DNA of 64,000 nucleotides from Cohnella panacarvi Gsoil 349 (GTDB lineage: Bacteria; Bacillota; Bacilli; Paenibacillales; Paenibacillaceae). Below the pieces are notes generated by a model, which did no database searches, had not been told where the DNA came from, and saw only the letters and a program-made list of their open reading frames with translations. Shown here in pieces: positions 1 to 64,000 of this stretch. The stretch lies in NCBI RefSeq assembly GCF_000515335.1, contig NZ_KI911563.1, positions 387,735 to 451,734 of the forward strand, read 5' to 3'. Made by a program: the position numbers and the translations under genes. Positions within the stretch are counted from its first letter, which is position 1; each line of letters opens with the position of its first letter.

Positions 1-217
1 CATTACCACAGAACTCTCCACCGGCCATGATTAGATTTGCCGCTGCTTCCCAGGTGTTCGGCTTGCCTATAAATCCGACTTGCTCAGCATGCACGTTGTC
101 ATAAGACATTAATTGGGCAGCAATATGTTTGTAATCTTCTGCAGGATGTTCTGTCTTCACAAGTATGGTCATGTTTTGCGTCGGATTGAATTTGACAAAC
201 TCGATCTCTTGCTTCAT
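1..217 (-). CDS. cntK: Histidine racemase CntK, N-terminal part (3' end outside window)
   Basis: The 72 visible codons read like the start of a DapF-fold amino-acid racemase of the CntK type. They contain 'NPTQNMTILV' near the N-terminus, 'AEQVGFI' in the middle and 'GGEFCGN' at the edge; the last holds a catalytic cysteine. CntK of staphylococci makes D-histidine, the first building block of staphylopine-type nicotianamine-like metallophores; DapF itself has a different N-terminus. The ATG at 217 follows a GAGGGTGG-like site. The gene lies 34 bp downstream of the zinc GTPase gene on the same strand, so the two probably share a transcript controlled by the Zur-like site near 1507. The downstream partners (cntL/cntM and transporter genes) would lie to the left of the window. 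A plain diaminopimelate epimerase is the alternative, less likely from the N-terminal motif and the zinc context. Confidence 0.8.
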   Translation of the reverse strand, partial: MKQEIEFVKFNPTQNMTILVKTEHPAEDYKHIAAQLMSYDNVHAEQVGFIGKPNTWEAAANLIMAGGEFCGN

Positions 218-251
218 TACACCACCCTCGCTTATATGTCATTATTACGAA

Positions 252-1439
252 CTAAAGATAAATTGCGTTCGGCAGAGGGTCTTCAATCCGAGACCAATCG
301 GATACCATTTCGAGATCCGTTAGAAGACAGTCATCGAGCGAAGAAATCATTTCCTCACGATTCATTTCGATTCCGATAAATACGATTTTATTGATTCTAT
401 CGCCGAACTTCGCAGACCAATTGGCCCTTAATTCAGGCTCTTCCCGCAGATACATTTCTCGCTCTTCGGCCGGTAATGCCGCAACCCAATAACCGGACGG
501 ACCGAATTGAATGGATGGCCCCGCTTGGCTAAGATTTTGCCCCATATCGTTTCTAGAAGCGACCCACATGATCCCTTTAGCCCGTACAATTTCAGCCGGC
601 CAATTCTCGAGCCATTGCATCAATCTGCCCGGGTGGAATGGCTTTACGCGTTCATATACGAAAGACGAAATCCCGTATTCCTCCGTCTCCGGCGTATGGA
701 CCGGCTTCTCCATTTCCTTCAGCCAACCCGCGGATTGACTAGCCTCGTCGAAATTGAACAGCCCGGTATTCATAATGGCCGTAGGATCGACATTGCCGTT
801 GATCGTCCGAATGATCTTCGCGCAAGGCTGCAGTTTCCGCAAGATTCCTTCAAGCTGAACGAGTTCTTCTTCTCCGACCAAATCGCATTTATTGAGCAAT
901 AAGACGTCGCAAAACTCGATTTGATCGATCAGCAAATCGACGACTTCGCGCGTATCGTCTTCGCCGACGGATTGGCTTCTTTCGAGTAGCGATTCCCCGG
1001 ACGAGAAGTCATGCCAGAAGCGATTCGCATCGACAACCGTTACCATACAATCAAGTCGGCATTGTTGCGTGAGATCGATTCCTTGCTCCTCGTCGACGTA
1101 AGTAAACGTCTGCGCTACCGGTACAGGCTCACCGACTCCGGTAGACTCGATCAGAATGTAATCATAACGACCGTCTAGAGCCAATTTTTCGACCTCGCGA
1201 AGCAAATCTTCCCGAAGGGTACAACAAATACAGCCATTAGACATTTCCACCAGCTTCTCATCGGTGCGCGATAGTCCGCCACCCTCTTTTACAAGAGCCG
1301 CGTCGATATTCACCTCGCTTAGATCGTTAACGATGACGGCGACTTTCAAGCCTTGGCGATTGTTCAGCACATGATTCAGAATCGTCGTCTTACCGGAGCC
1401 TAAGTATCCGCTTAATACGGTTACGGGTATTGGGGTCAT
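252..1439 (-). CDS. zagA: Zinc-responsive GTPase metallochaperone, COG0523 family (ZagA/YciC type)
   Basis: This 395-residue P-loop GTPase of the CobW/COG0523 family is of usual length. It has the Walker A motif 'GYLGSGKTT' at the N-terminus, the metal-binding 'GCICC' motif near residue 70, 'ESTGVGEP' and the guanine-specificity 'NKCD', followed by the CobW C-terminal domain. The overall sequence matches what I know of Bacillus subtilis YciC/ZagA, a Zur-repressed protein that delivers zinc to client enzymes such as folate-pathway GTP cyclohydrolase under zinc limitation. The start follows a GGTGGG site. It is the first gene of an operon with cntK, and a Zur-like palindrome overlaps its likely -35 element. 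A client in metallophore production is possible but not shown. Confidence 0.9.
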   Translation of the reverse strand: MTPIPVTVLSGYLGSGKTTILNHVLNNRQGLKVAVIVNDLSEVNIDAALVKEGGGLSRTDEKLVEMSNGCICCTLREDLLREVEKLALDGRYDYILIESTGVGEPVPVAQTFTYVDEEQGIDLTQQCRLDCMVTVVDANRFWHDFSSGESLLERSQSVGEDDTREVVDLLIDQIEFCDVLLLNKCDLVGEEELVQLEGILRKLQPCAKIIRTINGNVDPTAIMNTGLFNFDEASQSAGWLKEMEKPVHTPETEEYGISSFVYERVKPFHPGRLMQWLENWPAEIVRAKGIMWVASRNDMGQNLSQAGPSIQFGPSGYWVAALPAEEREMYLREEPELRANWSAKFGDRINKIVFIGIEMNREEMISSLDDCLLTDLEMVSDWSRIEDPLPNAIYL

Positions 1440-1477
1440 CTTCCCACCATCCTAATTGTAATTTTTACGCATAAGAA

Positions 1478-1518
1478 ACGATAGCAGAAAAAGTCTTAAT
1501 CGTCAATATTACGATTAA
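1478..1518 (-). promoter_or_regulatory. Promoter with overlapping Zur-like operator for zagA-cntK
   Basis: On the minus strand a -35 TTGACG (complement of 1501-1506) and a -10 TATCGT (complement of 1478-1483) are 17 bp apart. A 23-bp imperfect palindrome at 1496-1518, half-sites TTAATCGT and ACGATTAA around the centre at 1507, overlaps the -35. This fits the Bacillus Zur box, whose arms read AATCGTAAT/ATTACGATT. The whole inverted repeat extends to 1488-1526 and is flanked by A and T runs, so it could also act as a terminator. Confidence 0.7.
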
Positions 1519-1587
1519 GACTTTTTTAGAGTGCGTATGATACGTTTTCTTTTCCTTACAAGCGATCTGAAGCACCCTTCTCTCCTT

Positions 1588-2697
1588 CTATCGCCCAGGT
1601 ATCTTCCGGAAGAGGGAAGCAACCAATAAGCAAAGCGGCAGTGCCAAGCATCCGACCAGAATAAACTTAAGAAGAGGATCAACGGAAATACCGCGGAGCC
1701 AATAAGCGATATAAGTCACGATGAAGGCATGAATCATATAGACGAGAAATGCTTGAGCCGACAGCCATCTGGACACCGGAGACGGATCGCCGTTCCATCG
1801 CTTGCGAAACGTTACCAGCAGCCAATAAGAGATCCCAAGCCCTAAAATCGGGTCAGTAATAGAATAAATGGCCGACTGCCAATTCATGCCGCCTTCGAAG
1901 GAGGTATCCCCTTCCATCGCACCGCCGAGTAACATAACAATGGGAAACGAAATAATGAGAACGCACACAACGACTCTCCATTTACGAGCAGCGGATTGTG
2001 TTAATTGATCCAGCCATTTTCCGCGATAAGCCGCTATCCCTCCGATATATAGTCCAACGTACGCCGGGAAATAAGCAAGCTGAAGAGACAATACCGTCTC
2101 CCCGACGGGATAAATCAATCGAATGAGGAAGTTGGCCATCGCGACGGCGACGAGATATCCGGCAATCGTTCCCGAGGTTAGATTGTACGTTTTCTTGGCA
2201 GTCTGTTCCCCTCTCATAAGCCGGTACCCCGCATAAGCGGCGAAGAACAGGAGCAACGCCACCAAGTACCACAAGGGTCCCACCTCGAATTCCGCAAAAC
2301 TAAAAAGAAGGTTCGGCATCGCTCTCGTGATCAAGTAACTGGCGAACGAGCCTTCATACCCCGTAGATACATACGCCAATAATGGAGTGATGACGGCCAT
2401 GAAGAGGATGATCGGAATTCCGAATCTGATCAATCGTGCCTTCATAAACTTAACCGCTCCATGGCGGTCATAAGAGGATGGGGTCACATAGCCGGATATA
2501 AAGAAAAACAACCCCATGAAGAACGATTGATTCACTGCCGTGAACGTCGAAAGTAGCGCGGTTGCAACATCCGTGCTTGGTTGTTCTATATAATACCAAC
2601 TTCCTGCCCCTCCGTAAGTGATCGCGGTATGATGGAGGACCACCAGCACCGTCATGAACACCTTCAGCCGGTCCAAATATGCCATTCGCTTCTCCAT
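1588..2697 (-). CDS. Membrane acyltransferase, acyltransferase-3 family
   Basis: The protein has 369 residues and about ten hydrophobic segments. Its N-terminus 'YLDRLKVFMTVLVVLHHT' carries the histidine pair typical of the acyltransferase-3 family (OafA/NodX-like O-acetyltransferases of surface sugars and antibiotics). The open frame runs upstream to 2922, but the ATG at 2697 is preceded by GGGAGG at good spacing and begins exactly at the family domain, so I use it. The acceptor cannot be told. It is transcribed divergently from the response regulator at 2914 and shows no operon partner. Confidence 0.85.
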   Translation of the reverse strand: MEKRMAYLDRLKVFMTVLVVLHHTAITYGGAGSWYYIEQPSTDVATALLSTFTAVNQSFFMGLFFFISGYVTPSSYDRHGAVKFMKARLIRFGIPIILFMAVITPLLAYVSTGYEGSFASYLITRAMPNLLFSFAEFEVGPLWYLVALLLFFAAYAGYRLMRGEQTAKKTYNLTSGTIAGYLVAVAMANFLIRLIYPVGETVLSLQLAYFPAYVGLYIGGIAAYRGKWLDQLTQSAARKWRVVVCVLIISFPIVMLLGGAMEGDTSFEGGMNWQSAIYSITDPILGLGISYWLLVTFRKRWNGDPSPVSRWLSAQAFLVYMIHAFIVTYIAYWLRGISVDPLLKFILVGCLALPLCLLVASLFRKIPGR

Positions 2698-2913
2698 GTT
2701 ACAACCTCCCGGTATCAAGTCTTGCCTCAACGGTAACATGGTGTCCGCGTTGCGATCACCGAAAGGATGTAACCCAACCGCGCAATAAATACTTCCATTC
2801 CGCAACGGCGATTCTTCGGTACGGAGGAGGAAGTTTGCGGTGTCTCCATCCCTCGAATGTAGTATAGTGAAAATTAATGAGAAAGCAGAAGAAGCTTTTC
2901 GGAGGAAACGAAC

Positions 2914-3573
2914 ATGAAGCATCTATTGATCGTTGACGACCACCAGACCTTCTTGGCTGGAACGGCCATGATTCTCGAGAAGCACGGTTATCGCGTCACA
3001 ACCGCTTCGAGTGGGCAAGTGGCGCTAGAGTCGATGCGGGAAGCCTCATTCGATATGTTTATTTTCGATCTGAAGCTTCCGGAGATGAATGGATTCGAAT
3101 TGACGGAAGAGACCTTGCGGAGGAATCCGGAGGCCATAATCGTGATCCTGACCGGAGAGGACATAGCTGAGCATTATAATCGCCTGATCGAGATCGGAGT
3201 CACCGGGATCTTGGAGAAGTCGCTCGGCGAACTAGCGTTTATCGGCAGCCTCCGAATGGCATTTCAACGCTTGACGGTGTTGCCTCTGCCTGTTGCACGC
3301 CAGCTTAGGACGACGGAAGGGCGGTTTCCTTCTCCTTATCCGGAGCAGAGCAACGCCAATAAAGCCCTCACCGATAAAGAAATCGGCGTACTCCGAATGA
3401 TTGCCCAAGGGTATAAAAATAAAGACATTGCCGACCGGCTCTTTATGAGCCAACGCAATGTCGAATACGTTATCTCGCACCTGTTCGTGAAATTGAATGC
3501 CGCTTCCCGCCAGGAAGCCGTGCTCAAGGGACTTGAACTGAAATGGATCAACTTGGATCTATCTGATTCTTAG
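2914..3573 (+). CDS. NarL/ComA-like response regulator
   Basis: A receiver domain (residues 1-120; acidic 'VDDHQ' near the N-terminus and the phosphoacceptor Asp in 'FIFDLKLPEMNG') is followed by a LuxR-type helix-turn-helix at about 150-210 ('LTDKEIGVLRMIAQGYKNKD', 'NVEYVISHLFVKL'). The HTH resembles ComA more than NarL. GGAGG lies a few bases before the ATG. The gene is tail-to-tail with the sensor kinase at 3570-5525 and their stop regions overlap by 4 bp, so the two are the likely cognate pair. No comX or comQ-like gene is visible, so a quorum-sensing role is only inferred. Confidence 0.88.
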   Translation: MKHLLIVDDHQTFLAGTAMILEKHGYRVTTASSGQVALESMREASFDMFIFDLKLPEMNGFELTEETLRRNPEAIIVILTGEDIAEHYNRLIEIGVTGILEKSLGELAFIGSLRMAFQRLTVLPLPVARQLRTTEGRFPSPYPEQSNANKALTDKEIGVLRMIAQGYKNKDIADRLFMSQRNVEYVISHLFVKLNAASRQEAVLKGLELKWINLDLSDS

Positions 3574-5525
3574 AGCGGAAGTGCGCAGTGAACCCTCAAC
3601 CCTTGACCGGGCTGGGATTCTAACATGACACTCCCTCCGACCATCCGCGCCCGCTCCTCAATCCCTTTTAAACCGAACCGATTCGTCTCATAGAAGTCTC
3701 GACTCGTCTCCATGCCTATCCCATCATCCTTATAACGAATGTGCAGCCATTCGCCCTCTTGCCCGACCTCCAACGTCAGCTTACGAGCCTCCGAATGCTT
3801 AAACCCGTTGTTGATCAACTCCTGTACGATTCGGTAGATCGTAATGGTCTGTTCGTCGCTAATAGGAGCCATAATCGGAAGTGCCTTGAATTCTAGCTGA
3901 AACTCCGCGCGCAGCCTCGTTTTCTCCACTAGCTTGGAGACGGCATGAAGCACGCCATGCTCGGAGATGAACGGCGGCATGAGCTCATGGCAGGTTTCCC
4001 GGAGCATGAATTCGACGTTATCCAATCCCCTGCGAATGTCTTCCCTACTCTCGTACACGGAATTTTCCCCGGACGCGCGTTCTACTGACCTTCGGATATT
4101 CAATAACTCCTGCAGTACTTCATCGTGCAGATCGGAAGCGAGCCGCTTTCTTTCCTTTTCCGCAATCTGCATGAATAGCTTGGACAACCAGGGCTCGCCG
4201 CCCGCTTGATTCTGTTCCATTTCATTCAGTCTGGCCTCTATGAGATGCAGATAGTCATAGAATATCGATACGTATTTGCTCATCAGCATCAACGCGAACC
4301 GATCCCGCTCAACGAGAGCAAATGGCTCCCCGCTATTCATGGATACTGCCAAATACAGTTTCCTATCCCCCGTCCCCCCTGCCGCTCCGAGAACCAACAA
4401 GGGAGTAACGCTAACTTCTCCGGGGATATGTCGGTTGTGTTTCGCTTGCAGAGCGATTAGAAGCTCCTTTTCAAGAGAATCCGTTAAGTTCCCCCCTACG
4501 CCCTGTACCACGTGCTTTGTTTCCGTATACTTAACCAAGTTAAATGTATGAGACGCAAAAAATCGCTGCCCCTCGCGCAATACGCTTTGCTCCAAATCCC
4601 CTACCCGGTAAGCGCGCGTCAACTCGGATAATAGCCGATCCAATCGCTGCCTCGTATCCACTTCCTGTTCTAGAGCGACGTTCTTCGTCTTTAGTTGGTC
4701 CGTAACATTCCTATTTTCCCGTAAGGTCTGCAAGAATCTACGGAAAAACAGTACGCCGAAATACGCAACCAGCACGAACAGCGCCCAGGGAAAGGTGTCC
4801 TCCAGACATTGTTCCCAATAGGCGTCGAGGTATCCTATGCTACGTTTCTGGAGAATTTCAAGCAGGTCTTTGCCAATATCGGGCAGCACTACGATCATGA
4901 AGAGGACAAAACCTTTGGCTATCCAACGCAGCTCCGCCTGATGGCTCTTCAGACGCATAAGGGATCTGAATTGCACGGCGTAAAGCGTCATGTTGAGGAT
5001 TACTAATAAGATATACAAGCGATCTAGGAGGAGGAAGAAGGGTTTGCTCGCCCCAATTATAAAGGAGACCATAATCGTTCCCCAGAGAGCGTAGTTAACT
5101 AAGTTTACCCCCCTGCTCCAACGTACGTTCATCGTACCCAGCAAGTAAGTAATTAGCGAGAAGACAACAATTACAACGGCGCTCTTAATCGCTAGCGAAA
5201 AGTTGCTTATCTCCGGGAAACCCCCGAACAACAATTCTTTTTCGTCCCACTCCGCGAAGAGCTGAAGCGAAGCCAGAAAAGAGAATACGCTTAAATAAAG
5301 GTAGCCTTTCTCCTTAGGAAGCACGGCGAATATGCCTAGAAATGCAAACCCGACAATGACGAACAACAGCGCAAATCCGGCATCATCGAGATGTCGCCGG
5401 ATCAGGTTAACCGCTTCCGAACCGCCGGCAAGCGGCTGCGTCAATTCATAGTTTACAAGACCGTTCATTGCAAAGATCAGCGCGACCATTCCGGTCATTA
5501 TCGCGCTTTCCTTCAACATCGCCAT
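3570..5525 (-). CDS. Multi-membrane-span sensor histidine kinase (ComP/DegS-like)
   Basis: The protein has 651 residues. The N-terminal ~270 residues hold seven to eight hydrophobic segments. A charged coiled coil follows, then a poorly conserved GAF-like stretch, then a HisKA_3 dimerisation domain with the phospho-accepting His in 'RLASDLHDEVLQELL', and a HATPase domain with 'ELINNGFKHSEA' and 'DDGIGM'. This is the ComP layout. The frame extends upstream to 5576, but the ATG at 5525 has a GGGAG site and I prefer it. It is convergent with, and probably the partner of, the response regulator at 2914-3573. Confidence 0.86.
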   Translation of the reverse strand: MAMLKESAIMTGMVALIFAMNGLVNYELTQPLAGGSEAVNLIRRHLDDAGFALLFVIVGFAFLGIFAVLPKEKGYLYLSVFSFLASLQLFAEWDEKELLFGGFPEISNFSLAIKSAVVIVVFSLITYLLGTMNVRWSRGVNLVNYALWGTIMVSFIIGASKPFFLLLDRLYILLVILNMTLYAVQFRSLMRLKSHQAELRWIAKGFVLFMIVVLPDIGKDLLEILQKRSIGYLDAYWEQCLEDTFPWALFVLVAYFGVLFFRRFLQTLRENRNVTDQLKTKNVALEQEVDTRQRLDRLLSELTRAYRVGDLEQSVLREGQRFFASHTFNLVKYTETKHVVQGVGGNLTDSLEKELLIALQAKHNRHIPGEVSVTPLLVLGAAGGTGDRKLYLAVSMNSGEPFALVERDRFALMLMSKYVSIFYDYLHLIEARLNEMEQNQAGGEPWLSKLFMQIAEKERKRLASDLHDEVLQELLNIRRSVERASGENSVYESREDIRRGLDNVEFMLRETCHELMPPFISEHGVLHAVSKLVEKTRLRAEFQLEFKALPIMAPISDEQTITIYRIVQELINNGFKHSEARKLTLEVGQEGEWLHIRYKDDGIGMETSRDFYETNRFGLKGIEERARMVGGSVMLESQPGQGLRVHCALPL

Positions 5526-5593
5526 CCTGTTCCACTCCCGTTCGTAATATGGAAGTAGTCTACCATATTTACACACGAACTTGTCTCTATAAA

Positions 5594-5621
5594 CAAAAAA
5601 CTCCGCATAGCGCGCGGAGTA
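5594..5621 (-). terminator. Rho-independent terminator after the secreted-protein gene
   Basis: Stem ACTCCGC (5600-5606) pairs with GCGGAGT (5614-5620), followed on the minus strand by a T run. It lies 25 bp past the stop of the gene at 5646-6197. The same 7-bp stem recurs at 18732-18758. Confidence 0.85.
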
Positions 5622-5645
5622 TAGGAACGGTTCGGTTTGTTACAC

Positions 5646-6197
5646 TCAGTTCATAATATGATCATTAATATATTCATTAACTACCTGAAGTTGAATTTGC
5701 AAGAATCCCCACTCGCCTATTACTTTTTTTGCTTTCTCGGCTGAGGTTGCATCGATGCCATTCGAATAGTTTTGGATTTCGGCCCATGTTAAAGTGGGTT
5801 TATTCACATGCTCCAATAGATCAACCAGAGCTTCAAGATACCAACCGTAGGAAAGATCAACATAATGAATATCCGAACGCAAAACATTAATATGAGTTTT
5901 ATTAGCCTTGTCTTCGAATATGTTCAGTTCAAGCGTCCTGCTGTTTTGTGGAATAAACCCCATCGTCGGACTATATTTAATCCCTTGGGCGCACGTAAAT
6001 GTATATTTTGTTCGAAGATTTGAACTGGAGTAGGTACACAAATACGGTTGCCCTCCCTTAATCTCCTCAAACGTCGTTCCTATGAACCCACTAGAAGTTT
6101 GAGCGGTTCTAGTGCCCTCGGCGGCAACCGCTTGTCCAAACATGCCAAGCGCGATTACGATACTCATAACCGTTACCATAAAAACTTTACGTTTCAT
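5646..6197 (-). CDS. Secreted protein of unknown function
   Basis: The 183-residue product starts with a clear signal peptide ('MKRKVFMVTVMSIVIALGMF', cleavage expected after 'AVAA'). The mature part has two cysteines in 'YLCTYSS' and 'FTCAQG' that may form a disulfide, and a helical C-terminus. I do not recognise the family. It has its own terminator and a 118-bp gap to the next gene, so it is probably monocistronic. Confidence 0.7.
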   Translation of the reverse strand: MKRKVFMVTVMSIVIALGMFGQAVAAEGTRTAQTSSGFIGTTFEEIKGGQPYLCTYSSSNLRTKYTFTCAQGIKYSPTMGFIPQNSRTLELNIFEDKANKTHINVLRSDIHYVDLSYGWYLEALVDLLEHVNKPTLTWAEIQNYSNGIDATSAEKAKKVIGEWGFLQIQLQVVNEYINDHIMN

Positions 6198-6315
6198 TCG
6201 ATAGTCCTCCTAGTGAAATGAATGGGCAAACCAAGTTATTAAATCCAAATCATCTTTTCTCCAAGGACTAGTTTATCATCCAAATTTTATTTAAAATATC
6301 CAACAAAAGTCCTTT

Positions 6316-6720
6316 TTAGTGTGCCTCGTAGAATTCAATCAGGTTATTATCAGGATCTACAACTCCGAATTCCCGTTCGCCCCACCATCGGTCTCGCAGA
6401 TGCGCATTCGGATGTATGATTCCCAACGGTTGAATTCGCCTGTATAGCTCGTCAATCCCTTCAACTTCAATTCGACAGCTGGCCGTACCGGCGATGAAAG
6501 ATTCGGCGCCAGAAGCGATTGGCTTGTGTAAGAGATCACGTGATCGCCAGCTTTCATCGCTTGCCTCCCATAGATGAATGAATCGAATCTCATGATTTAA
6601 GAGGACAGCGAAGCCCTTTTCATGGTAGCCTAATGTAAACCCAAGCTGGTCACAATAGAAATGTATGCTTTGCTTGATATCTCTTACTGGCATTGCTGGA
6701 ACGGTACGTAACATTCTCAT
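6316..6720 (-). CDS. Glyoxalase/bleomycin-resistance fold protein
   Basis: The 134-residue protein is a VOC-fold module pair: 'AMPVRDIKQSIHFYCDQLGF' at the N-terminus, 'RIEVEGIDELYRRIQ' at the start of the second half, and the ending 'EFGVVDPDNNLIEFYEA'. Size and ending resemble bleomycin-binding resistance proteins, which sequester the drug as a dimer, but many paralogs in soil bacilli have other or unknown ligands. The start follows GAGGAG at good spacing. Confidence 0.82.
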   Translation of the reverse strand: MRMLRTVPAMPVRDIKQSIHFYCDQLGFTLGYHEKGFAVLLNHEIRFIHLWEASDESWRSRDLLHKPIASGAESFIAGTASCRIEVEGIDELYRRIQPLGIIHPNAHLRDRWWGEREFGVVDPDNNLIEFYEAH

Positions 6721-6765
6721 CTATCATTCTCCTCTTTAGAATAGGTTAAACAAGGAGTGTTGGCC

Positions 6766-7218
6766 ATGCCACTGTTTCGTCGATCCAAACCGGAATCCGC
6801 ATCATCAGCTCAACCAGCCGAGACGCGCGAGCAGACTCTCCTGCGCCGCGCCAGAGAGTATCTCAGAACACTTCAGACCCACTATCCCAGCGAATATGAG
6901 CGGGTGCTGAGCGAAGTAGAGCAAGGGGACCTCGCACGCGTGAAGATAACCCTGCGCTCGCTGGGGAGTATTGTGGACGAAGGCTACATCGAGTCGATGA
7001 TCTCAGAAGTGCAGACCCGGGTTTCCTCTGCCCGTCTTTCCTATCAGAACGCATTAGACGAGAACCCCGATGTACTCAGGATATTGCTGCGCTCAGGCAA
7101 TCGCTCCGAAGCCATCGAACTTTACCAGCACCGAACCGGCGTCGACTGGCCCGAGGCGCTGGCAGCCATCAAAGACCTGGAACGAGAACTGGCCGCTGAG
7201 GATGCCGAAGGAAGATAG
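6766..7218 (+). CDS. Small cytosolic protein with an L7/L12-C-terminal-like segment
   Basis: The 150-residue product starts at the ATG at 6766, 8 bp after AAGGAG; an in-frame GTG at 6757 overlaps that site and is less likely. The middle is charged and helical. The end, 'GNRSEAIELYQHRTGVDWPE' followed by 'ALAAIKDLE', resembles the helical part of the ribosomal protein L7/L12 C-terminal domain, a segment also found in small uncharacterised proteins. GC and Arg/Ala content are higher than in the neighbours. No function can be assigned. Confidence 0.7.
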   Translation: MPLFRRSKPESASSAQPAETREQTLLRRAREYLRTLQTHYPSEYERVLSEVEQGDLARVKITLRSLGSIVDEGYIESMISEVQTRVSSARLSYQNALDENPDVLRILLRSGNRSEAIELYQHRTGVDWPEALAAIKDLERELAAEDAEGR

Positions 7219-7283
7219 CACAGCTCTACAGGCTAACTTCTTCAAGGGTACAGCCATTTCCTCTCACTCTCTCACCTATCCTA

Positions 7284-8459
7284 TTATTTTTTGTGTCTTC
7301 GATCGCGCACGTTGCCAGGTTCAATCAAGATATCGTTCAATTGCCACGAAGAGAAAAACGAAGTTCGGATGTACCGCATGTTCCATGTTGCGCTTCGCCT
7401 TCCTTCTTCGGAAGGATACATATCGACACTCCACGCGAGCGGTGTCACAAGTGCATCCTCCTCGTCGGCCGCATCCTGCCGCCTAGGCGCTGCAGATCGA
7501 ACCGCGGCGAGCGTGTCCATGATCCGCAAAACCTCATCCTGGTTGACGAGCTTCACGCCTTCCGTCAGCAGCCTTACCCATTCCGGATCCCGCTCGTTCA
7601 TCGCGTGAACCAAGCTTTCCGCCAACCTCTCCGGAGAAGCGGCGCTCGTAAAGGCCCGGGATTGTCCTGCGGCTTTGTACACCATCATCTGATGAGCCAC
7701 GTCTGGCACCGTGGACTTGTGCGTCGTGCTTTCCAAGAAATGAATGCAAAAGTGGCCCGAGAAATCGTTGTCCGGAATCCCATCCCCACCATGCGGCTTC
7801 CCGTTCATGGAAGCGGCGACTCGCTCATCTCCCAACCGCACGACGATCGCCCTGCGTTTCCAACTCCACTGCCCGCCGTAGATGGAATTCATCACCTTCG
7901 TATCCTGGCGTGTCAACGGCTGCACATCGGCATGATCGCGTCCGGCCCGCCGCTGCACTTGGAAGGTTAGTCCCGTCTCTACGTCCTGTACGGTAAAGAC
8001 GCATTTCCGATAAAAAATCCGATCGGCTTCCCGCCAATGAAGCAGGCGTCCGTAATGACGCTCCCTCAGCACTTCACCTTCTTTAAGCAGACGCGCAGAC
8101 GCGCTCGCCGGGAGAACCATTTGCTCTCCCGTATTCCCCTCCCACAAACGACCGGAACGCGTCATTCGGTACGTCCGATTCTCCGCAGGTCCGGCCACAC
8201 GGACGTACAAATCCGTGAGTTCCGGGGCGAATTCGGTCTTCTTCCCCCGCTCGGCCCGAAGCACCCAATCGGGATTAAAGCGTGATATATCGTGCAGGCT
8301 TTCGAACGAGGCATGTTCGCTTGAACGAACGACGAGCGTGACCGTATTCGCCGATTGCCCGCTCGGCGCCGCAAAGGTGGCGTACGGTACGAATATCGTC
8401 GCGAACAGCGTCGTTGCCGCGATCCATTTCGCCGTCAGCATGAATAATGTTTTTTGCAA
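7284..8459 (-). CDS. Secreted protein of unknown function (TTG start)
   Basis: I start this gene at TTG 8459, because GGAGG lies 7 bp upstream and the product then begins with a clean signal peptide ('MQKTLFMLTAKWIAATTLFA', cleavage near 'FAA'). Upstream ATGs put that ribosome site inside the coding frame. The mature protein (about 360 residues) contains 'YGGQWSWKRRAIVVRL' and the His/Cys-rich 'MNGKPHGG' and 'FSGHFCIHFLES' motifs. These recall the His and Cys-containing catalytic loop of L,D-transpeptidases without matching it well. It is divergent from the VanW gene with a 69-bp shared promoter region, suggesting a related cell-envelope role. Confidence 0.72.
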   Translation of the reverse strand: MQKTLFMLTAKWIAATTLFATIFVPYATFAAPSGQSANTVTLVVRSSEHASFESLHDISRFNPDWVLRAERGKKTEFAPELTDLYVRVAGPAENRTYRMTRSGRLWEGNTGEQMVLPASASARLLKEGEVLRERHYGRLLHWREADRIFYRKCVFTVQDVETGLTFQVQRRAGRDHADVQPLTRQDTKVMNSIYGGQWSWKRRAIVVRLGDERVAASMNGKPHGGDGIPDNDFSGHFCIHFLESTTHKSTVPDVAHQMMVYKAAGQSRAFTSAASPERLAESLVHAMNERDPEWVRLLTEGVKLVNQDEVLRIMDTLAAVRSAAPRRQDAADEEDALVTPLAWSVDMYPSEEGRRSATWNMRYIRTSFFSSWQLNDILIEPGNVRDRRHKK

Positions 8460-8528
8460 TTGGTTTCCTCCGCCCATATTTCGGATGACGTTTGGGAATC
8501 GTAACTGCTTGAAGGAGGGTGTGTACCT

Positions 8529-9467
8529 ATGAGAGGAATATTGGCGCTTGGCTTTTCGATCTGGCTCAGCCAAGCCGCGGCTCCCGATGATATGACGATC
8601 GAACATGAAGGACGTACCGTAATTCGCGTAAATCGCGCTGATTATACGTTGTCCGTATTTCCGCTTATCCATTCGACTAAGCTGCAAGCGTTGTTAGAAT
8701 CCGTTGCCAGTCAAACCGATCGTCCGCCCGTCAATGCCCGCATCGACGCAAGCGGCGCAATCGAAGCCGAGCGGCCCGGCGTGAAGCTCGATCGCCGTAA
8801 GTTCGAAGAGCTCTGCTACCAATACTTTTATGGGAAAGGCCCTATTTCGCTCCCGACGCCGCAGATCGTCGTCTATCCGAAAGTCGATGGCGAGCTGCTC
8901 TCTTTGATCCGGGAAAAGCCGATTGGCAGCTACGCGACGTATTTTCATGCCGGCAATAAGAACCGTTCGAACAACATCGCGCTTGCAGCCCAAGCCATCA
9001 ATAACACGGTCGTCTTTCCGAATGAAACGTTCTCGTTCAACAAGATTGTCGGAGTGCGAAACCAGCATAAAGGCTACCGGCGAGCCAAAGTGATCGTTCG
9101 GGGCGAGCTGGCGGAGGACATCGGCGGCGGCATCTGCCAAGTGTCCTCCACGCTGTACAACGCAGTCGATCGGGCGGGTCTCCATATCTTGGAGCGTTAT
9201 TCGCACAGCCGCCATGTCCCTTATGTCCTGCCGGGCCGCGATGCGACGGTCAGTTGGAACGGACCGGATTTCGCGTTCCGCAACCCATATAACCAGCCGG
9301 TTCTCATTCGCGCTTTCGCAGGGAGCGGACGTTTGTACGTTTCCGTCTATTCATCCGATTTTATCGACTTTCATCCCCGTAACGTGCCCGGCATGTCCGA
9401 ACGGCTCCCCGAGGAAGTGCCGATCAACCAAGGCATCCACTCCATGAACGAAGCGCCGTCCTCCTAA
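8529..9467 (+). CDS. VanW-family cell-wall protein
   Basis: The 312-residue protein has a short hydrophobic N-terminus, then a stretch resembling the PG_binding_4 domain (about residues 50-100), then a VanW domain (about 130-270) with 'NNTVVFPNETFSFNKIVG', 'DIGGGICQVSSTLYNA' and 'RNPYNQPVLIRA'. VanW-family proteins are envelope proteins found in many Firmicutes; their biochemical role is not known. AAGGAGG precedes the ATG. A perfect hairpin at 9510-9535 ends the transcript. Confidence 0.88.
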   Translation: MRGILALGFSIWLSQAAAPDDMTIEHEGRTVIRVNRADYTLSVFPLIHSTKLQALLESVASQTDRPPVNARIDASGAIEAERPGVKLDRRKFEELCYQYFYGKGPISLPTPQIVVYPKVDGELLSLIREKPIGSYATYFHAGNKNRSNNIALAAQAINNTVVFPNETFSFNKIVGVRNQHKGYRRAKVIVRGELAEDIGGGICQVSSTLYNAVDRAGLHILERYSHSRHVPYVLPGRDATVSWNGPDFAFRNPYNQPVLIRAFAGSGRLYVSVYSSDFIDFHPRNVPGMSERLPEEVPINQGIHSMNEAPSS

Positions 9468-9509
9468 GGCCGTCTTGTCGCCAATCGGGAATCGATCCGA
9501 TAAATTCAA

Positions 9510-9535
9510 AAAGTCCGCGTAAATACGCGGACTTT
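9510..9535. terminator. Bidirectional terminator hairpin
   Basis: Perfect 11-bp stem AAAGTCCGCGT (9510-9520) with ACGCGGACTTT (9525-9535) and a 4-nt loop. It sits between the converging vanW gene and the BtrH-like gene, so it can serve both. Confidence 0.85.
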
Positions 9536-9581
9536 AATCGGTCTATGTACATATCAAGTTCTAAGCGCCAATAAGACGCTG

Positions 9582-10655
9582 CTATCCATTGTTAGGATAT
9601 TGCTTCAGAACAGCCAGCATATGCCCCAAAACTTCTTTTTCAAAGCTAGCCAGCTGGTCCAGATCCGTTATGATTTTATCAAGATAGCGGGTGTCGTTCT
9701 CTTGTTCCCTTGTGGCCATGTATCTGATCTGTCCATTCCTCATAAGCATGCAGGTGCGAACCATTTTACTATAGGATTCATGTAAGTACGTATAATCAGC
9801 TTCAGCCAGATATCCGTTGTCTTTCAAATATTGGATCCTATCGATCATGCTATTTTTATGCTCTAGCAACACATGAAATGGTCTAAAATCGTACCAAAAT
9901 GTAGGCAAATTCGTTTTGATCGAATTGTATACTTCCAAACCAAAAACAAAATGGGTCAGATTATTTTGAAACATACTAAAATTCCTGGCGGTATCTTTGG
10001 ACTCCAGGTATTCCTCAAGGGTACGAATCACCAATTCGAGATCGAATACGTAGGTTCCTTTAAACGGACCGGAGTTTTTGTACACTTTCTGAATCAATAT
10101 GATCTGACTTCTCCAAATGTTATCATTCTGATCATCGCACTGATCGTATGCTTCTTTAAATGCTTCAAAGCTGATCTCGGAAGCTTCGAACTTATGGTTG
10201 GCTCCTTTATAACCAATGATGTGGAAAATTTGTCTCTCCAGGTCGTAGCCGAAGATTAGGTTCTCATGATCGAATTTCTTGACTTGATAAGCCCAACGGT
10301 CTTTCACATAAAACTCATCCAAATGCAATGCGACATAATGATTCTGGTCAATGCACGCGGTGACGTATTTAATAATATCTCCACAGGTGCTTTGTACTAG
10401 TTGTCTATCCGTGCTCAGGAACGTTAACCAGTTGTTATTTACGTAGTAATTATAGTCTTTTCGCGGACCCATATAGAAATCCAAAGGCACGTCGTAAGTT
10501 ACATTGTAGTCCTTCAAACCGCAAAGTTGTATGAAGTTACTGTGGAACCAGGGCAAGTAATCTTCTTCAGTGGATACAATAGACAAAGCTGTAGCATGCG
10601 AAGAATAGGCGTAAATACGCGGTGTCGCCAAAGGCAGTATTTTAATACTTGTCAT
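9582..10655 (-). CDS. Stand-alone BtrH-N-like protein, likely without catalytic cysteine
   Basis: The 357-residue protein shares its layout with the protein at 45519-46526 and with the last ~320 residues of the megasynthase at 37526-44230. All three have an N-terminal 'AYSSHATALSI'-like segment, a 'GYD' turn after a beta strand ('ENLIFGYDLE' here) and a helical C-terminal half. In BtrH, the butirosin acyltransferase, this fold moves an acyl group from a carrier protein to an amine. Here the residue aligned with the megasynthase Cys1922 is Ala16, while the aligned His (His130) is kept. It may be a binding or partner protein instead of an acyltransferase. It lies 22 kb from the synthase operon, at the edge of an AT-rich segment, and looks monocistronic. 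Confidence 0.62.
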   Translation of the reverse strand: MTSIKILPLATPRIYAYSSHATALSIVSTEEDYLPWFHSNFIQLCGLKDYNVTYDVPLDFYMGPRKDYNYYVNNNWLTFLSTDRQLVQSTCGDIIKYVTACIDQNHYVALHLDEFYVKDRWAYQVKKFDHENLIFGYDLERQIFHIIGYKGANHKFEASEISFEAFKEAYDQCDDQNDNIWRSQIILIQKVYKNSGPFKGTYVFDLELVIRTLEEYLESKDTARNFSMFQNNLTHFVFGLEVYNSIKTNLPTFWYDFRPFHVLLEHKNSMIDRIQYLKDNGYLAEADYTYLHESYSKMVRTCMLMRNGQIRYMATREQENDTRYLDKIITDLDQLASFEKEVLGHMLAVLKQYPNNG

Positions 10656-10867
10656 TGGTCAATCGATCCTTCCAATCGTTAGATTCTTTCTTTTACTTGC
10701 TAACAATTGTGCTTTTTCATGTGACACAGTCTTATTCGACACATTTCCTAAGGTTTCCTCTTTTTCCTCTTTTGACTCTTTACATCTAATTTTGGTCGGC
10801 ATATTTATTCATGTCCTAAAGAAAAGACAAGGACGGAATCGCCCCTGCCTATTCTTGATAACAGTGC

Positions 10868-13800
10868 TTATTTTAATCGATGAATCCGGAAATAATCGTA
10901 GATGTCATCGAGCATCCGAACGGTTACTGTGTTCGTCTTAACCGTTCCGTTACTCCACGCCGCGGTGAAAGTGAAGGTATACGTCCCTGCTGAAAGCTCC
11001 TCGTAATCCTCTTCCCACATTGAACCGGTCCAGCTTGTTTTCGCTGCATTAGTCGGAGAAAGCGACACGGTGTTCGTTCCCATCCGCACGGTGACAGTGG
11101 TTGCTGTAGTAAGCGTTCCAGTTACAGTCGTATCTGCGGCAAGAACGAATTTCTCACCCGCCCAGAATACATCTACAGCTCTTTGCGAGCCCGGATATTT
11201 ATTATTGTATTGTTGTCTATTCTCCTCCCAATTTTCAGTATGCGTTACTTGTCCGGCAACCGATAGCACATTAACCGCAATCGTTTTTACGGCATCCGAT
11301 GCGTTAGGTTCTCCGTAAGAATCAACCGCTCTCAGTCTAACTGTATAAACTCCCGGATTACTGTTGGTGACACTGCTTGGAATCGAGGCATTGGTTGTGC
11401 TGAACGTTGCTCTGTACGCATTCGGTCCGGTAACTGTCCAAGTAAAAGACATCGTATCTCCATCATGATCCGTAGATTGATTCACAAGGGTTATTGCATC
11501 CCCCTCATAGGCAGGTTTTGGCGACCAATCAAAGTTTGAGACGGGCGCTAGGTTTAGAACGGATACCTTTTTGGTCATTTGTGCGCATTGCCCTTTGGAA
11601 TCGCAGACAACTTGACGGATTTCTAAATTTCCGACCGAATTGAATGTTTTCGCCCATGTTCCCCTGTTAGTGCTCTGTAATGACTCTACGCTGCCCGTCG
11701 TAACGTTGCGAATGTAGTATTCGTGAGTGAGATTCGCCGCTGCACCGTCCTCTTTATCATAAGCGGTGGAAGTGATCGATAAAGCTTCCCCTCTCTTTAG
11801 CGTCATTGTGCTTAATGTGAAACCCGGAACTGGCGGATCGTCGGGAATGACCGGAACGGCAATATCGATTTCATGCTCTGTCCAGTAACTCCAGGCACCG
11901 TAATCGTCTCTTACTTGCATTCCGGCTGTATAGGTGCCGACTTCTTGCGGTGTCACCAGCTTGCCATTAACCGTATTTCCTGATGGTGTAATGTAATAAT
12001 ACTTCCGTTCGGTAACTCCCCGAGTTGTCTTATAGTCAATTCCCGTTGATTCAGTATCATAAACAGTTGAACTTTGCCATCTGTCCGGATCGTAACTGCA
12101 ATCATTCCAAGTTACATTCAAGGTTGTGCTATGAATACCAAGATCAAAGCAAGATACAGGTCTTCTATGGACGGTTACAATACGCCAATATTCATTGGAA
12201 TCCTTTCTGTACTCATCAAATTCCATACCAGGGAAAGGATAAGCAGCGTTAGGATCATCCTTAGCCCTCAATCCAATACGATAGTTGCCAACCTTATCGA
12301 ATGTAAGCGTAGGACTAGAGAATGTCTTTCCATTCATGGAAGACAGACCTTGGTTATTCAGGAACTTAGGGGTATGGGTAATGCCCCATACAAAGTCTCC
12401 TGCTTGAGCATCATTTTCTGGATCCTCAAACTTGATATCGCTGTATCTAACTTCAGCCTTGGCTTCACCCTCTACACCATTTTCATCCCAAATGGCATAG
12501 CTCGTAAGCCATGTGGCAGCCTCCACATTTAGCTCTTTTGCCTCAATCCTGTCAAAGATTGTGTAGGATTTGTCCGAGAAAGGTCCAAACTTGCCTGATG
12601 TGAAGGTTGCGTCTCTTTTGTCAAGATATGGTACCCCGCCCAAATATACCTCTATTCGATCGCCCTTCACAAGAACTTTAAATTTGTAGTCCGTTTTCTT
12701 TTGTATCGCTATAGCTCTTGTTTGTAGCACGGTTCTTGCTCCTGCAACATATTTAACCAGTGATATGCTTGCTCCGTCTGTCTCCACAGCATAGCGATTT
12801 ATTGGACTTGCCATTCGAAAGGAAAATCCAGCCGTCTTGGCATTCTCAGTGGGACTATCCATGCTAAGCGTAAAGTTAAACTCCGCATCGGTATATTCCT
12901 CTGGAGATACAAACTGACCAAACTGGAATGTCTTGTAGGCTTGAGTGTTGTTTACAAGGCCAGAATCAAGAAACATGTATGCATCCTGTGTTGTTCCACC
13001 TTGTCCGAATCCAGGACCAGAATCTTGATAAATGCCTTCGTATATAGATAGCCATATGCCATCCCCTACGTATTCACCGAGCCTAAGTGTTTTTGTTTTT
13101 CTATCTCCATAAGTATAGCTTGTTGTCTCTTTTCTCATGTACTTATCGGAGTTGAAGTTAAACTTATCCAAAGTACCGCTTGCGCTAGATGTGACCCACC
13201 CATTTCCATAAGCGCCAGAATGCGTTACATAGAATGAAGGTCCCATATCCGTGTAATACCTTAGTGGATTTAGACCTGATGGTCCCGCTACTCCTGTAGT
13301 CATGTTTGCCATATTGGAATGCTCCGTATTGGTTGGCCACATACATCCGTTACAATATTCAACTGTGTAAGTTCTAGTTACAGCTTGCTTTGTAACAGGA
13401 TTGTAGAAAAGGATGGGATAATTCTCCCTCATGAAGTCATACATGCCAACCTGACCTCTAGAGATGGATGTTCCTTGAAGCTTTGCAACGGTTCCAACGG
13501 TATAATCCGGTTTTATTTGCACCAAATATACACCCTGCGGAATATCAGGGTTTAAACTCATGTCAAACTTTACAACGGAATTTCCAGAGTAGCAATCCAC
13601 ATTCCTATAGGAATAGAAATTGCCTGCGTCATCTTTCCAATAGGTTCCATATTGAGCATATCCCCAACTGCAGCTATAGGTAGCCATTGGAGCTGTTATG
13701 ATTTGACCAAAGTAGTTTCTGTACTTTTGCTCATAATTAACAGTTATTGTGGATAAAGGTACCTTGCCAGATTTAATAAACCTGCCATCCCTATCTATCT

Positions 13801-16513
13801 CTATATAGTCCTGCGTTGGTTCTGAGCTTAGTAGGACTATATTGCTGCCCTTTGTCATTATTCTGGTCTGATTGCCGTTTGATATCGTATTGCTTATCTC
13901 CGCGCGCTCCCCATTTTCGAAGGAGCTCCCCAAAAACTCTCCTGTCGTAGCATCATAGATGTAGACATCTGCATAGTTTTTAGGCGGGTACACATATTTA
14001 TACCTATCTCGACCATCGCTATCGCAGCAGCTTTCATAATAGGCATATAGCGGTTTGTACCTTGTGTTATATACTGCAAGTATCCTGTTTCCTGCCACTT
14101 CAAACATTGGAGTCTCGTATCCCAAATTGCTTTTGCCGCTTGCAGTGGAAAAATCCCCGGCATCTGCTTTGACCTTCCAGTTAGGATCTCTTGTCATGTC
14201 CTGTTTCGTATAGTAGGGATACTCCCTCTTTCTGTACATGTCAATGATAAAGTCGTATGGGTTGCTTCCGATCCACTTGTGTATAAGGCTTGTTGTTACG
14301 TTATAGGGATTGCTTGAATTTATTATCGTTTCTGATGCGTACCCTGGCAGTCTGCTTTTGTTCATTCCAAAAATAACGGGCTGATAGATATTATTCCCAT
14401 TGTCTGTATACCCTGCAACTCTTTTTTGATCAAATATAACATGTGTATTGTTGCTTCTAACCATCGTGTGAAATTGAGCGGGTTCTAGTTTTGCATAATC
14501 TTCTCCCGTTGTAAAAGGTGACGGGTAGGCTTGAGATTTGGTTGGTATTAGTATTGGACTGGATTTCAAAGGATCTCTAGCAGCCAAAGCTTTGTATGGA
14601 GATATGCTATTAGGGCCATAACCATTGTCGGTAAACACTGGAAAAACCCGATGAGCCTCTACTTGGCCTTGTCCATAAGAGTAACTCATTTCATAGCTGA
14701 ATTGCTGTTCCATACCCTTTCCAAGTCCGGCTAGTAGCTTGTCTCCAGCTATTGCCCACATGTATGGCTTATTTATGAGCCTTACCATGGAGTTAGTCTC
14801 ATATAGATCCCAGTTTTTAATCATTCTATCTGCTGGAATCAGATATTTATTTGGAGGTTCTGGAACTTCATTTTTACCCTCTACAGTAAAAGATACGGAA
14901 GGCGCTAGATTTGTAGTATCGAGTACAGTCGTTGCTGTATCGGTTTTACCGTAATCTTCCTCAACGGTAAGTTCAATTAGATACTTGCCTACCTTTACAG
15001 GTTTAATTTGAGATTTTACAAGATCTCCTGCTAAAGAAACCCAAGCATCATTATCAAATCCATCATTGGCTTGGTCGTATTTATACCGATAGGTAGCCTT
15101 GACGAGTGGGTCTTTGTCCGGACTATAGGATTTATTGAATATGTCATAGCTTTCAACCCTAATGCCTAAAGGATCAGACTCTACAACAGCAACAGGTGGC
15201 TCATCGGGAAGTACGGTTAGTGTATGCTCAGTTTTGTACAGGGAATGAAAACCAGCACTATCAACTACCTCAAGCCTAATCCTTTCAGTACCTACAGTAG
15301 TGTATTTAGGTAGATTGTTTTCCCATAGGTATTGGGTTATTGTCCTTCCCATAGGGGAATAGCTTTTAGCTCCAGAAAAAGGTGCTGGAAGCGGTCTATT
15401 TTCCTTAACCTCAGTAGGACCTTCAATGATCGGAATGGGGTTTGGCGGGATTACGGATATGGACACAGTCCTTCTTGATTCAGCCCCGAATGAATCCCTT
15501 GCTATAACCGTTACGCTATGTACCCCAAGTTCAGATGCTGTTAGATTTCCAATCACCTCATCATGTTCCCATGCTCCATATTCATCTGGCAAACTGCGAA
15601 CCCATGCACTGCTGCTTGATTCAAAGAGCCAAGTGTACGTGATAGGATCTCCATCTGGATCATAGGGCATAGCCGGCTCACTAGTGTTATTGTTAATAAT
15701 TCGTAGGTTAATCTTGGTTCCTACCGGAACCTCATAGTCTGGAATGATGCCATTACGATTGTACTCTCTAAAGAAACCAGCCGAAAATTGAGGCGGGGAG
15801 TTGTTTTCGCGTTCTTTAATGGTGAGAAACTTGCCATTAACCCATCCAGAGTCTATAGCTCCGTCAGCGCAGGTTGCAGTAACCCTGATTTGAACAAGGT
15901 TGGGCCCAATTGCGAGGCTATAAGGGTAGTTTGAGTAAGAGTAACTACTCGAGGAACTTTGGGAACCGACCCGATCGCTGTACCAGCTGCTTGAGCCTCC
16001 TATCATGTAATCGTGATAAGCATAGGTGCAGGATGCCGGTATTTTAAAGTCCTTTGGGCGTAAGCTAAAGCTTTCACCCCAGTTAATTGTACTTGGGGTT
16101 ATATCAAAATCACCGGATATTGTTACATCTTCTGGATCTCCCCACTCAACGTACATTTCCTTGTCCCCATAAATGTATGTATCCCCTTGAAAGTTGAACG
16201 AAAATGCTGCGTAATACCAGATTTGTCTGGCGCCAGGGGCTGCATAGTCGTGGTATAGGCCTTTTTCTCCAGTAAGTTTTTTGGCTTCGTCGTATAGGGG
16301 TGCTTCTAAAGACTCTTCAGTAAATGTTTGAGTGTAATATATTGTTATTTGCTGGTTGCTTTTTACTTCTTTAATTTTTCCCTCGTATTTTGTATGGGAG
16401 TCCGGTTTTGCACACTTAGCCGTGTATATTCCGCTGCAGACAATCTTATCCTCAGCTAATTCTACGTCAACAGGTTTAATTGAAGATGTTAAAACTGCAT
16501 TATCTGCAATAGA
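10868..16513 (-). CDS. Large PKD/Ig-like surface protein, downstream fragment (frame-shifted)
   Basis: This open frame encodes the bulk of a large exported protein. From the first ATG at 16156 it gives 1,762 residues, but the same frame is open for another 119 codons up to the homopolymer at 16514-16523. Several PKD/Ig-like modules are visible: near the start ('YDPDGDPITYTWLFES'), in the middle ('DPENDAQAGDFVWG') and near the end ('STDHDGDTMSFTWTV'). A LamG/concanavalin-like section is seen around 'GFSFRMASPINRYAV'. There is no LPXTG or membrane anchor at the C-terminus. Together with the fragment at 16500-17135 it would be one protein of 2,088 residues, probably an extracellular adhesin or sugar-binding protein. 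The AT content is higher than in flanking genes. Confidence 0.75.
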   Translation of the reverse strand, partial: SIADNAVLTSSIKPVDVELAEDKIVCSGIYTAKCAKPDSHTKYEGKIKEVKSNQQITIYYTQTFTEESLEAPLYDEAKKLTGEKGLYHDYAAPGARQIWYYAAFSFNFQGDTYIYGDKEMYVEWGDPEDVTISGDFDITPSTINWGESFSLRPKDFKIPASCTYAYHDYMIGGSSSWYSDRVGSQSSSSSYSYSNYPYSLAIGPNLVQIRVTATCADGAIDSGWVNGKFLTIKERENNSPPQFSAGFFREYNRNGIIPDYEVPVGTKINLRIINNNTSEPAMPYDPDGDPITYTWLFESSSSAWVRSLPDEYGAWEHDEVIGNLTASELGVHSVTVIARDSFGAESRRTVSISVIPPNPIPIIEGPTEVKENRPLPAPFSGAKSYSPMGRTITQYLWENNLPKYTTVGTERIRLEVVDSAGFHSLYKTEHTLTVLPDEPPVAVVESDPLGIRVESYDIFNKSYSPDKDPLVKATYRYKYDQANDGFDNDAWVSLAGDLVKSQIKPVKVGKYLIELTVEEDYGKTDTATTVLDTTNLAPSVSFTVEGKNEVPEPPNKYLIPADRMIKNWDLYETNSMVRLINKPYMWAIAGDKLLAGLGKGMEQQFSYEMSYSYGQGQVEAHRVFPVFTDNGYGPNSISPYKALAARDPLKSSPILIPTKSQAYPSPFTTGEDYAKLEPAQFHTMVRSNNTHVIFDQKRVAGYTDNGNNIYQPVIFGMNKSRLPGYASETIINSSNPYNVTTSLIHKWIGSNPYDFIIDMYRKREYPYYTKQDMTRDPNWKVKADAGDFSTASGKSNLGYETPMFEVAGNRILAVYNTRYKPLYAYYESCCDSDGRDRYKYVYPPKNYADVYIYDATTGEFLGSSFENGERAEISNTISNGNQTRIMTKGSNIVLLSSEPTQDYIEIDRDGRFIKSGKVPLSTITVNYEQKYRNYFGQIITAPMATYSCSWGYAQYGTYWKDDAGNFYSYRNVDCYSGNSVVKFDMSLNPDIPQGVYLVQIKPDYTVGTVAKLQGTSISRGQVGMYDFMRENYPILFYNPVTKQAVTRTYTVEYCNGCMWPTNTEHSNMANMTTGVAGPSGLNPLRYYTDMGPSFYVTHSGAYGNGWVTSSASGTLDKFNFNSDKYMRKETTSYTYGDRKTKTLRLGEYVGDGIWLSIYEGIYQDSGPGFGQGGTTQDAYMFLDSGLVNNTQAYKTFQFGQFVSPEEYTDAEFNFTLSMDSPTENAKTAGFSFRMASPINRYAVETDGASISLVKYVAGARTVLQTRAIAIQKKTDYKFKVLVKGDRIEVYLGGVPYLDKRDATFTSGKFGPFSDKSYTIFDRIEAKELNVEAATWLTSYAIWDENGVEGEAKAEVRYSDIKFEDPENDAQAGDFVWGITHTPKFLNNQGLSSMNGKTFSSPTLTFDKVGNYRIGLRAKDDPNAAYPFPGMEFDEYRKDSNEYWRIVTVHRRPVSCFDLGIHSTTLNVTWNDCSYDPDRWQSSTVYDTESTGIDYKTTRGVTERKYYYITPSGNTVNGKLVTPQEVGTYTAGMQVRDDYGAWSYWTEHEIDIAVPVIPDDPPVPGFTLSTMTLKRGEALSITSTAYDKEDGAAANLTHEYYIRNVTTGSVESLQSTNRGTWAKTFNSVGNLEIRQVVCDSKGQCAQMTKKVSVLNLAPVSNFDWSPKPAYEGDAITLVNQSTDHDGDTMSFTWTVTGPNAYRATFSTTNASIPSSVTNSNPGVYTVRLRAVDSYGEPNASDAVKTIAVNVLSVAGQVTHTENWEENRQQYNNKYPGSQRAVDVFWAGEKFVLAADTTVTGTLTTATTVTVRMGTNTVSLSPTNAAKTSWTGSMWEEDYEELSAGTYTFTFTAAWSNGTVKTNTVTVRMLDDIYDYFRIHRLK

Positions 16514-17135
16514 TTTTTTTTTTAAGAGCAGCTATTGAGAAGTCTGATGGAAATGTATATTTTCCATCCTTTGTTAGCGTTAGTTGCAGTCTATCATCTG
16601 TACAATTTGGATAAGCTTTGTATCCCCATTTATCTTTTGGTGCCGGTGGGCAAGCTGAGTTATTTGAACTTGGGAATCTTACCTCTTCATAACTGGATTT
16701 CCATTCGTCTGTTCCGCTAGATCTATTCCAATAATAAACGCCACCATAAGGTGAACCGCCTGAAGCCTTTAATGTAGCAATGGTTCCAAAGGTTATATCC
16801 GATCCTGAAAAGCTTGGTTTATCCAACCAAGCTCCTGGAACGGATCTTATTGGGGAAGTTGTATCCCCCTTTGTATACCAAGCAAGGCTCTTGATTACTT
16901 TCCCGGATTTGGCAGAGATATTAATTGACGCAGATTTTGATGAATTTGGTGAAAAAATAAAATCTGGTACGGATGTTTTATCGTCATTAGACGACTCGGA
17001 ATACGTAAAATTTACTTTTTCTTTTATTGTCGGTGTTGCAGCATCTGCTTTCTCAGCCGGTACTGATAAAAGAACCGCCATAGAAGTAACCAATACTGCA
17101 ATTATATTTAAGATAGAAAATGATTTCTTAACCAT
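16500..17135 (-). CDS. Large PKD-type surface protein, N-terminal fragment with signal peptide
   Basis: The fragment encodes 211 residues and starts after TAGGAGG. It has a signal peptide ('MVKKSFSILNIIAVLVTSMA', cleavage near 'ADAA') and then a beta-rich region. The frame ends with 'AALKKKIYCR' just past a run of ten A (T at 16514-16523 on the plus strand). If the run had nine A, the frame would continue as 'AALKKKSIADNAV' straight into the large fragment without a stop for 1,881 more codons. It lies 42 bp downstream of the SLH gene, so the two form an operon. Confidence 0.8.
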   Translation of the reverse strand: MVKKSFSILNIIAVLVTSMAVLLSVPAEKADAATPTIKEKVNFTYSESSNDDKTSVPDFIFSPNSSKSASINISAKSGKVIKSLAWYTKGDTTSPIRSVPGAWLDKPSFSGSDITFGTIATLKASGGSPYGGVYYWNRSSGTDEWKSSYEEVRFPSSNNSACPPAPKDKWGYKAYPNCTDDRLQLTLTKDGKYTFPSDFSIAALKKKIYCR

Positions 17136-17177
17136 GGCTACCTCCTAATGCCTTATCATTACAGATGGTTGATGATA

Positions 17178-18380
17178 TTATTGGGAAGCAACAGAAGAGC
17201 TTACAATTGTAGAGGTCATAAAGCTGTCTGCAGGGCCTCCGGCACTACCTGTAGTCGTAAGATAAATAGTCAAAGATTGATCTTTATTAAAGGAATAGCC
17301 AGAGCCTGGGAAAACGGAAATAATAGTTTTATCCGGGTATTTAAAATTCGGATCATCAACAAATAATCCCGCAGGTTTAGATAGTTTTTTAAAACGTGTA
17401 TCCTTAGATTCGAAACCGCGAATGTCGAAGGCAAGAGCGTTGTGATATATTTTAGTATTGTTATTGTAATTAATTTTGTATCTTCCAAACAGGACATAAG
17501 CATCCTTCGGCATAGGATTAATAGTATTGTAACCCCATTGCAGCTTATCAATGGATGGAAGAAGCCCTCGATTTGGATCATCCTTATCTCCTAGGTTTAC
17601 TGCAATAAGCTCAACCAGTTCACCGCTGAAATCTTTATTTTCCAATTTCAATTTATCCATGCTCCAGGAATTAATTCCCATAATAGAACCGGGAAAATGG
17701 TTTACAGGTTTATTGAAGAATTGCGGCATTACAGTGAAAATATTCGTACCATGCCAAAGAATCTCAGCGCTTGCAACAGCATACTTGTCGACAGATAGCT
17801 TCTCGCCTTTGTTGACAGAAATGATACGCTCAATAATGGCAACAGCTTGAGCGCGAGTCGTGGTTCCGCCGAGATCAAGTCTGCCTTTGCCGACACCTGC
17901 AAGAATGCCGTCTTCCGTTGCTTGGTAAACCATATAATTTTTATCCTCTGCCACTCCAAGCGCTCTATACTGTTCATCAGTGGATCTTACTGCTAGCTTA
18001 ACAAGCTCGGCACGGGTAAGAACATCATTGTATCCATCCTTGAAATCAGAGGTTTTGTGGATGTAAGTTTCAAGAGCGGCTGCCAGGTAAGGTTGATACC
18101 AAGGCGATCCCTTTTCGATGTGCGGTAGCTTTAGTGCATCGACTAACATCCGAATAAATTCCGCACGACTTACCTGTTGTTCGGGTTTGAACGTTCCATC
18201 CGGATATCCAGCCACATAGCCGGCCTTTACAGCTTCTTCAATTGCCTTTTTTGCCCAATGACTCTTATTAACGTCCTTGAATTGACCTTGAACTGGAACA
18301 TCTTGACTAGCAGCAACAGGAATATAAGATAAAACCATCATAATGATCGAAAGCATTGTAATCATTTTTATTTTTTTCAT
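17178..18380 (-). CDS. S-layer-homology (SLH) domain surface protein
   Basis: The 400-residue product starts at the ATG at 18380, preceded by GGGGAG; an upstream in-frame ATG at 18401 lacks such a site. A signal peptide ('MKKIKMITMLSIIMMVLSYI') is followed by three SLH modules at about residues 35-205, with signatures 'GQFKDVNKSHWAKKAIEEA', 'YVAGYPDGTFKPEQQVSRAE', 'TRAELVKLAV' and 'TTTRAQAVAIIERI'. SLH repeats bind pyruvylated secondary cell-wall polymer. The C-terminal 180 residues form an unknown domain. It precedes the PKD-type protein gene and may anchor it or act with it at the cell surface. A TATAAT lies about 55 bp upstream of the start, without a good -35. Confidence 0.87.
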   Translation of the reverse strand: MKKIKMITMLSIIMMVLSYIPVAASQDVPVQGQFKDVNKSHWAKKAIEEAVKAGYVAGYPDGTFKPEQQVSRAEFIRMLVDALKLPHIEKGSPWYQPYLAAALETYIHKTSDFKDGYNDVLTRAELVKLAVRSTDEQYRALGVAEDKNYMVYQATEDGILAGVGKGRLDLGGTTTRAQAVAIIERIISVNKGEKLSVDKYAVASAEILWHGTNIFTVMPQFFNKPVNHFPGSIMGINSWSMDKLKLENKDFSGELVELIAVNLGDKDDPNRGLLPSIDKLQWGYNTINPMPKDAYVLFGRYKINYNNNTKIYHNALAFDIRGFESKDTRFKKLSKPAGLFVDDPNFKYPDKTIISVFPGSGYSFNKDQSLTIYLTTTGSAGGPADSFMTSTIVSSSVASQ

Positions 18381-18401
18381 TGTACGCTCCCCTATCTTCA
18401 T

Positions 18402-18731
18402 AAAAATTCGATTTTTTCTTGAATTGATTATACTGATAAATTCTTACTTTTTGTTGAATTTATAACAATATGGAGTTTTTTGCAATCGGAACAGATTCTT
18501 GGCATCGGAAATAGACAAGAATTGTGTCGATACAATGAAAAAAACGCGATATACGCGGATCAGAATCGGTACATATTCTTGTCCTCCGACTATTGTCAGT
18601 TGTCTAGAGTGCGCTCTTCGATATTTTTAACCTTGAGCCGCATCCTTGTTCATGTAGTCAGGTCAGGCTGCGCACCAAAGAAATTTTAATATTCTACGTT
18701 GCTTACAGGCAGATTTAAGCTCGTGAATGTC
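18402..18731. other. Intergenic region, promoter of the SLH-PKD operon
   Basis: This stretch has no convincing gene. A 69-codon plus-strand frame (18480-18689) has no ribosome site or recognisable product. The AT-rich part near 18430 probably contains the SLH gene promoter. Beyond it I see nothing I can name. Confidence 0.5.
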
Positions 18732-18758
18732 AAAAAAACTCCGCACCGCGCGCGGAGT
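18732..18758 (-). terminator. Terminator of the short-chain dehydrogenase gene
   Basis: Stem ACTCCGC (18738-18744) with GCGGAGT (18752-18758), followed by seven T on the minus strand, 22 bp past the stop of the dehydrogenase gene. The stem is identical to that at 5600-5620. Confidence 0.85.
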
Positions 18759-18780
18759 CTTATCAATGTAGCAATGCAGA

Positions 18781-19497
18781 TTACGGATTCGTCGACCACA
18801 AGCCTGCGGACTTCACGAACACTCTCGGATTCAGCTTAAGCTGAGCCACAATCAATTCCGCTAGATCTTCAGGCTGCGCCACTTTATCCGGATTTCCGTC
18901 CGTCAGCTTCTGTTCAATGGCCAGATCGGTTGCGATCGTGCTCGGTGTCAACGCCGTGACACGGATGTTATGTTTGCGAACCTCTTGCATGAGCGATTCG
19001 GTCAAGCCCAGAACGGCGAATTTCGATGCGCTGTATGCGCTGGTTACCGCAGCGCCGCGTTCGCCGGCCGTCGACGATACATTGACGATGTCGCCGGCTT
19101 GTCTATCGATCATTTGTGGCAGAACGGCTCTCGTGACATTATAGACGCCCATCAGGTTCACGCGGATGATATTCTCCCATTCTTCAGGCGTAAGCTCAAG
19201 GAATTTACCGAATTTGGCGGTGCCCGCATTGTTAATGACGATGTCGATCGCACCAAGTTCAGTTTGGATCCGGTCGACGGCTTGCGTTACCGAACTCAAA
19301 TCCTTCACGTCAACCGCAGCGATCGATGCCTTAACGCCAAGCGCCTGAATCTCCTGCCGGACCTTCTCCAAGTTGGACAAGGTCATCCCGATCAGACCGA
19401 GGTTTACGCCTTCTTGGGCTAATGCGACGGCTACGGCGCGACCGATCCCGCGCCCGGCTCCCGTTACGAGAGCGACTTTCCCTTGTAACGATTGCAT
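18781..19497 (-). CDS. Short-chain dehydrogenase, 3-ketoacyl-ACP-reductase-like
   Basis: This 238-residue Rossmann-fold NAD(P)H oxidoreductase has the cofactor motif 'TGAGRGIG', 'NNAG', the catalytic Ser in 'IVNVSST' and the YxxxK motif in '[10 protein letters not shown]'. It is closest to FabG-like 3-ketoacyl reductases, but it is a single gene away from fatty-acid genes, so its substrate is open. The ATG at 19497 is used; the frame runs 8 codons further to a TTG without support. It is followed by its own terminator. Confidence 0.88.
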
Positions 19498-19555
19498 GTA
19501 TGATCCCTGCTTTCTATTCAACTATAACTGTCCTTCTAAGTTTGTATAACGCAGG

Positions 19556-20350
19556 TTATCGGTAAACCTTCACTTCAAGCGTGTCCAGCCGTTTAAACTC
19601 ATAGCCGCGTGCTCTAGCTTCATCGATAATATTATCTAAAGCCAAAGTATTGTCGCGCGATACGGTGTGAAGCAGAATAACCGCGCCCGGATGCAGTTGA
19701 CCGATAACATTCGTATACGCGTAGTTCCAGCCCTGCTGTCTGTTCGTTTCCCAGTCCCTGTATGCGATCGACCAGAAGACGTTCGTATAGCCGTGCTTCT
19801 GGCTTTCGCCAAGCACTCTATTGTTGAAGATGCCTCGCGGAGGCCTTACGTAGTTCATGGTTTGTTGTTGCGTTAATTTAGCGACCTCTATACGGACCTT
19901 TTCCAATTCCTGCCGAATTTGTTCATCCGATATTCGCGTCATATCCGGATGGCTCCATGAATGGTTGCCGATCAAATGCCCTTCGTTTGCCATTCGCTTC
20001 ACAAGTTCCGGTTGCTCCTTGACGAAGTGTCCCGTTACGAAGAATATCGCGGGTACCTGCTTCTCCTTTAGAACATCTAGAATTTGGCCGGTGTTGCCGT
20101 TCTCGTATCCGTTATCGAAAGTCAGGTAAAGTTCCTTCTTGTCCGTATTTCCCAAGAAAATGGCCTGATGGTTCTTCAGGATCGGCATGAATCCTTCTTC
20201 GGCTATCGAAGGAAGCTGTCCTCCCCGGCTTTTCTTAAATCCGAAATGAAAAGGCTCGGCTTGAACGGCCGCCGCTGAAGCCGGAATCGCTTGGAATGCC
20301 AGCGCAAGAATGAACAGGACGGCCAATGCAGTCGCCGACTTGTTTCTCAT
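19556..20350 (-). CDS. pdaA: PdaA-type muramic-acid de-N-acetylase
   Basis: The 264-residue protein has a signal peptide ('MRNKSATALAVLFILALAFQ') and a NodB-type polysaccharide deacetylase domain. The motifs are 'LTFDNGYENGNT', zinc ligands in 'GNHSWSHPD', 'VRPPRG' and 'ILLHTVSRDN'. The Asn in 'FDNGYE' and the total length are typical of PdaA. In Bacillus, PdaA removes the acetyl group of muramic acid during spore cortex synthesis so that muramic delta-lactam can form, which cortex-lytic enzymes need for germination. It is separated from the upstream HlyD-like gene by 75 bp. Confidence 0.92.
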   Translation of the reverse strand: MRNKSATALAVLFILALAFQAIPASAAAVQAEPFHFGFKKSRGGQLPSIAEEGFMPILKNHQAIFLGNTDKKELYLTFDNGYENGNTGQILDVLKEKQVPAIFFVTGHFVKEQPELVKRMANEGHLIGNHSWSHPDMTRISDEQIRQELEKVRIEVAKLTQQQTMNYVRPPRGIFNNRVLGESQKHGYTNVFWSIAYRDWETNRQQGWNYAYTNVIGQLHPGAVILLHTVSRDNTLALDNIIDEARARGYEFKRLDTLEVKVYR

Positions 20351-20425
20351 ATTTATTCCCCCTTGTATAGTCTATAGGCTACTTTTTGCGGGGAACACTC
20401 CAATTATGCATGAACTCCGGTTCGG

Positions 20426-21556
20426 TCAACGTCTGACGCGCATCCCGTCCATCAGGAAGCCCGTACTGTTCAAGATCACTTCCTGCTGCCCGAACAGTCC
20501 TTCGGCGACGGAAACGACGTAGCTATTGGAATCCGCGATCTTAATTGGCGTCTCGACCGCGTAGAAGGCATTGCCTAGCGCTCCTTCCCTGCTCTCCAGC
20601 GTAAAGACGTACGTCCCTCGTCCATCTTGATGTACGGCTTCTTTGGGTACGATGACGGTTTGTTCCTTGCTGCTCTTCGCTATCTTCACCCGCACGCGCT
20701 CTCCGCCAATAAGCTGATCGTCCTCCAACCTGATTTTCACGCTGCTTGGTTGTATAGCCGATGCATTCAAGCCAGACGGATTGCCCTCAGGAGCTCCGGG
20801 CATCCCGTCATCCACCGCTTCGATCGTTCCCGTTAGCTGCCGGCTTTCTTTGCCGGTCAGCGAGATTTGATTCAGCTCCTCTCCAATCTCGAGCATGCCC
20901 GCAACGTCTCCAGGCACTTGAAGCTGAATTTGATAGCCTTTGGAGGAATCCGTCAGCACAACGTCCGGCAATCCCCCTGGTCCGGAGCCGGCAAGCGCGT
21001 TAACCTGAACGACGATACCGGCGAACGGAGCGAGCACCGACTGACCTTCGGCGATACTTTTCTGGAGACTCTGTATATGGTTCTTCTGCGAGGCGAGATC
21101 GAGCTTGGCCGAATCAAGCGCGATCTTGGCGGCAGCCAGCTTACCCTCGTCGCCTTCGGTTGCCGCAACCTTATAATCCGTTTGAAGCTGACTATAGGAA
21201 AGCTGTTGCTTCTTCAGATTGTTCAACATGTCTTCCAACTGCAGCTTGGCCTCGCCGTTGTCGTATGCAATCAGCTTCTGCCCGTTATCGACCTTGTCTC
21301 CTGTCTTGACGAAGACTTGGTTCACCTTCCAACCCGCCGGATTATGAATGTCCCGTGTCCGGACGGGCTGAACCGTGGCGCTTCCTTCGTATTCATGCGT
21401 AATCGAGCCTTGCGAAGCAAGCTGCGTATACACTTTCGGCAGAGACATTCCCCGGATCGTATTCCCGGCCAGCGTGCACGCCGCGAGCAGAGCCAGGAAC
21501 AGACCGGAGATCAGCCGGAGTTGGCGTTGGCTAAACCCGGACGTCCTTCCTTCCAT
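20426..21556 (-). CDS. HlyD/RND-type periplasmic adaptor-like protein
   Basis: The 376-residue protein begins with one N-terminal membrane segment ('LISGLFLALLAACTLAG'). A biotinyl-lipoyl-like half ('QVFVKTGDKVDNGQKL'), a helical hairpin (about residues 100-165), the second lipoyl half ('VLAPFAGIVVQVNALAG') and beta-barrel domains follow. Such adaptors usually pair with MacB or RND pumps. Here it is the last gene of a sugar-ABC-importer operon (18 bp after the permease) with no export ATPase nearby. The ATG at 21556 follows GGGAG; an earlier TTG is less likely. Confidence 0.82.
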   Translation of the reverse strand: MEGRTSGFSQRQLRLISGLFLALLAACTLAGNTIRGMSLPKVYTQLASQGSITHEYEGSATVQPVRTRDIHNPAGWKVNQVFVKTGDKVDNGQKLIAYDNGEAKLQLEDMLNNLKKQQLSYSQLQTDYKVAATEGDEGKLAAAKIALDSAKLDLASQKNHIQSLQKSIAEGQSVLAPFAGIVVQVNALAGSGPGGLPDVVLTDSSKGYQIQLQVPGDVAGMLEIGEELNQISLTGKESRQLTGTIEAVDDGMPGAPEGNPSGLNASAIQPSSVKIRLEDDQLIGGERVRVKIAKSSKEQTVIVPKEAVHQDGRGTYVFTLESREGALGNAFYAVETPIKIADSNSYVVSVAEGLFGQQEVILNSTGFLMDGMRVRR

Positions 21557-21574
21557 TACGATCACTCCCGACAA

Positions 21575-22453
21575 TTATCCTTTGATGCCCGAATGCTGAA
21601 TGCCTTCCACGAAATACGATTCCGCATAGAGGAACAACAACACCATCGGAGCCATATAAAGCGAAGAAGCCGCAAAGCCGACTCCTCTCGCCGATTGGTT
21701 GATCTGCGCCAAATAGAGCGACAACGGCTGCTTGCCGGCGTCCTGAAGGAAGATGAGCGGTTGCTCGATCATGTTCCAGTAATCGACGAACAGCAGCACC
21801 GTCAGCGCGGCAAGCCCCGGCTTGGCGAGCGGCAGAATGACCCGCGCGAATATCGTAAGCTGTCCGGCGCCGTCGATTCGGGCGGCTTCCGTTAGCGCGT
21901 AAGGGATATGAGACATGAACTGACGCATCATGAACACTCCGAACGCTCCGAATATGCCGGGCAATATGATTGCCGACGGACGATTCATAAGGCCAAGCTC
22001 ATGAAGGACGAGATAGTTGGGAACAAGCGTAACCTGGAACGGCATAAGCATCGTCATCAGATAGACGAAAAATAGCTTATCCCGCCCGGGAAACCGCAGC
22101 TTGGCGAAGGCGTATGCAGCCATCGACCCCACTAGGGCTTGGCCGGCGACGATTGGTACGACGAGACCGGCCGAATTCCAGAACATGCTCAGAAATTTCG
22201 GGCTTAGAATCAAGACCTGAGAGTATTGCGCCAACGTCAGCCAGTCCGGCAGAAGCTTAAGGTTGACGAACGCCTCTTGGCCGCCGTTAGCCGTATCTAC
22301 CATTTTCCCGATCAGATCGTAATTCAAGCCAATCTCCGCTTCCGACATCAGAGAACTCACGAGCGTAAGTCCGATCGGGAACAGTACGGCAGCTGCAAGC
22401 GCGACTAGCAGTAAGGTTAGGATCAGCCCGGACAAGCGTGGACGGTCGTTCAT
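21575..22453 (-). CDS. Sugar ABC transporter permease, MalG type
   Basis: The 292-residue protein has six hydrophobic segments. The EAA loop, which docks the ATPase, is at 'EAARIDGAGQLTIFARVILP'. The length and the ending 'GIQHSGIKG' are typical of the second permease of carbohydrate uptake ABC transporters (CUT1). It lies 15 bp after the first permease gene. No ATPase gene is in the operon, so a shared MsmX-like ATPase is likely. Confidence 0.9.
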   Translation of the reverse strand: MNDRPRLSGLILTLLLVALAAAVLFPIGLTLVSSLMSEAEIGLNYDLIGKMVDTANGGQEAFVNLKLLPDWLTLAQYSQVLILSPKFLSMFWNSAGLVVPIVAGQALVGSMAAYAFAKLRFPGRDKLFFVYLMTMLMPFQVTLVPNYLVLHELGLMNRPSAIILPGIFGAFGVFMMRQFMSHIPYALTEAARIDGAGQLTIFARVILPLAKPGLAALTVLLFVDYWNMIEQPLIFLQDAGKQPLSLYLAQINQSARGVGFAASSLYMAPMVLLFLYAESYFVEGIQHSGIKG

Positions 22454-22468
22454 TCTCTCCCTCCTCTC

Positions 22469-23347
22469 CTACTCCGTATTCTCGCGAAACCGTCGTTCCG
22501 CCCGCAGCAGACCGGAGGTCAGGACGACGATGCAAGCAACCATTAGCGTGGCCGCCGCCGTCAGCTTCTGGACATCCAGCTCGAAGAACATGTTGTTCAT
22601 GTAGTGCTGGAGCATATAGAGCCGGTCATACGGGTAATCTCCGGCAAGCAGATACGTTTCCCGGAACACTTTGAATGAATGAATGATAGAGATCAGCAGC
22701 ACGAAGAACAGGGTCGGCGTCAAATAAACCAGCGTGATATGGCGGAACCGATGCCACCTGCCGGCACCTTCGAGGGATGCCGTCTCATAGTAATCCTTAG
22801 GAATCGATTGCAAGCCTGCCAGAAGCAGGATCATGTCATATCCGACGTTCTTCCATATATACATGACGACGACAATGCTCATCGACCAGTTCGACTGCAT
22901 CCAATCGATCCGGTTATGCCCCATGCCGTGCAGCCATGCGTTTAAAGTTCCGTTCCAGTCGAAGAAAATTTGCCACACCGTTACGACCGAAGCCACGGGC
23001 ACGACGAGAGGCAGAATAAAGGAAGTCCGCAGCCAACTGCGCAGAAACAGCGGCCGGTTCAATACAATGGCAAGGGCCAAAGACATGGCGATCAAGAGAG
23101 GTACGCTAATGGCCGTGAAAATAACGGTATTCCCCGCAGCTTTGCGGAAGGAAGCGCTGTGCAGCAAATCCGCGTAATTGCCGATGCCGACGAACTCCCC
23201 GCCAAGCGAGCCGTCCGTGAAAGACTCGTACAATCCGAGCAAGAACGGAATCAGATAAAAGACGGAGAAACCGATTAGACTCGGCAGGAGGAACAGCGCG
23301 GCGGCAACGCCATCCCCCCTCGGCGGCCGAAAATGGAGGCTATTCAT
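22469..23347 (-). CDS. Sugar ABC transporter permease, MalF/UgpA type
   Basis: The 292-residue protein has six membrane segments and an EAA loop 'YYETASLEGAGRWHRFRHIT'. It forms the CUT1 importer channel with the MalG-type permease that follows. The start overlaps the end of the upstream substrate-binding gene by 8 bp, which suggests translational coupling. The transported sugar cannot be read from the sequence. Confidence 0.9.
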   Translation of the reverse strand: MNSLHFRPPRGDGVAAALFLLPSLIGFSVFYLIPFLLGLYESFTDGSLGGEFVGIGNYADLLHSASFRKAAGNTVIFTAISVPLLIAMSLALAIVLNRPLFLRSWLRTSFILPLVVPVASVVTVWQIFFDWNGTLNAWLHGMGHNRIDWMQSNWSMSIVVVMYIWKNVGYDMILLLAGLQSIPKDYYETASLEGAGRWHRFRHITLVYLTPTLFFVLLISIIHSFKVFRETYLLAGDYPYDRLYMLQHYMNNMFFELDVQKLTAAATLMVACIVVLTSGLLRAERRFRENTE

Positions 23348-24734
23348 TTAAGACCGTCATCGCCTTATTCTGAATCAAGTCCGCCACATTCTCGGCGGAT
23401 TTCTGTCCGGCGAATAAGGCATTCGAATTGGCGTATACAATGTCCAGTATTTTGCCTGATTCATTCTTCTTGCGGGATGCAGACTCCGCGAAGCCTTCAA
23501 GCTTGTCGAGCTGAGTCTCATTCACCTTGAACGGTGCGCTAGGAGTCGAGCCCAAGCTAGGAGGTGTGAACATGCCTTTGTCCTTCAAGGCTCGCACGGC
23601 TTCCGCGAATCGCGCTTTATTGACCGGAAGACCGATCGTCGTATGGTCCATCAAGAATTTCAAGAACGACCAGGCTTCGTCTTTGACGTTCGAGTTCGCG
23701 TTGATTCCAAACTCGTCCCGCGTCTGGAAGGATGCGCCAGCCGTCTCTTCGCCTGCATGGGGCTTCACGTAGAACGCGGTATCCTTCCCGAAAGTATTTA
23801 GTGTGATTAAATAATCTTCCGGGGATGTGATCGTGATATTCGCAAAGTAACCTCTGCCTTGCTTGCCGACAATGCCGTCGTCGTACATGCTCTTGATTTG
23901 CTTCAGCAATTCGATGAATGCAGGAGAATCGAAACTTGCTTTCCGATTTGTCTCGTCCACGAATCGGCTGTAATTGTCCGCTACCACGCTGCGCACGAAA
24001 TAATCGGAGCCGCCGACCTGTAGACCTTCCCCGCTTACGATGGCCGAGTCGTATTTCCCCCTAGCCTCTACAAGCTCTCTTCCCGTCTTCATGAACTCAT
24101 CCCACGTCCATGTCCGGTCGTCGAAGGTTACGCCGGTCGCGGCGATTGCGGCTTTGTCGCCGGCCATGCCGCTTAAGCTGAAGGATAACGGAAGCCTGTA
24201 AATACCGCTTTCGGACAAACCGCCGCTCAGTACGTTGTCGAAATAGTCCGTATTGCGGAAGGTCTTGTCTCCATCCATCTTGGCCTTAAGATCTTCGAGC
24301 AAATGATGTCTCTCATAGTCATCCGCCGCCAAATAGCGAAGATCGATCAGGTCGGGCCCTTTCCCGGACAGCATCGCCGTATTGGTGGACGTCGTGAATT
24401 TCTCGATATCGGCATCGTTCTGTTCCCCGCTTCCCTCTTCACCGAAAGGCCTGCTTAAGCCATATTGGAATTGGATCGTCACGCCGGGATGCTCGGCTTC
24501 ATACGCTTTAGCCGCCCTTTCGTATTGCTCGTCGGGCCAGAATGCCGAGAAAACAATCGTCTTCTTGCCGCCGGAAGGAGGCGTTTCCTCCCCCGCGTCA
24601 GCGCCCGACGATCCGTTGGACGCGTTGGAGGTGCCATTAGTCTGATCGCTGCCGCTTACATTATTGCTGTTGCATGCGGCCAGAGAAAGGATGATAACAG
24701 CCAATGAAAGTAACAGGAGTCCGATTGTCTTCAT
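23340..24734 (-). CDS. Extracellular solute-binding lipoprotein (second of two)
   Basis: A 464-residue MalE/UgpB-like binding protein. The lipoprotein signal has lipobox 'LAAC' near residue 20, followed by a Ser/Gly/Asn-rich linker and the family start 'KKTIVFSAFWPDEQYERAAK'. The ATG at 24734 lies 9 bp after AAGGGA; an ATG three codons earlier is too close to that site. The ending 'FAGQKSAENVADLIQNKAMT' is nearly the same as in the upstream paralog at 24758-26170, so the pair arose by tandem duplication. Both probably serve the two permeases that follow. Confidence 0.9.
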   Translation of the reverse strand: MKTIGLLLLSLAVIILSLAACNSNNVSGSDQTNGTSNASNGSSGADAGEETPPSGGKKTIVFSAFWPDEQYERAAKAYEAEHPGVTIQFQYGLSRPFGEEGSGEQNDADIEKFTTSTNTAMLSGKGPDLIDLRYLAADDYERHHLLEDLKAKMDGDKTFRNTDYFDNVLSGGLSESGIYRLPLSFSLSGMAGDKAAIAATGVTFDDRTWTWDEFMKTGRELVEARGKYDSAIVSGEGLQVGGSDYFVRSVVADNYSRFVDETNRKASFDSPAFIELLKQIKSMYDDGIVGKQGRGYFANITITSPEDYLITLNTFGKDTAFYVKPHAGEETAGASFQTRDEFGINANSNVKDEAWSFLKFLMDHTTIGLPVNKARFAEAVRALKDKGMFTPPSLGSTPSAPFKVNETQLDKLEGFAESASRKKNESGKILDIVYANSNALFAGQKSAENVADLIQNKAMTVLNE

Positions 24735-24757
24735 CTCATTCATTCCCTTGTCCGTTA

Positions 24758-26170
24758 TTATTCGTTCAGGTATGTCATGGCTTTATTCTGGACCAGGCTA
24801 GCTACCGCTTCCGCGGACTTCTGTCCGGCGAAAAAAGCTTTGGATTCCTTGACGATCAAATCTGTTAGCTTGTCGGTATCGTCGTCCCGTACTTGGTGAA
24901 CGGCTCCGTTCACATACGCGTCAAGTCTGTTCAGCATGGCCTCGTCTACTCGAATCATGCCGCCATGAAGCGGCCCTTCCTCGGCGGATTGAAACGATCC
25001 TTGCTTCTTCAGCTCCGCAAGCTGCTTCTCGTACGCCGACTTGTTGACGGGAAAGCCTGTCGTCGCATCCGACGATTGATTGTCCTCCTGCAGCATGAAT
25101 TTCACGAAATCCCAAGCCTCCTGTTTCACCTTAGACCGTGCGCTTACGGCGACGCTCCGATAGGTCTTGAAATATCCGCCTGCCGCAATGTCCTGCGCGT
25201 GCGGCTTGGCGTACAGCTTCATATGATCGCCGCTTCCCGGATCAAACAACTTCGTGCCGAGACCGTATACTTGCATCGATTCCAAATAATCCTTCGGGGA
25301 ATTAATCTGCACGCTCCGGAAATACGCGTTCATCCCGCGTCCGTCCTTGGACACCAGCTCATCGTCGAACATGGTTTTCACCTGCTTCATTAGTCCGGTG
25401 AAGGACGCCGAATCGAAACTCGCCTCTCCTTTCTCGGGATTGACGAATAAGGAGTAGTTGTCTCTTACCATCTCGCCAAGCAAATACTCAGGTCCTTCAT
25501 AGGACAGGGCGGACGGCAGTCCGCCGCTTGCGATCATCTTCTCCGCCGCCGTCGTGAATTCGTTCCATGTCCAGGATTGGTCATCGAATTTCACCCCCGT
25601 CTTCGCGATCGTGGCCTCATCCCCGGCTAAGCCCATCAGGAAGAAGGAGAGCGGCATCGCGTACATCGCCTCTCCGAAGCGAACGTTGTCCAGCACGTTC
25701 GTAAAATAATCGCTCTTCTTGAACGCTTTGTCCTCCTGTATCATCGGGGTCAGATCTGCCAGGAGCCCGTGTTTCACGTAGCTGACGACGGGCAGCATAT
25801 CGGTCTCCATCAGATCGGGGCCTTTGCCCGCGAGCATAGCCGCATTCATGGTCGAGATGTATTTCTCCATATCGGATTCCAGCGTTGCGTCGGAGGTATA
25901 CACGCTTTCCAGCTTAATCTCGATATCCGGATGCTTGGCCTCGTAAGCTTTTTTGGCTGCCTCGTATTTGGGATCTTGCCAGAAGGTAGAGAAGACGATC
26001 GTTTTCTTGCCGCCATGGGGAGTATCGTCCTTCCCGTTCGAAGCAGGGACGGAAGATGAGTCTGCCGCGTGATTGTCCGCATGGTTGCCGATTGCCTGAC
26101 CGCCGTTGCAGGCGGTTAAAGCGATAGCAAGCAAACCGCTTGCCAAGATGACGGAGCCGTATTTTTTCAT
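24758..26170 (-). CDS. Extracellular solute-binding lipoprotein (first of two)
   Basis: A 470-residue lipoprotein with lipobox 'LTAC', a linker rich in Asn, His, Ser and Asp, and 'KKTIVFSTFWQDPKYEAAKK' at the start of the binding fold. The ATG at 26170 follows AAAGGAG. It is the first gene of the operon; its paralog lies 23 bp downstream. It has one insertion ('LFDPGSGDHMKLYAKPHAQ') relative to the paralog, so the two may bind different ligands. The operon sits next to a two-component system that may control it. Confidence 0.9.
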   Translation of the reverse strand: MKKYGSVILASGLLAIALTACNGGQAIGNHADNHAADSSSVPASNGKDDTPHGGKKTIVFSTFWQDPKYEAAKKAYEAKHPDIEIKLESVYTSDATLESDMEKYISTMNAAMLAGKGPDLMETDMLPVVSYVKHGLLADLTPMIQEDKAFKKSDYFTNVLDNVRFGEAMYAMPLSFFLMGLAGDEATIAKTGVKFDDQSWTWNEFTTAAEKMIASGGLPSALSYEGPEYLLGEMVRDNYSLFVNPEKGEASFDSASFTGLMKQVKTMFDDELVSKDGRGMNAYFRSVQINSPKDYLESMQVYGLGTKLFDPGSGDHMKLYAKPHAQDIAAGGYFKTYRSVAVSARSKVKQEAWDFVKFMLQEDNQSSDATTGFPVNKSAYEKQLAELKKQGSFQSAEEGPLHGGMIRVDEAMLNRLDAYVNGAVHQVRDDDTDKLTDLIVKESKAFFAGQKSAEAVASLVQNKAMTYLNE

Positions 26171-26290
26171 GTCGTAATCTCCTTTGCGCCGGTTGCCTTG
26201 CCATCTCACCGGGTACATGCCCCATTATAGAGAGGAGATATCTCCAAACCTTCATCCTCTTGTGAACAAGTTGTCTCTATCTTGCGAATT

Positions 26291-26330
26291 AAAAACGGCG
26301 GGCAAGACGATTGCACGTCCTGCCCGCCGT
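26291..26330 (-). terminator. Terminator after the propeller lipoprotein gene
   Basis: Perfect 10-bp stem ACGGCGGGCA (26295-26304) with TGCCCGCCGT (26321-26330), followed by TTTTT on the minus strand. It separates the regulatory operon (right) from the transporter operon (left). Confidence 0.88.
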
Positions 26331-26337
26331 ATCGGCG

Positions 26338-27516
26338 TTATTGAAACGCTATGATAAAGGTTTGCAGCCGCTCCCCGGCTTGTGCCGCCGGTGCCGGAGC
26401 AACTACCTGCGTCGACCTGCTCGGCTGCATGCCGCCGTCAACCAGAAGCGCGCCGCCGTTTAAACTCCATACCATCCGGTCAGGAACGACTCCCTGATAA
26501 ACCGGCGTCTGATACAGCACGTTGTTCCCTTGCAGCCTCCCCGCATAGATCGCTTCCTTATCGCTGAGCGTATAAGCGATCGCTTGTCGGTCCGGCGATA
26601 GGCTGAAGCCGGTTACCTTCTCCAGCAGCACGGAAAGCTCTCCGTTGCGCGCATCGTATTGGAACAAAGTGTCGTCGGAACCGAGGAATACGAAACGGTC
26701 GGAATCCATCCAGGTACTGCCGCCGCGTCCCGACGGATGATCGTATTGGACTTCAAAGCTGCCGTCGGCATTCCGCTTGGCCATCGCGACAAGTTTCCCG
26801 TCATCGAGCAGGACGGCATTACCGTCTTCAGACAACCTGACGGAGACGTTTCCGTCCGTATTGTAGCCATGCAGCGGCAACTTTTGTACCGTTCCGTCCC
26901 TCGCGTCGCAGACGACCATGAACTGTTGCGTCCGGTTGCCGTCAGCCTCCATATAAGACAGAAACCGGCTGTTGCTCGACCATTGGATTTGACGCGAGAG
27001 CAACGTCAGCTCCACGATTGGGATGGCCGCGACAGGTTTGGCCGGACGGCTGTCCAGGGGAACGAGAGTCAAATAAGCGCCGTCCGGGGATGTCGTCCAT
27101 TCGGCGATCAACCTTCCGTCAGGCGACAAGCTGATCAGGCTTGTCCCGGAATTCGCATCATTCATCAAGGGCTCAGGCTTCTCATAGGGCGGGGAGAGCA
27201 ACTGCAACCCTACGGTGGACGGAACGGTGAGAGACCCGTTCTCGGAGAAATATCCCACCACGGCTTCTCCGCTAGTCCAACCGAGTACCGAGAGTCCGGA
27301 AGAAGCCAGCGCCGGCAGAGGATAAATCGTGCTCACCCGGAAGGCTTCGCCGATTTCAACGCCGCCCCCCGATTGCTCATCCTCCGTAATAATGATGGTT
27401 TCCGAGGCGGGATCGCCGATGCAGCCGGCAGTCATCGCGAGGAGCCATACCGCAACGAGTATGGCAGTCAACTTCCCAAGCCTTATCCCTCTCCTCTTCT
27501 TGCTATGCGGTATCAT
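26338..27516 (-). CDS. Lipoprotein with beta-propeller-like repeats
   Basis: The 392-residue protein has a positively charged N-terminus, a membrane segment and lipobox 'MTAGC' near residue 31. The mature part shows WD40/TolB-like blades with repeats of the type 'SLSPDGRLIAEWTTSPDG', 'RLSEDGNAVLLDDG' and 'SLSPDRQAIAYTLSD'. Its start overlaps the stop of the sensor kinase gene by 4 bp (ATGA), so the two are translated together. It may be an accessory sensor part for the kinase; that is inference from coupling only. Confidence 0.8.
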   Translation of the reverse strand: MIPHSKKRRGIRLGKLTAILVAVWLLAMTAGCIGDPASETIIITEDEQSGGGVEIGEAFRVSTIYPLPALASSGLSVLGWTSGEAVVGYFSENGSLTVPSTVGLQLLSPPYEKPEPLMNDANSGTSLISLSPDGRLIAEWTTSPDGAYLTLVPLDSRPAKPVAAIPIVELTLLSRQIQWSSNSRFLSYMEADGNRTQQFMVVCDARDGTVQKLPLHGYNTDGNVSVRLSEDGNAVLLDDGKLVAMAKRNADGSFEVQYDHPSGRGGSTWMDSDRFVFLGSDDTLFQYDARNGELSVLLEKVTGFSLSPDRQAIAYTLSDKEAIYAGRLQGNNVLYQTPVYQGVVPDRMVWSLNGGALLVDGGMQPSRSTQVVAPAPAAQAGERLQTFIIAFQ

Positions 27517-28976
27517 TCGTCTCCATCCTCCCCGGCAGAGGGCAGTTCTACATAGACCGTTGTCCTTCCGCCGTCGATGTCCATGCGGATCATTCCGCCA
27601 TGATCGTCAACGATCGATTTGACGATACTGAGTCCAAGCCCGACGCTGCCTTCTTCTTTGAACGTCTTGTCTCCGGAATAGAAAGGCTCGAACACGCTCG
27701 TCACCTGGCCGGAAGATAAGGTCACGCCGGGATTGCCGAATGCGAGACGAAGCCTCTTCTCCCTCGCGATCTTCTCTCCGATGATCGTGATCGTCGACAG
27801 GGGTTCGCTATATTTAATCGCGTTATCCAGCAGATTGATAAACAGCTGCCGCAGCCTGTCCGCTTGTCCCAGAACGACAAGACCGTCCTCCAGATTCAGG
27901 ACAACGTGCTTCTTATAGCGTTTCGCGCGAATTTCCATGGCGTCGCATACGTCCCGGAGAAGCAGGCCGAGGTCTATCTGTACGTCCTCGTCCAACGCGG
28001 CGCCGCGGCGCGATACTTCAAGCAGGTTAAGCACCATGCCGTGCAGCCGCCGGCTTTCGTCTACGATATGCGTCATGCCTTTGTCGAAAAAGACGCGATC
28101 CGCTTCCCCGTTCTCCCTGATCAGCTCCGCATACCCCAGAATAGACGTAAGCGGGGTTTTCAGCTCGTGCGTAACGTTATCGAAAAATCGCTTCTCCTGG
28201 TCCATGAGCGTCTTCAGCCGGTCCCGGTCGCGTCCGATCGTCGCGATCTGGCTGTCGATGCGACCGATCATCTCGTTGAAGTTCTCCGCCAGCCGCCCAA
28301 TCTCGTCTTTGCGCCGAAACGTCAAGCGAACGTCCAAGTTTCCTTCGATGACTTCCGTCGAGGCGCGGGTCAGCTTCACGAGCGGAATCGTAATATGCCG
28401 CGACAGCAAATACGAGAACAGGAACGCGGCCAGGAATATGGCGAGAGCCAGATAGAACAGCAGGTTAACAATTTTGCCTGTCTGTTCGTACAGTGAAGTG
28501 AAGTCTTTGGCGAATCGCAAGATGCCGACCTTGACGCCGTCGATGACGACGGGATAAGAATAGAGCACGGAGCCCGCGCTTCCCTCATACGTAATCGTAT
28601 AGGCGGATTTGCCGCCAAGCGCCAGCTTGAGGTCCTCGGCCCCGCGGCCGGCGAATTCCGCCTCGTTGGACGAATACAGCATAATCCCGTCAACCGTATA
28701 GGCGCTCACATCGCTCGAGGTCGCGCGGTGAAGATCGTCTACCATCTCCTCGGCCATTTGGCCGAAATACATATTGTCGTTCGTAAAATGATTGATGAGA
28801 AAAGCTTGACGGACGTACACGTTGCTGTTGTTCTTCAGTTCGATAAGATCCGAGGTAATGATGCTTCGGTTGCTGTCCCGAATAAATTCCTTGACCGTCA
28901 CATTCAGCACGAGAAAAGATAAGCCGAATATCAGCAGAAAACCGACGACGAATTTGGCTCGCAGCGTACGCACCAT
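27513..28976 (-). CDS. Sensor histidine kinase with extracellular domain and HAMP
   Basis: The 487-residue kinase has a membrane segment near residues 10-30, an extracellular sensor domain of about 140 residues ('NMYFGQMAEEMVDDLHRATS'), a second membrane segment ('LFYLALAIFLAAFLFSYLLS'), a HAMP domain, HisKA with the phospho-accepting His in 'FFDNVTHELKTPLTSILGYA', and a HATPase with 'LFINLLDNAIKYS' and 'GLGLSIVKSI'. I use the ATG at about 28976, just 4 bp past the regulator stop; the frame extends upstream only as antisense-like sequence. It pairs with the OmpR-type regulator. Confidence 0.9.
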   Translation of the reverse strand: MVRTLRAKFVVGFLLIFGLSFLVLNVTVKEFIRDSNRSIITSDLIELKNNSNVYVRQAFLINHFTNDNMYFGQMAEEMVDDLHRATSSDVSAYTVDGIMLYSSNEAEFAGRGAEDLKLALGGKSAYTITYEGSAGSVLYSYPVVIDGVKVGILRFAKDFTSLYEQTGKIVNLLFYLALAIFLAAFLFSYLLSRHITIPLVKLTRASTEVIEGNLDVRLTFRRKDEIGRLAENFNEMIGRIDSQIATIGRDRDRLKTLMDQEKRFFDNVTHELKTPLTSILGYAELIRENGEADRVFFDKGMTHIVDESRRLHGMVLNLLEVSRRGAALDEDVQIDLGLLLRDVCDAMEIRAKRYKKHVVLNLEDGLVVLGQADRLRQLFINLLDNAIKYSEPLSTITIIGEKIAREKRLRLAFGNPGVTLSSGQVTSVFEPFYSGDKTFKEEGSVGLGLSIVKSIVDDHGGMIRMDIDGGRTTVYVELPSAGEDGDE

Positions 28977-28980
28977 GGGT

Positions 28981-29676
28981 TCAGCCGTTCCGTTTCTCGA
29001 ATTTATACCCGATTCCGAAGACGGTCGTAATCCATTCAGCCGCGTCGAGTTTCTTGCGGAGCCTCTGAACGTGGGTATCCACCGTCCGCATGTCGCCGGG
29101 AAAATCATAGCCCCATACGAACTCAAGCAACTCCGCGCGCGTGAAGATTTTGCCCCGGGAGCCAAGCAACGCCATAAGCAGATCGTACTCCTTCGGCGTC
29201 AATTCGACCGTGGCGCCCTGCTTGGTCACGAGACGTTCATCGGGCACGATGACAACGTCCCGGAACCGAATTTCCGAAGGCGCCGCTTCGGCTGCAACCG
29301 GTTGGACTTGCGCCAGACGGCGCAGAATGGTGCGGATGCGAACGACAACTTCCCGCAGGTCGAACGGCTTCGTAATATAATCGTCCGCTCCGACCTCTAG
29401 ACCGAGAATTTTATCCGTAATATCCGACCTGGCCGTCAACATGAGAATGGGTAAATTATATTGAGCCGTTACTTGCTTGCAGAGGTCAAGGCCGCTTCGG
29501 TCCGGCAGCATCCAATCCAGCACCAGCAGATCCGGTCGGAACAGCTCCAGCTCCCGCAACCCTTCTTCTCCGCTGCCGGCCGTCCGCGTCTCGAAGCCCT
29601 CGCGTTTCAGCCCGTAAGCGAGCAGATCCGCAATGGCTTCTTCGTCCTCGATGATCAGTATTTTCGTTTTATCCAT
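28981..29676 (-). CDS. OmpR/PhoB-type response regulator
   Basis: The 231-residue regulator has a receiver domain ('KILIIEDEEAIADLLAYGLK', phosphoacceptor Asp in 'LLVLDWMLPDRSG', Lys in 'YITKPFD') and a winged-helix DNA-binding domain ending in 'TVDTHVQRLRKKL' and 'TVFGIGYKFE'. The ATG at 29676 follows GGAGC; upstream codons to 29769 look non-coding. It is the first gene of the regulator-kinase-lipoprotein operon and lies next to the double-binding-protein transporter operon, which it may regulate. Confidence 0.92.
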   Translation of the reverse strand: MDKTKILIIEDEEAIADLLAYGLKREGFETRTAGSGEEGLRELELFRPDLLVLDWMLPDRSGLDLCKQVTAQYNLPILMLTARSDITDKILGLEVGADDYITKPFDLREVVVRIRTILRRLAQVQPVAAEAAPSEIRFRDVVIVPDERLVTKQGATVELTPKEYDLLMALLGSRGKIFTRAELLEFVWGYDFPGDMRTVDTHVQRLRKKLDAAEWITTVFGIGYKFEKRNG

Positions 29677-29833
29677 ATTGAAGCTCCAATCCGCATGGCA
29701 TAGGAATGTTTGAATCGATCTTAGCATAAACCTCATGCGCGGTGACAACGCGGCAACATCTATCCTCAAGTGTAACGTTCAGTTATCTCCAACCTATCGA
29801 GAAGTTGTCAACAAATTGTGTCCATTCATGAAA

Positions 29834-29869
29834 CAGCCCCAAAGCCGCGTATCCCGCGCTCTGGGGCTG
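29834..29869 (-). terminator. Hairpin after the secreted-protein gene
   Basis: CAGCCCC (29834-29840) pairs with GGGGCTG (29863-29869) with a GC-rich inner part. The T run on the minus strand is short (TTTC), so termination may be moderate. Confidence 0.6.
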
Positions 29870-29892
29870 ATTGGTCCTATTGGTTTACGCCC

Positions 29893-30450
29893 TCATGCGT
29901 ACATCGGTTGAATCGGGTTGCCGTTAAGGATATCTTCCACTTCTTCGAAACCGTCAAGATAGGCAAAGTTGTAGCGCGCCGGCAACGCGAACACGTATTT
30001 ATTATTCCGAGTCAGCTCTTTAGGTCCCATAGGCGCTGCGCCGATAAAGAATTTTTCCTGCTGGAGCGCGTTCCATTGATCCACCGTAAAGACGTAAATC
30101 GGGATGTCTTGCCTAGGCTTGTCTGTCGTCCATTCGGGATGGCGGATACCGATCGACGCGCCGCTTTCTGCGACCTTGCCGTCCGTCGCATCATGACCTT
30201 CCCATTGGTTCGTTACGATCGTGTACCCCTTCCAACTGTCCGGCAACGTGAAACGGAAGCCGTATTCGGTATTCTCATAGACGGATTGGTCAACTTGGAC
30301 GGTTGGGGCAACTTGATAATCTTGAGCAACGACTGGCGCTGCCTCTTCAGCTTGATTCGATCTATTGGCGGATACGATAGCCGGTACGGATACGGCGACG
30401 ACAGCCACCAGCAGCAGCATCGCTGCGGCGCCCTTGGTTTTCTTTTTCAT
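29893..30450 (-). CDS. Secreted protein with a PsbP-like segment
   Basis: The 185-residue product starts at the ATG at 30450, 8 bp after GAGGAGG. It has a signal peptide ('MKKKTKGAAAMLLLVAVVAV', cleavage near 'VSA'), a low-complexity Ala/Gln/Val linker, and a core beginning 'YENTEYGFRFTLPDSWKGYT'. Such openings are seen in secreted proteins of the PsbP/Mog1-like fold in Firmicutes. No function is known to me. It has its own terminator. Confidence 0.75.
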   Translation of the reverse strand: MKKKTKGAAAMLLLVAVVAVSVPAIVSANRSNQAEEAAPVVAQDYQVAPTVQVDQSVYENTEYGFRFTLPDSWKGYTIVTNQWEGHDATDGKVAESGASIGIRHPEWTTDKPRQDIPIYVFTVDQWNALQQEKFFIGAAPMGPKELTRNNKYVFALPARYNFAYLDGFEEVEDILNGNPIQPMYA

Positions 30451-30743
30451 GTTCATTGCCTCCTCGAAAGCATTTTGCTTATATATTAACCGTATAATTA
30501 ACGACATTAAGAGTTCGACGATAACAATGCACGCGGCATATCGCTTATACTGGGAACAGGGCTACGAAATCCAATCACCTCCCATTAACGCTGTTTCAAT
30601 CTTGAAGTGCATTCTCGCCGATCTCATTAGGTAGAACGATGTCGTATCAAAAAATGTTGCATCGAATTAGGACAAGCTTTGGGTATTGAATATCATTATG
30701 AAACTACAGGTATAATAATGTACGAACGAAGAGGATGATAATA

Positions 30744-31277
30744 ATGAAAAAAAGGCTAATCCTTGCATTGGCAGCAGTCTTAATGGCGGGCGGAATATTA
30801 AGTATCCAGGCAGTGGTTAATAAGAATAAAGCGAACGACTATAAAGTTGTCGAAGCACATCGCACTTACGTAGCTAACTTTAAAGATAAAAAGATGCTCG
30901 TAGGAGCTTCCAATAACGTATTTACAGGAAAAGTAGTACAACAAATCGGAACAAAAAAACTCGGAGCGATTCCGGAGACGCAATTTACCGTGCAGGTTCT
31001 CGAAAATATTAAAGGAGTTCTTCCCACTATCGTAACCGTGAATCAACAAGGAGGAATTCATAAAAATTCATTGATTCTATTGGATGGAGATCCACTGCTC
31101 ATCCCTGGCGAGACGTATCTCTTTGCAACGCGATATTTGGCTGAAGAGAACTGGCATACGGTTGTCCCGAATTATGGAGATATTAGAATGAATGGAAATA
31201 CCGTATTGGAATTGCTTACAGAGTTTAGAAATGCCTATGCCAATGAAGTCGTTCCAGAGGAATTTATCAATCGATAA
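30744..31277 (+). CDS. Secreted or membrane-anchored protein of unknown function
   Basis: The 177-residue product starts at the ATG at 30744, which is 9 bp after AGAGG; an ATG at 30735 abuts that site. An N-terminal hydrophobic segment ('LILALAAVLMAGGILSIQAV') without a clear cleavage motif is followed by a beta-rich domain with 'ASNNVFTGKVVQQIG' and 'TQFTVQVLENIKG'. I recognise no family with certainty. It converges on the biosynthetic operon, from which it is separated by a long hairpin. Confidence 0.7.
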   Translation: MKKRLILALAAVLMAGGILSIQAVVNKNKANDYKVVEAHRTYVANFKDKKMLVGASNNVFTGKVVQQIGTKKLGAIPETQFTVQVLENIKGVLPTIVTVNQQGGIHKNSLILLDGDPLLIPGETYLFATRYLAEENWHTVVPNYGDIRMNGNTVLELLTEFRNAYANEVVPEEFINR

Positions 31278-31304
31278 TAATGATATAACATTCCCAAACT
31301 AATA

Positions 31305-31346
31305 ATGGACGTCCAAGAGGTCGCCAGCGACCCCGAGGACGTCCAT
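31305..31346. terminator. Long composite hairpin between converging genes
   Basis: Outer stem ATGGACGTCC (31305-31314) with GGACGTCCAT (31337-31346) and inner stem GGTCGC with GCGACC. T runs are weak on both sides. Placed between a plus-strand gene and the end of the biosynthetic operon, it probably ends both transcripts. Confidence 0.7.
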
Positions 31347-31364
31347 CGTATTGTTCCTAAGCGG

Positions 31365-32126
31365 CTAAACCTCTAGGTTCAAATAGTATTGATACACTCC
31401 ATTAAACTCGGTATCGGAATTCCACGGCTTCTCCGGACCCGTAAAATGAAGCAGTGAAGGACGCTGCATCGTCATGCCGTTCCTCCAGAAATAGGATTGA
31501 TAATTCCAAACGCGATCTAACTCGAGGAATTTGTTCTGCAATACAAGATTAATGGCGTCTTGATCCATATATTCCAACGAAAGTTGAGGATTCAGCAAAG
31601 TATCTCGAATTTGAGCGGCCACGTTATTTTCGCGCCATTGCTTTAGGTTGATCACTAGAAAACCCGCATTGAAATATTTCGTTCCCTCGGGTACGACGAG
31701 CCTGCTTTGATCCCACACGCTCAAGAAATCCTCGACGGCCGCTAAGGGGTGCTCGGCGAGATCTATATTCCATACTTCCCTGAGATCGTCTAATACGAGG
31801 ATATCGCAGTCCATATAAATGACTTTATCGCGGTCCGGAATGAGCTCGGGCAAAGCGATTCGATAGAATGTCTCGTGACTGATGTGCGACATTTCGGCAT
31901 TTAACGGATAACCTCTGTATTCATCGTTATTCATCGCAATGAATTTAACGGTCGCTCCGAAAGCGTTAGCGAGCTCATGAATCTCGGATTGCGTTGAGGC
32001 CGGAATATCGGTTTCTAAGACGACTACGGTTACGTTATCCGGCTGGCTAAGGTTGACGAACAACGATTTCAGCATGGTACGCAATTGAACGGAATAAGCT
32101 TTGTTGGCTGCTGTAGCAATAATCAC
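31365..32126 (-). CDS. GT8-family glycosyltransferase
   Basis: This 253-residue GT-A-fold enzyme shows the GT8 signature: DxD metal site in 'VIYMDCDILVLDDL', 'KYFNAGFLVINLKQWRENN', 'YMDQDAINLVL' and the C-terminal 'LLHFTGPEKPWN'. GT8 enzymes transfer sugars with retention from nucleotide donors. It is the last gene of the biosynthetic operon, 15 bp after the NRPS gene, so it may glycosylate the product or a carrier-bound intermediate. A housekeeping cell-wall role is possible but less likely in this position. Confidence 0.85.
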   Translation of the reverse strand: MIIATAANKAYSVQLRTMLKSLFVNLSQPDNVTVVVLETDIPASTQSEIHELANAFGATVKFIAMNNDEYRGYPLNAEMSHISHETFYRIALPELIPDRDKVIYMDCDILVLDDLREVWNIDLAEHPLAAVEDFLSVWDQSRLVVPEGTKYFNAGFLVINLKQWRENNVAAQIRDTLLNPQLSLEYMDQDAINLVLQNKFLELDRVWNYQSYFWRNGMTMQRPSLLHFTGPEKPWNSDTEFNGVYQYYLNLEV

Positions 32127-32141
32127 GATTAGGCTCCTTTC

Positions 32142-35100
32142 TTACTCTTGTCTAATTAAAGCCAGGGCTTCTTCCATATCCAGATCGCCTTTTTCCATTA
32201 AGGTTAAGATATCTAGGACTTCAAGCCGTTGGCGGCTGATCTTGGAGTCGTTATCCGATGCAGCCTTAGGCTGAAGTTTATCCGCGATAAAGGCGGAAAG
32301 CGCAGAGATGGACGGATATTTAAACAAGTCGGAAACTTTAATCATTCCGGAATAATGTTTGTTGACGGATGCCTGCATTTGCATAAGAAGCAGCGAGGTT
32401 CCGCCGATTTCGAAAAAGTTGTCGTCCATATCCAACTCGTTCGGAACGACTCCGAGTAGTTCGGACCATATTCCCGTCACTCGCTCTTCGACTTCATTGC
32501 GGGGTACAACCGCATGCGAATCCGCGTTCTTGGTTACGACCGGCTTCGGAAGCGCTTTGCGATCCACTTTGCCGTTTCGCGTAAGCGGCATTCTCTCCAA
32601 TCGCACGAAGTGGGACGGGATCATATACGAAGGAAGCTTCGACGCCAAATATCGTTGCAATTGTTTCGCGCTTAATGCCTCTTTGCCGTCTGCGTCCAAC
32701 GCGACGTAATACGCGCAAAGCTGCGTCTCGCCGTGCTGTTCTACCGTAACGATAATCGCTTCCTGCACGTTGGCGTGCTCCACCAGTCGGGCCTCGATTT
32801 CCCCTAGCTCGATCCGGTAACCGCGAATTTTCACTTGATGGTCGATCCTGCCCAAATACTCGATGTTTCCATCCGGCAGCCATCTCGCCGAATCTCCCGT
32901 GCGATACATCCGTCCTTCCGGCTTAAACGGATTCCGGACGAATTTCTGTGCCGTCAATTCCGGACGATTCAAATACCCTCGCGCCAATCCGTCCCCGCTA
33001 ATGCAAAGCTCCCCCGGCACTCCGACCGGCTGCATGCGATCATACCGATCCACGATCCAAGTCTGAACATTGCCAAGCGGCCTGCCGATCGGTACGTTCG
33101 CCGTCTCGCCCTGTCCAGCAGCCGATGCGGCATATCTCGTCGCATATATGGTTGCTTCCGTCGGTCCGTAAATGTTCTCCAATCTCGCCATCAGCGGTAA
33201 TTGGTTGTATCTCTCCACTACTTTAGAGGTAAGCGCCTCTCCGGCTGCGAAAATATATTTTAAAGATCGCAGTTTGGCAACGTCTTCGTCCTCCAGAACA
33301 TTCAAAAACACGCTCAGCATGGAAGGCGCAAAATTGAGATGCGTAATGCGCTGCTCTTCCACTCGTTGAATGATCGTTAACGGATCTTTCTCTTCGCCCG
33401 GCGGCATAATTACAAGCTTCCCTTGTCCGATAAACCAGCCGAACAGCTCGGCTACGGAGACGTCGAACGTATACGAGGTCTTTAACAAATAGGCGTCCGA
33501 AGGCAGCATCGGGTATTCTTGTTCCAGCTGGAATAAAATATTAACGACGGAGCGATGCTCAACCAAGACGCCCTTGGGCTGGCCCGTCGACCCTGACGTA
33601 TAGATGACATAGATCAAGTTATTCGCATGAGCCAAGGGCTCCAGATTCGTACCGTCCGCATGATACGCTTGCTCATGGTCCAGCACGACGATATCACCCG
33701 CGAAACAAGTCCGTTCCCGCCAACGCTCTTGCAATAGCAGCGCCTTCGCCCCCGAATCCTCCAGCATGTACTGGATTCGCTCCTCCGGGAGCATGGGATC
33801 GATGGGGATGTACGCGCCTCCGGCTTTCAAGACCGCCAATATCCCGACAATCATGTCCAAGGAACGTTCGACCAAAATCCCTACGAGTCGATCCGGCTCT
33901 ACCCCTCTTTCCCGTAACGTTCTGGCCAACCGATTCGCCCGCTCGTTGAGTTCCCGGTACGTGAACTGTCGTTCCTCGAATACAACGGCTATATGGTCCG
34001 GCGTCCGCTCTACGTGGTCTTCAAACAATTGATGGATCGTTTTCTCTCGCGGATACGCTTCACGCGTATCGTTGAAGATTTCCGTCAGTTGCCGCGCTTC
34101 TTGTTCATTCAGTATCTCGATTGCACGTAACGGTAGATCCGGGCGCTCGCTTATTACCTCGAATATTCGTTGCAGGTGGATTCCCATTCGTTCGATCGTC
34201 TCGCGTCTGAACAGCTTCGTCGCGTATTCCATGCTTACTGCCAGACCGCCATCCCCAAGCGGTTCCGCTTGCAACGTCAAATCGAATTTTGCGACGGGAT
34301 GTTCAACGGGATAACGCGACGATTCCGCTCCTTCCAGGTTGAACCGTTCCGTCTCCATGTTCTGCAGCACGAACATCGTGTCAAACAAAGGATTGCGGCT
34401 CGTATCCCTTCTTACTAGCGCCTTCTCCACTAATTCCCCGAACGGATATCCCTGATGATCGAACGCTTGCAGCGCGTTGTCCTTCACTTGCTCCAGGAAT
34501 TCTAGAAACGTGAGGTTTCCCTGCGGGTAATTCCTTATCGCCAAGGTGTTCACGAACATGCCGATTAACGGTTCCAGATCCGCATGCATTCTCCCCGCTA
34601 CCGGCGTACCGACCACGATGTCCTCTTGACCGCTGTATGTCCACAACAGCACGTTGTACGCCGCCAACAGCACCATATACAGCGTGCTTCCCGATGCTTC
34701 CGCCACCTTCCGCAGCTTGATCATCGTTTCGCGATCCACCGTGAACCGCATATGATCCCCGGCAAAGCTCTGCATCGCCGGACGCGGATAATCCGTAGGC
34801 AATTGCAATACGGGAATGTCTCCCGCGAACTGCTCCAGCCAGTATCGTTCCTCCCGGGCAGCTTCCGCGCTTCCCTGCCGCTCCAACTGCCACGCGGCAT
34901 AATCTTTGTATTGCACCCGCAGAGGTTCGAGTTCTTCTCCCCGATAGAGACGCTCAAGTTCTCTTAACCCTATTCCGATCGAAATCCCATCGGATATCGC
35001 ATGATGCATATCCCATAGCCATACATGCCGCTCTTCTTCCAACCGGATCAAACCGACTCTGAATAGCGGAGCCATGCCGCAATCGAAAGACCGCACGAAG

Positions 35101-37208
35101 CCTTGCACGAGCTCTTCCAGTTGTTCTTCGCTGCTCGCAACCATGCGCTCCAGACGCGCGTCAAGTTCGTCATGGACGATCTGCACCGCTTCTCCTTCTG
35201 TGAACGTCAACGATGTCCGCAAAATTTCATGCCGTTTGGTCAACGATTGTATTGCCCGCTCCAAGCGGTCTGCGTCCAATACGCCTCTAAGCAGCCGCGC
35301 TTCCGGCATATTGTATCCGGTGTCGACTCCTTCCAGCTGGCTCAATACCATCAGCCGCTTTTGCGCCGATGAAGCCGGATACCTTTCCTGCTTCGTCGAC
35401 GCACGGATCGGCTGATACTGTTGTTTGCGTTGCTTGCCGATATATTCCGCCAACCCTTCCAACGACGGATGCTGGAAGACGTCTTTGATTGTCGCGGAGA
35501 TTCCCATCGCTTGGTGAATTCTTGTCACTAAGTGCATGGCGCGCAACGAGTGTCCCCCGATATCGAAGAAGTCGTCCTTCGCCCCTATCGGCTCGACGCC
35601 AAGCACTTGCTGCCATATGCGGACCAGTTCAGCCTCGACCTCATTGCGCGGAGCAACATAAGTCGCCCCTGTCGTTATGCTTCTCTCGGGAGCCGGCAAC
35701 GCTTTACGATCCACCTTGCCGTTAAGGGTTAGCGGCATCCGCTCCAATTTCACGTAATGCGTCGGGAGCATGTACGCCGGCAAATATCGAGACAACTCTG
35801 CCTTTAATTCGGCGATCGTAAGCGCGTTATCCGCGACGACATACGCGCACAATTGGTTGTGCCCGGCATTGTCTACGAACGCCGTCGCCACCGCTTGTTG
35901 AACCGATGCGATTCGCAACAATTGCGCTTCGATCTCTCCCAGCTCGATACGATAACCTCGAATCTTGACCTGTTGGTCGATCCGGCCCAAATACTCTATG
36001 TTGCCGTCGGGCAGCCATCTCGCCGAATCTCCCGTCTTGTACATCCGCTCTCCCGGCGCGAAGGGGTTCTCCACAAACTTCTCTGCGGTTAGTTCCGGCC
36101 GGTTCAAATACCCTAGCGCCAAGCCGTGTCCGCTAATGCACAGTTCTCCCGGCGTTCCGATCGGTTGCAGTCGGTTGCTTTCGTCGACAATATAGACCCA
36201 AGTGTTCGAGATCGGCTTCCCGATAGGCGGTATTAACGTCAGTCCGTCCTGGTTTCCAATGGTGAAAGTCGTAACGACATGGGTCTCCGAAGGTCCGTAA
36301 TGATTGTGGATTTGAACATTCCTTCGCATGCTCTTGTCAAGAAACGCTCTGTTCAGTTCAAGCTTCTCGCCGGCAACTACGAGATGCTCCGCATGCTGCA
36401 ACAGCTTATTGGATAAGTCCTGATCGGAAATCATATGTTTCAGATAAGCGGTAGGCAAGTATACGGCGGAAATCTCGTGAGTCTCGATGAAGCGAATCAA
36501 TTGCCAAGGATCCTGTTTCACGCTTTCTTGGGCGACAATGAGCGTGCCTCCGCTTAATAGCGTAGAGAAAGTTTCTTGGGTGAAGACATCGAAACCGACG
36601 GACGCCAAAGATAAAGTACGACGCGTATCGATCGTCGTCTTCTGCTGTTGATAAACCAGCAAATTAACGATGCTTAGATGAGGCATCAAGATCCCTTTGG
36701 GCCGTCCGGTCGTTCCTGAAGTATAAATCACGTACATGCAGCTATTGGGGAAGTTGACATGATTAACATGGGAATCGTCCGCATCATAAAACTGCCTGTC
36801 TCCTAAATCTAGTATTTCCCCTGTATATCCCTCCAGCCGCGTTTCTCCCCCATAAGCGAGCAGCAATACCGCTTCGCTATCCTTGAGCATGTACTGGATT
36901 CGCTCATCCGGGTACATACGTTCAATGGGCATGTACGCGCCGCCGGCCTTCAGAATCGCGATCATTCCAACGACCATCTCTATCGAGCGATCCGCCATAA
37001 TGGCCACGATTCGCTCCGCCCCGACTCCCCTAGCCCTAAGCGTTCTTGCCAATCGATTCGCTTGCGCGTTCAGTTCGCGGTACGTGAGTTGCCGTTCCTC
37101 GCATACGATCGCGATGTGGTCCGGCGCCTGCTCGACCTGCTCCTCGAACAACCGATGGATGGTTTTCTCCAACGGATCAGTTGCTGAAGTAACATTGAAT
37201 GCCCCCAT
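32142..37208 (-). CDS. Two-module NRPS, A-T-C-A-T, no release domain
   Basis: The 1,688-residue enzyme has A1 (about 10-505; 'YVIYTSGTTGRPKG'), T1 (Ser554 in 'GGHSL'), C (about 605-1040; HHxxxDG at 735-741), A2 (about 1055-1550; 'YTSGSTGQPKG') and T2 (Ser1605 in 'GGTSL'). It starts directly with A1, so A1-T1 is a loading module. It lacks a thioesterase or reductase, so the chain must pass on. By-eye pocket residues of A1 are D207, V208, Q211, A254, V277, A279, H303, V311, V312 and K498, resembling published proline codes. A2 gives D1249, V1250, A1253, S1296, F1320, A1322, I1346, I1354, Y1355, which I cannot assign. The start follows GGGGGG; the free carrier gene is 23 bp upstream. Confidence 0.93.
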   Translation of the reverse strand: MGAFNVTSATDPLEKTIHRLFEEQVEQAPDHIAIVCEERQLTYRELNAQANRLARTLRARGVGAERIVAIMADRSIEMVVGMIAILKAGGAYMPIERMYPDERIQYMLKDSEAVLLLAYGGETRLEGYTGEILDLGDRQFYDADDSHVNHVNFPNSCMYVIYTSGTTGRPKGILMPHLSIVNLLVYQQQKTTIDTRRTLSLASVGFDVFTQETFSTLLSGGTLIVAQESVKQDPWQLIRFIETHEISAVYLPTAYLKHMISDQDLSNKLLQHAEHLVVAGEKLELNRAFLDKSMRRNVQIHNHYGPSETHVVTTFTIGNQDGLTLIPPIGKPISNTWVYIVDESNRLQPIGTPGELCISGHGLALGYLNRPELTAEKFVENPFAPGERMYKTGDSARWLPDGNIEYLGRIDQQVKIRGYRIELGEIEAQLLRIASVQQAVATAFVDNAGHNQLCAYVVADNALTIAELKAELSRYLPAYMLPTHYVKLERMPLTLNGKVDRKALPAPERSITTGATYVAPRNEVEAELVRIWQQVLGVEPIGAKDDFFDIGGHSLRAMHLVTRIHQAMGISATIKDVFQHPSLEGLAEYIGKQRKQQYQPIRASTKQERYPASSAQKRLMVLSQLEGVDTGYNMPEARLLRGVLDADRLERAIQSLTKRHEILRTSLTFTEGEAVQIVHDELDARLERMVASSEEQLEELVQGFVRSFDCGMAPLFRVGLIRLEEERHVWLWDMHHAISDGISIGIGLRELERLYRGEELEPLRVQYKDYAAWQLERQGSAEAAREERYWLEQFAGDIPVLQLPTDYPRPAMQSFAGDHMRFTVDRETMIKLRKVAEASGSTLYMVLLAAYNVLLWTYSGQEDIVVGTPVAGRMHADLEPLIGMFVNTLAIRNYPQGNLTFLEFLEQVKDNALQAFDHQGYPFGELVEKALVRRDTSRNPLFDTMFVLQNMETERFNLEGAESSRYPVEHPVAKFDLTLQAEPLGDGGLAVSMEYATKLFRRETIERMGIHLQRIFEVISERPDLPLRAIEILNEQEARQLTEIFNDTREAYPREKTIHQLFEDHVERTPDHIAVVFEERQFTYRELNERANRLARTLRERGVEPDRLVGILVERSLDMIVGILAVLKAGGAYIPIDPMLPEERIQYMLEDSGAKALLLQERWRERTCFAGDIVVLDHEQAYHADGTNLEPLAHANNLIYVIYTSGSTGQPKGVLVEHRSVVNILFQLEQEYPMLPSDAYLLKTSYTFDVSVAELFGWFIGQGKLVIMPPGEEKDPLTIIQRVEEQRITHLNFAPSMLSVFLNVLEDEDVAKLRSLKYIFAAGEALTSKVVERYNQLPLMARLENIYGPTEATIYATRYAASAAGQGETANVPIGRPLGNVQTWIVDRYDRMQPVGVPGELCISGDGLARGYLNRPELTAQKFVRNPFKPEGRMYRTGDSARWLPDGNIEYLGRIDHQVKIRGYRIELGEIEARLVEHANVQEAIIVTVEQHGETQLCAYYVALDADGKEALSAKQLQRYLASKLPSYMIPSHFVRLERMPLTRNGKVDRKALPKPVVTKNADSHAVVPRNEVEERVTGIWSELLGVVPNELDMDDNFFEIGGTSLLLMQMQASVNKHYSGMIKVSDLFKYPSISALSAFIADKLQPKAASDNDSKISRQRLEVLDILTLMEKGDLDMEEALALIRQE

Positions 37209-37231
37209 TATGTCCCCCCTTTGCGAATAGA

Positions 37232-37507
37232 TTATCCCTTGACCGCGGCTTGTCGATTCTCGATATAATTCAACAATCTGGACACGCTGTAATTCCCCAA
37301 TCTAATGATTTCCTCGTCCGGCACGCGTATGTTGAAAGTCTCTTCCAATTGGATCACGTACATGGTCAATACAAGGGAATCGAATTCGAATATCTGCTCT
37401 AGCGGTACATGGTCATCGATCTGTTCCGGAGCTTGAATATTGAATTTCTCTTCGCAAAAAACGGCAAACTTTCGAATAAAGGCATCCAATTCGTTTTTGA
37501 GCATCAT
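37232..37507 (-). CDS. Free-standing acyl/peptidyl carrier protein
   Basis: The 91-residue acidic protein has the phosphopantetheine site in 'IFEFDSLVLTMYV' (Ser in FDSL). The helical pattern is that of stand-alone carrier proteins, with a slightly long N-terminus. It lies between the hybrid megasynthase and the NRPS gene, with 18 and 23 bp gaps, and starts after GGAGG. It could hold an intermediate between the two enzymes, or feed a unit to the BtrH-like domain or the glycosyltransferase. Confidence 0.85.
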   Translation of the reverse strand: MMLKNELDAFIRKFAVFCEEKFNIQAPEQIDDHVPLEQIFEFDSLVLTMYVIQLEETFNIRVPDEEIIRLGNYSVSRLLNYIENRQAAVKG

Positions 37508-37525
37508 ATGTTCCTCCGCTATTCG

Positions 37526-40500
37526 TTAATATTTTACGAGACCGTGGTTGAAATAATCGGATTTCGATAATTCGGGATCCGCTTTTAACTGTACGATGAT
37601 AAGCTTCTCCAGTTGCTTGAGTCGTTCGCATTCGGATTGGAATTCCTCTGCTTCGATGTCCTGCGACATCGTGAATTTAACGATTCGTCTGACCAGGTTA
37701 TCCGCCAATGAACTGCACTGTTGCAGTTGCTCGATCAATGCCGAATCATAGCCGATAAATTGCAAATATTTGGCGAAAATAGCTCTCGATCCGGATATAA
37801 TGTGCAGCGCGTCGATGAATCTTCTCAATTCCGCCATGTTGTTCTGATTGTCGATAATATGACTCAGCAGCGAACCATAAAATGCCGCATCGTCCTTGAA
37901 CGATTCGATCCACTGCCGATACTTCCGTTGCAGCTTCTCTTTATCCGGCGCTTTTCCTATAAAATCGAAATATAGCAAGTACTTCTTCTCGTCATACAGT
38001 TGATTATTGGCATGCCGAAGCGTATCCAGAGGATATCGGTACGTAATATAGTTGGTATGACCGTCATCGAGCAAGGTCACTTGACCCGTGCCGGGATCAT
38101 AACCGGTCACGATAACGGTATGGCCGTCGTTCGGATCGGGCTTCAAGCGCTTGTTCATCTCGGTCGAATGAGGCAGATAGTAGTGATCCACGGATACGAC
38201 AAGCCATTTGCCCCATCTGATTAATGCGAGAAACTCGTCTTCGATGTCCTGGAAACGGCTAAACTCCTTGTATATCATTTGAAGGCCGATGTCCGAAAAC
38301 TCCTCTTCCTCGATCAAATACGAGGTGCTGTACGCCCATTTCATCACGATTTTGACTTCGAACAATTGTCTTACGATTTCCTCCGTGCTTTCGAACGAAT
38401 TATAAAGCAGCAACTCGATTGGTACGCCTTTGCTTTGAAGATAGCTGATTAATTGTCCCTTATAACAGCTTAGAAACTTGTGGTCGAATCGTTGTAAATT
38501 CATAGGCTCCTCCAATTGGGTTAAAGATGGGTACTGCTCTTGCGTTTGAGGCTGCGGATCGTTCATGCGGTTCGGTTGATCTCTATCATAATGTCTTGCC
38601 ATCAGATGCACGGTTCTGAGATCGAAGACCAGCAGATTGTCCGAAGGGAACCCTGCTTGTTCCATTTCCACATCGAGATGAACGGCCTTGAGCGATGTCC
38701 CGCCCAGTTGAAAAAAGTCGTCATGAATGCCTACGGGAGATACGCCCAGCACTTTGCTCCACACTTTCGCCACCGTAGCCTCCAGTTCGGTCTCCGGGGC
38801 AACATACGGCTGGGCCATCTCTTTTCTCGTCTTTACGGATTTGATAAGGCCGAGCAATCGTTCCCCCGTATAGGCTTCAAGCGGAACGTAATGGTTTCCG
38901 TGTCTCAGCCGCAGCTCATTCACGGTTTCCATCTCCCAGTCGATAGCGGTCAAGCTATCCGGTATATTCGACGCTGCGGCGACCGGATCGATAGTCGGAA
39001 ATTCGGCGAGCCTGTCAACATTCGGTTCATTTGGCTCATGAGAGCCGATGTCTTCCAACGGTTCATTGAACTTGATAGCCAGATGCTGGATCGCATCGGG
39101 CAATAATGCAACAGGAATAGCATAGTGGTCTGCCTCTTCGGTCCATCCGCTCCGCTGCAGAAACTGCAGGAACGGGGCATTCTTCTCCGTGGGAACGAAA
39201 CGCATCATCACCTTGCTTAGTTGCCGCTCCTTGCACAATGCTTTGAATGCGGCTAGCACCCCGTCTTCAACCCCTTTGCCTAATACGCGGCAACTGAGCA
39301 TGAACGCATCGATCCACAGCGCCTGATTGCTCTCGTACCAGAATAAGCAGCCCGTTAGCCCGTAATCGCCGAACCGATCCCTGACCTCGACCACCCAGCA
39401 GCTGCGATCGGGATGGGACACCCATGACTGCACCTCCTGCTCCGACCTGCGAATGGTGCTGGAATTGAACTGGTTCGTTCTTTGCGTCAGTTGAACCGTC
39501 CGATTCCGTTCCGAGGATGTCATTGGCCTTATGCTGACTTGCAGCTTTAGATTGAGCAGGAAATCGGCAAGCGAAGTTTCCGGATGGTGCGATTCCCGGC
39601 GGTCGCGCTCCGCTTGAACCATCGACGTACGGTTGCGATCCTCATCCGTAATCCTAATCCGGTCCAATGCCCATAGATGCTTAACGAACATTGGAATCGC
39701 CTGACGATGACCGGGAAGCTGCACGGTAAGAACATCCGGGCAACGATTCATCACTTCCGCGCATTCGATCGGATTGTCATCCAGGAATAGGATGCTATCC
39801 AGGCCGACGTTCAACTCTCGGGCAAGTTCCGTCAGATTGTCCGATTTCGCTTGCCAATTGATCCGCCAAGCCGCAAGATGCGACTTCTTGAGCAGCATCC
39901 CTTCATTGTTCTCGAACGTGTCCCATACGTCTTGTTCGGTATTTTTGCTGCACAGCGCTATCAACATGCCTTCCCGCTGCTTCTGAATCACAAACCTTTG
40001 CAGCTCTCTGTACGGGTCTTCCACGCGGACGCCGAGCGGTCCGTCCTCGCCGCAAACTCCTTGCCATAACGTATGGTCGCAATCGAGCACGATCACTTTA
40101 AAGTGCTGCCGTTTCCAGGCAATCAACCTTCTGGCAATCAACGTCCCCGTTACGGCCTCATATTCCGTCGTAAATGGCAGGTGCCCCTTGGCGTCTTTGT
40201 TCTCATCGAAGACGGACCTTACCTGGTACAGAGAAGACGCCTCGCGCAAGTCGACGGCGATAACGCCGTCCATTTGTTCGATTGCATCCAGCCATCGATT
40301 GTTCAGGCTTTCGATACAGCGAATAACGTCTTCGCTCAAGCCTAGATGCGTGGAAACAGGAAAAATTCCCACGAACCAAGTCGCGTTCATCTGTCTATGA
40401 TTGAACATATTCAGCCATTCGCGGTACGTTTGCTCCAGTTTGCTGCATTGTTGCGCATCCGTCGCCGTGTCGTCGCGTATCCAGTCCTCCATGCGGAGCA

Positions 40501-43500
40501 GCAGCACGTTCGCTCCCCGATTCACGGATAGCAAGCTGTCAGGGTCCAATAGTTGTTGAAAGATTTGATTATAAGGAGCGATCTTTACCTGCATCTCCAA
40601 TTGAAATTGGTTCAGCCACCAATGGATATAAGGCTCCAGCGATTCGGCGGTAAACGTGGCAGCGACGGCTACGCAACTCGCTTCGTCTATCGAACGTTGT
40701 TGTTTCATCGTCTGATCGGGTAGGAAAGGAATAGCCCAATCCGGTTCGTTCGGCCGCTCCAATAGGATGGCAGTAAGCTGTTGGAACCGCTCTGCGAACC
40801 GCTCCATGGATTCGGGCTTAAATAAAGCGGTATTATATTGCAGATTGCATGCCAAACGATCTTCTTCGAGATGCACGTCCAGCTTGAAATCCACCGTAGC
40901 GACATCATGCTGCCATTGAACATCTTGGATATCCAACCGGTGCTCGACGGCATCATCGTCGGAACCGAGTTCGTTATGGAACAGGAAGAGCGTATCGTAG
41001 ATCGGGTTTCTGCTTGCGTCTTGATTAGCTCCCAGCTTCTCGACCAGTTCATCGAACGGATACATCTGATGATCGTAAGCATCGATGAGCGATCGCTGAA
41101 CGTCCGCGACATGCTCGGCCAGCGTGGTTCCTTCCTTCACGTTCAACCGGATCGGAAGGAAATTGGCGAACATCCCGATGACGCGCTCCAGCTCCACCTG
41201 CAATCTGCCGGCAACAATCGTGCCGATGATAAGGTCATTCTGACCGGAGTAAGCATGGAGCAACGCCGAGTATACGGCGAACAAGACGGAATTCAACGTT
41301 GCATCGTTATTTTTGGCGAACAGCTTCAGCTTGTCGGTCATTTCGTTCGAGATCGTAAAATGTATCGTATTTCCCGCAAAAGTCTGCTTCGTCGGCCGCG
41401 CGAAGTCGAGAGGCATTCGCAATACGGGTAACTCGCCCGCCATGACCGTTTCCCAATACTTCGCCTGTCTGTGCATGGATAGCGTGTCGCCTTGTTCCTT
41501 CAGCCAGACGGCGTAATCTTTATATTGAACGCGGAGAGGCGAAAGATTCTCTCCGGCATACAACAGGCGCAATTCGTCCAATAAGACGCGCAAGGAAAAA
41601 CCGTCCGAAATACTATGGTGCATGTCCATGAGGAGGATATGCTTATCCTCTGACATCTTCAGCAGCTCGACGCGGAATAACGGGGCGCTGCCTAAGTCGA
41701 ACGGTTTGACGAATGCGCGAATTTTATCCGGCAATTCGTCCTCCGTCACGTTGCCGAATTCGAGTTCTATCGGCACCTCGGGTCGTATATGCTGCATCAG
41801 CTCCCCTTCCACCCAATGGAACGATGTTCGGAACGCTTCATGGCGCTGCGTCAATTGCCGCATCGCTTCGGCAAACCGCGCGTAGTCTATCCTTTCGTTG
41901 ATCGTATGAACAACCGGTATATTATAAGAAGTCAGGTCCCGCGATTTTCTCTCCAGAATATACATTCTTCGTTGCGCGGGCGTCGTCGGATAGTAGGATT
42001 GAATCGTTGCCGGACGGATTTCGGCACACGAGATCGGGTCCGTATGATCGATTTCCCGCGCAAGCATTCGCAGCGTTGGATTGGCGAAAACTTGATTCAA
42101 TAGGAGATCGACTCCGAATTCCTTCTGCACTCTGGACAACATGAGTCCCGCGATTAAGGAATCTCCCCCTAATACGAAGAAGTCGTCCTCTCTATCCATC
42201 GTCGCAACTCCGAACATCTCGCCCCATAATTGGGCAAGCTTCCGTTCGGTTTGCGTGAAAGCCGCAACATCTCCTTGGAGCTTAACCGCAACAGGCCGGT
42301 CGTCCTTATCCGCAGTCTCGGGCCAAGTAACCCAGCAGCGAATCCGTTCAAAGGAATAGGCGGGCAAGTTAACCCTCCTGCAGCCGCCGGATGGATACAA
42401 TCGGTCGAAATCCACCTTCGCACCGGAAACATATAGACGGCCTATTTGCGATAGGGGGAGCCGGTGCAGCTCCTCTTCCTCGAATTCGATCGGATCCGTC
42501 CGATTCGGCTTCGCTCCTCTGGCTGTCCGTTCGCCATAATAGATATCGGAACGTGTCATCCGCGTAAGATCGGACGTGCACAGACTATCTATTTTCTCTT
42601 GCCAATCCTCCAAGCTTGTTACGATGAACGCCAATCGATAATCGTAATGACCTCTGCCTGTATTTTGCGTATAGCAGACGTCGCGCAGGTTCGGCATTTC
42701 CCCCCAGTTCTTGTGAATATATCGGCGAAAGTTCGAAATCATCTCCTTTAGAGACTGCAAGCTCCTGGCCGAAATGGTGAATAGCTCTGTCGTATTCGCC
42801 CCTGGCCCGGTTGCGCGTCGAACGACCGGCGCTTCTTCCATCACCATATGGCAGTTCGTACCGCTTAGTCCGAATGAACTGACCCCGCATCTGCGAGGAG
42901 TACCTTCCGTCTTCCATTCCGTCAATCGGTCGAGGACATAGACGGGGGATCGTTCGAACGTAATTTCCCGATTCGGTATACGAAAATGAAGGTTGGGCGG
43001 AAGCTGTTTATTTTTGAGCGCCAGCGCCGCCTTCACGAGTCCTGCAATGCCGGCCGCGCTATTCAAGTGACCGATGTTCGACTTGAGTGCGCCGAGCGCG
43101 CAAAATTGCCTTCTTCCCGTAAAACGCTCGAATGCGCTGCTGATCCCTTCGATTTCGACGGGATCTCCAAGCTTGGTTCCCGTACCGTGAGCTTCAATAT
43201 AAGTGATCGTCTGCGGATCAACGTCGGCATCTTTCCATGCGGCGGCAATAACATCCGATTGAGCTGCGGCGTTCGGGGCGGTAATACCGATCGAACGTCC
43301 GTCTTGGTTGAGGGCACTTCCTTTAATGACGGCATAGATGGAGTCGCCATCCGCTAGCGCCCGTTTCAGCGGCTTCAGAACGATCGCAATCGAGCCTTCG
43401 CCTTCGCCGGTACCGTCGGAGCCGTCGTCGAACGCCTGCGTTCGGCCGTTAGAAGATTCGATGCCTATTCGGACCTCTCTCTCTGGAAGTCCCCAATAGA

Positions 43501-44230
43501 CATTCACGCTTCCGGCAATGGCCTGATCGCAGTCGCCGGTCTGAATCGCCTTGCACGCCATATGTACAGCCACTAACGACGAGGAGCAGGCCGTATCCAC
43601 GGTAAGAGTCGGGCCTTTGAAGTCTAATAGATACGCGATTCGACTTGCGATCATGGCCTGAATATTGCCTACGAACGACATATGCAATTCTTCGGGATTG
43701 CTCTGCTCTATCATTCTGCTGTAGGGGATTTCAGGCGGGGAATATCCTACGTATACGCCGGTCTTCGTGCCGGACAATCGGTTTCCTCCGTACCCCGCAT
43801 CTTCTATGGCCTTCCAGGCGGTTTGCAGGAATATCCGCTGATGGGGATCGGTCATATTGGCTTCTGCCGGAGACATACGAAAAAACGGGTGATCGAAGGT
43901 ATCGACTTCTTCCAAATACGCTCCTTCTTTGAAGCGAATGTCCGAATGTTCTGCCTCATTCAGAGCGGCTTTGTAGTTAAGATAATCTTGTTGACGCCGA
44001 TCGGGAAAAGGTCGAACGAAATCGGTTTCGGCTTTCAATAGCTCCCAGAATTGTTCGGCGTCCTCCGCAAGCGGCAGCCGCGTGGAAATCCCGATGATTG
44101 CAATATCCCGGTTGTCCGTCCGTCTGTCCGATTGTACGGCTTTCAAATGTTGGATCAGTTGCGCTGCGATGTCCTTGTCCAGCTTGCCGGCGGAGGTATG
44201 CTCCAATATGGATTTCAATAATGCGTCCAA
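37526..44230 (-). CDS. Hybrid PKS-NRPS megasynthase: KS-ACP-C-FkbH-ACP-BtrH-like
   Basis: The 2,234-residue enzyme has these domains. KS, about 40-465: Cys215 in 'DTACSSS', His348 in 'EAHGTGT', His388 in 'NIGHLNSAAG'. A linker of 200 residues without AT, KR or DH. ACP1, Ser691. Condensation domain, about 745-1165, HHxxxDG at 871-877. FkbH region, about 1190-1710: HAD motif DxDxT at 1383-1387 in 'VLDCDHTLW', 'FLDDNPIEC', then a GNAT-like part. ACP2, Ser1846. BtrH-like domain, about 1910-2234, with Cys1922 in 'LSCYKGQ', His2037 in 'DGHTVIVTGYD' and Asp2055. FkbH proteins load glyceryl from 1,3-bisphosphoglycerate onto carriers, so 'C-FkbH-ACP' reads as a module that condenses a chain with glycerate. 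The start is TTG 44230 after GGGAG, overlapping the transferase gene by 16 bp. Confidence 0.92.
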   Translation of the reverse strand: MDALLKSILEHTSAGKLDKDIAAQLIQHLKAVQSDRRTDNRDIAIIGISTRLPLAEDAEQFWELLKAETDFVRPFPDRRQQDYLNYKAALNEAEHSDIRFKEGAYLEEVDTFDHPFFRMSPAEANMTDPHQRIFLQTAWKAIEDAGYGGNRLSGTKTGVYVGYSPPEIPYSRMIEQSNPEELHMSFVGNIQAMIASRIAYLLDFKGPTLTVDTACSSSLVAVHMACKAIQTGDCDQAIAGSVNVYWGLPEREVRIGIESSNGRTQAFDDGSDGTGEGEGSIAIVLKPLKRALADGDSIYAVIKGSALNQDGRSIGITAPNAAAQSDVIAAAWKDADVDPQTITYIEAHGTGTKLGDPVEIEGISSAFERFTGRRQFCALGALKSNIGHLNSAAGIAGLVKAALALKNKQLPPNLHFRIPNREITFERSPVYVLDRLTEWKTEGTPRRCGVSSFGLSGTNCHMVMEEAPVVRRATGPGANTTELFTISARSLQSLKEMISNFRRYIHKNWGEMPNLRDVCYTQNTGRGHYDYRLAFIVTSLEDWQEKIDSLCTSDLTRMTRSDIYYGERTARGAKPNRTDPIEFEEEELHRLPLSQIGRLYVSGAKVDFDRLYPSGGCRRVNLPAYSFERIRCWVTWPETADKDDRPVAVKLQGDVAAFTQTERKLAQLWGEMFGVATMDREDDFFVLGGDSLIAGLMLSRVQKEFGVDLLLNQVFANPTLRMLAREIDHTDPISCAEIRPATIQSYYPTTPAQRRMYILERKSRDLTSYNIPVVHTINERIDYARFAEAMRQLTQRHEAFRTSFHWVEGELMQHIRPEVPIELEFGNVTEDELPDKIRAFVKPFDLGSAPLFRVELLKMSEDKHILLMDMHHSISDGFSLRVLLDELRLLYAGENLSPLRVQYKDYAVWLKEQGDTLSMHRQAKYWETVMAGELPVLRMPLDFARPTKQTFAGNTIHFTISNEMTDKLKLFAKNNDATLNSVLFAVYSALLHAYSGQNDLIIGTIVAGRLQVELERVIGMFANFLPIRLNVKEGTTLAEHVADVQRSLIDAYDHQMYPFDELVEKLGANQDASRNPIYDTLFLFHNELGSDDDAVEHRLDIQDVQWQHDVATVDFKLDVHLEEDRLACNLQYNTALFKPESMERFAERFQQLTAILLERPNEPDWAIPFLPDQTMKQQRSIDEASCVAVAATFTAESLEPYIHWWLNQFQLEMQVKIAPYNQIFQQLLDPDSLLSVNRGANVLLLRMEDWIRDDTATDAQQCSKLEQTYREWLNMFNHRQMNATWFVGIFPVSTHLGLSEDVIRCIESLNNRWLDAIEQMDGVIAVDLREASSLYQVRSVFDENKDAKGHLPFTTEYEAVTGTLIARRLIAWKRQHFKVIVLDCDHTLWQGVCGEDGPLGVRVEDPYRELQRFVIQKQREGMLIALCSKNTEQDVWDTFENNEGMLLKKSHLAAWRINWQAKSDNLTELARELNVGLDSILFLDDNPIECAEVMNRCPDVLTVQLPGHRQAIPMFVKHLWALDRIRITDEDRNRTSMVQAERDRRESHHPETSLADFLLNLKLQVSIRPMTSSERNRTVQLTQRTNQFNSSTIRRSEQEVQSWVSHPDRSCWVVEVRDRFGDYGLTGCLFWYESNQALWIDAFMLSCRVLGKGVEDGVLAAFKALCKERQLSKVMMRFVPTEKNAPFLQFLQRSGWTEEADHYAIPVALLPDAIQHLAIKFNEPLEDIGSHEPNEPNVDRLAEFPTIDPVAAASNIPDSLTAIDWEMETVNELRLRHGNHYVPLEAYTGERLLGLIKSVKTRKEMAQPYVAPETELEATVAKVWSKVLGVSPVGIHDDFFQLGGTSLKAVHLDVEMEQAGFPSDNLLVFDLRTVHLMARHYDRDQPNRMNDPQPQTQEQYPSLTQLEEPMNLQRFDHKFLSCYKGQLISYLQSKGVPIELLLYNSFESTEEIVRQLFEVKIVMKWAYSTSYLIEEEEFSDIGLQMIYKEFSRFQDIEDEFLALIRWGKWLVVSVDHYYLPHSTEMNKRLKPDPNDGHTVIVTGYDPGTGQVTLLDDGHTNYITYRYPLDTLRHANNQLYDEKKYLLYFDFIGKAPDKEKLQRKYRQWIESFKDDAAFYGSLLSHIIDNQNNMAELRRFIDALHIISGSRAIFAKYLQFIGYDSALIEQLQQCSSLADNLVRRIVKFTMSQDIEAEEFQSECERLKQLEKLIIVQLKADPELSKSDYFNHGLVKY

Positions 44231-45459
44231 CCGCTGTTCACTCCCGTTTCCATCATCATTTGGTTTATGCGTTCGCTTTGCTCGTCAACGGGAACCTTTT
44301 TGGTCCTAAAGATCGTCTGCAACATAGCCAGCGCTTCTCTCATATGTTCTTTCCCCGGCACGACGACCCCGTTGGTTATCCGTTCCAGAAGAGCGCGAAT
44401 GCTTTCATACGGTCGAACGACGCCTGCTTCATACTCCTCGTCGTTCCAGTTGGCGTTTCTGGTGCTTACCGCCATCGCCAAACAACGGGAGACGAAGAGC
44501 GTCACGGTCTCGTTTAGTCCCGTCGGGGGCACTTTCGCTAGGGGCTGGAGTTCGTTAATACCTTTGTCGACGCTATGTACGATCAGATTCGGGATATTCT
44601 GGGCGGCTAGTTTGCCGACGACGGCCTGCGGTCCCATATCGATAACCGCAGCGATATGTCGGCTGTGCAGATAGTCCATGCAGTCCGCCCAACGTACCGG
44701 AAGACTCATCTGCAGCGTCAATTTCCGGACGATTTGCGATTCGTCCTCATAAGGCATGCCGTCTACATTGGCAAGAACCGGCCATCGGGGCGGCTTGTGT
44801 GCGATTCGATTGAGCTGTTCGGCGAATTTCCGGGCAGCCGGAATCATCAGCGGACTGTGGAAGGGACCGCTTACAGGCAAACGCAGCAGACGCGCTCCCA
44901 TGGACGCCAACTGTTCTTCAACCTTCAGAACGGCTGTCCGATGACCGGAGATCACGGTTTGCATCGGCGAATTCACGGTAGCCAGAACAGCGAACTCCTC
45001 CGAGGTCGATGCCTGCTCGCAAACTTCCTCGATGATCCGAATGTCCAGATTTCCGACGGCTGTCATGATTCCGTTGCCAAGGGCTCTCGCTTCCTGCATG
45101 AATTGTCCGCGAATCCGTACCAGCTTAACCGCATCGAAGAATGAAAAGGATCCCGCGGCGGTTAAAGCCGTGATCTCGCCCAGACTGTGGCCTGCAAGAT
45201 ACGTCGGCTCCGTGCCTACTTCCTGCATATACACGCTGAATGCCGCATAACTAACCGTTAGAATCGCGGGCTGGGTGAATTCCGTGAGCGATAATCGCCG
45301 TTCTTTGTCTTCGAAGCAGAGCTCGCGCATATCCATATGCAACGCGTCGCTCGCTTCTTCGAAAATCCGTTGTGCCATCGGATAGGCGTCGTATAATTTT
45401 TTCCCCATTCCTATTGCCTGAGCGCCTTGCCCTGGAAACAAGAAAGCGTGACGAGTCAT
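44215..45459 (-). CDS. Trans-acting malonyl-CoA:ACP acyltransferase with C-terminal extension
   Basis: The 414-residue protein has a FabD-type acyltransferase in the first ~290 residues: 'FLFPGQGAQAIGMGKK', nucleophile in 'LAGHSLGEITAL', and 'SGPFHSPLMIPAARKFAE'. A ~120-residue extension follows that I do not recognise as an oxidoreductase domain. Because the KS-containing megasynthase has no AT, this enzyme is the likely loader of ACP1 in trans. The ATG at 45459 has AGAGG 9 bp upstream; an ATG three codons earlier abuts that site. Confidence 0.9.
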   Translation of the reverse strand: MTRHAFLFPGQGAQAIGMGKKLYDAYPMAQRIFEEASDALHMDMRELCFEDKERRLSLTEFTQPAILTVSYAAFSVYMQEVGTEPTYLAGHSLGEITALTAAGSFSFFDAVKLVRIRGQFMQEARALGNGIMTAVGNLDIRIIEEVCEQASTSEEFAVLATVNSPMQTVISGHRTAVLKVEEQLASMGARLLRLPVSGPFHSPLMIPAARKFAEQLNRIAHKPPRWPVLANVDGMPYEDESQIVRKLTLQMSLPVRWADCMDYLHSRHIAAVIDMGPQAVVGKLAAQNIPNLIVHSVDKGINELQPLAKVPPTGLNETVTLFVSRCLAMAVSTRNANWNDEEYEAGVVRPYESIRALLERITNGVVVPGKEHMREALAMLQTIFRTKKVPVDEQSERINQMMMETGVNSGWTHY

Positions 45460-45518
45460 ATTCGCCATCCTCTTTTCCTCTTACGCCGCTCGTTCATCAT
45501 TTCAATACTCCTTTCTAT

Positions 45519-46526
45519 TTATGAAATCTTCTGGATTTCTTCACATAATGAGGTTATCACCCTTTCCTCCGATAATTTCATGGAATCCAAGATCGGAATG
45601 ATCGACTTCGCGATATCGAAATCCGGCTTAAGCATGTATTTTAGAATGATCGTTTTCATAAATCCTGCGTCTCTGATTACACTTTCGTATTCCGCTCTCA
45701 ATCGGCGAATCTCAGGATTGTCATACTTATTGATCAGATTATCCATTAGTTTCCCGACGCTCGCTTTGTGTTCATGGAAGACGTAGAAAGGAAGATGGAG
45801 CGTATTAATCAAATCGCTGTGTCCATGTAAAAAGCGTTTGATTTGCTCGTACACGGATATTCCGAAAGCTCTTTTTTCCGGCGGATCTCTGATGAGCAAC
45901 AGATCTTGGGAGGAGTTCGATGACGTTACATAATCCTGCAACAATCGATAAGCAAGTTCCAATTGAAGTTGATGACGATAATCCGATTGATAAGTGAATA
46001 ACGTTAATACGTTCCATGCATGCTCCGAAGCGATGGACTTCTCCATCAGACGGAACGGTACTTCATTCACTTGCAGCTGGCCCCTTGTCGTATTGGCATA
46101 GTCGTATACATAAAAGCATTGTTTATCGAGATCATATCCGGTTATAAGCAGATTGTTTTTAAAGTGTCCCTGATTATAGGAAAACGAATGCGGCATATAG
46201 TAATCGTCATGAATGACGTATATAAAGCTGCCTTGATCGATAACATCAATCAAAAATTCGTGAATGGGCCTTTTTAGGTAGTCGATATGAATCGTTTGAG
46301 TGTGATCTAACCATGGAATGGTGCTCGATCTAATCGGAATCTCGTCGAATAGATAAAAATCCAGCCAGTGCACGTTCTCATTAAAATCAAATCTTTGATA
46401 GAGCTGCAAATAATGGTTGCAAATCCAAGACTCGTTCTCTTCGTAGTAGCTTAAAATCGATAGAGGCAACGCATGATGTTTATAGGCCGAAATATACGGC
46501 TTCACGACAGGCAGTTGTTTAATCAC
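45519..46526 (-). CDS. Stand-alone BtrH-N-like protein, catalytic residues replaced (GTG start)
   Basis: First gene of the biosynthetic operon, 335 residues. It aligns by eye with the C-terminal domain of the megasynthase: 'KPYISAYKHHALPLSI' against 'KFLSCYKGQLISYL', and 'NNLLITGYDLDKQCFYVYDY' against the His2037 loop. The residue at the Cys1922 position is Ala14, and the His position is Asn. It also shares segments such as 'PFYVFHEHKASV' with the protein at 9582-10655 ('PFHVLLEHKNSM'). A scaffold, chaperone or substrate-presenting partner of the active domain is my inference. The start is GTG 46526 after GGAGAG. Confidence 0.68.
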   Translation of the reverse strand: MIKQLPVVKPYISAYKHHALPLSILSYYEENESWICNHYLQLYQRFDFNENVHWLDFYLFDEIPIRSSTIPWLDHTQTIHIDYLKRPIHEFLIDVIDQGSFIYVIHDDYYMPHSFSYNQGHFKNNLLITGYDLDKQCFYVYDYANTTRGQLQVNEVPFRLMEKSIASEHAWNVLTLFTYQSDYRHQLQLELAYRLLQDYVTSSNSSQDLLLIRDPPEKRAFGISVYEQIKRFLHGHSDLINTLHLPFYVFHEHKASVGKLMDNLINKYDNPEIRRLRAEYESVIRDAGFMKTIILKYMLKPDFDIAKSIIPILDSMKLSEERVITSLCEEIQKIS

Positions 46527-47046
46527 GCTAAGAATCTCTCCAATGATTATCGATTTTCGAATCTGATGGTTCTTGCTGCCCTAGCATGCCAGCAGTGAGC
46601 GCTTTTCCTATTTCTGTTATTCTTCTGTTTTCTGTTATTCTTCTTTCAAACCCTTCGATGAAAAAACACTATCTTTGAGGAATTCGCACTACTTTTATGG
46701 AATATCTGAATATTTTGTCGAAATTGCTTTTTCATGAGGTTCGGCAACGCTTAAAGGACACTCAAAGCCCCGCTTGAGAACATTTCCTTCGCTGCTGCGG
46801 TTACGGATGTCGGAAGATTGCCTCTTCAAAAACATAAATGTTAAATTTATTTAATTAATCGCCAAATTATTACATTTAACGATAAAAAATTGATTGTTTT
46901 GATCTATTGATCTACTGTTTCATCCCTTCTATTTAGTGTTTCCTAACTATTCCATTGTGTGCTCCATATCAATTATTGTTGTTTAGTGGCTGGCCAGCTA
47001 TTACTCAATTTTGTAATCATTAACTTTTGGGAGGGGTTTTTAAAGA
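46527..47046. other. AT-rich intergenic region with promoters of the biosynthetic operon and of the PPC-like gene
   Basis: No gene is seen in 520 bp. It must contain the promoter of the minus-strand biosynthetic operon (left half) and of the plus-strand secreted protein (right half). It includes the tandem 16-bp repeat at 46611-46644 and long A/T-rich tracts around 46850-46910. Confidence 0.6.
46611..46644. repeat. Tandem 16-bp direct repeat upstream of the biosynthetic operon
   Basis: TTTCTGTTATTCTTCT occurs at 46611-46626 and again at 46629-46644 (18-bp period), 85-118 bp upstream of the GTG start of the first operon gene. Two equal half-sites less than two helical turns apart could be an activator or repressor site. 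Confidence 0.6.
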
Positions 47047-47496
47047 ATGAAACTGAAGAAATGGTTTACTGTCCCGTTCATGCTAGCCATGATTCTGGTA
47101 TCGGCGCAATCGGTTTTTGCTCAAGATCCTTATTACACCAATCCTAACGGGACCGTTCAGACGGCAAGGACTCTGTATCTTAATCAATGGAAACAAGATC
47201 AGCTAAGCTTTAATTCCGAGGTCGATTATTTCAAAGTGAACCTTACCAATAGGGATGAATTTATTACTGTTGAATTGAAATGTCCTCCGGCGCAAAATTG
47301 CAAGTTTACGGTTTTCGAATATCAACACGGAGCGTTTTATCATTTATTGGATTCCTCGAGAGTGTCCTCCAGCGGATTGAGATATAGTCGTCGTTTCCGG
47401 ACAATCGAGGACACCTTTTATATCGCGGTGTCGGGAGCGGATCCATGGGTGGATTGGAGCACGCAGTCGTTCTATTCGTTGAGGGTCTATCACTAG
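47047..47496 (+). CDS. Secreted PPC-like domain protein
   Basis: The 149-residue product has a signal peptide ('MKLKKWFTVPFMLAMILVSA', cleavage near 'VFA') and a single beta-sandwich resembling the bacterial pre-peptidase C-terminal domain: 'NSEVDYFKVNLTNRDEFITV' and the ending 'QSFYSLRVYH'. Such domains usually help secreted enzymes; here the domain stands alone. One Cys pair ('CPPAQNC') may close a loop. GGGAGGGG lies 10 bp before the start. Confidence 0.75.
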   Translation: MKLKKWFTVPFMLAMILVSAQSVFAQDPYYTNPNGTVQTARTLYLNQWKQDQLSFNSEVDYFKVNLTNRDEFITVELKCPPAQNCKFTVFEYQHGAFYHLLDSSRVSSSGLRYSRRFRTIEDTFYIAVSGADPWVDWSTQSFYSLRVYH

Positions 47497-47543
47497 TTAG
47501 TCTTTGTTCATCTCATTTGTACGAATCGATAGCCTTATAAAAT

Positions 47544-47575
47544 AAACTCCGCCAGCCATTCGGCCAGCGGAGTTT
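47544..47575. terminator. Bidirectional terminator between converging genes
   Basis: Stem AAACTCCGC (47544-47552) with GCGGAGTTT (47567-47575), followed by TTTTTC on the plus strand and A/T on the other side. It serves the PPC-like gene and the gene at 47600-48754. Confidence 0.85.
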
Positions 47576-47599
47576 TTCATTTGGATATCTATTTTCGCT

Positions 47600-48754
47600 T
47601 TACTTTTCGATCTTGCCCGTGTCCACCACTTCGAAATCGCTGCCTTTGATCTTGCCGAGATGATGCAAATCTTCATCGTCCCAACGCGGATCGTGCGCGC
47701 CGCTGAGGTATAAGCTGCTGCCATGGTCGGCGACGATCATTCCGTACTTCTTTAACGCTTTTAGGATCGCTTGGTTAGTTGGGGAAAAACCGGATATGTC
47801 ATAATCCTGACGAAGCCGCAGTCTCAGCCCCATCGGAGGAAGATTAGGATCCGTAAGGTTCGAAGCGTAGTGGCTCGCGGGATAAATAAAACCTCTTTGC
47901 GTTTTGCCGACCGTAAATCGAAGAGCATGATTGATTTCTCCCGAGGAAGCTTCGTCATATCGGACAAGCCCCGGGAAGATCGGCAAGCCCGCGGCGTCGG
48001 CCGAGGTCCAGTATTTCGGTCGCTGCGCATTGGACTTCAAGTCCCACTTCGCGCCGCTCGCAGCCGTCCAGCCTTGAGCCGAAGGACGCGCATGGTACAA
48101 TTCGTACAGCATCAGGTTGTCCTTGTCGACGACAATAACATGTCGGTCGCCGCCGCTATCGGGCCCTCCTTCGATTGGCGCGTTAAGGGGGATTGGATAT
48201 GGCCCCGGATCGCTTTGGTCCGCGTCATCCGTAAACGTCACTTTCACTTTGGGTTGATTGCCGTCTACGATCATATAAGGGATGCCGATCGGCTCGCCTT
48301 CCCACTCCGTTCCGAAATCCGCGTGCATCCCCCTGGCTGCTCCAATGGAGGAAATAAACTTTGCCGAGTTTTTGTGTACCGGGTATTTCGAAATATCCGT
48401 GTTCCAAGCGTTGTCCTTCGGGAAGACCTGCAAGGCGGACGAACGCGCCGGCACATCCGTTTCCTCCGGGCGCTCCGGTTTCTTGCCGATATATATCGAA
48501 CTCGAGGACTCGACCCATTCCACCGGCTTACCCAACGACTCCGCTGCGAATCGCAGAGGGACGTAAGTTGAATCATTGTATATAAATCCTTTCAGACCGC
48601 TCGGGGGTTGCTTGTTCGTTCCGTCGAAATAATAGCGTAAATCGCGAAACTCAACCTTAATTTGGCTTGTCGCCGCATAGGTGATGCCGGAGAAAAATAC
48701 GGCTCCGCATGCGAATCCGATCATTCCCGGTTTCCAATGTCCCCATTTCGCCAT
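47600..48754 (-). CDS. Secreted protein with copper-amine-oxidase-N-like domain
   Basis: The 384-residue product has an N-terminal export signal ('GMIGFACGAVFFSGITYAAT') and a short copper-amine-oxidase-N-like stalk ('GFIYNDSTYVPLRFAAESLG', about residues 50-95). A larger domain begins 'VFPKDNAWNTDISKYPV' and contains 'GGDRHVIVVDKDNLMLYELY'. Related domains are found in secreted proteins of soil bacteria; their activity is not known to me, though a sugar-binding or hydrolase role is plausible. The ATG at 48754 is chosen; a GTG three codons earlier is also possible. Confidence 0.75.
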   Translation of the reverse strand: MAKWGHWKPGMIGFACGAVFFSGITYAATSQIKVEFRDLRYYFDGTNKQPPSGLKGFIYNDSTYVPLRFAAESLGKPVEWVESSSSIYIGKKPERPEETDVPARSSALQVFPKDNAWNTDISKYPVHKNSAKFISSIGAARGMHADFGTEWEGEPIGIPYMIVDGNQPKVKVTFTDDADQSDPGPYPIPLNAPIEGGPDSGGDRHVIVVDKDNLMLYELYHARPSAQGWTAASGAKWDLKSNAQRPKYWTSADAAGLPIFPGLVRYDEASSGEINHALRFTVGKTQRGFIYPASHYASNLTDPNLPPMGLRLRLRQDYDISGFSPTNQAILKALKKYGMIVADHGSSLYLSGAHDPRWDDEDLHHLGKIKGSDFEVVDTGKIEK

Positions 48755-48979
48755 CGCGCTCACTCCGCTCCTTCGTATCTTCCAATCATACTCACCGCGT
48801 TTTGCAATTTATTGCTGTCCAGTTCCTATATCCAAATTAGTACAAACAGAGCCGTATGATATATAGCAAATAAATACCAACTTTTCGACAAAATCAATCG
48901 AAGTTTGTCATAAAAGATAGAATAATGTCGAAATTGAACCGATAGTGGTTACAAATAACGGTTGGGAGCTCGGTAATAC

Positions 48980-49017
48980 TCAAAAAACCAAACTGCGGCC
49001 GCAGTTTGGTTTTTTGA
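48980..49017. terminator. 38-bp perfect palindrome, bidirectional terminator
   Basis: A mismatch-free palindrome centred between 48998 and 48999, with core AACTGCGGCCGCAGTT and A6/T6 flanks. It lies 20 bp past the stop of the glucan phosphorylase gene. It contains a NotI-type GCGGCCGC centre. Confidence 0.88.
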
Positions 49018-49036
49018 TGTTAACCTGATTCCAACG

Positions 49037-51211
49037 TTATCCCCATGCGGCCAATTCCGTCTCGAAGTCGTGCGCGAAATCAGGGCTGACCGGCGTGACC
49101 CGTACGTTCACGTTAGCTTTCCTGAAATCTACCGTGACGTCGGGAGAAGCGCCTTCGTAAACGTAAACCCCCTTGCCCTGCTGCTGAACCGGTTCTAGCT
49201 TCGCCTTCCAAATCCCTTGTCGGCCGTCGGAACCTACCGCTTCTACGCGGACGTCCTTGTGCCCTATAATGCCGAGTTGAATGACGGCTCGGAAAGCCGT
49301 CTTGTTCAATCCGATCCTGCCGCTAGTGCCGTCAAGAATCTCTATGTTCCGAACACGGACGCCGGACCAATGGTCGCGGATAAATTGCTTGTAAGCAGCA
49401 ACCTTTGAGGCGATCTCAAAGCGATCCGCGGCGAATCGCCTTCCCCTCTCGCTCGCCGGGACATACATCGTGCGCCGATAATCGTTGATCATTCTATGGG
49501 TGTTGAAGACGGGCGCGAGCGAACAGATCGATTCCTTCATGAAATTAACCCATTCCGCGGGGAGCTTCTGATCGTCTCGCTTGTAGAACAGCGGAACGAT
49601 CTCCTCCTCAAGCAATCGGTAAAGCGCTTCGCTGTCCTGCTTGGACTGATATTCGCGATCACCGTCCGTAGCGCTATCTATGGCCCAGCCATTCCGTCCG
49701 TTATAGCCCTCCGCCCACCATCCATCCAGCACGCTGCAGTTGAGAACTCCGTTCAGAGCCGCCTTCTGTCCGCTCGTACCGCTGGCTTCCATCGGCTTCA
49801 TGGGCGTATTAAGCCAGACGTCCACGCCTTGAACGAGCCATCTCGCTTTATCCATCGCATAGTTTTCTATGACGAAGACGCGATCCTTGAACCTCGGTTC
49901 CCGAGATCGCGCTACGATTGCACGGATCAGATCTTGCCCCGGTCCGTCCGCCGGATGCGCCTTTCCGGCGAATACGAGGCACGCCGGCCTTTGCGGATCT
50001 CCCAGGATGCGCGCTAATCGATCCGGGTCGCTGAAAATAAGCAGTGCCCGCTTATAGGTCGCAAATCGTCTTGCAAAACCGATGATAAGCGGACCGCCGT
50101 CGGACTCGTCAAGCGGCAAGCCAAGCTCCCGAAACATCTTCTGTTTAGCCTGTTGATGTTCTTCCCAGAGCGCGCCCGGTGGAATATCCCGAACGGCTGC
50201 CCAGGAATCGGGTTCCATTGTGCGAGCGGCCCAATCGGAAGGAAGATACCGATCGAACAGCTCCTTCATGCCGGCAGCCAGCCATGTCCCGATATGGATG
50301 CCGTTCGTGATCGAATCGACGGGAATATCTTGCTTCGGGATATGCGGCATCCACCGGTGGAACAAGTCGCGGGACACCTCTCCGTGCAATTGGCTTACTC
50401 CGTTTATTTTCGACGATAGACTCACGGCAAGCCGCGTCATGTTAAATGCGCCGTCCACGCAGCCTAGCGACAATACCCGATCTCTGTCCGTTCCAAGCTG
50501 CCAATAGTAGTCGCCGAAGTATCGGTCAATCATATCGATCGGAAATACGTCGTGCCCGGCCGGAACCGGCGTATGCGTCGTGAAGACCGTGCTAGCTTTG
50601 ACCGCTTCTAGCGCTGTCTCGAAAGGGATGCCCTCAGCCGACAGCATTCGAATGCGCTCGAGCGTTAAGAACGCGCAATGTCCTTCGTTCATATGCCAGA
50701 CGTCAGGCTGGATGTCCAGCGCTGCAAGCAATCTCGCGCCGCCGATGCCGAGAAGTATCTCTTGGCTTAATCGGACGTTCTGATCGCTAGGGTAAAGCGT
50801 GTCCGTCAGACGGCGGTCCGCGACGCTATTCGCTTCAATGTCCGTATGGAGCAGATACAGCATGACCGAGCCAACCTGTACGGACCACGCATTCGCATAT
50901 ACGTGCCTGCCGGAGAGCGGAACCTCGATAACGAGAGGTTGACCGACGTCATTCTTTACGAGCCGAACCGGGTAGACGCTTCCCCGATGATCGATCTCCG
51001 GATATAGATGCTGCTGCGAGCCGCCATCGTCTATGCGCTGCTGGAAATAACCTTTTCCGTAATATAGGCCAACTCCCGTAAGCGGAACATTCAGGTCCGC
51101 TGCCGCCTTAATATGATCGCCGGCCAATATGCCGAGGCCGCCCGAGTAAATGGGTAAGGATTCATCCAATCCGAACTCCGCCGAGAAATACGCCACGCCG
51201 CTCTTGTGCAT
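49037..51211 (-). CDS. glgP: Alpha-glucan phosphorylase, short form
   Basis: The 724-residue GT35 enzyme cleaves glucans with phosphate to glucose 1-phosphate. It shows 'AYFSAEFGLDESLPIYSGGL' at the very start, 'VWHMNEGHCAFLTLERIR', 'TTHTPVPAGHD', and the PLP-site region 'PMEASGTSGQKAALNG'. Bacterial relatives of this type usually carry about 100 extra N-terminal residues (DUF3417) before this first motif. Here the ATG follows TGAGGTGGG directly and no matching frame lies upstream, so the short form is probably genuine. No glycogen genes flank it. Confidence 0.88.
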   Translation of the reverse strand: MHKSGVAYFSAEFGLDESLPIYSGGLGILAGDHIKAAADLNVPLTGVGLYYGKGYFQQRIDDGGSQQHLYPEIDHRGSVYPVRLVKNDVGQPLVIEVPLSGRHVYANAWSVQVGSVMLYLLHTDIEANSVADRRLTDTLYPSDQNVRLSQEILLGIGGARLLAALDIQPDVWHMNEGHCAFLTLERIRMLSAEGIPFETALEAVKASTVFTTHTPVPAGHDVFPIDMIDRYFGDYYWQLGTDRDRVLSLGCVDGAFNMTRLAVSLSSKINGVSQLHGEVSRDLFHRWMPHIPKQDIPVDSITNGIHIGTWLAAGMKELFDRYLPSDWAARTMEPDSWAAVRDIPPGALWEEHQQAKQKMFRELGLPLDESDGGPLIIGFARRFATYKRALLIFSDPDRLARILGDPQRPACLVFAGKAHPADGPGQDLIRAIVARSREPRFKDRVFVIENYAMDKARWLVQGVDVWLNTPMKPMEASGTSGQKAALNGVLNCSVLDGWWAEGYNGRNGWAIDSATDGDREYQSKQDSEALYRLLEEEIVPLFYKRDDQKLPAEWVNFMKESICSLAPVFNTHRMINDYRRTMYVPASERGRRFAADRFEIASKVAAYKQFIRDHWSGVRVRNIEILDGTSGRIGLNKTAFRAVIQLGIIGHKDVRVEAVGSDGRQGIWKAKLEPVQQQGKGVYVYEGASPDVTVDFRKANVNVRVTPVSPDFAHDFETELAAWG

Positions 51212-51348
51212 TATCCCACCTCAATTATGCCGAAGATTGCGCCCCGTCGTGTAAGCGCCAAACTTGATGCCATTTACTATATGCCGCTTAACGGTACGCG
51301 TGCCTAAGGCAATCATTGACGGATTTCAACGTCGGTATCCGGGGAGGT

Positions 51349-51639
51349 TTATTCGTTAGACGGCTTCGAAAGGATGAAATCATGCAAGAAATTGATGTAG
51401 AGCGAGGCCAAATGTCTGGTGGATTTAACGGAAGTCTTTCTCATAATGCTGGCGATATGATTTTTCGCCGTCTTCTCCGTAATGAAACAAACCTGTGCGA
51501 TCTCGCGATTACTGTAGCCTTTGAACAAGAGGTGTTCTACGACTTCGATTTCTCTGGGGGTAAGATCGTACTTCCTGACAAAACAACCTAATACGGTTAC
51601 GAAATATAAGTCCGATTTATCCAGCGTGTTGATTATCAT
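51349..51639 (-). CDS. Stand-alone LuxR/GerE-type HTH regulator
   Basis: The 96-residue protein is almost only a LuxR-type helix-turn-helix: 'LTPREIEVVEHLLFKGYSNR', 'EIAQVCFITEKTAKNHIASI'. No receiver or sensor domain is attached, as in GerE. It is divergent from the flavin monooxygenase gene with about 210 bp between them, so it is a candidate regulator of that operon. GerE-like control late in sporulation is another possibility. Confidence 0.8.
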   Translation of the reverse strand: MIINTLDKSDLYFVTVLGCFVRKYDLTPREIEVVEHLLFKGYSNREIAQVCFITEKTAKNHIASIMRKTSVKSTRHLASLYINFLHDFILSKPSNE

Positions 51640-51851
51640 CTTTTTTCTGATTCTCCTGAGGGTTCGATTACCTCTTCTATCCCGCTATTTATATCGATCA
51701 TCATGAATCGTACTCATTGTACATTCTCGCGTTGAACTTTATCTGAACATTCGAGCGCGATCGCGAACCCGTAAAAGCCAGTGCCTTTCCGATCGTGTTT
51801 GATTTATAATAGAACAATAATATTTTCTATTCATTCACATGGAGCGTAACT

Positions 51852-53114
51852 ATGATCAACCGGAAAAGCGTAATGATTATCGGGGCCGGGATCGGCGGTT
51901 TGGTGACTGCCCTGCAGCTGCACAAGTTGGGAATGAAGGTGCGGGTTTACGAAAGCGTTGAAGAGATCCGCGCGCTTGGAGTGGGCATCAACCTGCTCCC
52001 GCATTCCGTTAAAGTATTAACCGAATTGGGTTTGGCGGACGAGTTGGATCGTGAAGGGGTGCGAACCGCGGAGCTAGCTTACTATAACAAATTCGGGCAA
52101 CTGATCTGGCAGGAGCCGAGGGGATTGGATGCCGGTTATCAATGGCCGCAGTACTCCATTCACCGGGGTAAGCTCCAAATGCTTCTGCTGCGGGAAGTGC
52201 AACGGAGGTTGGGCGAAAATTCAGTCTTGACCGGACATCACTTGGCCGAATTCGAACAACATGCCGGAGGCGTAACCGCTCATTTCGTCAATCGGAAGAG
52301 CGGTCAGTCGATCGGCCGTTATTCGGCAGATTTGTTGATCGGCGCCGACGGTATTCACTCGGTGGTGAGGAAGAACTATTATCCCGACGAAGGCGCGCCT
52401 AAATACGGGGGACGGATTCTTTGGCGCGGCACGACGGAAGCCCCTCCCTACCTGACCGGCAGGTCGATGATCATGATGGGGCATGTCGACGTCAAGTTCG
52501 TCGCGTACCCGATCTCCGCACCTAACCCGCAAGGAAAATCTCAGATCAACTGGATCGCCGAATTGACCGTTCCCGGGGGGATGCTGGACCGTACCGATTG
52601 GAACCGGAAAGCCAATAAGGAAGATTTCGCTCCTTCATTCTCCCAGTGGAAATTCGATTGGATCGACGTTCCCCTGCTCATCGAACAATCGGTGGCCGTG
52701 TACGAGTTTCCCCTCGTGGATAAAGACCCCGTCAAGCGATGGGCGTTCGGCCGCGTAGCCCTACTCGGCGATGCGGCGCATCCGATGTATCCGATCGGAT
52801 CGAACGGCGCTTCCCAAGCGATACTCGATTCGGAGGCATTGGCTAAGTCCCTGTCGGATTCGGATGACATGGAAGGCGCATTGAAGCAATTTGAAGCTTT
52901 AAGATTGGACAAGACTTCATCGATCGTCCTCAGCAATCGGCAGAACGGTCCCGAGATCGTCATGCAGATCGTGGAGGAACGAGCGCCGAACGGGTTTGCG
53001 AACCTTCATGACGTGATCAGTCGTCAAGAGCTAGAGGCAATCTCTACGCGTTACAAACAAATTGCGGGCTTCGATAAAGATACGTTGAACGCCGGTAAGG
53101 AAGTGAAGTCATGA
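51852..53114 (+). CDS. FAD-dependent aromatic hydroxylase-like monooxygenase
   Basis: The 420-residue group A flavin monooxygenase has a GxGxxG motif 'IIGAGIGGLVTALQLHKLGM', 'RGKLQMLLL', the DG motif 'LLIGADGIHSVVR' and the second FAD motif 'ALLGDAAHPMYPIGSNGASQ'. These enzymes insert one oxygen atom into aromatic substrates with NAD(P)H. The closest pattern I know is salicylate hydroxylase/PhzS-like. It overlaps the DUF3237 gene by 4 bp (ATGA), so the two act together. A ribosome site GGAGCG precedes the ATG. Confidence 0.88.
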   Translation: MINRKSVMIIGAGIGGLVTALQLHKLGMKVRVYESVEEIRALGVGINLLPHSVKVLTELGLADELDREGVRTAELAYYNKFGQLIWQEPRGLDAGYQWPQYSIHRGKLQMLLLREVQRRLGENSVLTGHHLAEFEQHAGGVTAHFVNRKSGQSIGRYSADLLIGADGIHSVVRKNYYPDEGAPKYGGRILWRGTTEAPPYLTGRSMIMMGHVDVKFVAYPISAPNPQGKSQINWIAELTVPGGMLDRTDWNRKANKEDFAPSFSQWKFDWIDVPLLIEQSVAVYEFPLVDKDPVKRWAFGRVALLGDAAHPMYPIGSNGASQAILDSEALAKSLSDSDDMEGALKQFEALRLDKTSSIVLSNRQNGPEIVMQIVEERAPNGFANLHDVISRQELEAISTRYKQIAGFDKDTLNAGKEVKS

Positions 53115-53563
53115 TGAATGCCGATTTCGCCTTCGAGGCCTTCATCGAAGTCGGTCCTATTCAGGAAGTCGGGCACACAGCCAAAGGCGCGAGACGAATG
53201 ATCCCCATTCTGGGAGGACGATTCTCGGGACCGAGGATCGAAGGCATTATCCTTCCCGGCGGAGCCGATTGGCAGCTTATCCGCGCGGACGGCGTCGCGG
53301 AGATCGAAGCGATGTACACGATGAAGACTTCGGATGGAACCATGATCTATATCGTGAATAAGGGGTATCGCCACGGTCCGAAAGAAGTGATGTCCCGGTT
53401 GGCAGCCGGAGAACCCGTGTCCCCGGAAGATTATTACTTCCGGACGACGCCCTTCTTCGAAGTCGAGAACGGCCGATACGATTGGCTCAATCGTACGTTG
53501 ATGATCGGCAAAGGCGAACGGACGAAAGATGCGGTTCGCATTCGATTCTACGAAATCCTGTAA
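53111..53563 (+). CDS. DUF3237-family protein
   Basis: The 150-residue single-domain beta-barrel protein has the family signatures 'ILGGRFSGPRIEGIILPGGA' and 'RTTPFFEVENGRYDWLNR'. DUF3237 proteins are often next to flavoenzymes or aromatic-degradation genes, but their activity is not established. It starts inside the stop codon of the monooxygenase, so it is co-translated and probably binds or converts its product. The gene ends 7 bp before the stop of the converging GRAS-family gene. Confidence 0.85.
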   Translation: MMNADFAFEAFIEVGPIQEVGHTAKGARRMIPILGGRFSGPRIEGIILPGGADWQLIRADGVAEIEAMYTMKTSDGTMIYIVNKGYRHGPKEVMSRLAAGEPVSPEDYYFRTTPFFEVENGRYDWLNRTLMIGKGERTKDAVRIRFYEIL

Positions 53564-53570
53564 ACGTACT

Positions 53571-54683
53571 TTAACGCGAAGAAGCGCAAATGATCGAGAC
53601 GAGATTGATGTTTCCTTCCGATAAACCGACATGCCACTCATCGATCCGCCTTGCAAGTAAAGGCCATGAGAGCAGATCTTGAGTTTGAAGCGGATTGGCC
53701 GGCTCAAACCCGGACAATTGAAGCCGTTGAATCCAAGATGCGGTTCGTTCATGCCTCTCGACCCGATCCGTCTCGGGTACTCCGAGTACGTCTTCGATCT
53801 CTCTGCTGAAGAAGATTTTGAGCGATCGCTTCTCTTGAGCCGTGATATCGCACTGATCGATTAAGCGAAACACGTTCGAATAGTGACGCCAACTTTCGGC
53901 GAATCGTTGTCTAACGTCGCGTACGAAATGATCGGAATCGGGTTCGCACAGGACGACGAGTGTCGGTTTAAGAGAATGTATCCGCGACAATAAGATCTTG
54001 CGCGCTGCATCCGGAGCCCCGCCGTGCACATGATGCAGCGAGAACGCCGCGTTGACGAGCAATCTCCCGTCGGATGCCTGGATATCATTCCAGAATTCCG
54101 CTTCAACATCCTCCATGGTCCGTGCGCAGCCGTGAAAATCCAGATGAATGCCCGCCTCTTCCGCTGCTTTCCGTACGCTCGCCTCCGCTGAACCCAGACT
54201 AGCGGGATCCGGTTCGATCGCATGAATGGTCAAGGATACAGGCGGCTTGTTCATCGCGGCAAGACTCTGGATCAGAAGGACAATCTGTCTGCCTGTGCCA
54301 ATTCCGATCTCGAGAAGCTTAAGCGAATCCGCGCCTTCCGCCGCGTTAACCAGACAGCGATTGGCTATCGTTCCCGCTGCCATAGCTACCGGAAATTTGG
54401 AGCACAATAGGTTGAACAACTCGATCTGAGGCACGTCGTGCTGACGAAGATATAAATTCATGACTTCCATTCGAGAACGATCCAATCTGCTCATGAACGC
54501 TTTCCCGAACAGATAGGCAATAAGATCCGCTCCCTCTTCTTCCATGCGCAACGTGCTGATCCAAGACGACAATCGCTTGATCACGTGTCCCCGCCGACCC
54601 TCTAACATATCCTGCAATATCGCTAGGAGCTGTTCCCTTCGTATATCTTCTAAATCGCAAGCTGATACCATGGGCATTGTCAT
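53571..54683 (-). CDS. Bacterial GRAS-family protein (methyltransferase-like fold)
   Basis: The 370-residue protein carries landmarks of the GRAS domain, best known from plant regulators such as DELLA and SCARECROW. A Rossmann-like 'LKLLEIGIGTGRQIVLLIQS' stands at the VHIID position (121-140). 'LLVNAAFSLHHVH' (208-220) lies at the 'N-F-LH' position. 'EPDSDHFVRDVRQRF' and 'HYSNVFRLID' (247-276) match the PFYRE region, and 'ERHERTASWIQRLQLSGFEP' (309-328) matches the SAW region. Bacterial GRAS proteins are predicted small-molecule-binding or S-adenosylmethionine-dependent enzymes. The intact GxGTG loop suggests cofactor binding. It converges on the monooxygenase/DUF3237 pair. Confidence 0.75.
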   Translation of the reverse strand: MTMPMVSACDLEDIRREQLLAILQDMLEGRRGHVIKRLSSWISTLRMEEEGADLIAYLFGKAFMSRLDRSRMEVMNLYLRQHDVPQIELFNLLCSKFPVAMAAGTIANRCLVNAAEGADSLKLLEIGIGTGRQIVLLIQSLAAMNKPPVSLTIHAIEPDPASLGSAEASVRKAAEEAGIHLDFHGCARTMEDVEAEFWNDIQASDGRLLVNAAFSLHHVHGGAPDAARKILLSRIHSLKPTLVVLCEPDSDHFVRDVRQRFAESWRHYSNVFRLIDQCDITAQEKRSLKIFFSREIEDVLGVPETDRVERHERTASWIQRLQLSGFEPANPLQTQDLLSWPLLARRIDEWHVGLSEGNINLVSIICASSR

Positions 54684-55136
54684 TGCGATTATTCGCCCCC
54701 TTATTTCCTGTTAATAATTTACATAGATTACATGGTTACATAATATGACAGTATAATGGCAATTTTATCGAGAAAGAAGTGAGTAAATAACTAATTGCAT
54801 ATGAGAATATACCTATGAGATTAAGCATATATATGCGAAAGAGGCTGTCCCGGAGAGGGACGCCTCTTTTCTATTGCTGATCGATATAATCAAGCTAACG
54901 CAGCACACTAACTGCATAAATGGCAGGTATTCCAATCGAGGGGGATACTCTATTGCCTTTAAACGGTACGAAGTGCAGGTATTTGAGTAGGAAACGAGAG
55001 TTCTGACGGTTTGGCGATAATGTGATGTATTCGATACAGTTATTCAGTGGAAAAATGACGATTCTGTAATAACGAACGGCACTTCATGCAGTTAAAGTTG
55101 GATGGTCGAGCCGGAGAGTGCCTTTTTTGGGTATCG
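54684..55136. other. Intergenic region with a terminator hairpin and a possible small repeat element
   Basis: No gene is evident. A hairpin lies at 54838-54870. A 186-bp block at 54909-55094 is bounded by inverted TAACTGCAT/ATGCAGTTA and contains a direct repeat GCAGGTATT (54923 and 54975). A plus-strand hairpin GGCACT...AGTGCC with a T run ends at about 55128. Confidence 0.55.
54838..54870. terminator. Hairpin, likely bidirectional terminator
   Basis: GAGGC and GTCCC on the left pair with GGGAC and GCCTC on the right around a 5-nt loop, with AAA before and TTTT after. Confidence 0.75.
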
Positions 55137-56588
55137 TTATTTCGTAATCTCGAAGCTCAGATGGATCGCCGGCATCGCGGAGCCTGGATGATCCTGCTCA
55201 TACGTGAGCTGAGGAGCCAGATAAATATCCGGCACTGTCTTCTTTCCTCGGTAAATGCCGGGATACAGATCGATGAGATGGTGTCCGGGTTCGCCAGCCG
55301 CGATGATCGTAAACTTCAACGTCCCTTGGCTGTTGAACGCGCACATATAACCGGTATACGCATTGTCATAGACCAAGTAATAGGCGTTATCGAATTCAGT
55401 CCAGCCTGCGCCCTTGATCTCGACTTCGATCTCCGTCCCTGCCGGACCGGAAGATTTGTTCACCGATACGATCGAAGGCAGAATCCGCAGATAGGCTTCG
55501 CCGAAAGACTCTTTATCCGATTTTAGCTCGATCCGGTGAGGTACGCCGCCAAGGTCGTCGGGAATCGGGAACTCGTATTGAATATTGCCGTCGCCATCCG
55601 ATTTCACGTTGCCAATCGGCTTCATTTTCTCGGAGAATCCTGCCGCCGTAACGCGATTGCCGACCATCGTGTACCAGACAATTTGATAAGATTCATTAGC
55701 CGGGACGCCTTTCGCCTGGAGCGCGACTTTCTCTCCGACGGTGCCTTCTTGCTTGCTGAGGGAAACGCTGACTCCCGGTTTCATCTTAAGCGCGGGCATC
55801 TTCACGCCCCCGTCAGCAGCGGACGCGGGAACCTTGCCGACTCTGTTCCGCAAATCCGGTTTCTCGTCGGTTACATCGAAACTGAACGAAGGAACCGGCA
55901 AATACGCGTTCGGAGCTTGCTGGTGATTAATGTAACCCATGCCTAGGTAGCCGTGCCATACGGTAATGGAATGCTTGCCGGCAGACCCGGACGCACGGAA
56001 CTTAGCCGTTGCCGATCCATCGGTCGAGATGGCCGTAATAAGTCCGGTCATCTTGTTGTCATAGGTCACCTGCCAGTTGCTGTCCATGTTGGCCGGACCG
56101 ATGCCTTCCGCCGTAATCGTAATCTCGGTGCCTACCGGACCGGAGGAAGGAGACATCTTGAACGTCGGATTCACGTAGTAATTGTTCTGCGCCGCGTTGT
56201 TGTTGCCTTGGCGCACGAACACCGTATGGTCTCCGCCGAAACCTTGCGGTACCGTGAACGTTCCTTGCCAGACTCCGTCTTTATCCGCCGTCCCTTGCAG
56301 CAGGACGACTTCCTTCTCCTTATATTGCGGCCCGATGACGGTGTAGATGCCTTCTAGCTGATAACTTCCGTCGACCGTAAGCCAGATCAGCTTGGCGGTC
56401 TTATTCGGTGCAAGCCCCGTTGCGTTGAAATCAACCTTGGAGCCGATCGTTCCCGTCGTCTGAGCAAGTTTAATCTCGGGTTTCGCGCTAGCCGCGAAGC
56501 CTTGCGATGCTTGAGGCAACCACACGAGACATCCCGCGAGCAGCACGGCAAGCCACTTTTTCCCTTTCAAGTTAAGCCGATAATCCAA
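55137..56588 (-). CDS. Secreted protein with duplicated IPT/TIG-like modules
   Basis: The 483-residue product has a signal peptide ('WLAVLLAGCLVWLPQASQ', cleavage near 'FAA'). The mature part has an ABA'B' order: 'QTTGTIGSKVDFNATGLAPN' is echoed by 'QEGTVGEKVALQAKGVPANE', and 'SSGPVGTEITITAEGIGP' by 'SSGPAGTEIEVEIKGAGW'. Each is an Ig-like IPT/TIG-type sandwich. Thus half of the protein arose by internal duplication. It lies 17 bp after the copper-amine-oxidase-N protein gene and probably works with it on the cell surface. Confidence 0.78.
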   Translation of the reverse strand: MDYRLNLKGKKWLAVLLAGCLVWLPQASQGFAASAKPEIKLAQTTGTIGSKVDFNATGLAPNKTAKLIWLTVDGSYQLEGIYTVIGPQYKEKEVVLLQGTADKDGVWQGTFTVPQGFGGDHTVFVRQGNNNAAQNNYYVNPTFKMSPSSGPVGTEITITAEGIGPANMDSNWQVTYDNKMTGLITAISTDGSATAKFRASGSAGKHSITVWHGYLGMGYINHQQAPNAYLPVPSFSFDVTDEKPDLRNRVGKVPASAADGGVKMPALKMKPGVSVSLSKQEGTVGEKVALQAKGVPANESYQIVWYTMVGNRVTAAGFSEKMKPIGNVKSDGDGNIQYEFPIPDDLGGVPHRIELKSDKESFGEAYLRILPSIVSVNKSSGPAGTEIEVEIKGAGWTEFDNAYYLVYDNAYTGYMCAFNSQGTLKFTIIAAGEPGHHLIDLYPGIYRGKKTVPDIYLAPQLTYEQDHPGSAMPAIHLSFEITK

Positions 56589-56605
56589 TGTCGACTTCTC
56601 CTCTC

Positions 56606-57388
56606 TTAATTAGCGGCAGGCGCTTCTTCAGTCGCAGGTGCCTCATCGGATGCAGGTGCTTCCTCGGCAGCGACGATCGTGATCAACGAAGGCTCCACGT
56701 TAAACGGCTCGAAAGTTCCTTGCGCCGTAGCGGATTGCGCCGTAACCGAATATCTCAGAACGCCTTTAGGCGTTTCCTCGGTAATCCGATAGACTCCTCT
56801 CCAGAAGAGCATATCTTCCGGCATGCCCGGTTCTTCGAACATAACCATGTCGATCGTTTCGCCGGTTCCCAGCTTCACTTGAAGCTGGGCATCCTTCGCC
56901 AGCTTGCCTTTCGCGTCGACAGCTTTCATCCGGAATACGATCGCGTCGCCGACCGCGAAGCGGCTCGTCAGCACGCAGCCCAAGTTCTGCGATACGGCGT
57001 CGCCGAATACGGTCAAGTTGCCGGCTTTCAGCGTTGCCGTCAACGATTCCGCGTTCCAGCCGACACCCGAGAATCCGGCCGCAGCCGCCAGATCGCGCAC
57101 GGCGACCGTCGGTTTGCCGCCCTTGACGATGACTTTCAGCTTTATACCGCCCACGACAGCCGTCTTCTTAGACGCGTCGTATACGTACTTGATGCCCGTT
57201 GTCTTCGAGAATGCGGCAAGATCGACGTAGGTTTTACCGTTAAAGATCGCGTTCGACGACGAAGTGATCGCTTTGCCGTTCACCTGTACCGATACGCCTC
57301 TCTCGGCGGCAGATACGGTAGCGAACGAAGTGACGATCGCAGCGGCCGCAAGAACGGATACGGCGCTTTTCCTTAGAACTTTGTTCAT
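56606..57388 (-). CDS. Secreted copper-amine-oxidase-N 'stalk' domain protein
   Basis: The 260-residue product has a signal peptide ('KSAVSVLAAAAIVTSFATVS', cleavage near 'SAA'). A copper-amine-oxidase-N-like domain follows ('VQVNGKAITSSSNAIFNGKT', 'VAVRDLAAAAGFSGVGWNAE', about residues 30-115), then a beta-rich domain and an acidic Ala/Pro/Glu-rich tail. The name refers to fold only; no amine-oxidase activity is implied. Such domains are very common in Paenibacillaceae surface proteins. It is first in a two-gene operon with the TIG-like protein. Confidence 0.82.
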   Translation of the reverse strand: MNKVLRKSAVSVLAAAAIVTSFATVSAAERGVSVQVNGKAITSSSNAIFNGKTYVDLAAFSKTTGIKYVYDASKKTAVVGGIKLKVIVKGGKPTVAVRDLAAAAGFSGVGWNAESLTATLKAGNLTVFGDAVSQNLGCVLTSRFAVGDAIVFRMKAVDAKGKLAKDAQLQVKLGTGETIDMVMFEEPGMPEDMLFWRGVYRITEETPKGVLRYSVTAQSATAQGTFEPFNVEPSLITIVAAEEAPASDEAPATEEAPAAN

Positions 57389-57595
57389 GGGTTATCTCCT
57401 CCAGAAATAAAATTTCATCAGTGCAGATACTCACTGAAATATTGCAACGTGATAAATCTTACCATTGACGATGTAACGGCGGGTAGTGACTCCGGTCATC
57501 ATGACGGTCACTTAATGGAGCCTTGAGGTCATGACGAAATTAGGTAACTTATCCTATCCTTGCATCGACTAAGGAGAGAATGAATCGCCAAAAAG

Positions 57596-57624
57596 CGAAA
57601 AGCCGCGATTTACGCGGCTTTTCG
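57596..57624 (-). terminator. Terminator of cwlJ
   Basis: Perfect 12-bp stem CGAAAAGCCGCG (57596-57607) with CGCGGCTTTTCG (57613-57624), then CTTTTTGG on the minus strand. Confidence 0.88.
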
Positions 57625-57641
57625 TCAGGGATAAGCTCTCG

Positions 57642-58088
57642 TTACCCGAAGGTGTTATATACGTTATCGCATTCTTCGGCGGTCGGTTCATAGAAACAGT
57701 GCTTCTTCCATCTGCCTACGAACGGCTGACCATACCAAGTCGACGGGCAGGGTCCCGGGGCGTCGTACGTTCCTGGACGGAAATACCACAGGGAGAATTT
57801 GGCCGGCCAACTTCTCTCCCCGTTCACGGCCCGCTGGGCTAGACGGCGTTCCCTGTCTCTTGCGGGTTGATAGTACATCCCATGCTGCAGCGCTTCGAAC
57901 GCATGCGGTTGTTCGATCATTTGGGGAATCGTTCGCAAATTTTTAAAATCCGAGCAATTCGCTCTGATTCGGTTAATGCCGACATTGCCAACCAGGAGCA
58001 TCCCCTGCTCGCCTTCGGCTTCCGCTTCGGCACGAAGCAGCCTTGCGAGCATATCGATATGCGGTTTCGTAGCTTTAACGACTGCCAT
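57642..58088 (-). CDS. cwlJ: Spore cortex-lytic cell-wall hydrolase CwlJ
   Basis: The 148-residue protein is a stand-alone SleB/CwlJ catalytic domain without a signal peptide: 'LLRAEAEAEGEQGMLLVGNV' with the catalytic Glu, 'RIRANCSDFKNLRTIPQMI', 'SLWYFRPGTYDAPGPCPSTW' and 'KHCFYEPTAEECDNVYNT'. In Bacillus, CwlJ sits in the spore coat and degrades cortex containing muramic delta-lactam when calcium dipicolinate is released. It works on cortex modified by PdaA, also present here (19556). It is monocistronic with its own terminator. No gerQ is next to it. Confidence 0.93.
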   Translation of the reverse strand: MAVVKATKPHIDMLARLLRAEAEAEGEQGMLLVGNVGINRIRANCSDFKNLRTIPQMIEQPHAFEALQHGMYYQPARDRERRLAQRAVNGERSWPAKFSLWYFRPGTYDAPGPCPSTWYGQPFVGRWKKHCFYEPTAEECDNVYNTFG

Positions 58089-58260
58089 TGGCTCACCTCT
58101 GATGATTTATAGCTCATCATATTGTAGGCGAAGCGGAAGTGTTACTCGGGCCCAAGCTAAACGAAATCCGCTTGTGCCGTGTTGAGGGTCTGGGTACTCA
58201 CATACGGTATAGCATATCCGTTCACCTAATCCGACATTGTCGAGAAACGAGGACGATGTG

Positions 58261-58950
58261 ATGAGCACTCATTTATCTCTCCCGGCGGTACTAAGACGCA
58301 TTCTGCGCGCCTTAAAGAACAAGGAAGCTTTCTCATTAGTACGAATCGGCGACGGAGAGAATATCGTCATCAGCCAAAATTCGGTATGGCCCTTAAAGAA
58401 AGTCATGCGCGAGCCGTGGGCGAAACGTAAAGATAAAGGGGTAACTCTTCCGAACTTGAGGCTTCGCGACGAGCTGGTACGTTCCGTTCGAAAGGCTACC
58501 GTCGTAGGCATACTCGATAAGAACGATCGCATGATCCGTGCTCCGCGCTATTTGAAGAGACGTTTAACCGATCGGGTGTTTCGCCATTACAAGCTTAATC
58601 CTCGGTTAACCTGCAACGCGATCGTAAACCGCGTGATGCCTTATGAGCCGTTGTTCCGCAAGGTCGTTAAGGGCAGACGGATTCTCGTGGTCAACCGTAA
58701 CCCGAGCGCCATTAAATCCGTCCTGGAGCGCCCGCCCTATCGCGCGAAAGTTACCGCAATGATCCGGTTCGCTCATTATAGGCAAATTCGTTCCGCCTTA
58801 AGAAAAGCGGCGCGACATCAACGCTCTTTCGATTTGGCGCTGATCACCTGCGGTGTGAACGCGGTCATCTTAGCTCCGCGAATCGCCCGATTAACCGGTA
58901 AAGTCGCGATCGATTTCGGGCAAGCTCCGAAGTTCGTTAAACGCAAATAA
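58261..58950 (+). CDS. GT-D-fold glycosyltransferase
   Basis: The 229-residue basic protein has the GT-D signature 'KEAFSLVRIGDGENIVISQN' near the N-terminus, where the acidic residues bind metal and nucleotide sugar, and 'KGRRILVVNRNPSAIKSVLE' later. The ATG at 58261 follows GAGG at good spacing. It is 28 bp before a GT2-type gene, so the pair likely builds one glycan. Proximity to cwlJ is compatible with a spore-surface role, which is inference. Confidence 0.8.
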   Translation: MSTHLSLPAVLRRILRALKNKEAFSLVRIGDGENIVISQNSVWPLKKVMREPWAKRKDKGVTLPNLRLRDELVRSVRKATVVGILDKNDRMIRAPRYLKRRLTDRVFRHYKLNPRLTCNAIVNRVMPYEPLFRKVVKGRRILVVNRNPSAIKSVLERPPYRAKVTAMIRFAHYRQIRSALRKAARHQRSFDLALITCGVNAVILAPRIARLTGKVAIDFGQAPKFVKRK

Positions 58951-58978
58951 TTTTCCGATAGGAAGAGGAGCGAAGTTC

Positions 58979-59698
58979 ATGGGCCGGGCTTCACGCAAGG
59001 GCGTAACCCTCATTACCCCAACGATCCGCAGGCAATATATCCATCGTATATTCGACAACTATGCCCGTCAGCAACGGAATCCCAAAGAGCTTATCATTAT
59101 TCTGAATAAAAATAGCCTCCGCCGTGCCGACTATCTCGAACAGGCGAAGAAATATCGCCATGTACGGGTGTATCAACTTCCCGAGCGCAAGTCGTTGGGC
59201 GAATGCTTAAACTTCGGGGTGTCCAAAGCCAAATACCGCTATATCGCCAAAATCGACGATGACGACTATTATTCCCCCAATTATATATCCGAGGCGATGA
59301 AGCTTCTCATGAAACCGAAAGCCGATCTTGTCGGCAAGGAATCGATCTATTTCTATTTCCCGCACTCCGGAAAGCTGTTGCTGCGTCAAAGAAGACATCG
59401 TCCCGGTCAAAGAGTGTGGGCCATTGCCGGAGCTACGATCATGTTCAACCGGAGAGTGTTCCGGCGCGTCAAGTTCGCCAAGGCCAAGCAAGGTACTGAT
59501 GCCCTATTCATCAAAGATTGCTTGAAGCAAGGGTATCGGATTTATACGACCTCCAAGTATAACTTCGTTGCCGTTCGAAGAGCCGATTCGAGGTCGCATA
59601 CGTGGAGAATAACGGATAAGCGCTTGTTAGCCTCGAAGAACGTTCGGGTCGTCCGCACGGACGATTTCGGCAAGATCGTGAATCGTAACCGGCGTTGA
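58979..59698 (+). CDS. GT2-like glycosyltransferase
   Basis: This 239-residue GT-A-fold enzyme has 'GVTLITPTIRRQYIHRIFDN' at the start, 'ERKSLGECLNFGVSKAKYRY', the acidic metal site 'AKIDDDDYYSPNYISEAMK' and 'AGATIMFNRRVFRRVKF'. It is the second gene of a pair with the GT-D enzyme. Both are unusually rich in Arg and Lys, which suggests work close to acidic polymers or spore surfaces. Substrate unknown. Confidence 0.82.
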   Translation: MGRASRKGVTLITPTIRRQYIHRIFDNYARQQRNPKELIIILNKNSLRRADYLEQAKKYRHVRVYQLPERKSLGECLNFGVSKAKYRYIAKIDDDDYYSPNYISEAMKLLMKPKADLVGKESIYFYFPHSGKLLLRQRRHRPGQRVWAIAGATIMFNRRVFRRVKFAKAKQGTDALFIKDCLKQGYRIYTTSKYNFVAVRRADSRSHTWRITDKRLLASKNVRVVRTDDFGKIVNRNRR

Positions 59699-59729
59699 TC
59701 TCTAACCGAATCTCGTACCGCCCGATAGC

Positions 59730-59761
59730 AAAGCCCGCGGCCGATGATCGCCGCGGGCTTT
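59730..59761. terminator. Bidirectional terminator between converging genes
   Basis: Perfect 11-bp stem AAAGCCCGCGG (59730-59740) with CCGCGGGCTTT (59751-59761) between the GT2 gene and the GH9 gene. Confidence 0.85.
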
Positions 59762-59775
59762 GTACGTAACGTCTC

Positions 59776-62259
59776 CTATTCCATTCCCCTTGTAAGTTGT
59801 TGCGCCGCTAAAGCGATGAACATAAAATGCGTCGAGCCGCCTCCGAGTACATACTCCACCTGCTGCCATAGATAGGGGAACACAAGCAACTCAGGGAAGT
59901 CGGGCCGAATCAGCGCGGTGCCCGATATGACGCCGCCGGGAATATACGACCAGTCGGCGCGATTGAGCCCGTATCCTACCGTTGCCGAATGAGCGCCCAC
60001 TCCCGATGCGAACGACATCGTGTTGGACCCCGGATGGCAACCGAGCACAAAGTTAAGCGCATTAAATATCATCTCGGAATCGAACCATTCAGGGTAAGCC
60101 TTATGCAGGAAATAGTATTCGAAACCGAGTTTCTGGATCCCCCACCCCGCTCCCCATATATGCGGGCGATACGGTATCCCATACGGCGTCTCGGCGATTA
60201 ACCGCGTCAGCCGATCCTTCAAAGCCGGCAATGCATCGCGAATTTTACTCGTGAAACCGGCGTCATTCATCGCTTGCTCGGCTCGCGCGATAAACCAGCC
60301 TACTTTATCGATCGACTCGACGATATAATCGGCTTCCGATAGCAAGAAGTCCTTGTAGGATCGTTCGCCGGTGGCCAGGTACAATTCCGCGGCGGCGTGA
60401 ATTTTGGCCGTTCTGGCATGGCCGGTTCCATCCGTAACGCTGTAAATCTCGCAGGCCGACTGCAAAGATTGGTTGCTTAAGGTCGGATTGAAGTCTTTCA
60501 AAGCGCGGGAAGCGGCTGCCAGATGGGCGGCTGCCGTTAATTCTCGCGGCGGATTATCTTCGGTGAACACCCAGCGATCCCCGAGCATGCTCGCGCTATC
60601 GCCCAGATGGACATATTGACGAAGATCGCTTTCGATAATCCCCCGATAGAGCCGTCCTAATGCACGATAGGCTCCCACGACGGACAAAACGCCGTGTTCG
60701 ATCTGCTGCAGGATGTCGTTCTTGCCGTCCGGCTGGTGAATCTCGACGATTCTGCGGTTCTGGTCTATGGTTGTCGCATCGTAATAGACATTAAAGGCTT
60801 CGTACGCCAAGGCGAGCGTATAGAACTCACCGGACTGCGATTCTATGCGAAGATCGAAATCGCCGGCATCGTGCCATCCGCCGATGTTCAGTCCAGGCAC
60901 GACTTCGCCCGGTTTATAAGTGGTCAACGTAGAAGGGCCTTGTTCATAGCCGTCGAAGTGATTCAGATTTACCGGAGCCATCCGGGCGTCATCGTGGTGA
61001 CAATGACCGTGCCATACGCGGTATTTTTCGCTTACGCGCATATGACACATTTGCACGGGAAGGAAATACTCCAGCACCGGCTGCCAGACGCCCCGGTCGT
61101 ACACATCGCCCGCGATACGGAATACGGACGATTCCGAAGCGCCGTATTGGACTTTGTACAACCCTTCTTCCCTAATGTTCGTAAAATCGAACTTCAAGTA
61201 GCGATAGCGGAGGAATCGTCCCCACTCTTCTCCTTCGGCGGCAAGAACCTGTTCGGCGCCGTTCTCCGTATATTTATAAAGCACGGGTTTCTGGCGTTTG
61301 CGATCCCGCTCGTCAAGTTCGATGATGGCCGTCTTCGTTTGCTTCGGATGATAGCCCACCTGCGAGGTTTGTACGACGGCCGGATAGATCCAGTCTTCTA
61401 CGACGTTGGGCGTGATCACCCATTCTATCGCACGGCTTGCGGCACCTGCGGGCACTTCGCTGCTGATCGCGAACCAGCCGTTGTTATGGTTCATGCGTCC
61501 GTCGTATAGCTTCAGCTCCGCGCCCTTGCTCTCGATAGTAAAGCGGTTATAAGGGTCGTCGGGCCGGACTGTAAAACGTTTTCCAATCGCATACGGTTCG
61601 GCAATCAGATCGTCCGCGATCATCGGATTGTATGCCTTGTTGTCGCCTGACAGAAGCTTGGGATCCGCTTTCGCATCCGGCTCGCTAAAGTTCCCCGCAT
61701 GCGGGGAATTGGACGGTTGCGATAACAGAGGACCGTTAGGCTGTTCGGGGAAAATGCCGTGCTTGTTGTCCATGATCCAAGGTTTGCCGAACAACGCGCC
61801 GGGGAACAGCTCCAGGTTGAAGCTTAACTTGCCGACGAACTTGTCCGGGATCGGTCTGTCCAAATCGACGGTAACTTTGACCGAAGCCCCCTCCCCTTGG
61901 ACAATAACCTTGTAATTGAATTGGAAATCGGGATAGATCATCGGATTAAAACCCTTTAAGTGCCTGGATGAGTCCGGAAAACTGAGCGTAGTGGCGATCG
62001 TATTCGTTGTTTCGTCCAGTTCGCGATCGCCCTGCTTGGGCACCGGTTGCCATTGTCCGGGCGTCTGTTCGAATCGGATATCGCCGTTCGTCGCGACGCG
62101 ATTGCCGTGCATTATGATACTGACGCCGGATTGATGCCCTTCCGGATAAATATCGTCGAAGGCCATCACGTCCACGCCTAGATTTTTGAAATAACCGTCA
62201 TCTCGATTTAACCGGAATCCCTGGTTCCGAGAGGACGTGAACCCGTTTTCTTTGCCCAT
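59776..62259 (-). CDS. Glycoside hydrolase family 9 protein without signal peptide
   Basis: An 827-residue enzyme. The first ~290 residues hold beta-rich segments I cannot name. A CelD-N Ig-like domain follows ('AVVQTSQVGYHPKQTKTAII', about 295-385), then the (alpha/alpha)6 GH9 barrel. It shows the base motif 'GGWHDAGDFDL' with Asp464 and Asp467, and the C-terminal catalytic Glu near residue 802 in 'QQVEYVLGGGSTHFMF'. GH9 enzymes are inverting endoglucanases or, in some branches, exo-glucosaminidases or glucosidases acting on short oligosaccharides inside cells. No export signal is seen ('MGKENGFTSSRNQGF'), so an intracellular oligosaccharide-degrading role is likely. Confidence 0.85.
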   Translation of the reverse strand: MGKENGFTSSRNQGFRLNRDDGYFKNLGVDVMAFDDIYPEGHQSGVSIIMHGNRVATNGDIRFEQTPGQWQPVPKQGDRELDETTNTIATTLSFPDSSRHLKGFNPMIYPDFQFNYKVIVQGEGASVKVTVDLDRPIPDKFVGKLSFNLELFPGALFGKPWIMDNKHGIFPEQPNGPLLSQPSNSPHAGNFSEPDAKADPKLLSGDNKAYNPMIADDLIAEPYAIGKRFTVRPDDPYNRFTIESKGAELKLYDGRMNHNNGWFAISSEVPAGAASRAIEWVITPNVVEDWIYPAVVQTSQVGYHPKQTKTAIIELDERDRKRQKPVLYKYTENGAEQVLAAEGEEWGRFLRYRYLKFDFTNIREEGLYKVQYGASESSVFRIAGDVYDRGVWQPVLEYFLPVQMCHMRVSEKYRVWHGHCHHDDARMAPVNLNHFDGYEQGPSTLTTYKPGEVVPGLNIGGWHDAGDFDLRIESQSGEFYTLALAYEAFNVYYDATTIDQNRRIVEIHQPDGKNDILQQIEHGVLSVVGAYRALGRLYRGIIESDLRQYVHLGDSASMLGDRWVFTEDNPPRELTAAAHLAAASRALKDFNPTLSNQSLQSACEIYSVTDGTGHARTAKIHAAAELYLATGERSYKDFLLSEADYIVESIDKVGWFIARAEQAMNDAGFTSKIRDALPALKDRLTRLIAETPYGIPYRPHIWGAGWGIQKLGFEYYFLHKAYPEWFDSEMIFNALNFVLGCHPGSNTMSFASGVGAHSATVGYGLNRADWSYIPGGVISGTALIRPDFPELLVFPYLWQQVEYVLGGGSTHFMFIALAAQQLTRGME

Positions 62260-62360
62260 TATACAGCCTCCTTATATTCGTACCCCTGATATAGATGATC
62301 ATACACCGCCGTCCCGCTCCGATACAATTGATCGATTTAGCCGATTTTCTATGTAAAAAT

Positions 62361-62385
62361 AAAAAAAGGACAGGCGCCCTGTCCC
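62361..62385 (-). terminator. Terminator of the YhcN/YlaJ-like gene
   Basis: GGACAG (62368-62373) pairs with CTGTCC (62379-62384), then a T-rich tract on the minus strand. Confidence 0.82.
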
Positions 62386-62397
62386 TTCTTGAACCGA

Positions 62398-62964
62398 TTA
62401 TCGGAATGTTGGCGGTCGACTGGATTCGTCAGGGAACACATGCTGGACGAGCGTATTGAACTCGGAGACGTATCGCCGGAGCGGGTAACCTTCCCGTACG
62501 GCTTGGGTATAAGTCTGCATGCGACTCCACAATACCGGGTCTTCGGAGACGAACACGTTACGCGTTGACGGAGATCTCGAACGAATGGCGTCCGAGACGT
62601 TGGATAGGAAAGCATCCGGCAGCTGCGGTCCGTTCGTCAGAATATCCGAGGACCCTCGGTTCACCGCGACGTAGGCGTTGCGGTCCGTCATCATCACGTA
62701 AGCGGATTGCACGCCCGGCATATGAATCACGACGTCCGACATCTCATCGTTCAATTGAAAAAAGGTGTTGTCGTGCAAGCCGGCCGCATCGTAGCTGTCC
62801 AAGGCCTTCGCCCGGGAAACCCCGTCCAGAATCCCGATATTCGGGGTAGGCAGCGCGTTCGATCGAATGCTCCCATCAACGGCGTCCGGTGTTCTGTCCG
62901 AGCATCCCGATGCGGTTAAAGTCAGTAAACCTAGCATCGTGAACGCCATCCATTGTATGCGCAA
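62398..62964 (-). CDS. YhcN/YlaJ-family sporulation lipoprotein (TTG start)
   Basis: The 188-residue lipoprotein has lipobox 'LTASGC' and a YhcN/YlaJ domain ('SDVVIHMPGVQSAYVMMTDR', 'NAYVAVN', 'VSDAIRSRSPSTRNVFVSED'). These lipoproteins are found in the inner spore membrane of Bacillales. I place the start at TTG 62964, 7 bp after GGAGG; a TTG at 62970 is too close and an ATG at 62949 is a later option. It is monocistronic. Confidence 0.85.
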   Translation of the reverse strand: MRIQWMAFTMLGLLTLTASGCSDRTPDAVDGSIRSNALPTPNIGILDGVSRAKALDSYDAAGLHDNTFFQLNDEMSDVVIHMPGVQSAYVMMTDRNAYVAVNRGSSDILTNGPQLPDAFLSNVSDAIRSRSPSTRNVFVSEDPVLWSRMQTYTQAVREGYPLRRYVSEFNTLVQHVFPDESSRPPTFR

Positions 62965-63169
62965 TTCCAATCCTCCCCCGGCTTATAGTTCGGCTTCCTT
63001 CGCTGTCGTTAGGATTGGAACATTGCATATTGTTTATGCGCGGGTTTCCACCTTATACATTGCCGTTATAACCATTGGGATATTTTCGCAGGACGGGCCT
63101 GTATAAGATCCATGCTGTGATGAGAACCTAACCGCAAGAGTAAATATTCGTTCAAAGGCAGGTATTTCG

Positions 63170-63601
63170 ATGAAAAATAAAGTTTTAAGCGGCTTGTGCG
63201 CAGCGGTTGTCGCTTTGATGATGGTTGCAGTTCCGGTCTATGCCGAATCCGGGAAGACCAACGGAGGAAACGGCGGCCTCGGCAACGGAATGGGGACGGA
63301 TCGTCACGATCATATGCATGTTCAGTCGCATAACAGAGGGACGAGAACGCAAGCAACCGGCAACCGCGAAGTCAGCGTCTACGGCACGGGTACAGGGAGC
63401 CAATTCTGGAACGTCAATGCGAATCAGCGCGGCACTGGCATGACGAACGGTGCTTCAACGTACCGCTCGCAGTCTTATAACACCAATGGCTATCGTGCTG
63501 CGGCGACGACGGAGCGCAACACCTCGTGGGGGTGGCTCGGATGGTTAGGACTTCTCGGTCTTTTCGGGCTTCGGAACCGCGATCCGCAACGTAATCGTTA
63601 A
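63170..63601 (+). CDS. Secreted protein with WGxxGxxG-type C-terminal signal
   Basis: The 143-residue product has a signal peptide ('MKNKVLSGLCAAVVALMMVA', cleavage near 'VYA') and a low-complexity Gly/Asn/Thr/His-rich middle. It ends with 'TSWGWLGWLGLLGLFGLRNR' and a basic tail. That is the WGxxGxxG-CTERM pattern of Firmicutes: tryptophan-glycine motif, short hydrophobic span and Arg cluster, suggesting a sorting signal or membrane anchor. A likely cognate processing enzyme is not in the window. Its own terminator follows. Confidence 0.8.
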   Translation: MKNKVLSGLCAAVVALMMVAVPVYAESGKTNGGNGGLGNGMGTDRHDHMHVQSHNRGTRTQATGNREVSVYGTGTGSQFWNVNANQRGTGMTNGASTYRSQSYNTNGYRAAATTERNTSWGWLGWLGLLGLFGLRNRDPQRNR

Positions 63602-63617
63602 CGTCAACATGCGCAAT

Positions 63618-63671
63618 AGCGATGCAGCTCTCTTTTCGGACTCCGGAAGGGAACTTGCATCGTTATTTTTT
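63618..63671 (+). terminator. Terminator of the WGxxGxxG gene
   Basis: CGATGCA (63620-63626) pairs with TGCATCG (63656-63662) with further pairing inside (CTCTTTTC with GGAAGGGA), followed by TTATTTTTT. It insulates the pqq genes that follow. Confidence 0.82.
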
Positions 63672-63678
63672 GTGCTTC

Positions 63679-63705
63679 TTGGACATCCCGAAACCGACAT
63701 ACAAT
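63679..63705 (+). promoter_or_regulatory. Possible pqqA promoter
   Basis: TTGGAC (63679-63684) and TACAAT (63700-63705) are 15 bp apart, shorter than ideal. It is the only promoter-like pair between the terminator and pqqA. Confidence 0.35.
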
Positions 63706-63747
63706 GAATCAAGTCGCTCGCCGAAATCACGAAGGGAGGATATGCCC

Positions 63748-63819
63748 ATGTGGGTTAAGCCCGATTTCAGAATTATCGAGACTTGCGCAGAAGTGACGGC
63801 TTACGCTTACCGCAAATAA
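63748..63819 (+). CDS. pqqA: PqqA, PQQ precursor peptide
   Basis: A 23-residue peptide, the same length as PqqA of Klebsiella, beginning 'MWVKPDF'. Glu15 and Tyr19 stand in 'AEVTAY', the ExxxY spacing whose Glu and Tyr side chains are cross-linked by the radical-SAM enzyme PqqE (with chaperone PqqD) to form pyrroloquinoline quinone. GGGAGG lies 8 bp upstream of this ATG; an ATG two codons earlier is too close. PqqB starts 49 bp downstream. One Cys (13), unusual among the PqqA sequences I know, lies near the reacting pair. Confidence 0.9.
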   Translation: MWVKPDFRIIETCAEVTAYAYRK

Positions 63820-63868
63820 CTCGCTATGCCGGAGCAATCCGGCATCTCTGCTTTAGAGGGGATAACCG

Positions 63869-64000
63869 ATGATCATTAAAGTGTTAGGTTCCGCCGCGGG
63901 CGGAGGCTTTCCGCAATGGAATTGCGCTTGTCCGAATTGCCGTCGGACGAGATCCGGCGATCCGAACGTAAGCGCTAGGCGGAACGATTCGCTCGCCGTC
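63869..64000 (+). CDS. pqqB: PqqB, N-terminal part (3' end outside window)
   Basis: The 44 visible codons read '[19 protein letters not shown]' and then 'CPNC'. This is the near-invariant start of PqqB, a metallo-beta-lactamase-fold enzyme that hydroxylates the diamino-acid intermediate after PqqE/PqqF action in PQQ synthesis. The Cys motif 'NCACPNC' matches the zinc-binding loop. GAGGGG precedes the start. The downstream genes (pqqC, D, E) lie beyond the window. Confidence 0.95.

Follow-up and report, generated by a model that had tools for sequence, protein, structure and literature searches.

A Cohnella megasynthase with a putative glycerate-loading FkbH module ahead of a BtrH-like terminal domain, and its possible route of chain release

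Assembly lines are known to release their products through a small set of terminal domains, for the most part thioesterases, reductases and condensation domains. In the stretch of DNA analysed here, 64,000 nucleotides of Cohnella panacarvi Gsoil 349 (the window), one megasynthase places a domain of the CcbD/CtaG/BtrH kind in the release position, directly behind a putative glycerate-loading FkbH-ACP pair, which raises the question of what this module joins to the chain and how the chain leaves the protein. The gene and its domains are as follows.

37526..44230, minus strand: megasynthase KS-ACP-C-FkbH-ACP-BtrH, 2234 aa, TTG start, 16-nt overlap with the acyltransferase gene
42653..44110, minus strand: KS with C-terminal extension (residues 41-526; Pfam), Cys/His/His motifs intact
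42053..42241, minus strand: ACP1 (residues 664-726; Pfam), GGDSL at 688
40700..42001, minus strand: condensation (C) domain (residues 744-1177; Pfam), HHSISDG at 871
40103..40693, minus strand: stretch preceding the FkbH core (residues 1180-1376), assigned by position only, the site of the N-terminal extension (NEX) in some FkbH proteins
39140..40102, minus strand: FkbH core (residues 1377-1697), DxDxT motif, invariant Cys1647
38651..38815, minus strand: ACP2 (residues about 1806-1860), GGTSL motif at 1843
37529..38503, minus strand: BtrH/CcbD/CtaG-like terminal domain (residues 1910-2234), Cys1922, His2037, Asp2055 or Asp2056

The gene is a single open frame with zero internal stops. Besides the KS, the first carrier and the C domain, Pfam places BtrH_N at residues 1972-2055, and the KS motifs are found at 213 (TACSS), 346 (EAHGTGT) and 383 (KSNIGH). 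The nine Pfam families listed for the megasynthase include no adenylation, thioesterase or reductase family, the KR family among the last, and no terminal domain for release of the type I thioesterase kind was found. The domain order given in the preliminary description is thus confirmed by Pfam, NCBIfam and motif positions, with the tail placed by predicted fold and conservation, and its statement that the protein is without a KR agrees with the families listed.

FkbH lies between the C domain and a carrier, with no AMP-binding family listed by Pfam, and so occupies the position of an adenylation domain, as originally described. Specifically, residues 1377-1697 score 277.7 bits against an NCBIfam cut-off of 146.65, the HAD motif DCDHTLW at 1383 is intact, and a comparison of the invariant residues over 12 sequences finds the conserved Cys1647 present; in FkbH enzymes a Cys carries the glyceryl. 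Among the sequences of solved structures, 3slr is the sole match to the FkbH stretch. A role for FkbH in forming hydroxymalonyl or methoxymalonyl units was set aside because no dehydrogenase that would oxidise glyceryl-ACP is listed among the six operon genes. The HHxxxDG motif of the C domain is likewise intact, and this domain forms one set with 11 other FkbH-preceding C domains (support 100) in a quick tree of 13 rows, of which one is of a different kind. Loss of catalytic residues, which would have counted against the module, is therefore seen in neither the FkbH nor the C domain by motif and alignment checks. An N-terminal extension of the NEX type occurs in some FkbH proteins, according to the cited part of PMC12304814.

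The C-FkbH-carrier arrangement has precedents. The portion of PMC8949500 cited here describes the first modules of vioprolide as FAAL-ACP-C-FkbH-T, in which the C domain esterifies carrier-bound glycerate with the acyl chain, and the cited part of PMC10099666 gives corramycin the same layout, with the glycerate step proposed by analogy. In both, as in the window, C-FkbH-carrier replaces C-A-T. The acyl donor differs, being FAAL-ACP in vioprolide and corramycin and KS-ACP in the window, which therefore holds a variant of the vioprolide-type module and not the same module; moreover, the window module is terminal and has a BtrH-like end, whereas those of vioprolide and corramycin continue as an NRPS. 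In malleicyprol biosynthesis, the C domain of BurF joins two chains by an ester beside an FkbH-derived sequence, BurF retaining no more of FkbH than its N-terminal extension, and a terminal reductase gives a butenolide (PMC12304814, cited sections). BurF and the window protein would share a C-domain ester, followed by a carrier and a terminal domain, but the window protein has the FkbH phosphatase core that BurF is without, and ends in a predicted cysteine acyltransferase fold where BurF has a reductase, a family not listed here. The intact C domain, its grouping and the vioprolide precedent thus support, by analogy, the earlier suggestion that the C domain would join the chain on ACP1 to carrier-bound glycerate as an ester. 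The accompanying claim that the layout is undescribed stands for the whole but not for its parts, since vioprolide and corramycin already have C-FkbH-carrier, and malleicyprol a chain-joining ester made by a C domain; the parts have known relatives, and the combination looks new.

We turn to the terminal domain. BtrH_N (PF14399) scores 22.4 bits on the tail (E 1.5e-4), under the 29.7 gathering cut-off, and because this call is weak the identity of the tail rests on predicted fold and conservation. The motifs FLSC at 1919, DGH at 2035 and LLDD at 2053 supply Cys1922, His2037 and Asp2055 or Asp2056, and Cys, His and Asp are kept in 30/30, 29/30 and 30/30 alignment rows, the window's own tail included. 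An intact Cys/His/Asp set had been proposed, with the position of Cys1922 exact; it is borne out as a sequence assignment, in which one alignment gives Asp2055 as the third acid and another Asp2056. Since these residues are kept, the natural reading is that the tail releases the acyl chain or transfers it.

The predicted model of the tail matches the folds of CcbD, CtaG and AziU3 across the whole domain and apart from other rows, at 9-14% sequence identity to the solved relatives. The model, built from 4 sequences, has a mean pLDDT of 68.9, with ten-residue blocks averaging 34-60 over the first 70 residues, which include the Cys. BtrH itself is not among the solved fold matches, and a profile of the tail gave nothing useful against the sequences of solved structures. 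Of the three solved structures nearest in fold, CcbD acylates an amine and CtaG is proposed to do so; AziU3 we take to be an aziridine-forming enzyme, so that not the whole fold group acylates amines. In the cited portions of their descriptions, CcbD/LmbD (PMC12945683), CtaG (PMC6772006) and BtrH (PMC10318531) are free-standing, whereas the window domain is fused behind FkbH-ACP. The tail occupies the position of a thioesterase, and papain-like peptidases are among its lower fold matches, as would suit hydrolysis to a free acid or ring closure by an amine or hydroxyl of the chain itself; the first amino acid of an NRPS encoded nearby may carry no acyl group, leaving its amine free for such a closure. 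We regard a thioesterase as improbable, however, because the closest predicted folds stand well apart from the peptidase rows and free relatives of the tail adjoin genes for ACPs, ligases or FkbH.

The megasynthase gene sits in an operon, which the preliminary description did not mention. Its neighbours are as follows.

31365..32126, minus strand: glycosyltransferase family 8 (GT8), 253 aa (Pfam, 165 bits)
32142..37208, minus strand: NRPS A-T-C-A-T, 1688 aa; 2 A, 1 C and 2 carrier stretches, order from translation
37232..37507, minus strand: small discrete ACP, 91 aa (Pfam, NCBIfam)
44215..45468, minus strand: discrete malonyl acyltransferase (AT), 417 aa (fabD model, 287.6 bits, cut-off 260.9)
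45519..46526, minus strand: free-standing BtrH-like protein, 335 aa, catalytic Cys and His missing in alignment
47544..47575, minus strand: terminator-like hairpin, 14 pairs (pattern match), separating a gene at 47600 from the operon

The scan for promoters and terminators stayed at shuffle level, terminator-like sites overall being no commoner than in shuffles, and Rfam gave no match at gathering level over 28000-52000. The NRPS starts directly with A-T, with no C domain in front, and has no release domain listed. Read by eye at the signature positions, its first A domain presumably has the code DVQYVAHVVK, Pro-like, and its second DVANFAIIYK, left unassigned. The Cys-less BtrH-like protein gave a poor fold model (pLDDT 43.7) and nothing useful in a profile comparison with solved-structure sequences. 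As its family is found in 136/295 genomes at E 1e-20, it is too widespread to be a specific partner of FkbH, and this candidate was set aside.

We give about an even chance to a route in which the megasynthase stands at the end of a hybrid line, forming a glycerate ester with its C domain and releasing the chain as an amide by BtrH-like transfer to an amine. The NRPS, having no release domain of its own, would feed its chain to the KS, which would extend it by a single malonyl unit, supplied by the discrete AT, to give a beta-keto chain on ACP1; FkbH would load glyceryl from 1,3-bisphosphoglycerate onto ACP2; the C domain would join the ACP1 chain to a glyceryl hydroxyl, as in vioprolide; and the BtrH/CcbD-like domain would accept the acyl chain of ACP2 on Cys1922 and pass it to an amine, releasing the amide. 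Candidate acceptors are an amino sugar, a free amine or a carrier-bound amine, no acceptor gene being identified in the operon, and the GT8 enzyme may contribute a sugar. If true, this would provide an extra release domain able to attach amines to polyketide-peptide chains, and would tie glycerate ester formation and amide release together in one protein, testable in vitro. Docking of the NRPS C-tail with the KS N-terminus is not used as evidence because its local similarity score of 26 was reached by 393/2000 shuffles; the NRPS-to-KS order therefore derives only from the operon having no other release domain, and the gene order, which puts the NRPS after the megasynthase, counts against it.

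That gene order (megasynthase, ACP, NRPS) would suit a tail acting as a condensing enzyme, passing the chain to an amine on the small ACP or on the first T domain of the NRPS, as would an NRPS that begins without a C domain. CtaG is proposed to act from a carrier to a carrier-bound amine (cited part of PMC6772006), in the window, as in 4 of the 18 loci fetched (L129, L131, L133, L135), a small ACP gene lies immediately beside the BtrH-ended gene, and in two others (L118, L122) more megasynthase genes follow the BtrH-ended one. Such a line would leave the NRPS without any release domain and the KS without an obvious starter, however, and in each of five KS-ACP-BtrH loci (L129, L131, L132, L133, L135) no further megasynthase follows the BtrH-ended protein within the 20 kb stretch, so that we hold this condensing role to be rather unlikely.

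The ester expected on ACP2 would also be a substrate for ring closure. A tail acting as a Dieckmann cyclase would let the alpha carbon of the beta-ketoacyl ester attack the glyceryl thioester, giving a 3-acyl-5-hydroxymethyl-tetronate on one polypeptide. In the cited portions of PMC4979870 and PMC7489565, tetronates arise from FkbH-loaded glycerate by acylation and Dieckmann condensation, their cassette comprises FkbH, an ACP and a FabH-like enzyme, and the free-standing Dieckmann cyclases that form tetramates rely on a Cys-Asp-His triad. The window shares FkbH and a carrier for glycerate and a beta-ketoacyl partner, with no KR listed to reduce it, but has C and BtrH-like domains in cis and no FabH-like gene listed by Pfam or NCBIfam among its six. 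Every tetronate cluster that had been sequenced at the time of the 2016 review uses that FabH-like enzyme, according to the same portions; furthermore, the nearest predicted folds include amine acyltransferases and no recognised Dieckmann cyclase, and the comparable malleicyprol ester was shown not to pass through a tetronate (PMC12304814, cited sections). The tetronate-like ring first suggested is chemically reasonable but disfavoured, CcbD and, by proposal, CtaG being amine acylators, and we consider Dieckmann closure by the tail quite unlikely. A one-polypeptide tetronate synthase, in which a member of an acyl-transfer family now releases the chain by closing a ring and no FabH-like enzyme is needed, appears more doubtful still.

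Relatives of the tail bear on these readings. Genome contigs scanned with the tail alone gave no named ortholog, and a three-row tail alignment led to free-standing relatives only, at 3 loci (Paenibacillus pinihumi, Fontibacillus phaseoli, P. antarcticus). Matches occur in 40 of 295 family genomes and 4 of 37 genus genomes, and in 398 phylum genomes the window's own tail is the sole match at E 1e-8; these samples overlap and cover part of the species. Among 72,556 plasmid records two matched, a Vibrio halioticoli stretch with a free relative and FkbH not nearby, and a Nonomuraea stretch in which the profile recognised no gene. Mining of the kind proposed earlier, here for FkbH and BtrH in one frame, returns the window's own, solely, among the matches listed; the only other matching frame above 1000 aa in the family genomes (G069) has its BtrH domain N-terminal, before A-T.

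Separate consecutive FkbH-ACP-BtrH genes in one genome (G253, L107), and FkbH directly adjoining BtrH in another (G170, L108), would suit an FkbH-ACP2-BtrH unit that is self-contained, with the BtrH domain transferring glyceryl itself and the C domain bypassed or otherwise employed. The link between BtrH and FkbH is not general, since FkbH is missing within 10 kb of the Vibrio relative (L116) and of the two closest free relatives whose surroundings were viewed (L074, L075). With the C domain intact and in the FkbH-tied group, and esterification as the precedent for C-FkbH-T (PMC8949500, cited portion), glyceryl transfer by the tail is very improbable, and we retain amide release of an esterified chain as the preferred reading.

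Nineteen other lines examined in the same bacterial family (L118-L135, L109) also end in related BtrH-like domains. Like the window's, they place a cysteine acyltransferase-like domain last, and many of the loci, as here, also encode a Cys-less BtrH-like protein, a small ACP or a discrete AT; unlike the window's, FkbH is absent from the protein. Four of six terminal domains scanned from these lines pass the BtrH_N cut-off (L118, L120, L129, L130), L127 missing it at 29.0 and L126 not being listed. The third acid is Glu in 15 of 20 rows, made up of these 19 tails and the window's, and the tails of the other lines cluster separately from that of the window (support 90); their BtrH-like ends probably arose by separate fusion.

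The megasynthase, 2234 aa long, is encoded by a single open frame that starts with TTG (window 37526–44230, minus strand). The order KS-ACP-C-FkbH-ACP-BtrH given in the preliminary description is borne out by the Pfam and NCBIfam ranges together with the GGTSL motif of the second carrier, the BtrH_N match being weak.

Domains of the megasynthase (residue numbers)
41–526, minus strand, KS (Pfam/NCBIfam)
664–726, minus strand, ACP1 (Pfam/NCBIfam)
744–1177, minus strand, C (Pfam/NCBIfam)
1377–1697, minus strand, FkbH (Pfam/NCBIfam)
1806–1859, minus strand, ACP2 (GGTSL motif and genome match)
1972–2055, minus strand, BtrH_N (Pfam, weak match below the cut-off)

Neither Pfam nor NCBIfam lists an adenylation, reductase or thioesterase family for this protein. 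A motif check finds intact KS motifs (TACSS, EAHGTGT and KSNIGH), carrier motifs (GGDSL in ACP1, GGTSL in ACP2), HHSISDG in the C domain and DCDHTLW in FkbH, and locates Cys1922, His2037 and the pair Asp2055-Asp2056 in the C-terminal BtrH-like tail, whose Cys/His/Asp set is thus intact, as first described. When 12 C-associated FkbH domains are aligned, 78 columns are invariant, including D1383, D1385, T1387, K1429, D1484, D1485 and C1647; the loss of FkbH or C-domain catalytic residues that the preliminary description had considered is not seen. FkbH enzymes carry glyceryl on a Cys. In our best reading, the KS would first extend the chain, glyceryl-ACP2 would then be O-acylated, and the tail would finally transfer the chain to an amine through its cysteine.

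Six minus-strand genes run from 46526 to 31365 and encode, in order, a 335-aa BtrH-like protein that lacks the catalytic Cys and His, a 417-aa FabD-like AT, the megasynthase, a 91-aa ACP, a 1688-aa NRPS (A-T-C-A-T) and a 253-aa GT8 glycosyltransferase. From their common strand and spacing, we infer a single transcript. A terminator-like hairpin of 14 pairs (47575–47544) separates the operon from the next upstream gene. As a rival to amine transfer, the tail could perform a Dieckmann closure to a tetronate; PMC4979870 describes FabH-like enzymes in the tetronate clusters sequenced by 2016, and the absence of a FabH-like gene among the six operon genes argues against this closure.

A quick tree built on 36 C domains of the fetched loci and the window places all 12 FkbH-preceding C domains in one 13-row set (support 100, starred), which is not purely FkbH-linked, since its 13th row is the C domain behind the FAAL-like start of a second cluster in the same genome. 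The C domain of the vioprolide C-FkbH-T module esterifies carrier-bound glycerate (PMC8949500), corramycin has the same layout with the glycerate step proposed by analogy (PMC10099666), and malleicyprol pairs an ester-forming C domain beside FkbH-derived sequence with a terminal reductase (PMC12304814). The C-FkbH half of the megasynthase is therefore not unprecedented. The layout had been put forward as not known from any described cluster; this holds for the whole combination of C-FkbH-T with a BtrH-type end, for which no description was found in the accessible open-licence literature searched, but not for its parts, since both C-FkbH-T and the BtrH-type acyltransferase family are already known.

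The window (G000:C1:387735–451734) and the second cluster (C1:493441–528700; L011, L012) lie on one contig of the 4.77-Mb genome. The second cluster encodes a 3003-aa protein starting with an AMP-binding domain (Pfam 201.9 bits), FAAL-like as judged by eye, and a carrier (51.6 bits), a discrete AT, and a 3479-aa KS-ACP-C-FkbH-ACP-C-A-T-C protein that shares 41% identity with residues 37–1849 of the window's protein. Its A domains we take to be Ser-type from their signatures. A PPTase gene is also present, and a CAAX-type membrane protease gene sits between AT and megasynthase.

FkbH is present in 88 of the 295 Paenibacillaceae genomes searched, and the whole-protein query matches 25 of the 295 at E 1e-300. 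The stretch from KS through FkbH (query start ≤41, end ≥1697) is covered by match ranges at at least 18 places beyond the window's, in at least 13 genomes including the window's own, counts that are lower bounds because no more than two places per genome were scored. At the eight places inspected (L054–L058, L060, L061 and the second cluster), a further C domain follows in seven and a reductase end in one (L054, NAD_binding_4, 162.3 bits); none has a BtrH-like end. The reductase-ended line (L054:6987–13967, genome G003) reads KS-ACP-C-FkbH-ACP-reductase, adjoins FAAL-ACP-like and AT genes, and is reminiscent of the butenolide-forming BurF of malleicyprol. Two other loci (L059:4766–14087 and L064) carry KS-AT-T-C-FkbH-ACP with nothing after the last carrier; in L059, the megasynthase is followed by a gene for a branched polyamine synthase of the BpsA_C type (135.5 bits) and by another FkbH, this one free-standing.

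The BtrH-like profile matches 127 of the 295 genomes at E 0.001, and, the window's own frame aside, the matches listed include at least 28 frames no shorter than 900 aa, spread over at least 26 genomes. Twenty of the 28 were inspected (L118–L135, L109 and L063 of G069); selected by length, they reveal position and residues, not frequency. The domain is C-terminal, behind the last carrier, in 19 (L118–L135, L109), following KS-ACP, C-A-T, A-T or longer arrays, and N-terminal in the frame of G069. Across these 19 and the window's domain, the Cys, the His and the Asp of VDxYY are kept in all 20, with Glu as third acid in 15. The Pfam BtrH_N cut-off is passed by four of six terminal domains scanned, and the profile of the Cys-less family outscores the tail profile in L119, L120, L121, L124 and L132. 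A small ACP gene directly adjoins the BtrH-ended gene in L129, L131, L133 and L135, as in the window, and further megasynthase genes follow it in L118 and L122. In a quick 57-row tree with flagged long branches, the 19 cluster together with an unstarred support of 90. The window's domain is nearest to free-standing BtrHs and belongs to no starred set; this placement makes a separate fusion of the window's tail likely, if not proven. No description of a BtrH/CcbD-type domain ending an assembly line was found in the accessible open-licence literature searched, and the Cys/His-keeping terminal domains may represent an undescribed release-domain class. For the window's tail, hydrolysis or ring closure is a rival to amine transfer.

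Among the 295 genomes, 20 besides the window's have both a BtrH match and FkbH among the matches listed; the two lie within 10 kb in four (G046, G170, G237 and G253) and not near each other in 16. Random placement predicts 0.27 such pairs (P 1.8e-4), a generous null because biosynthetic genes cluster. All four nearby BtrHs have the Cys in the right place by eye. In G253 (L107:6213–10300), consecutive genes encode FkbH, an ACP, a BtrH and a further BtrH-like protein, so that the window's tail is a fusion of partners also found adjacent; a tail that only transfers glyceryl is a further rival. Other genes at L107 match models for capreomycidine synthase and for arginine/enduracididine hydroxylase, which hints at an amine partner. 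A rival form of transfer would use a carrier-bound amine.

The Cys-less BtrH-like family is present in 136 of the 295 genomes; among 40 aligned matches from fetched loci, the His column is kept in all and the best Cys column in at most 10. Free members lie at window 9582–10655 and 45519–46526, and two at the second cluster (C1:522694–524819). Elsewhere in the window, a 370-aa protein (53571–54683) scores 128.4 bits against the GRAS domain family, best known from plants.
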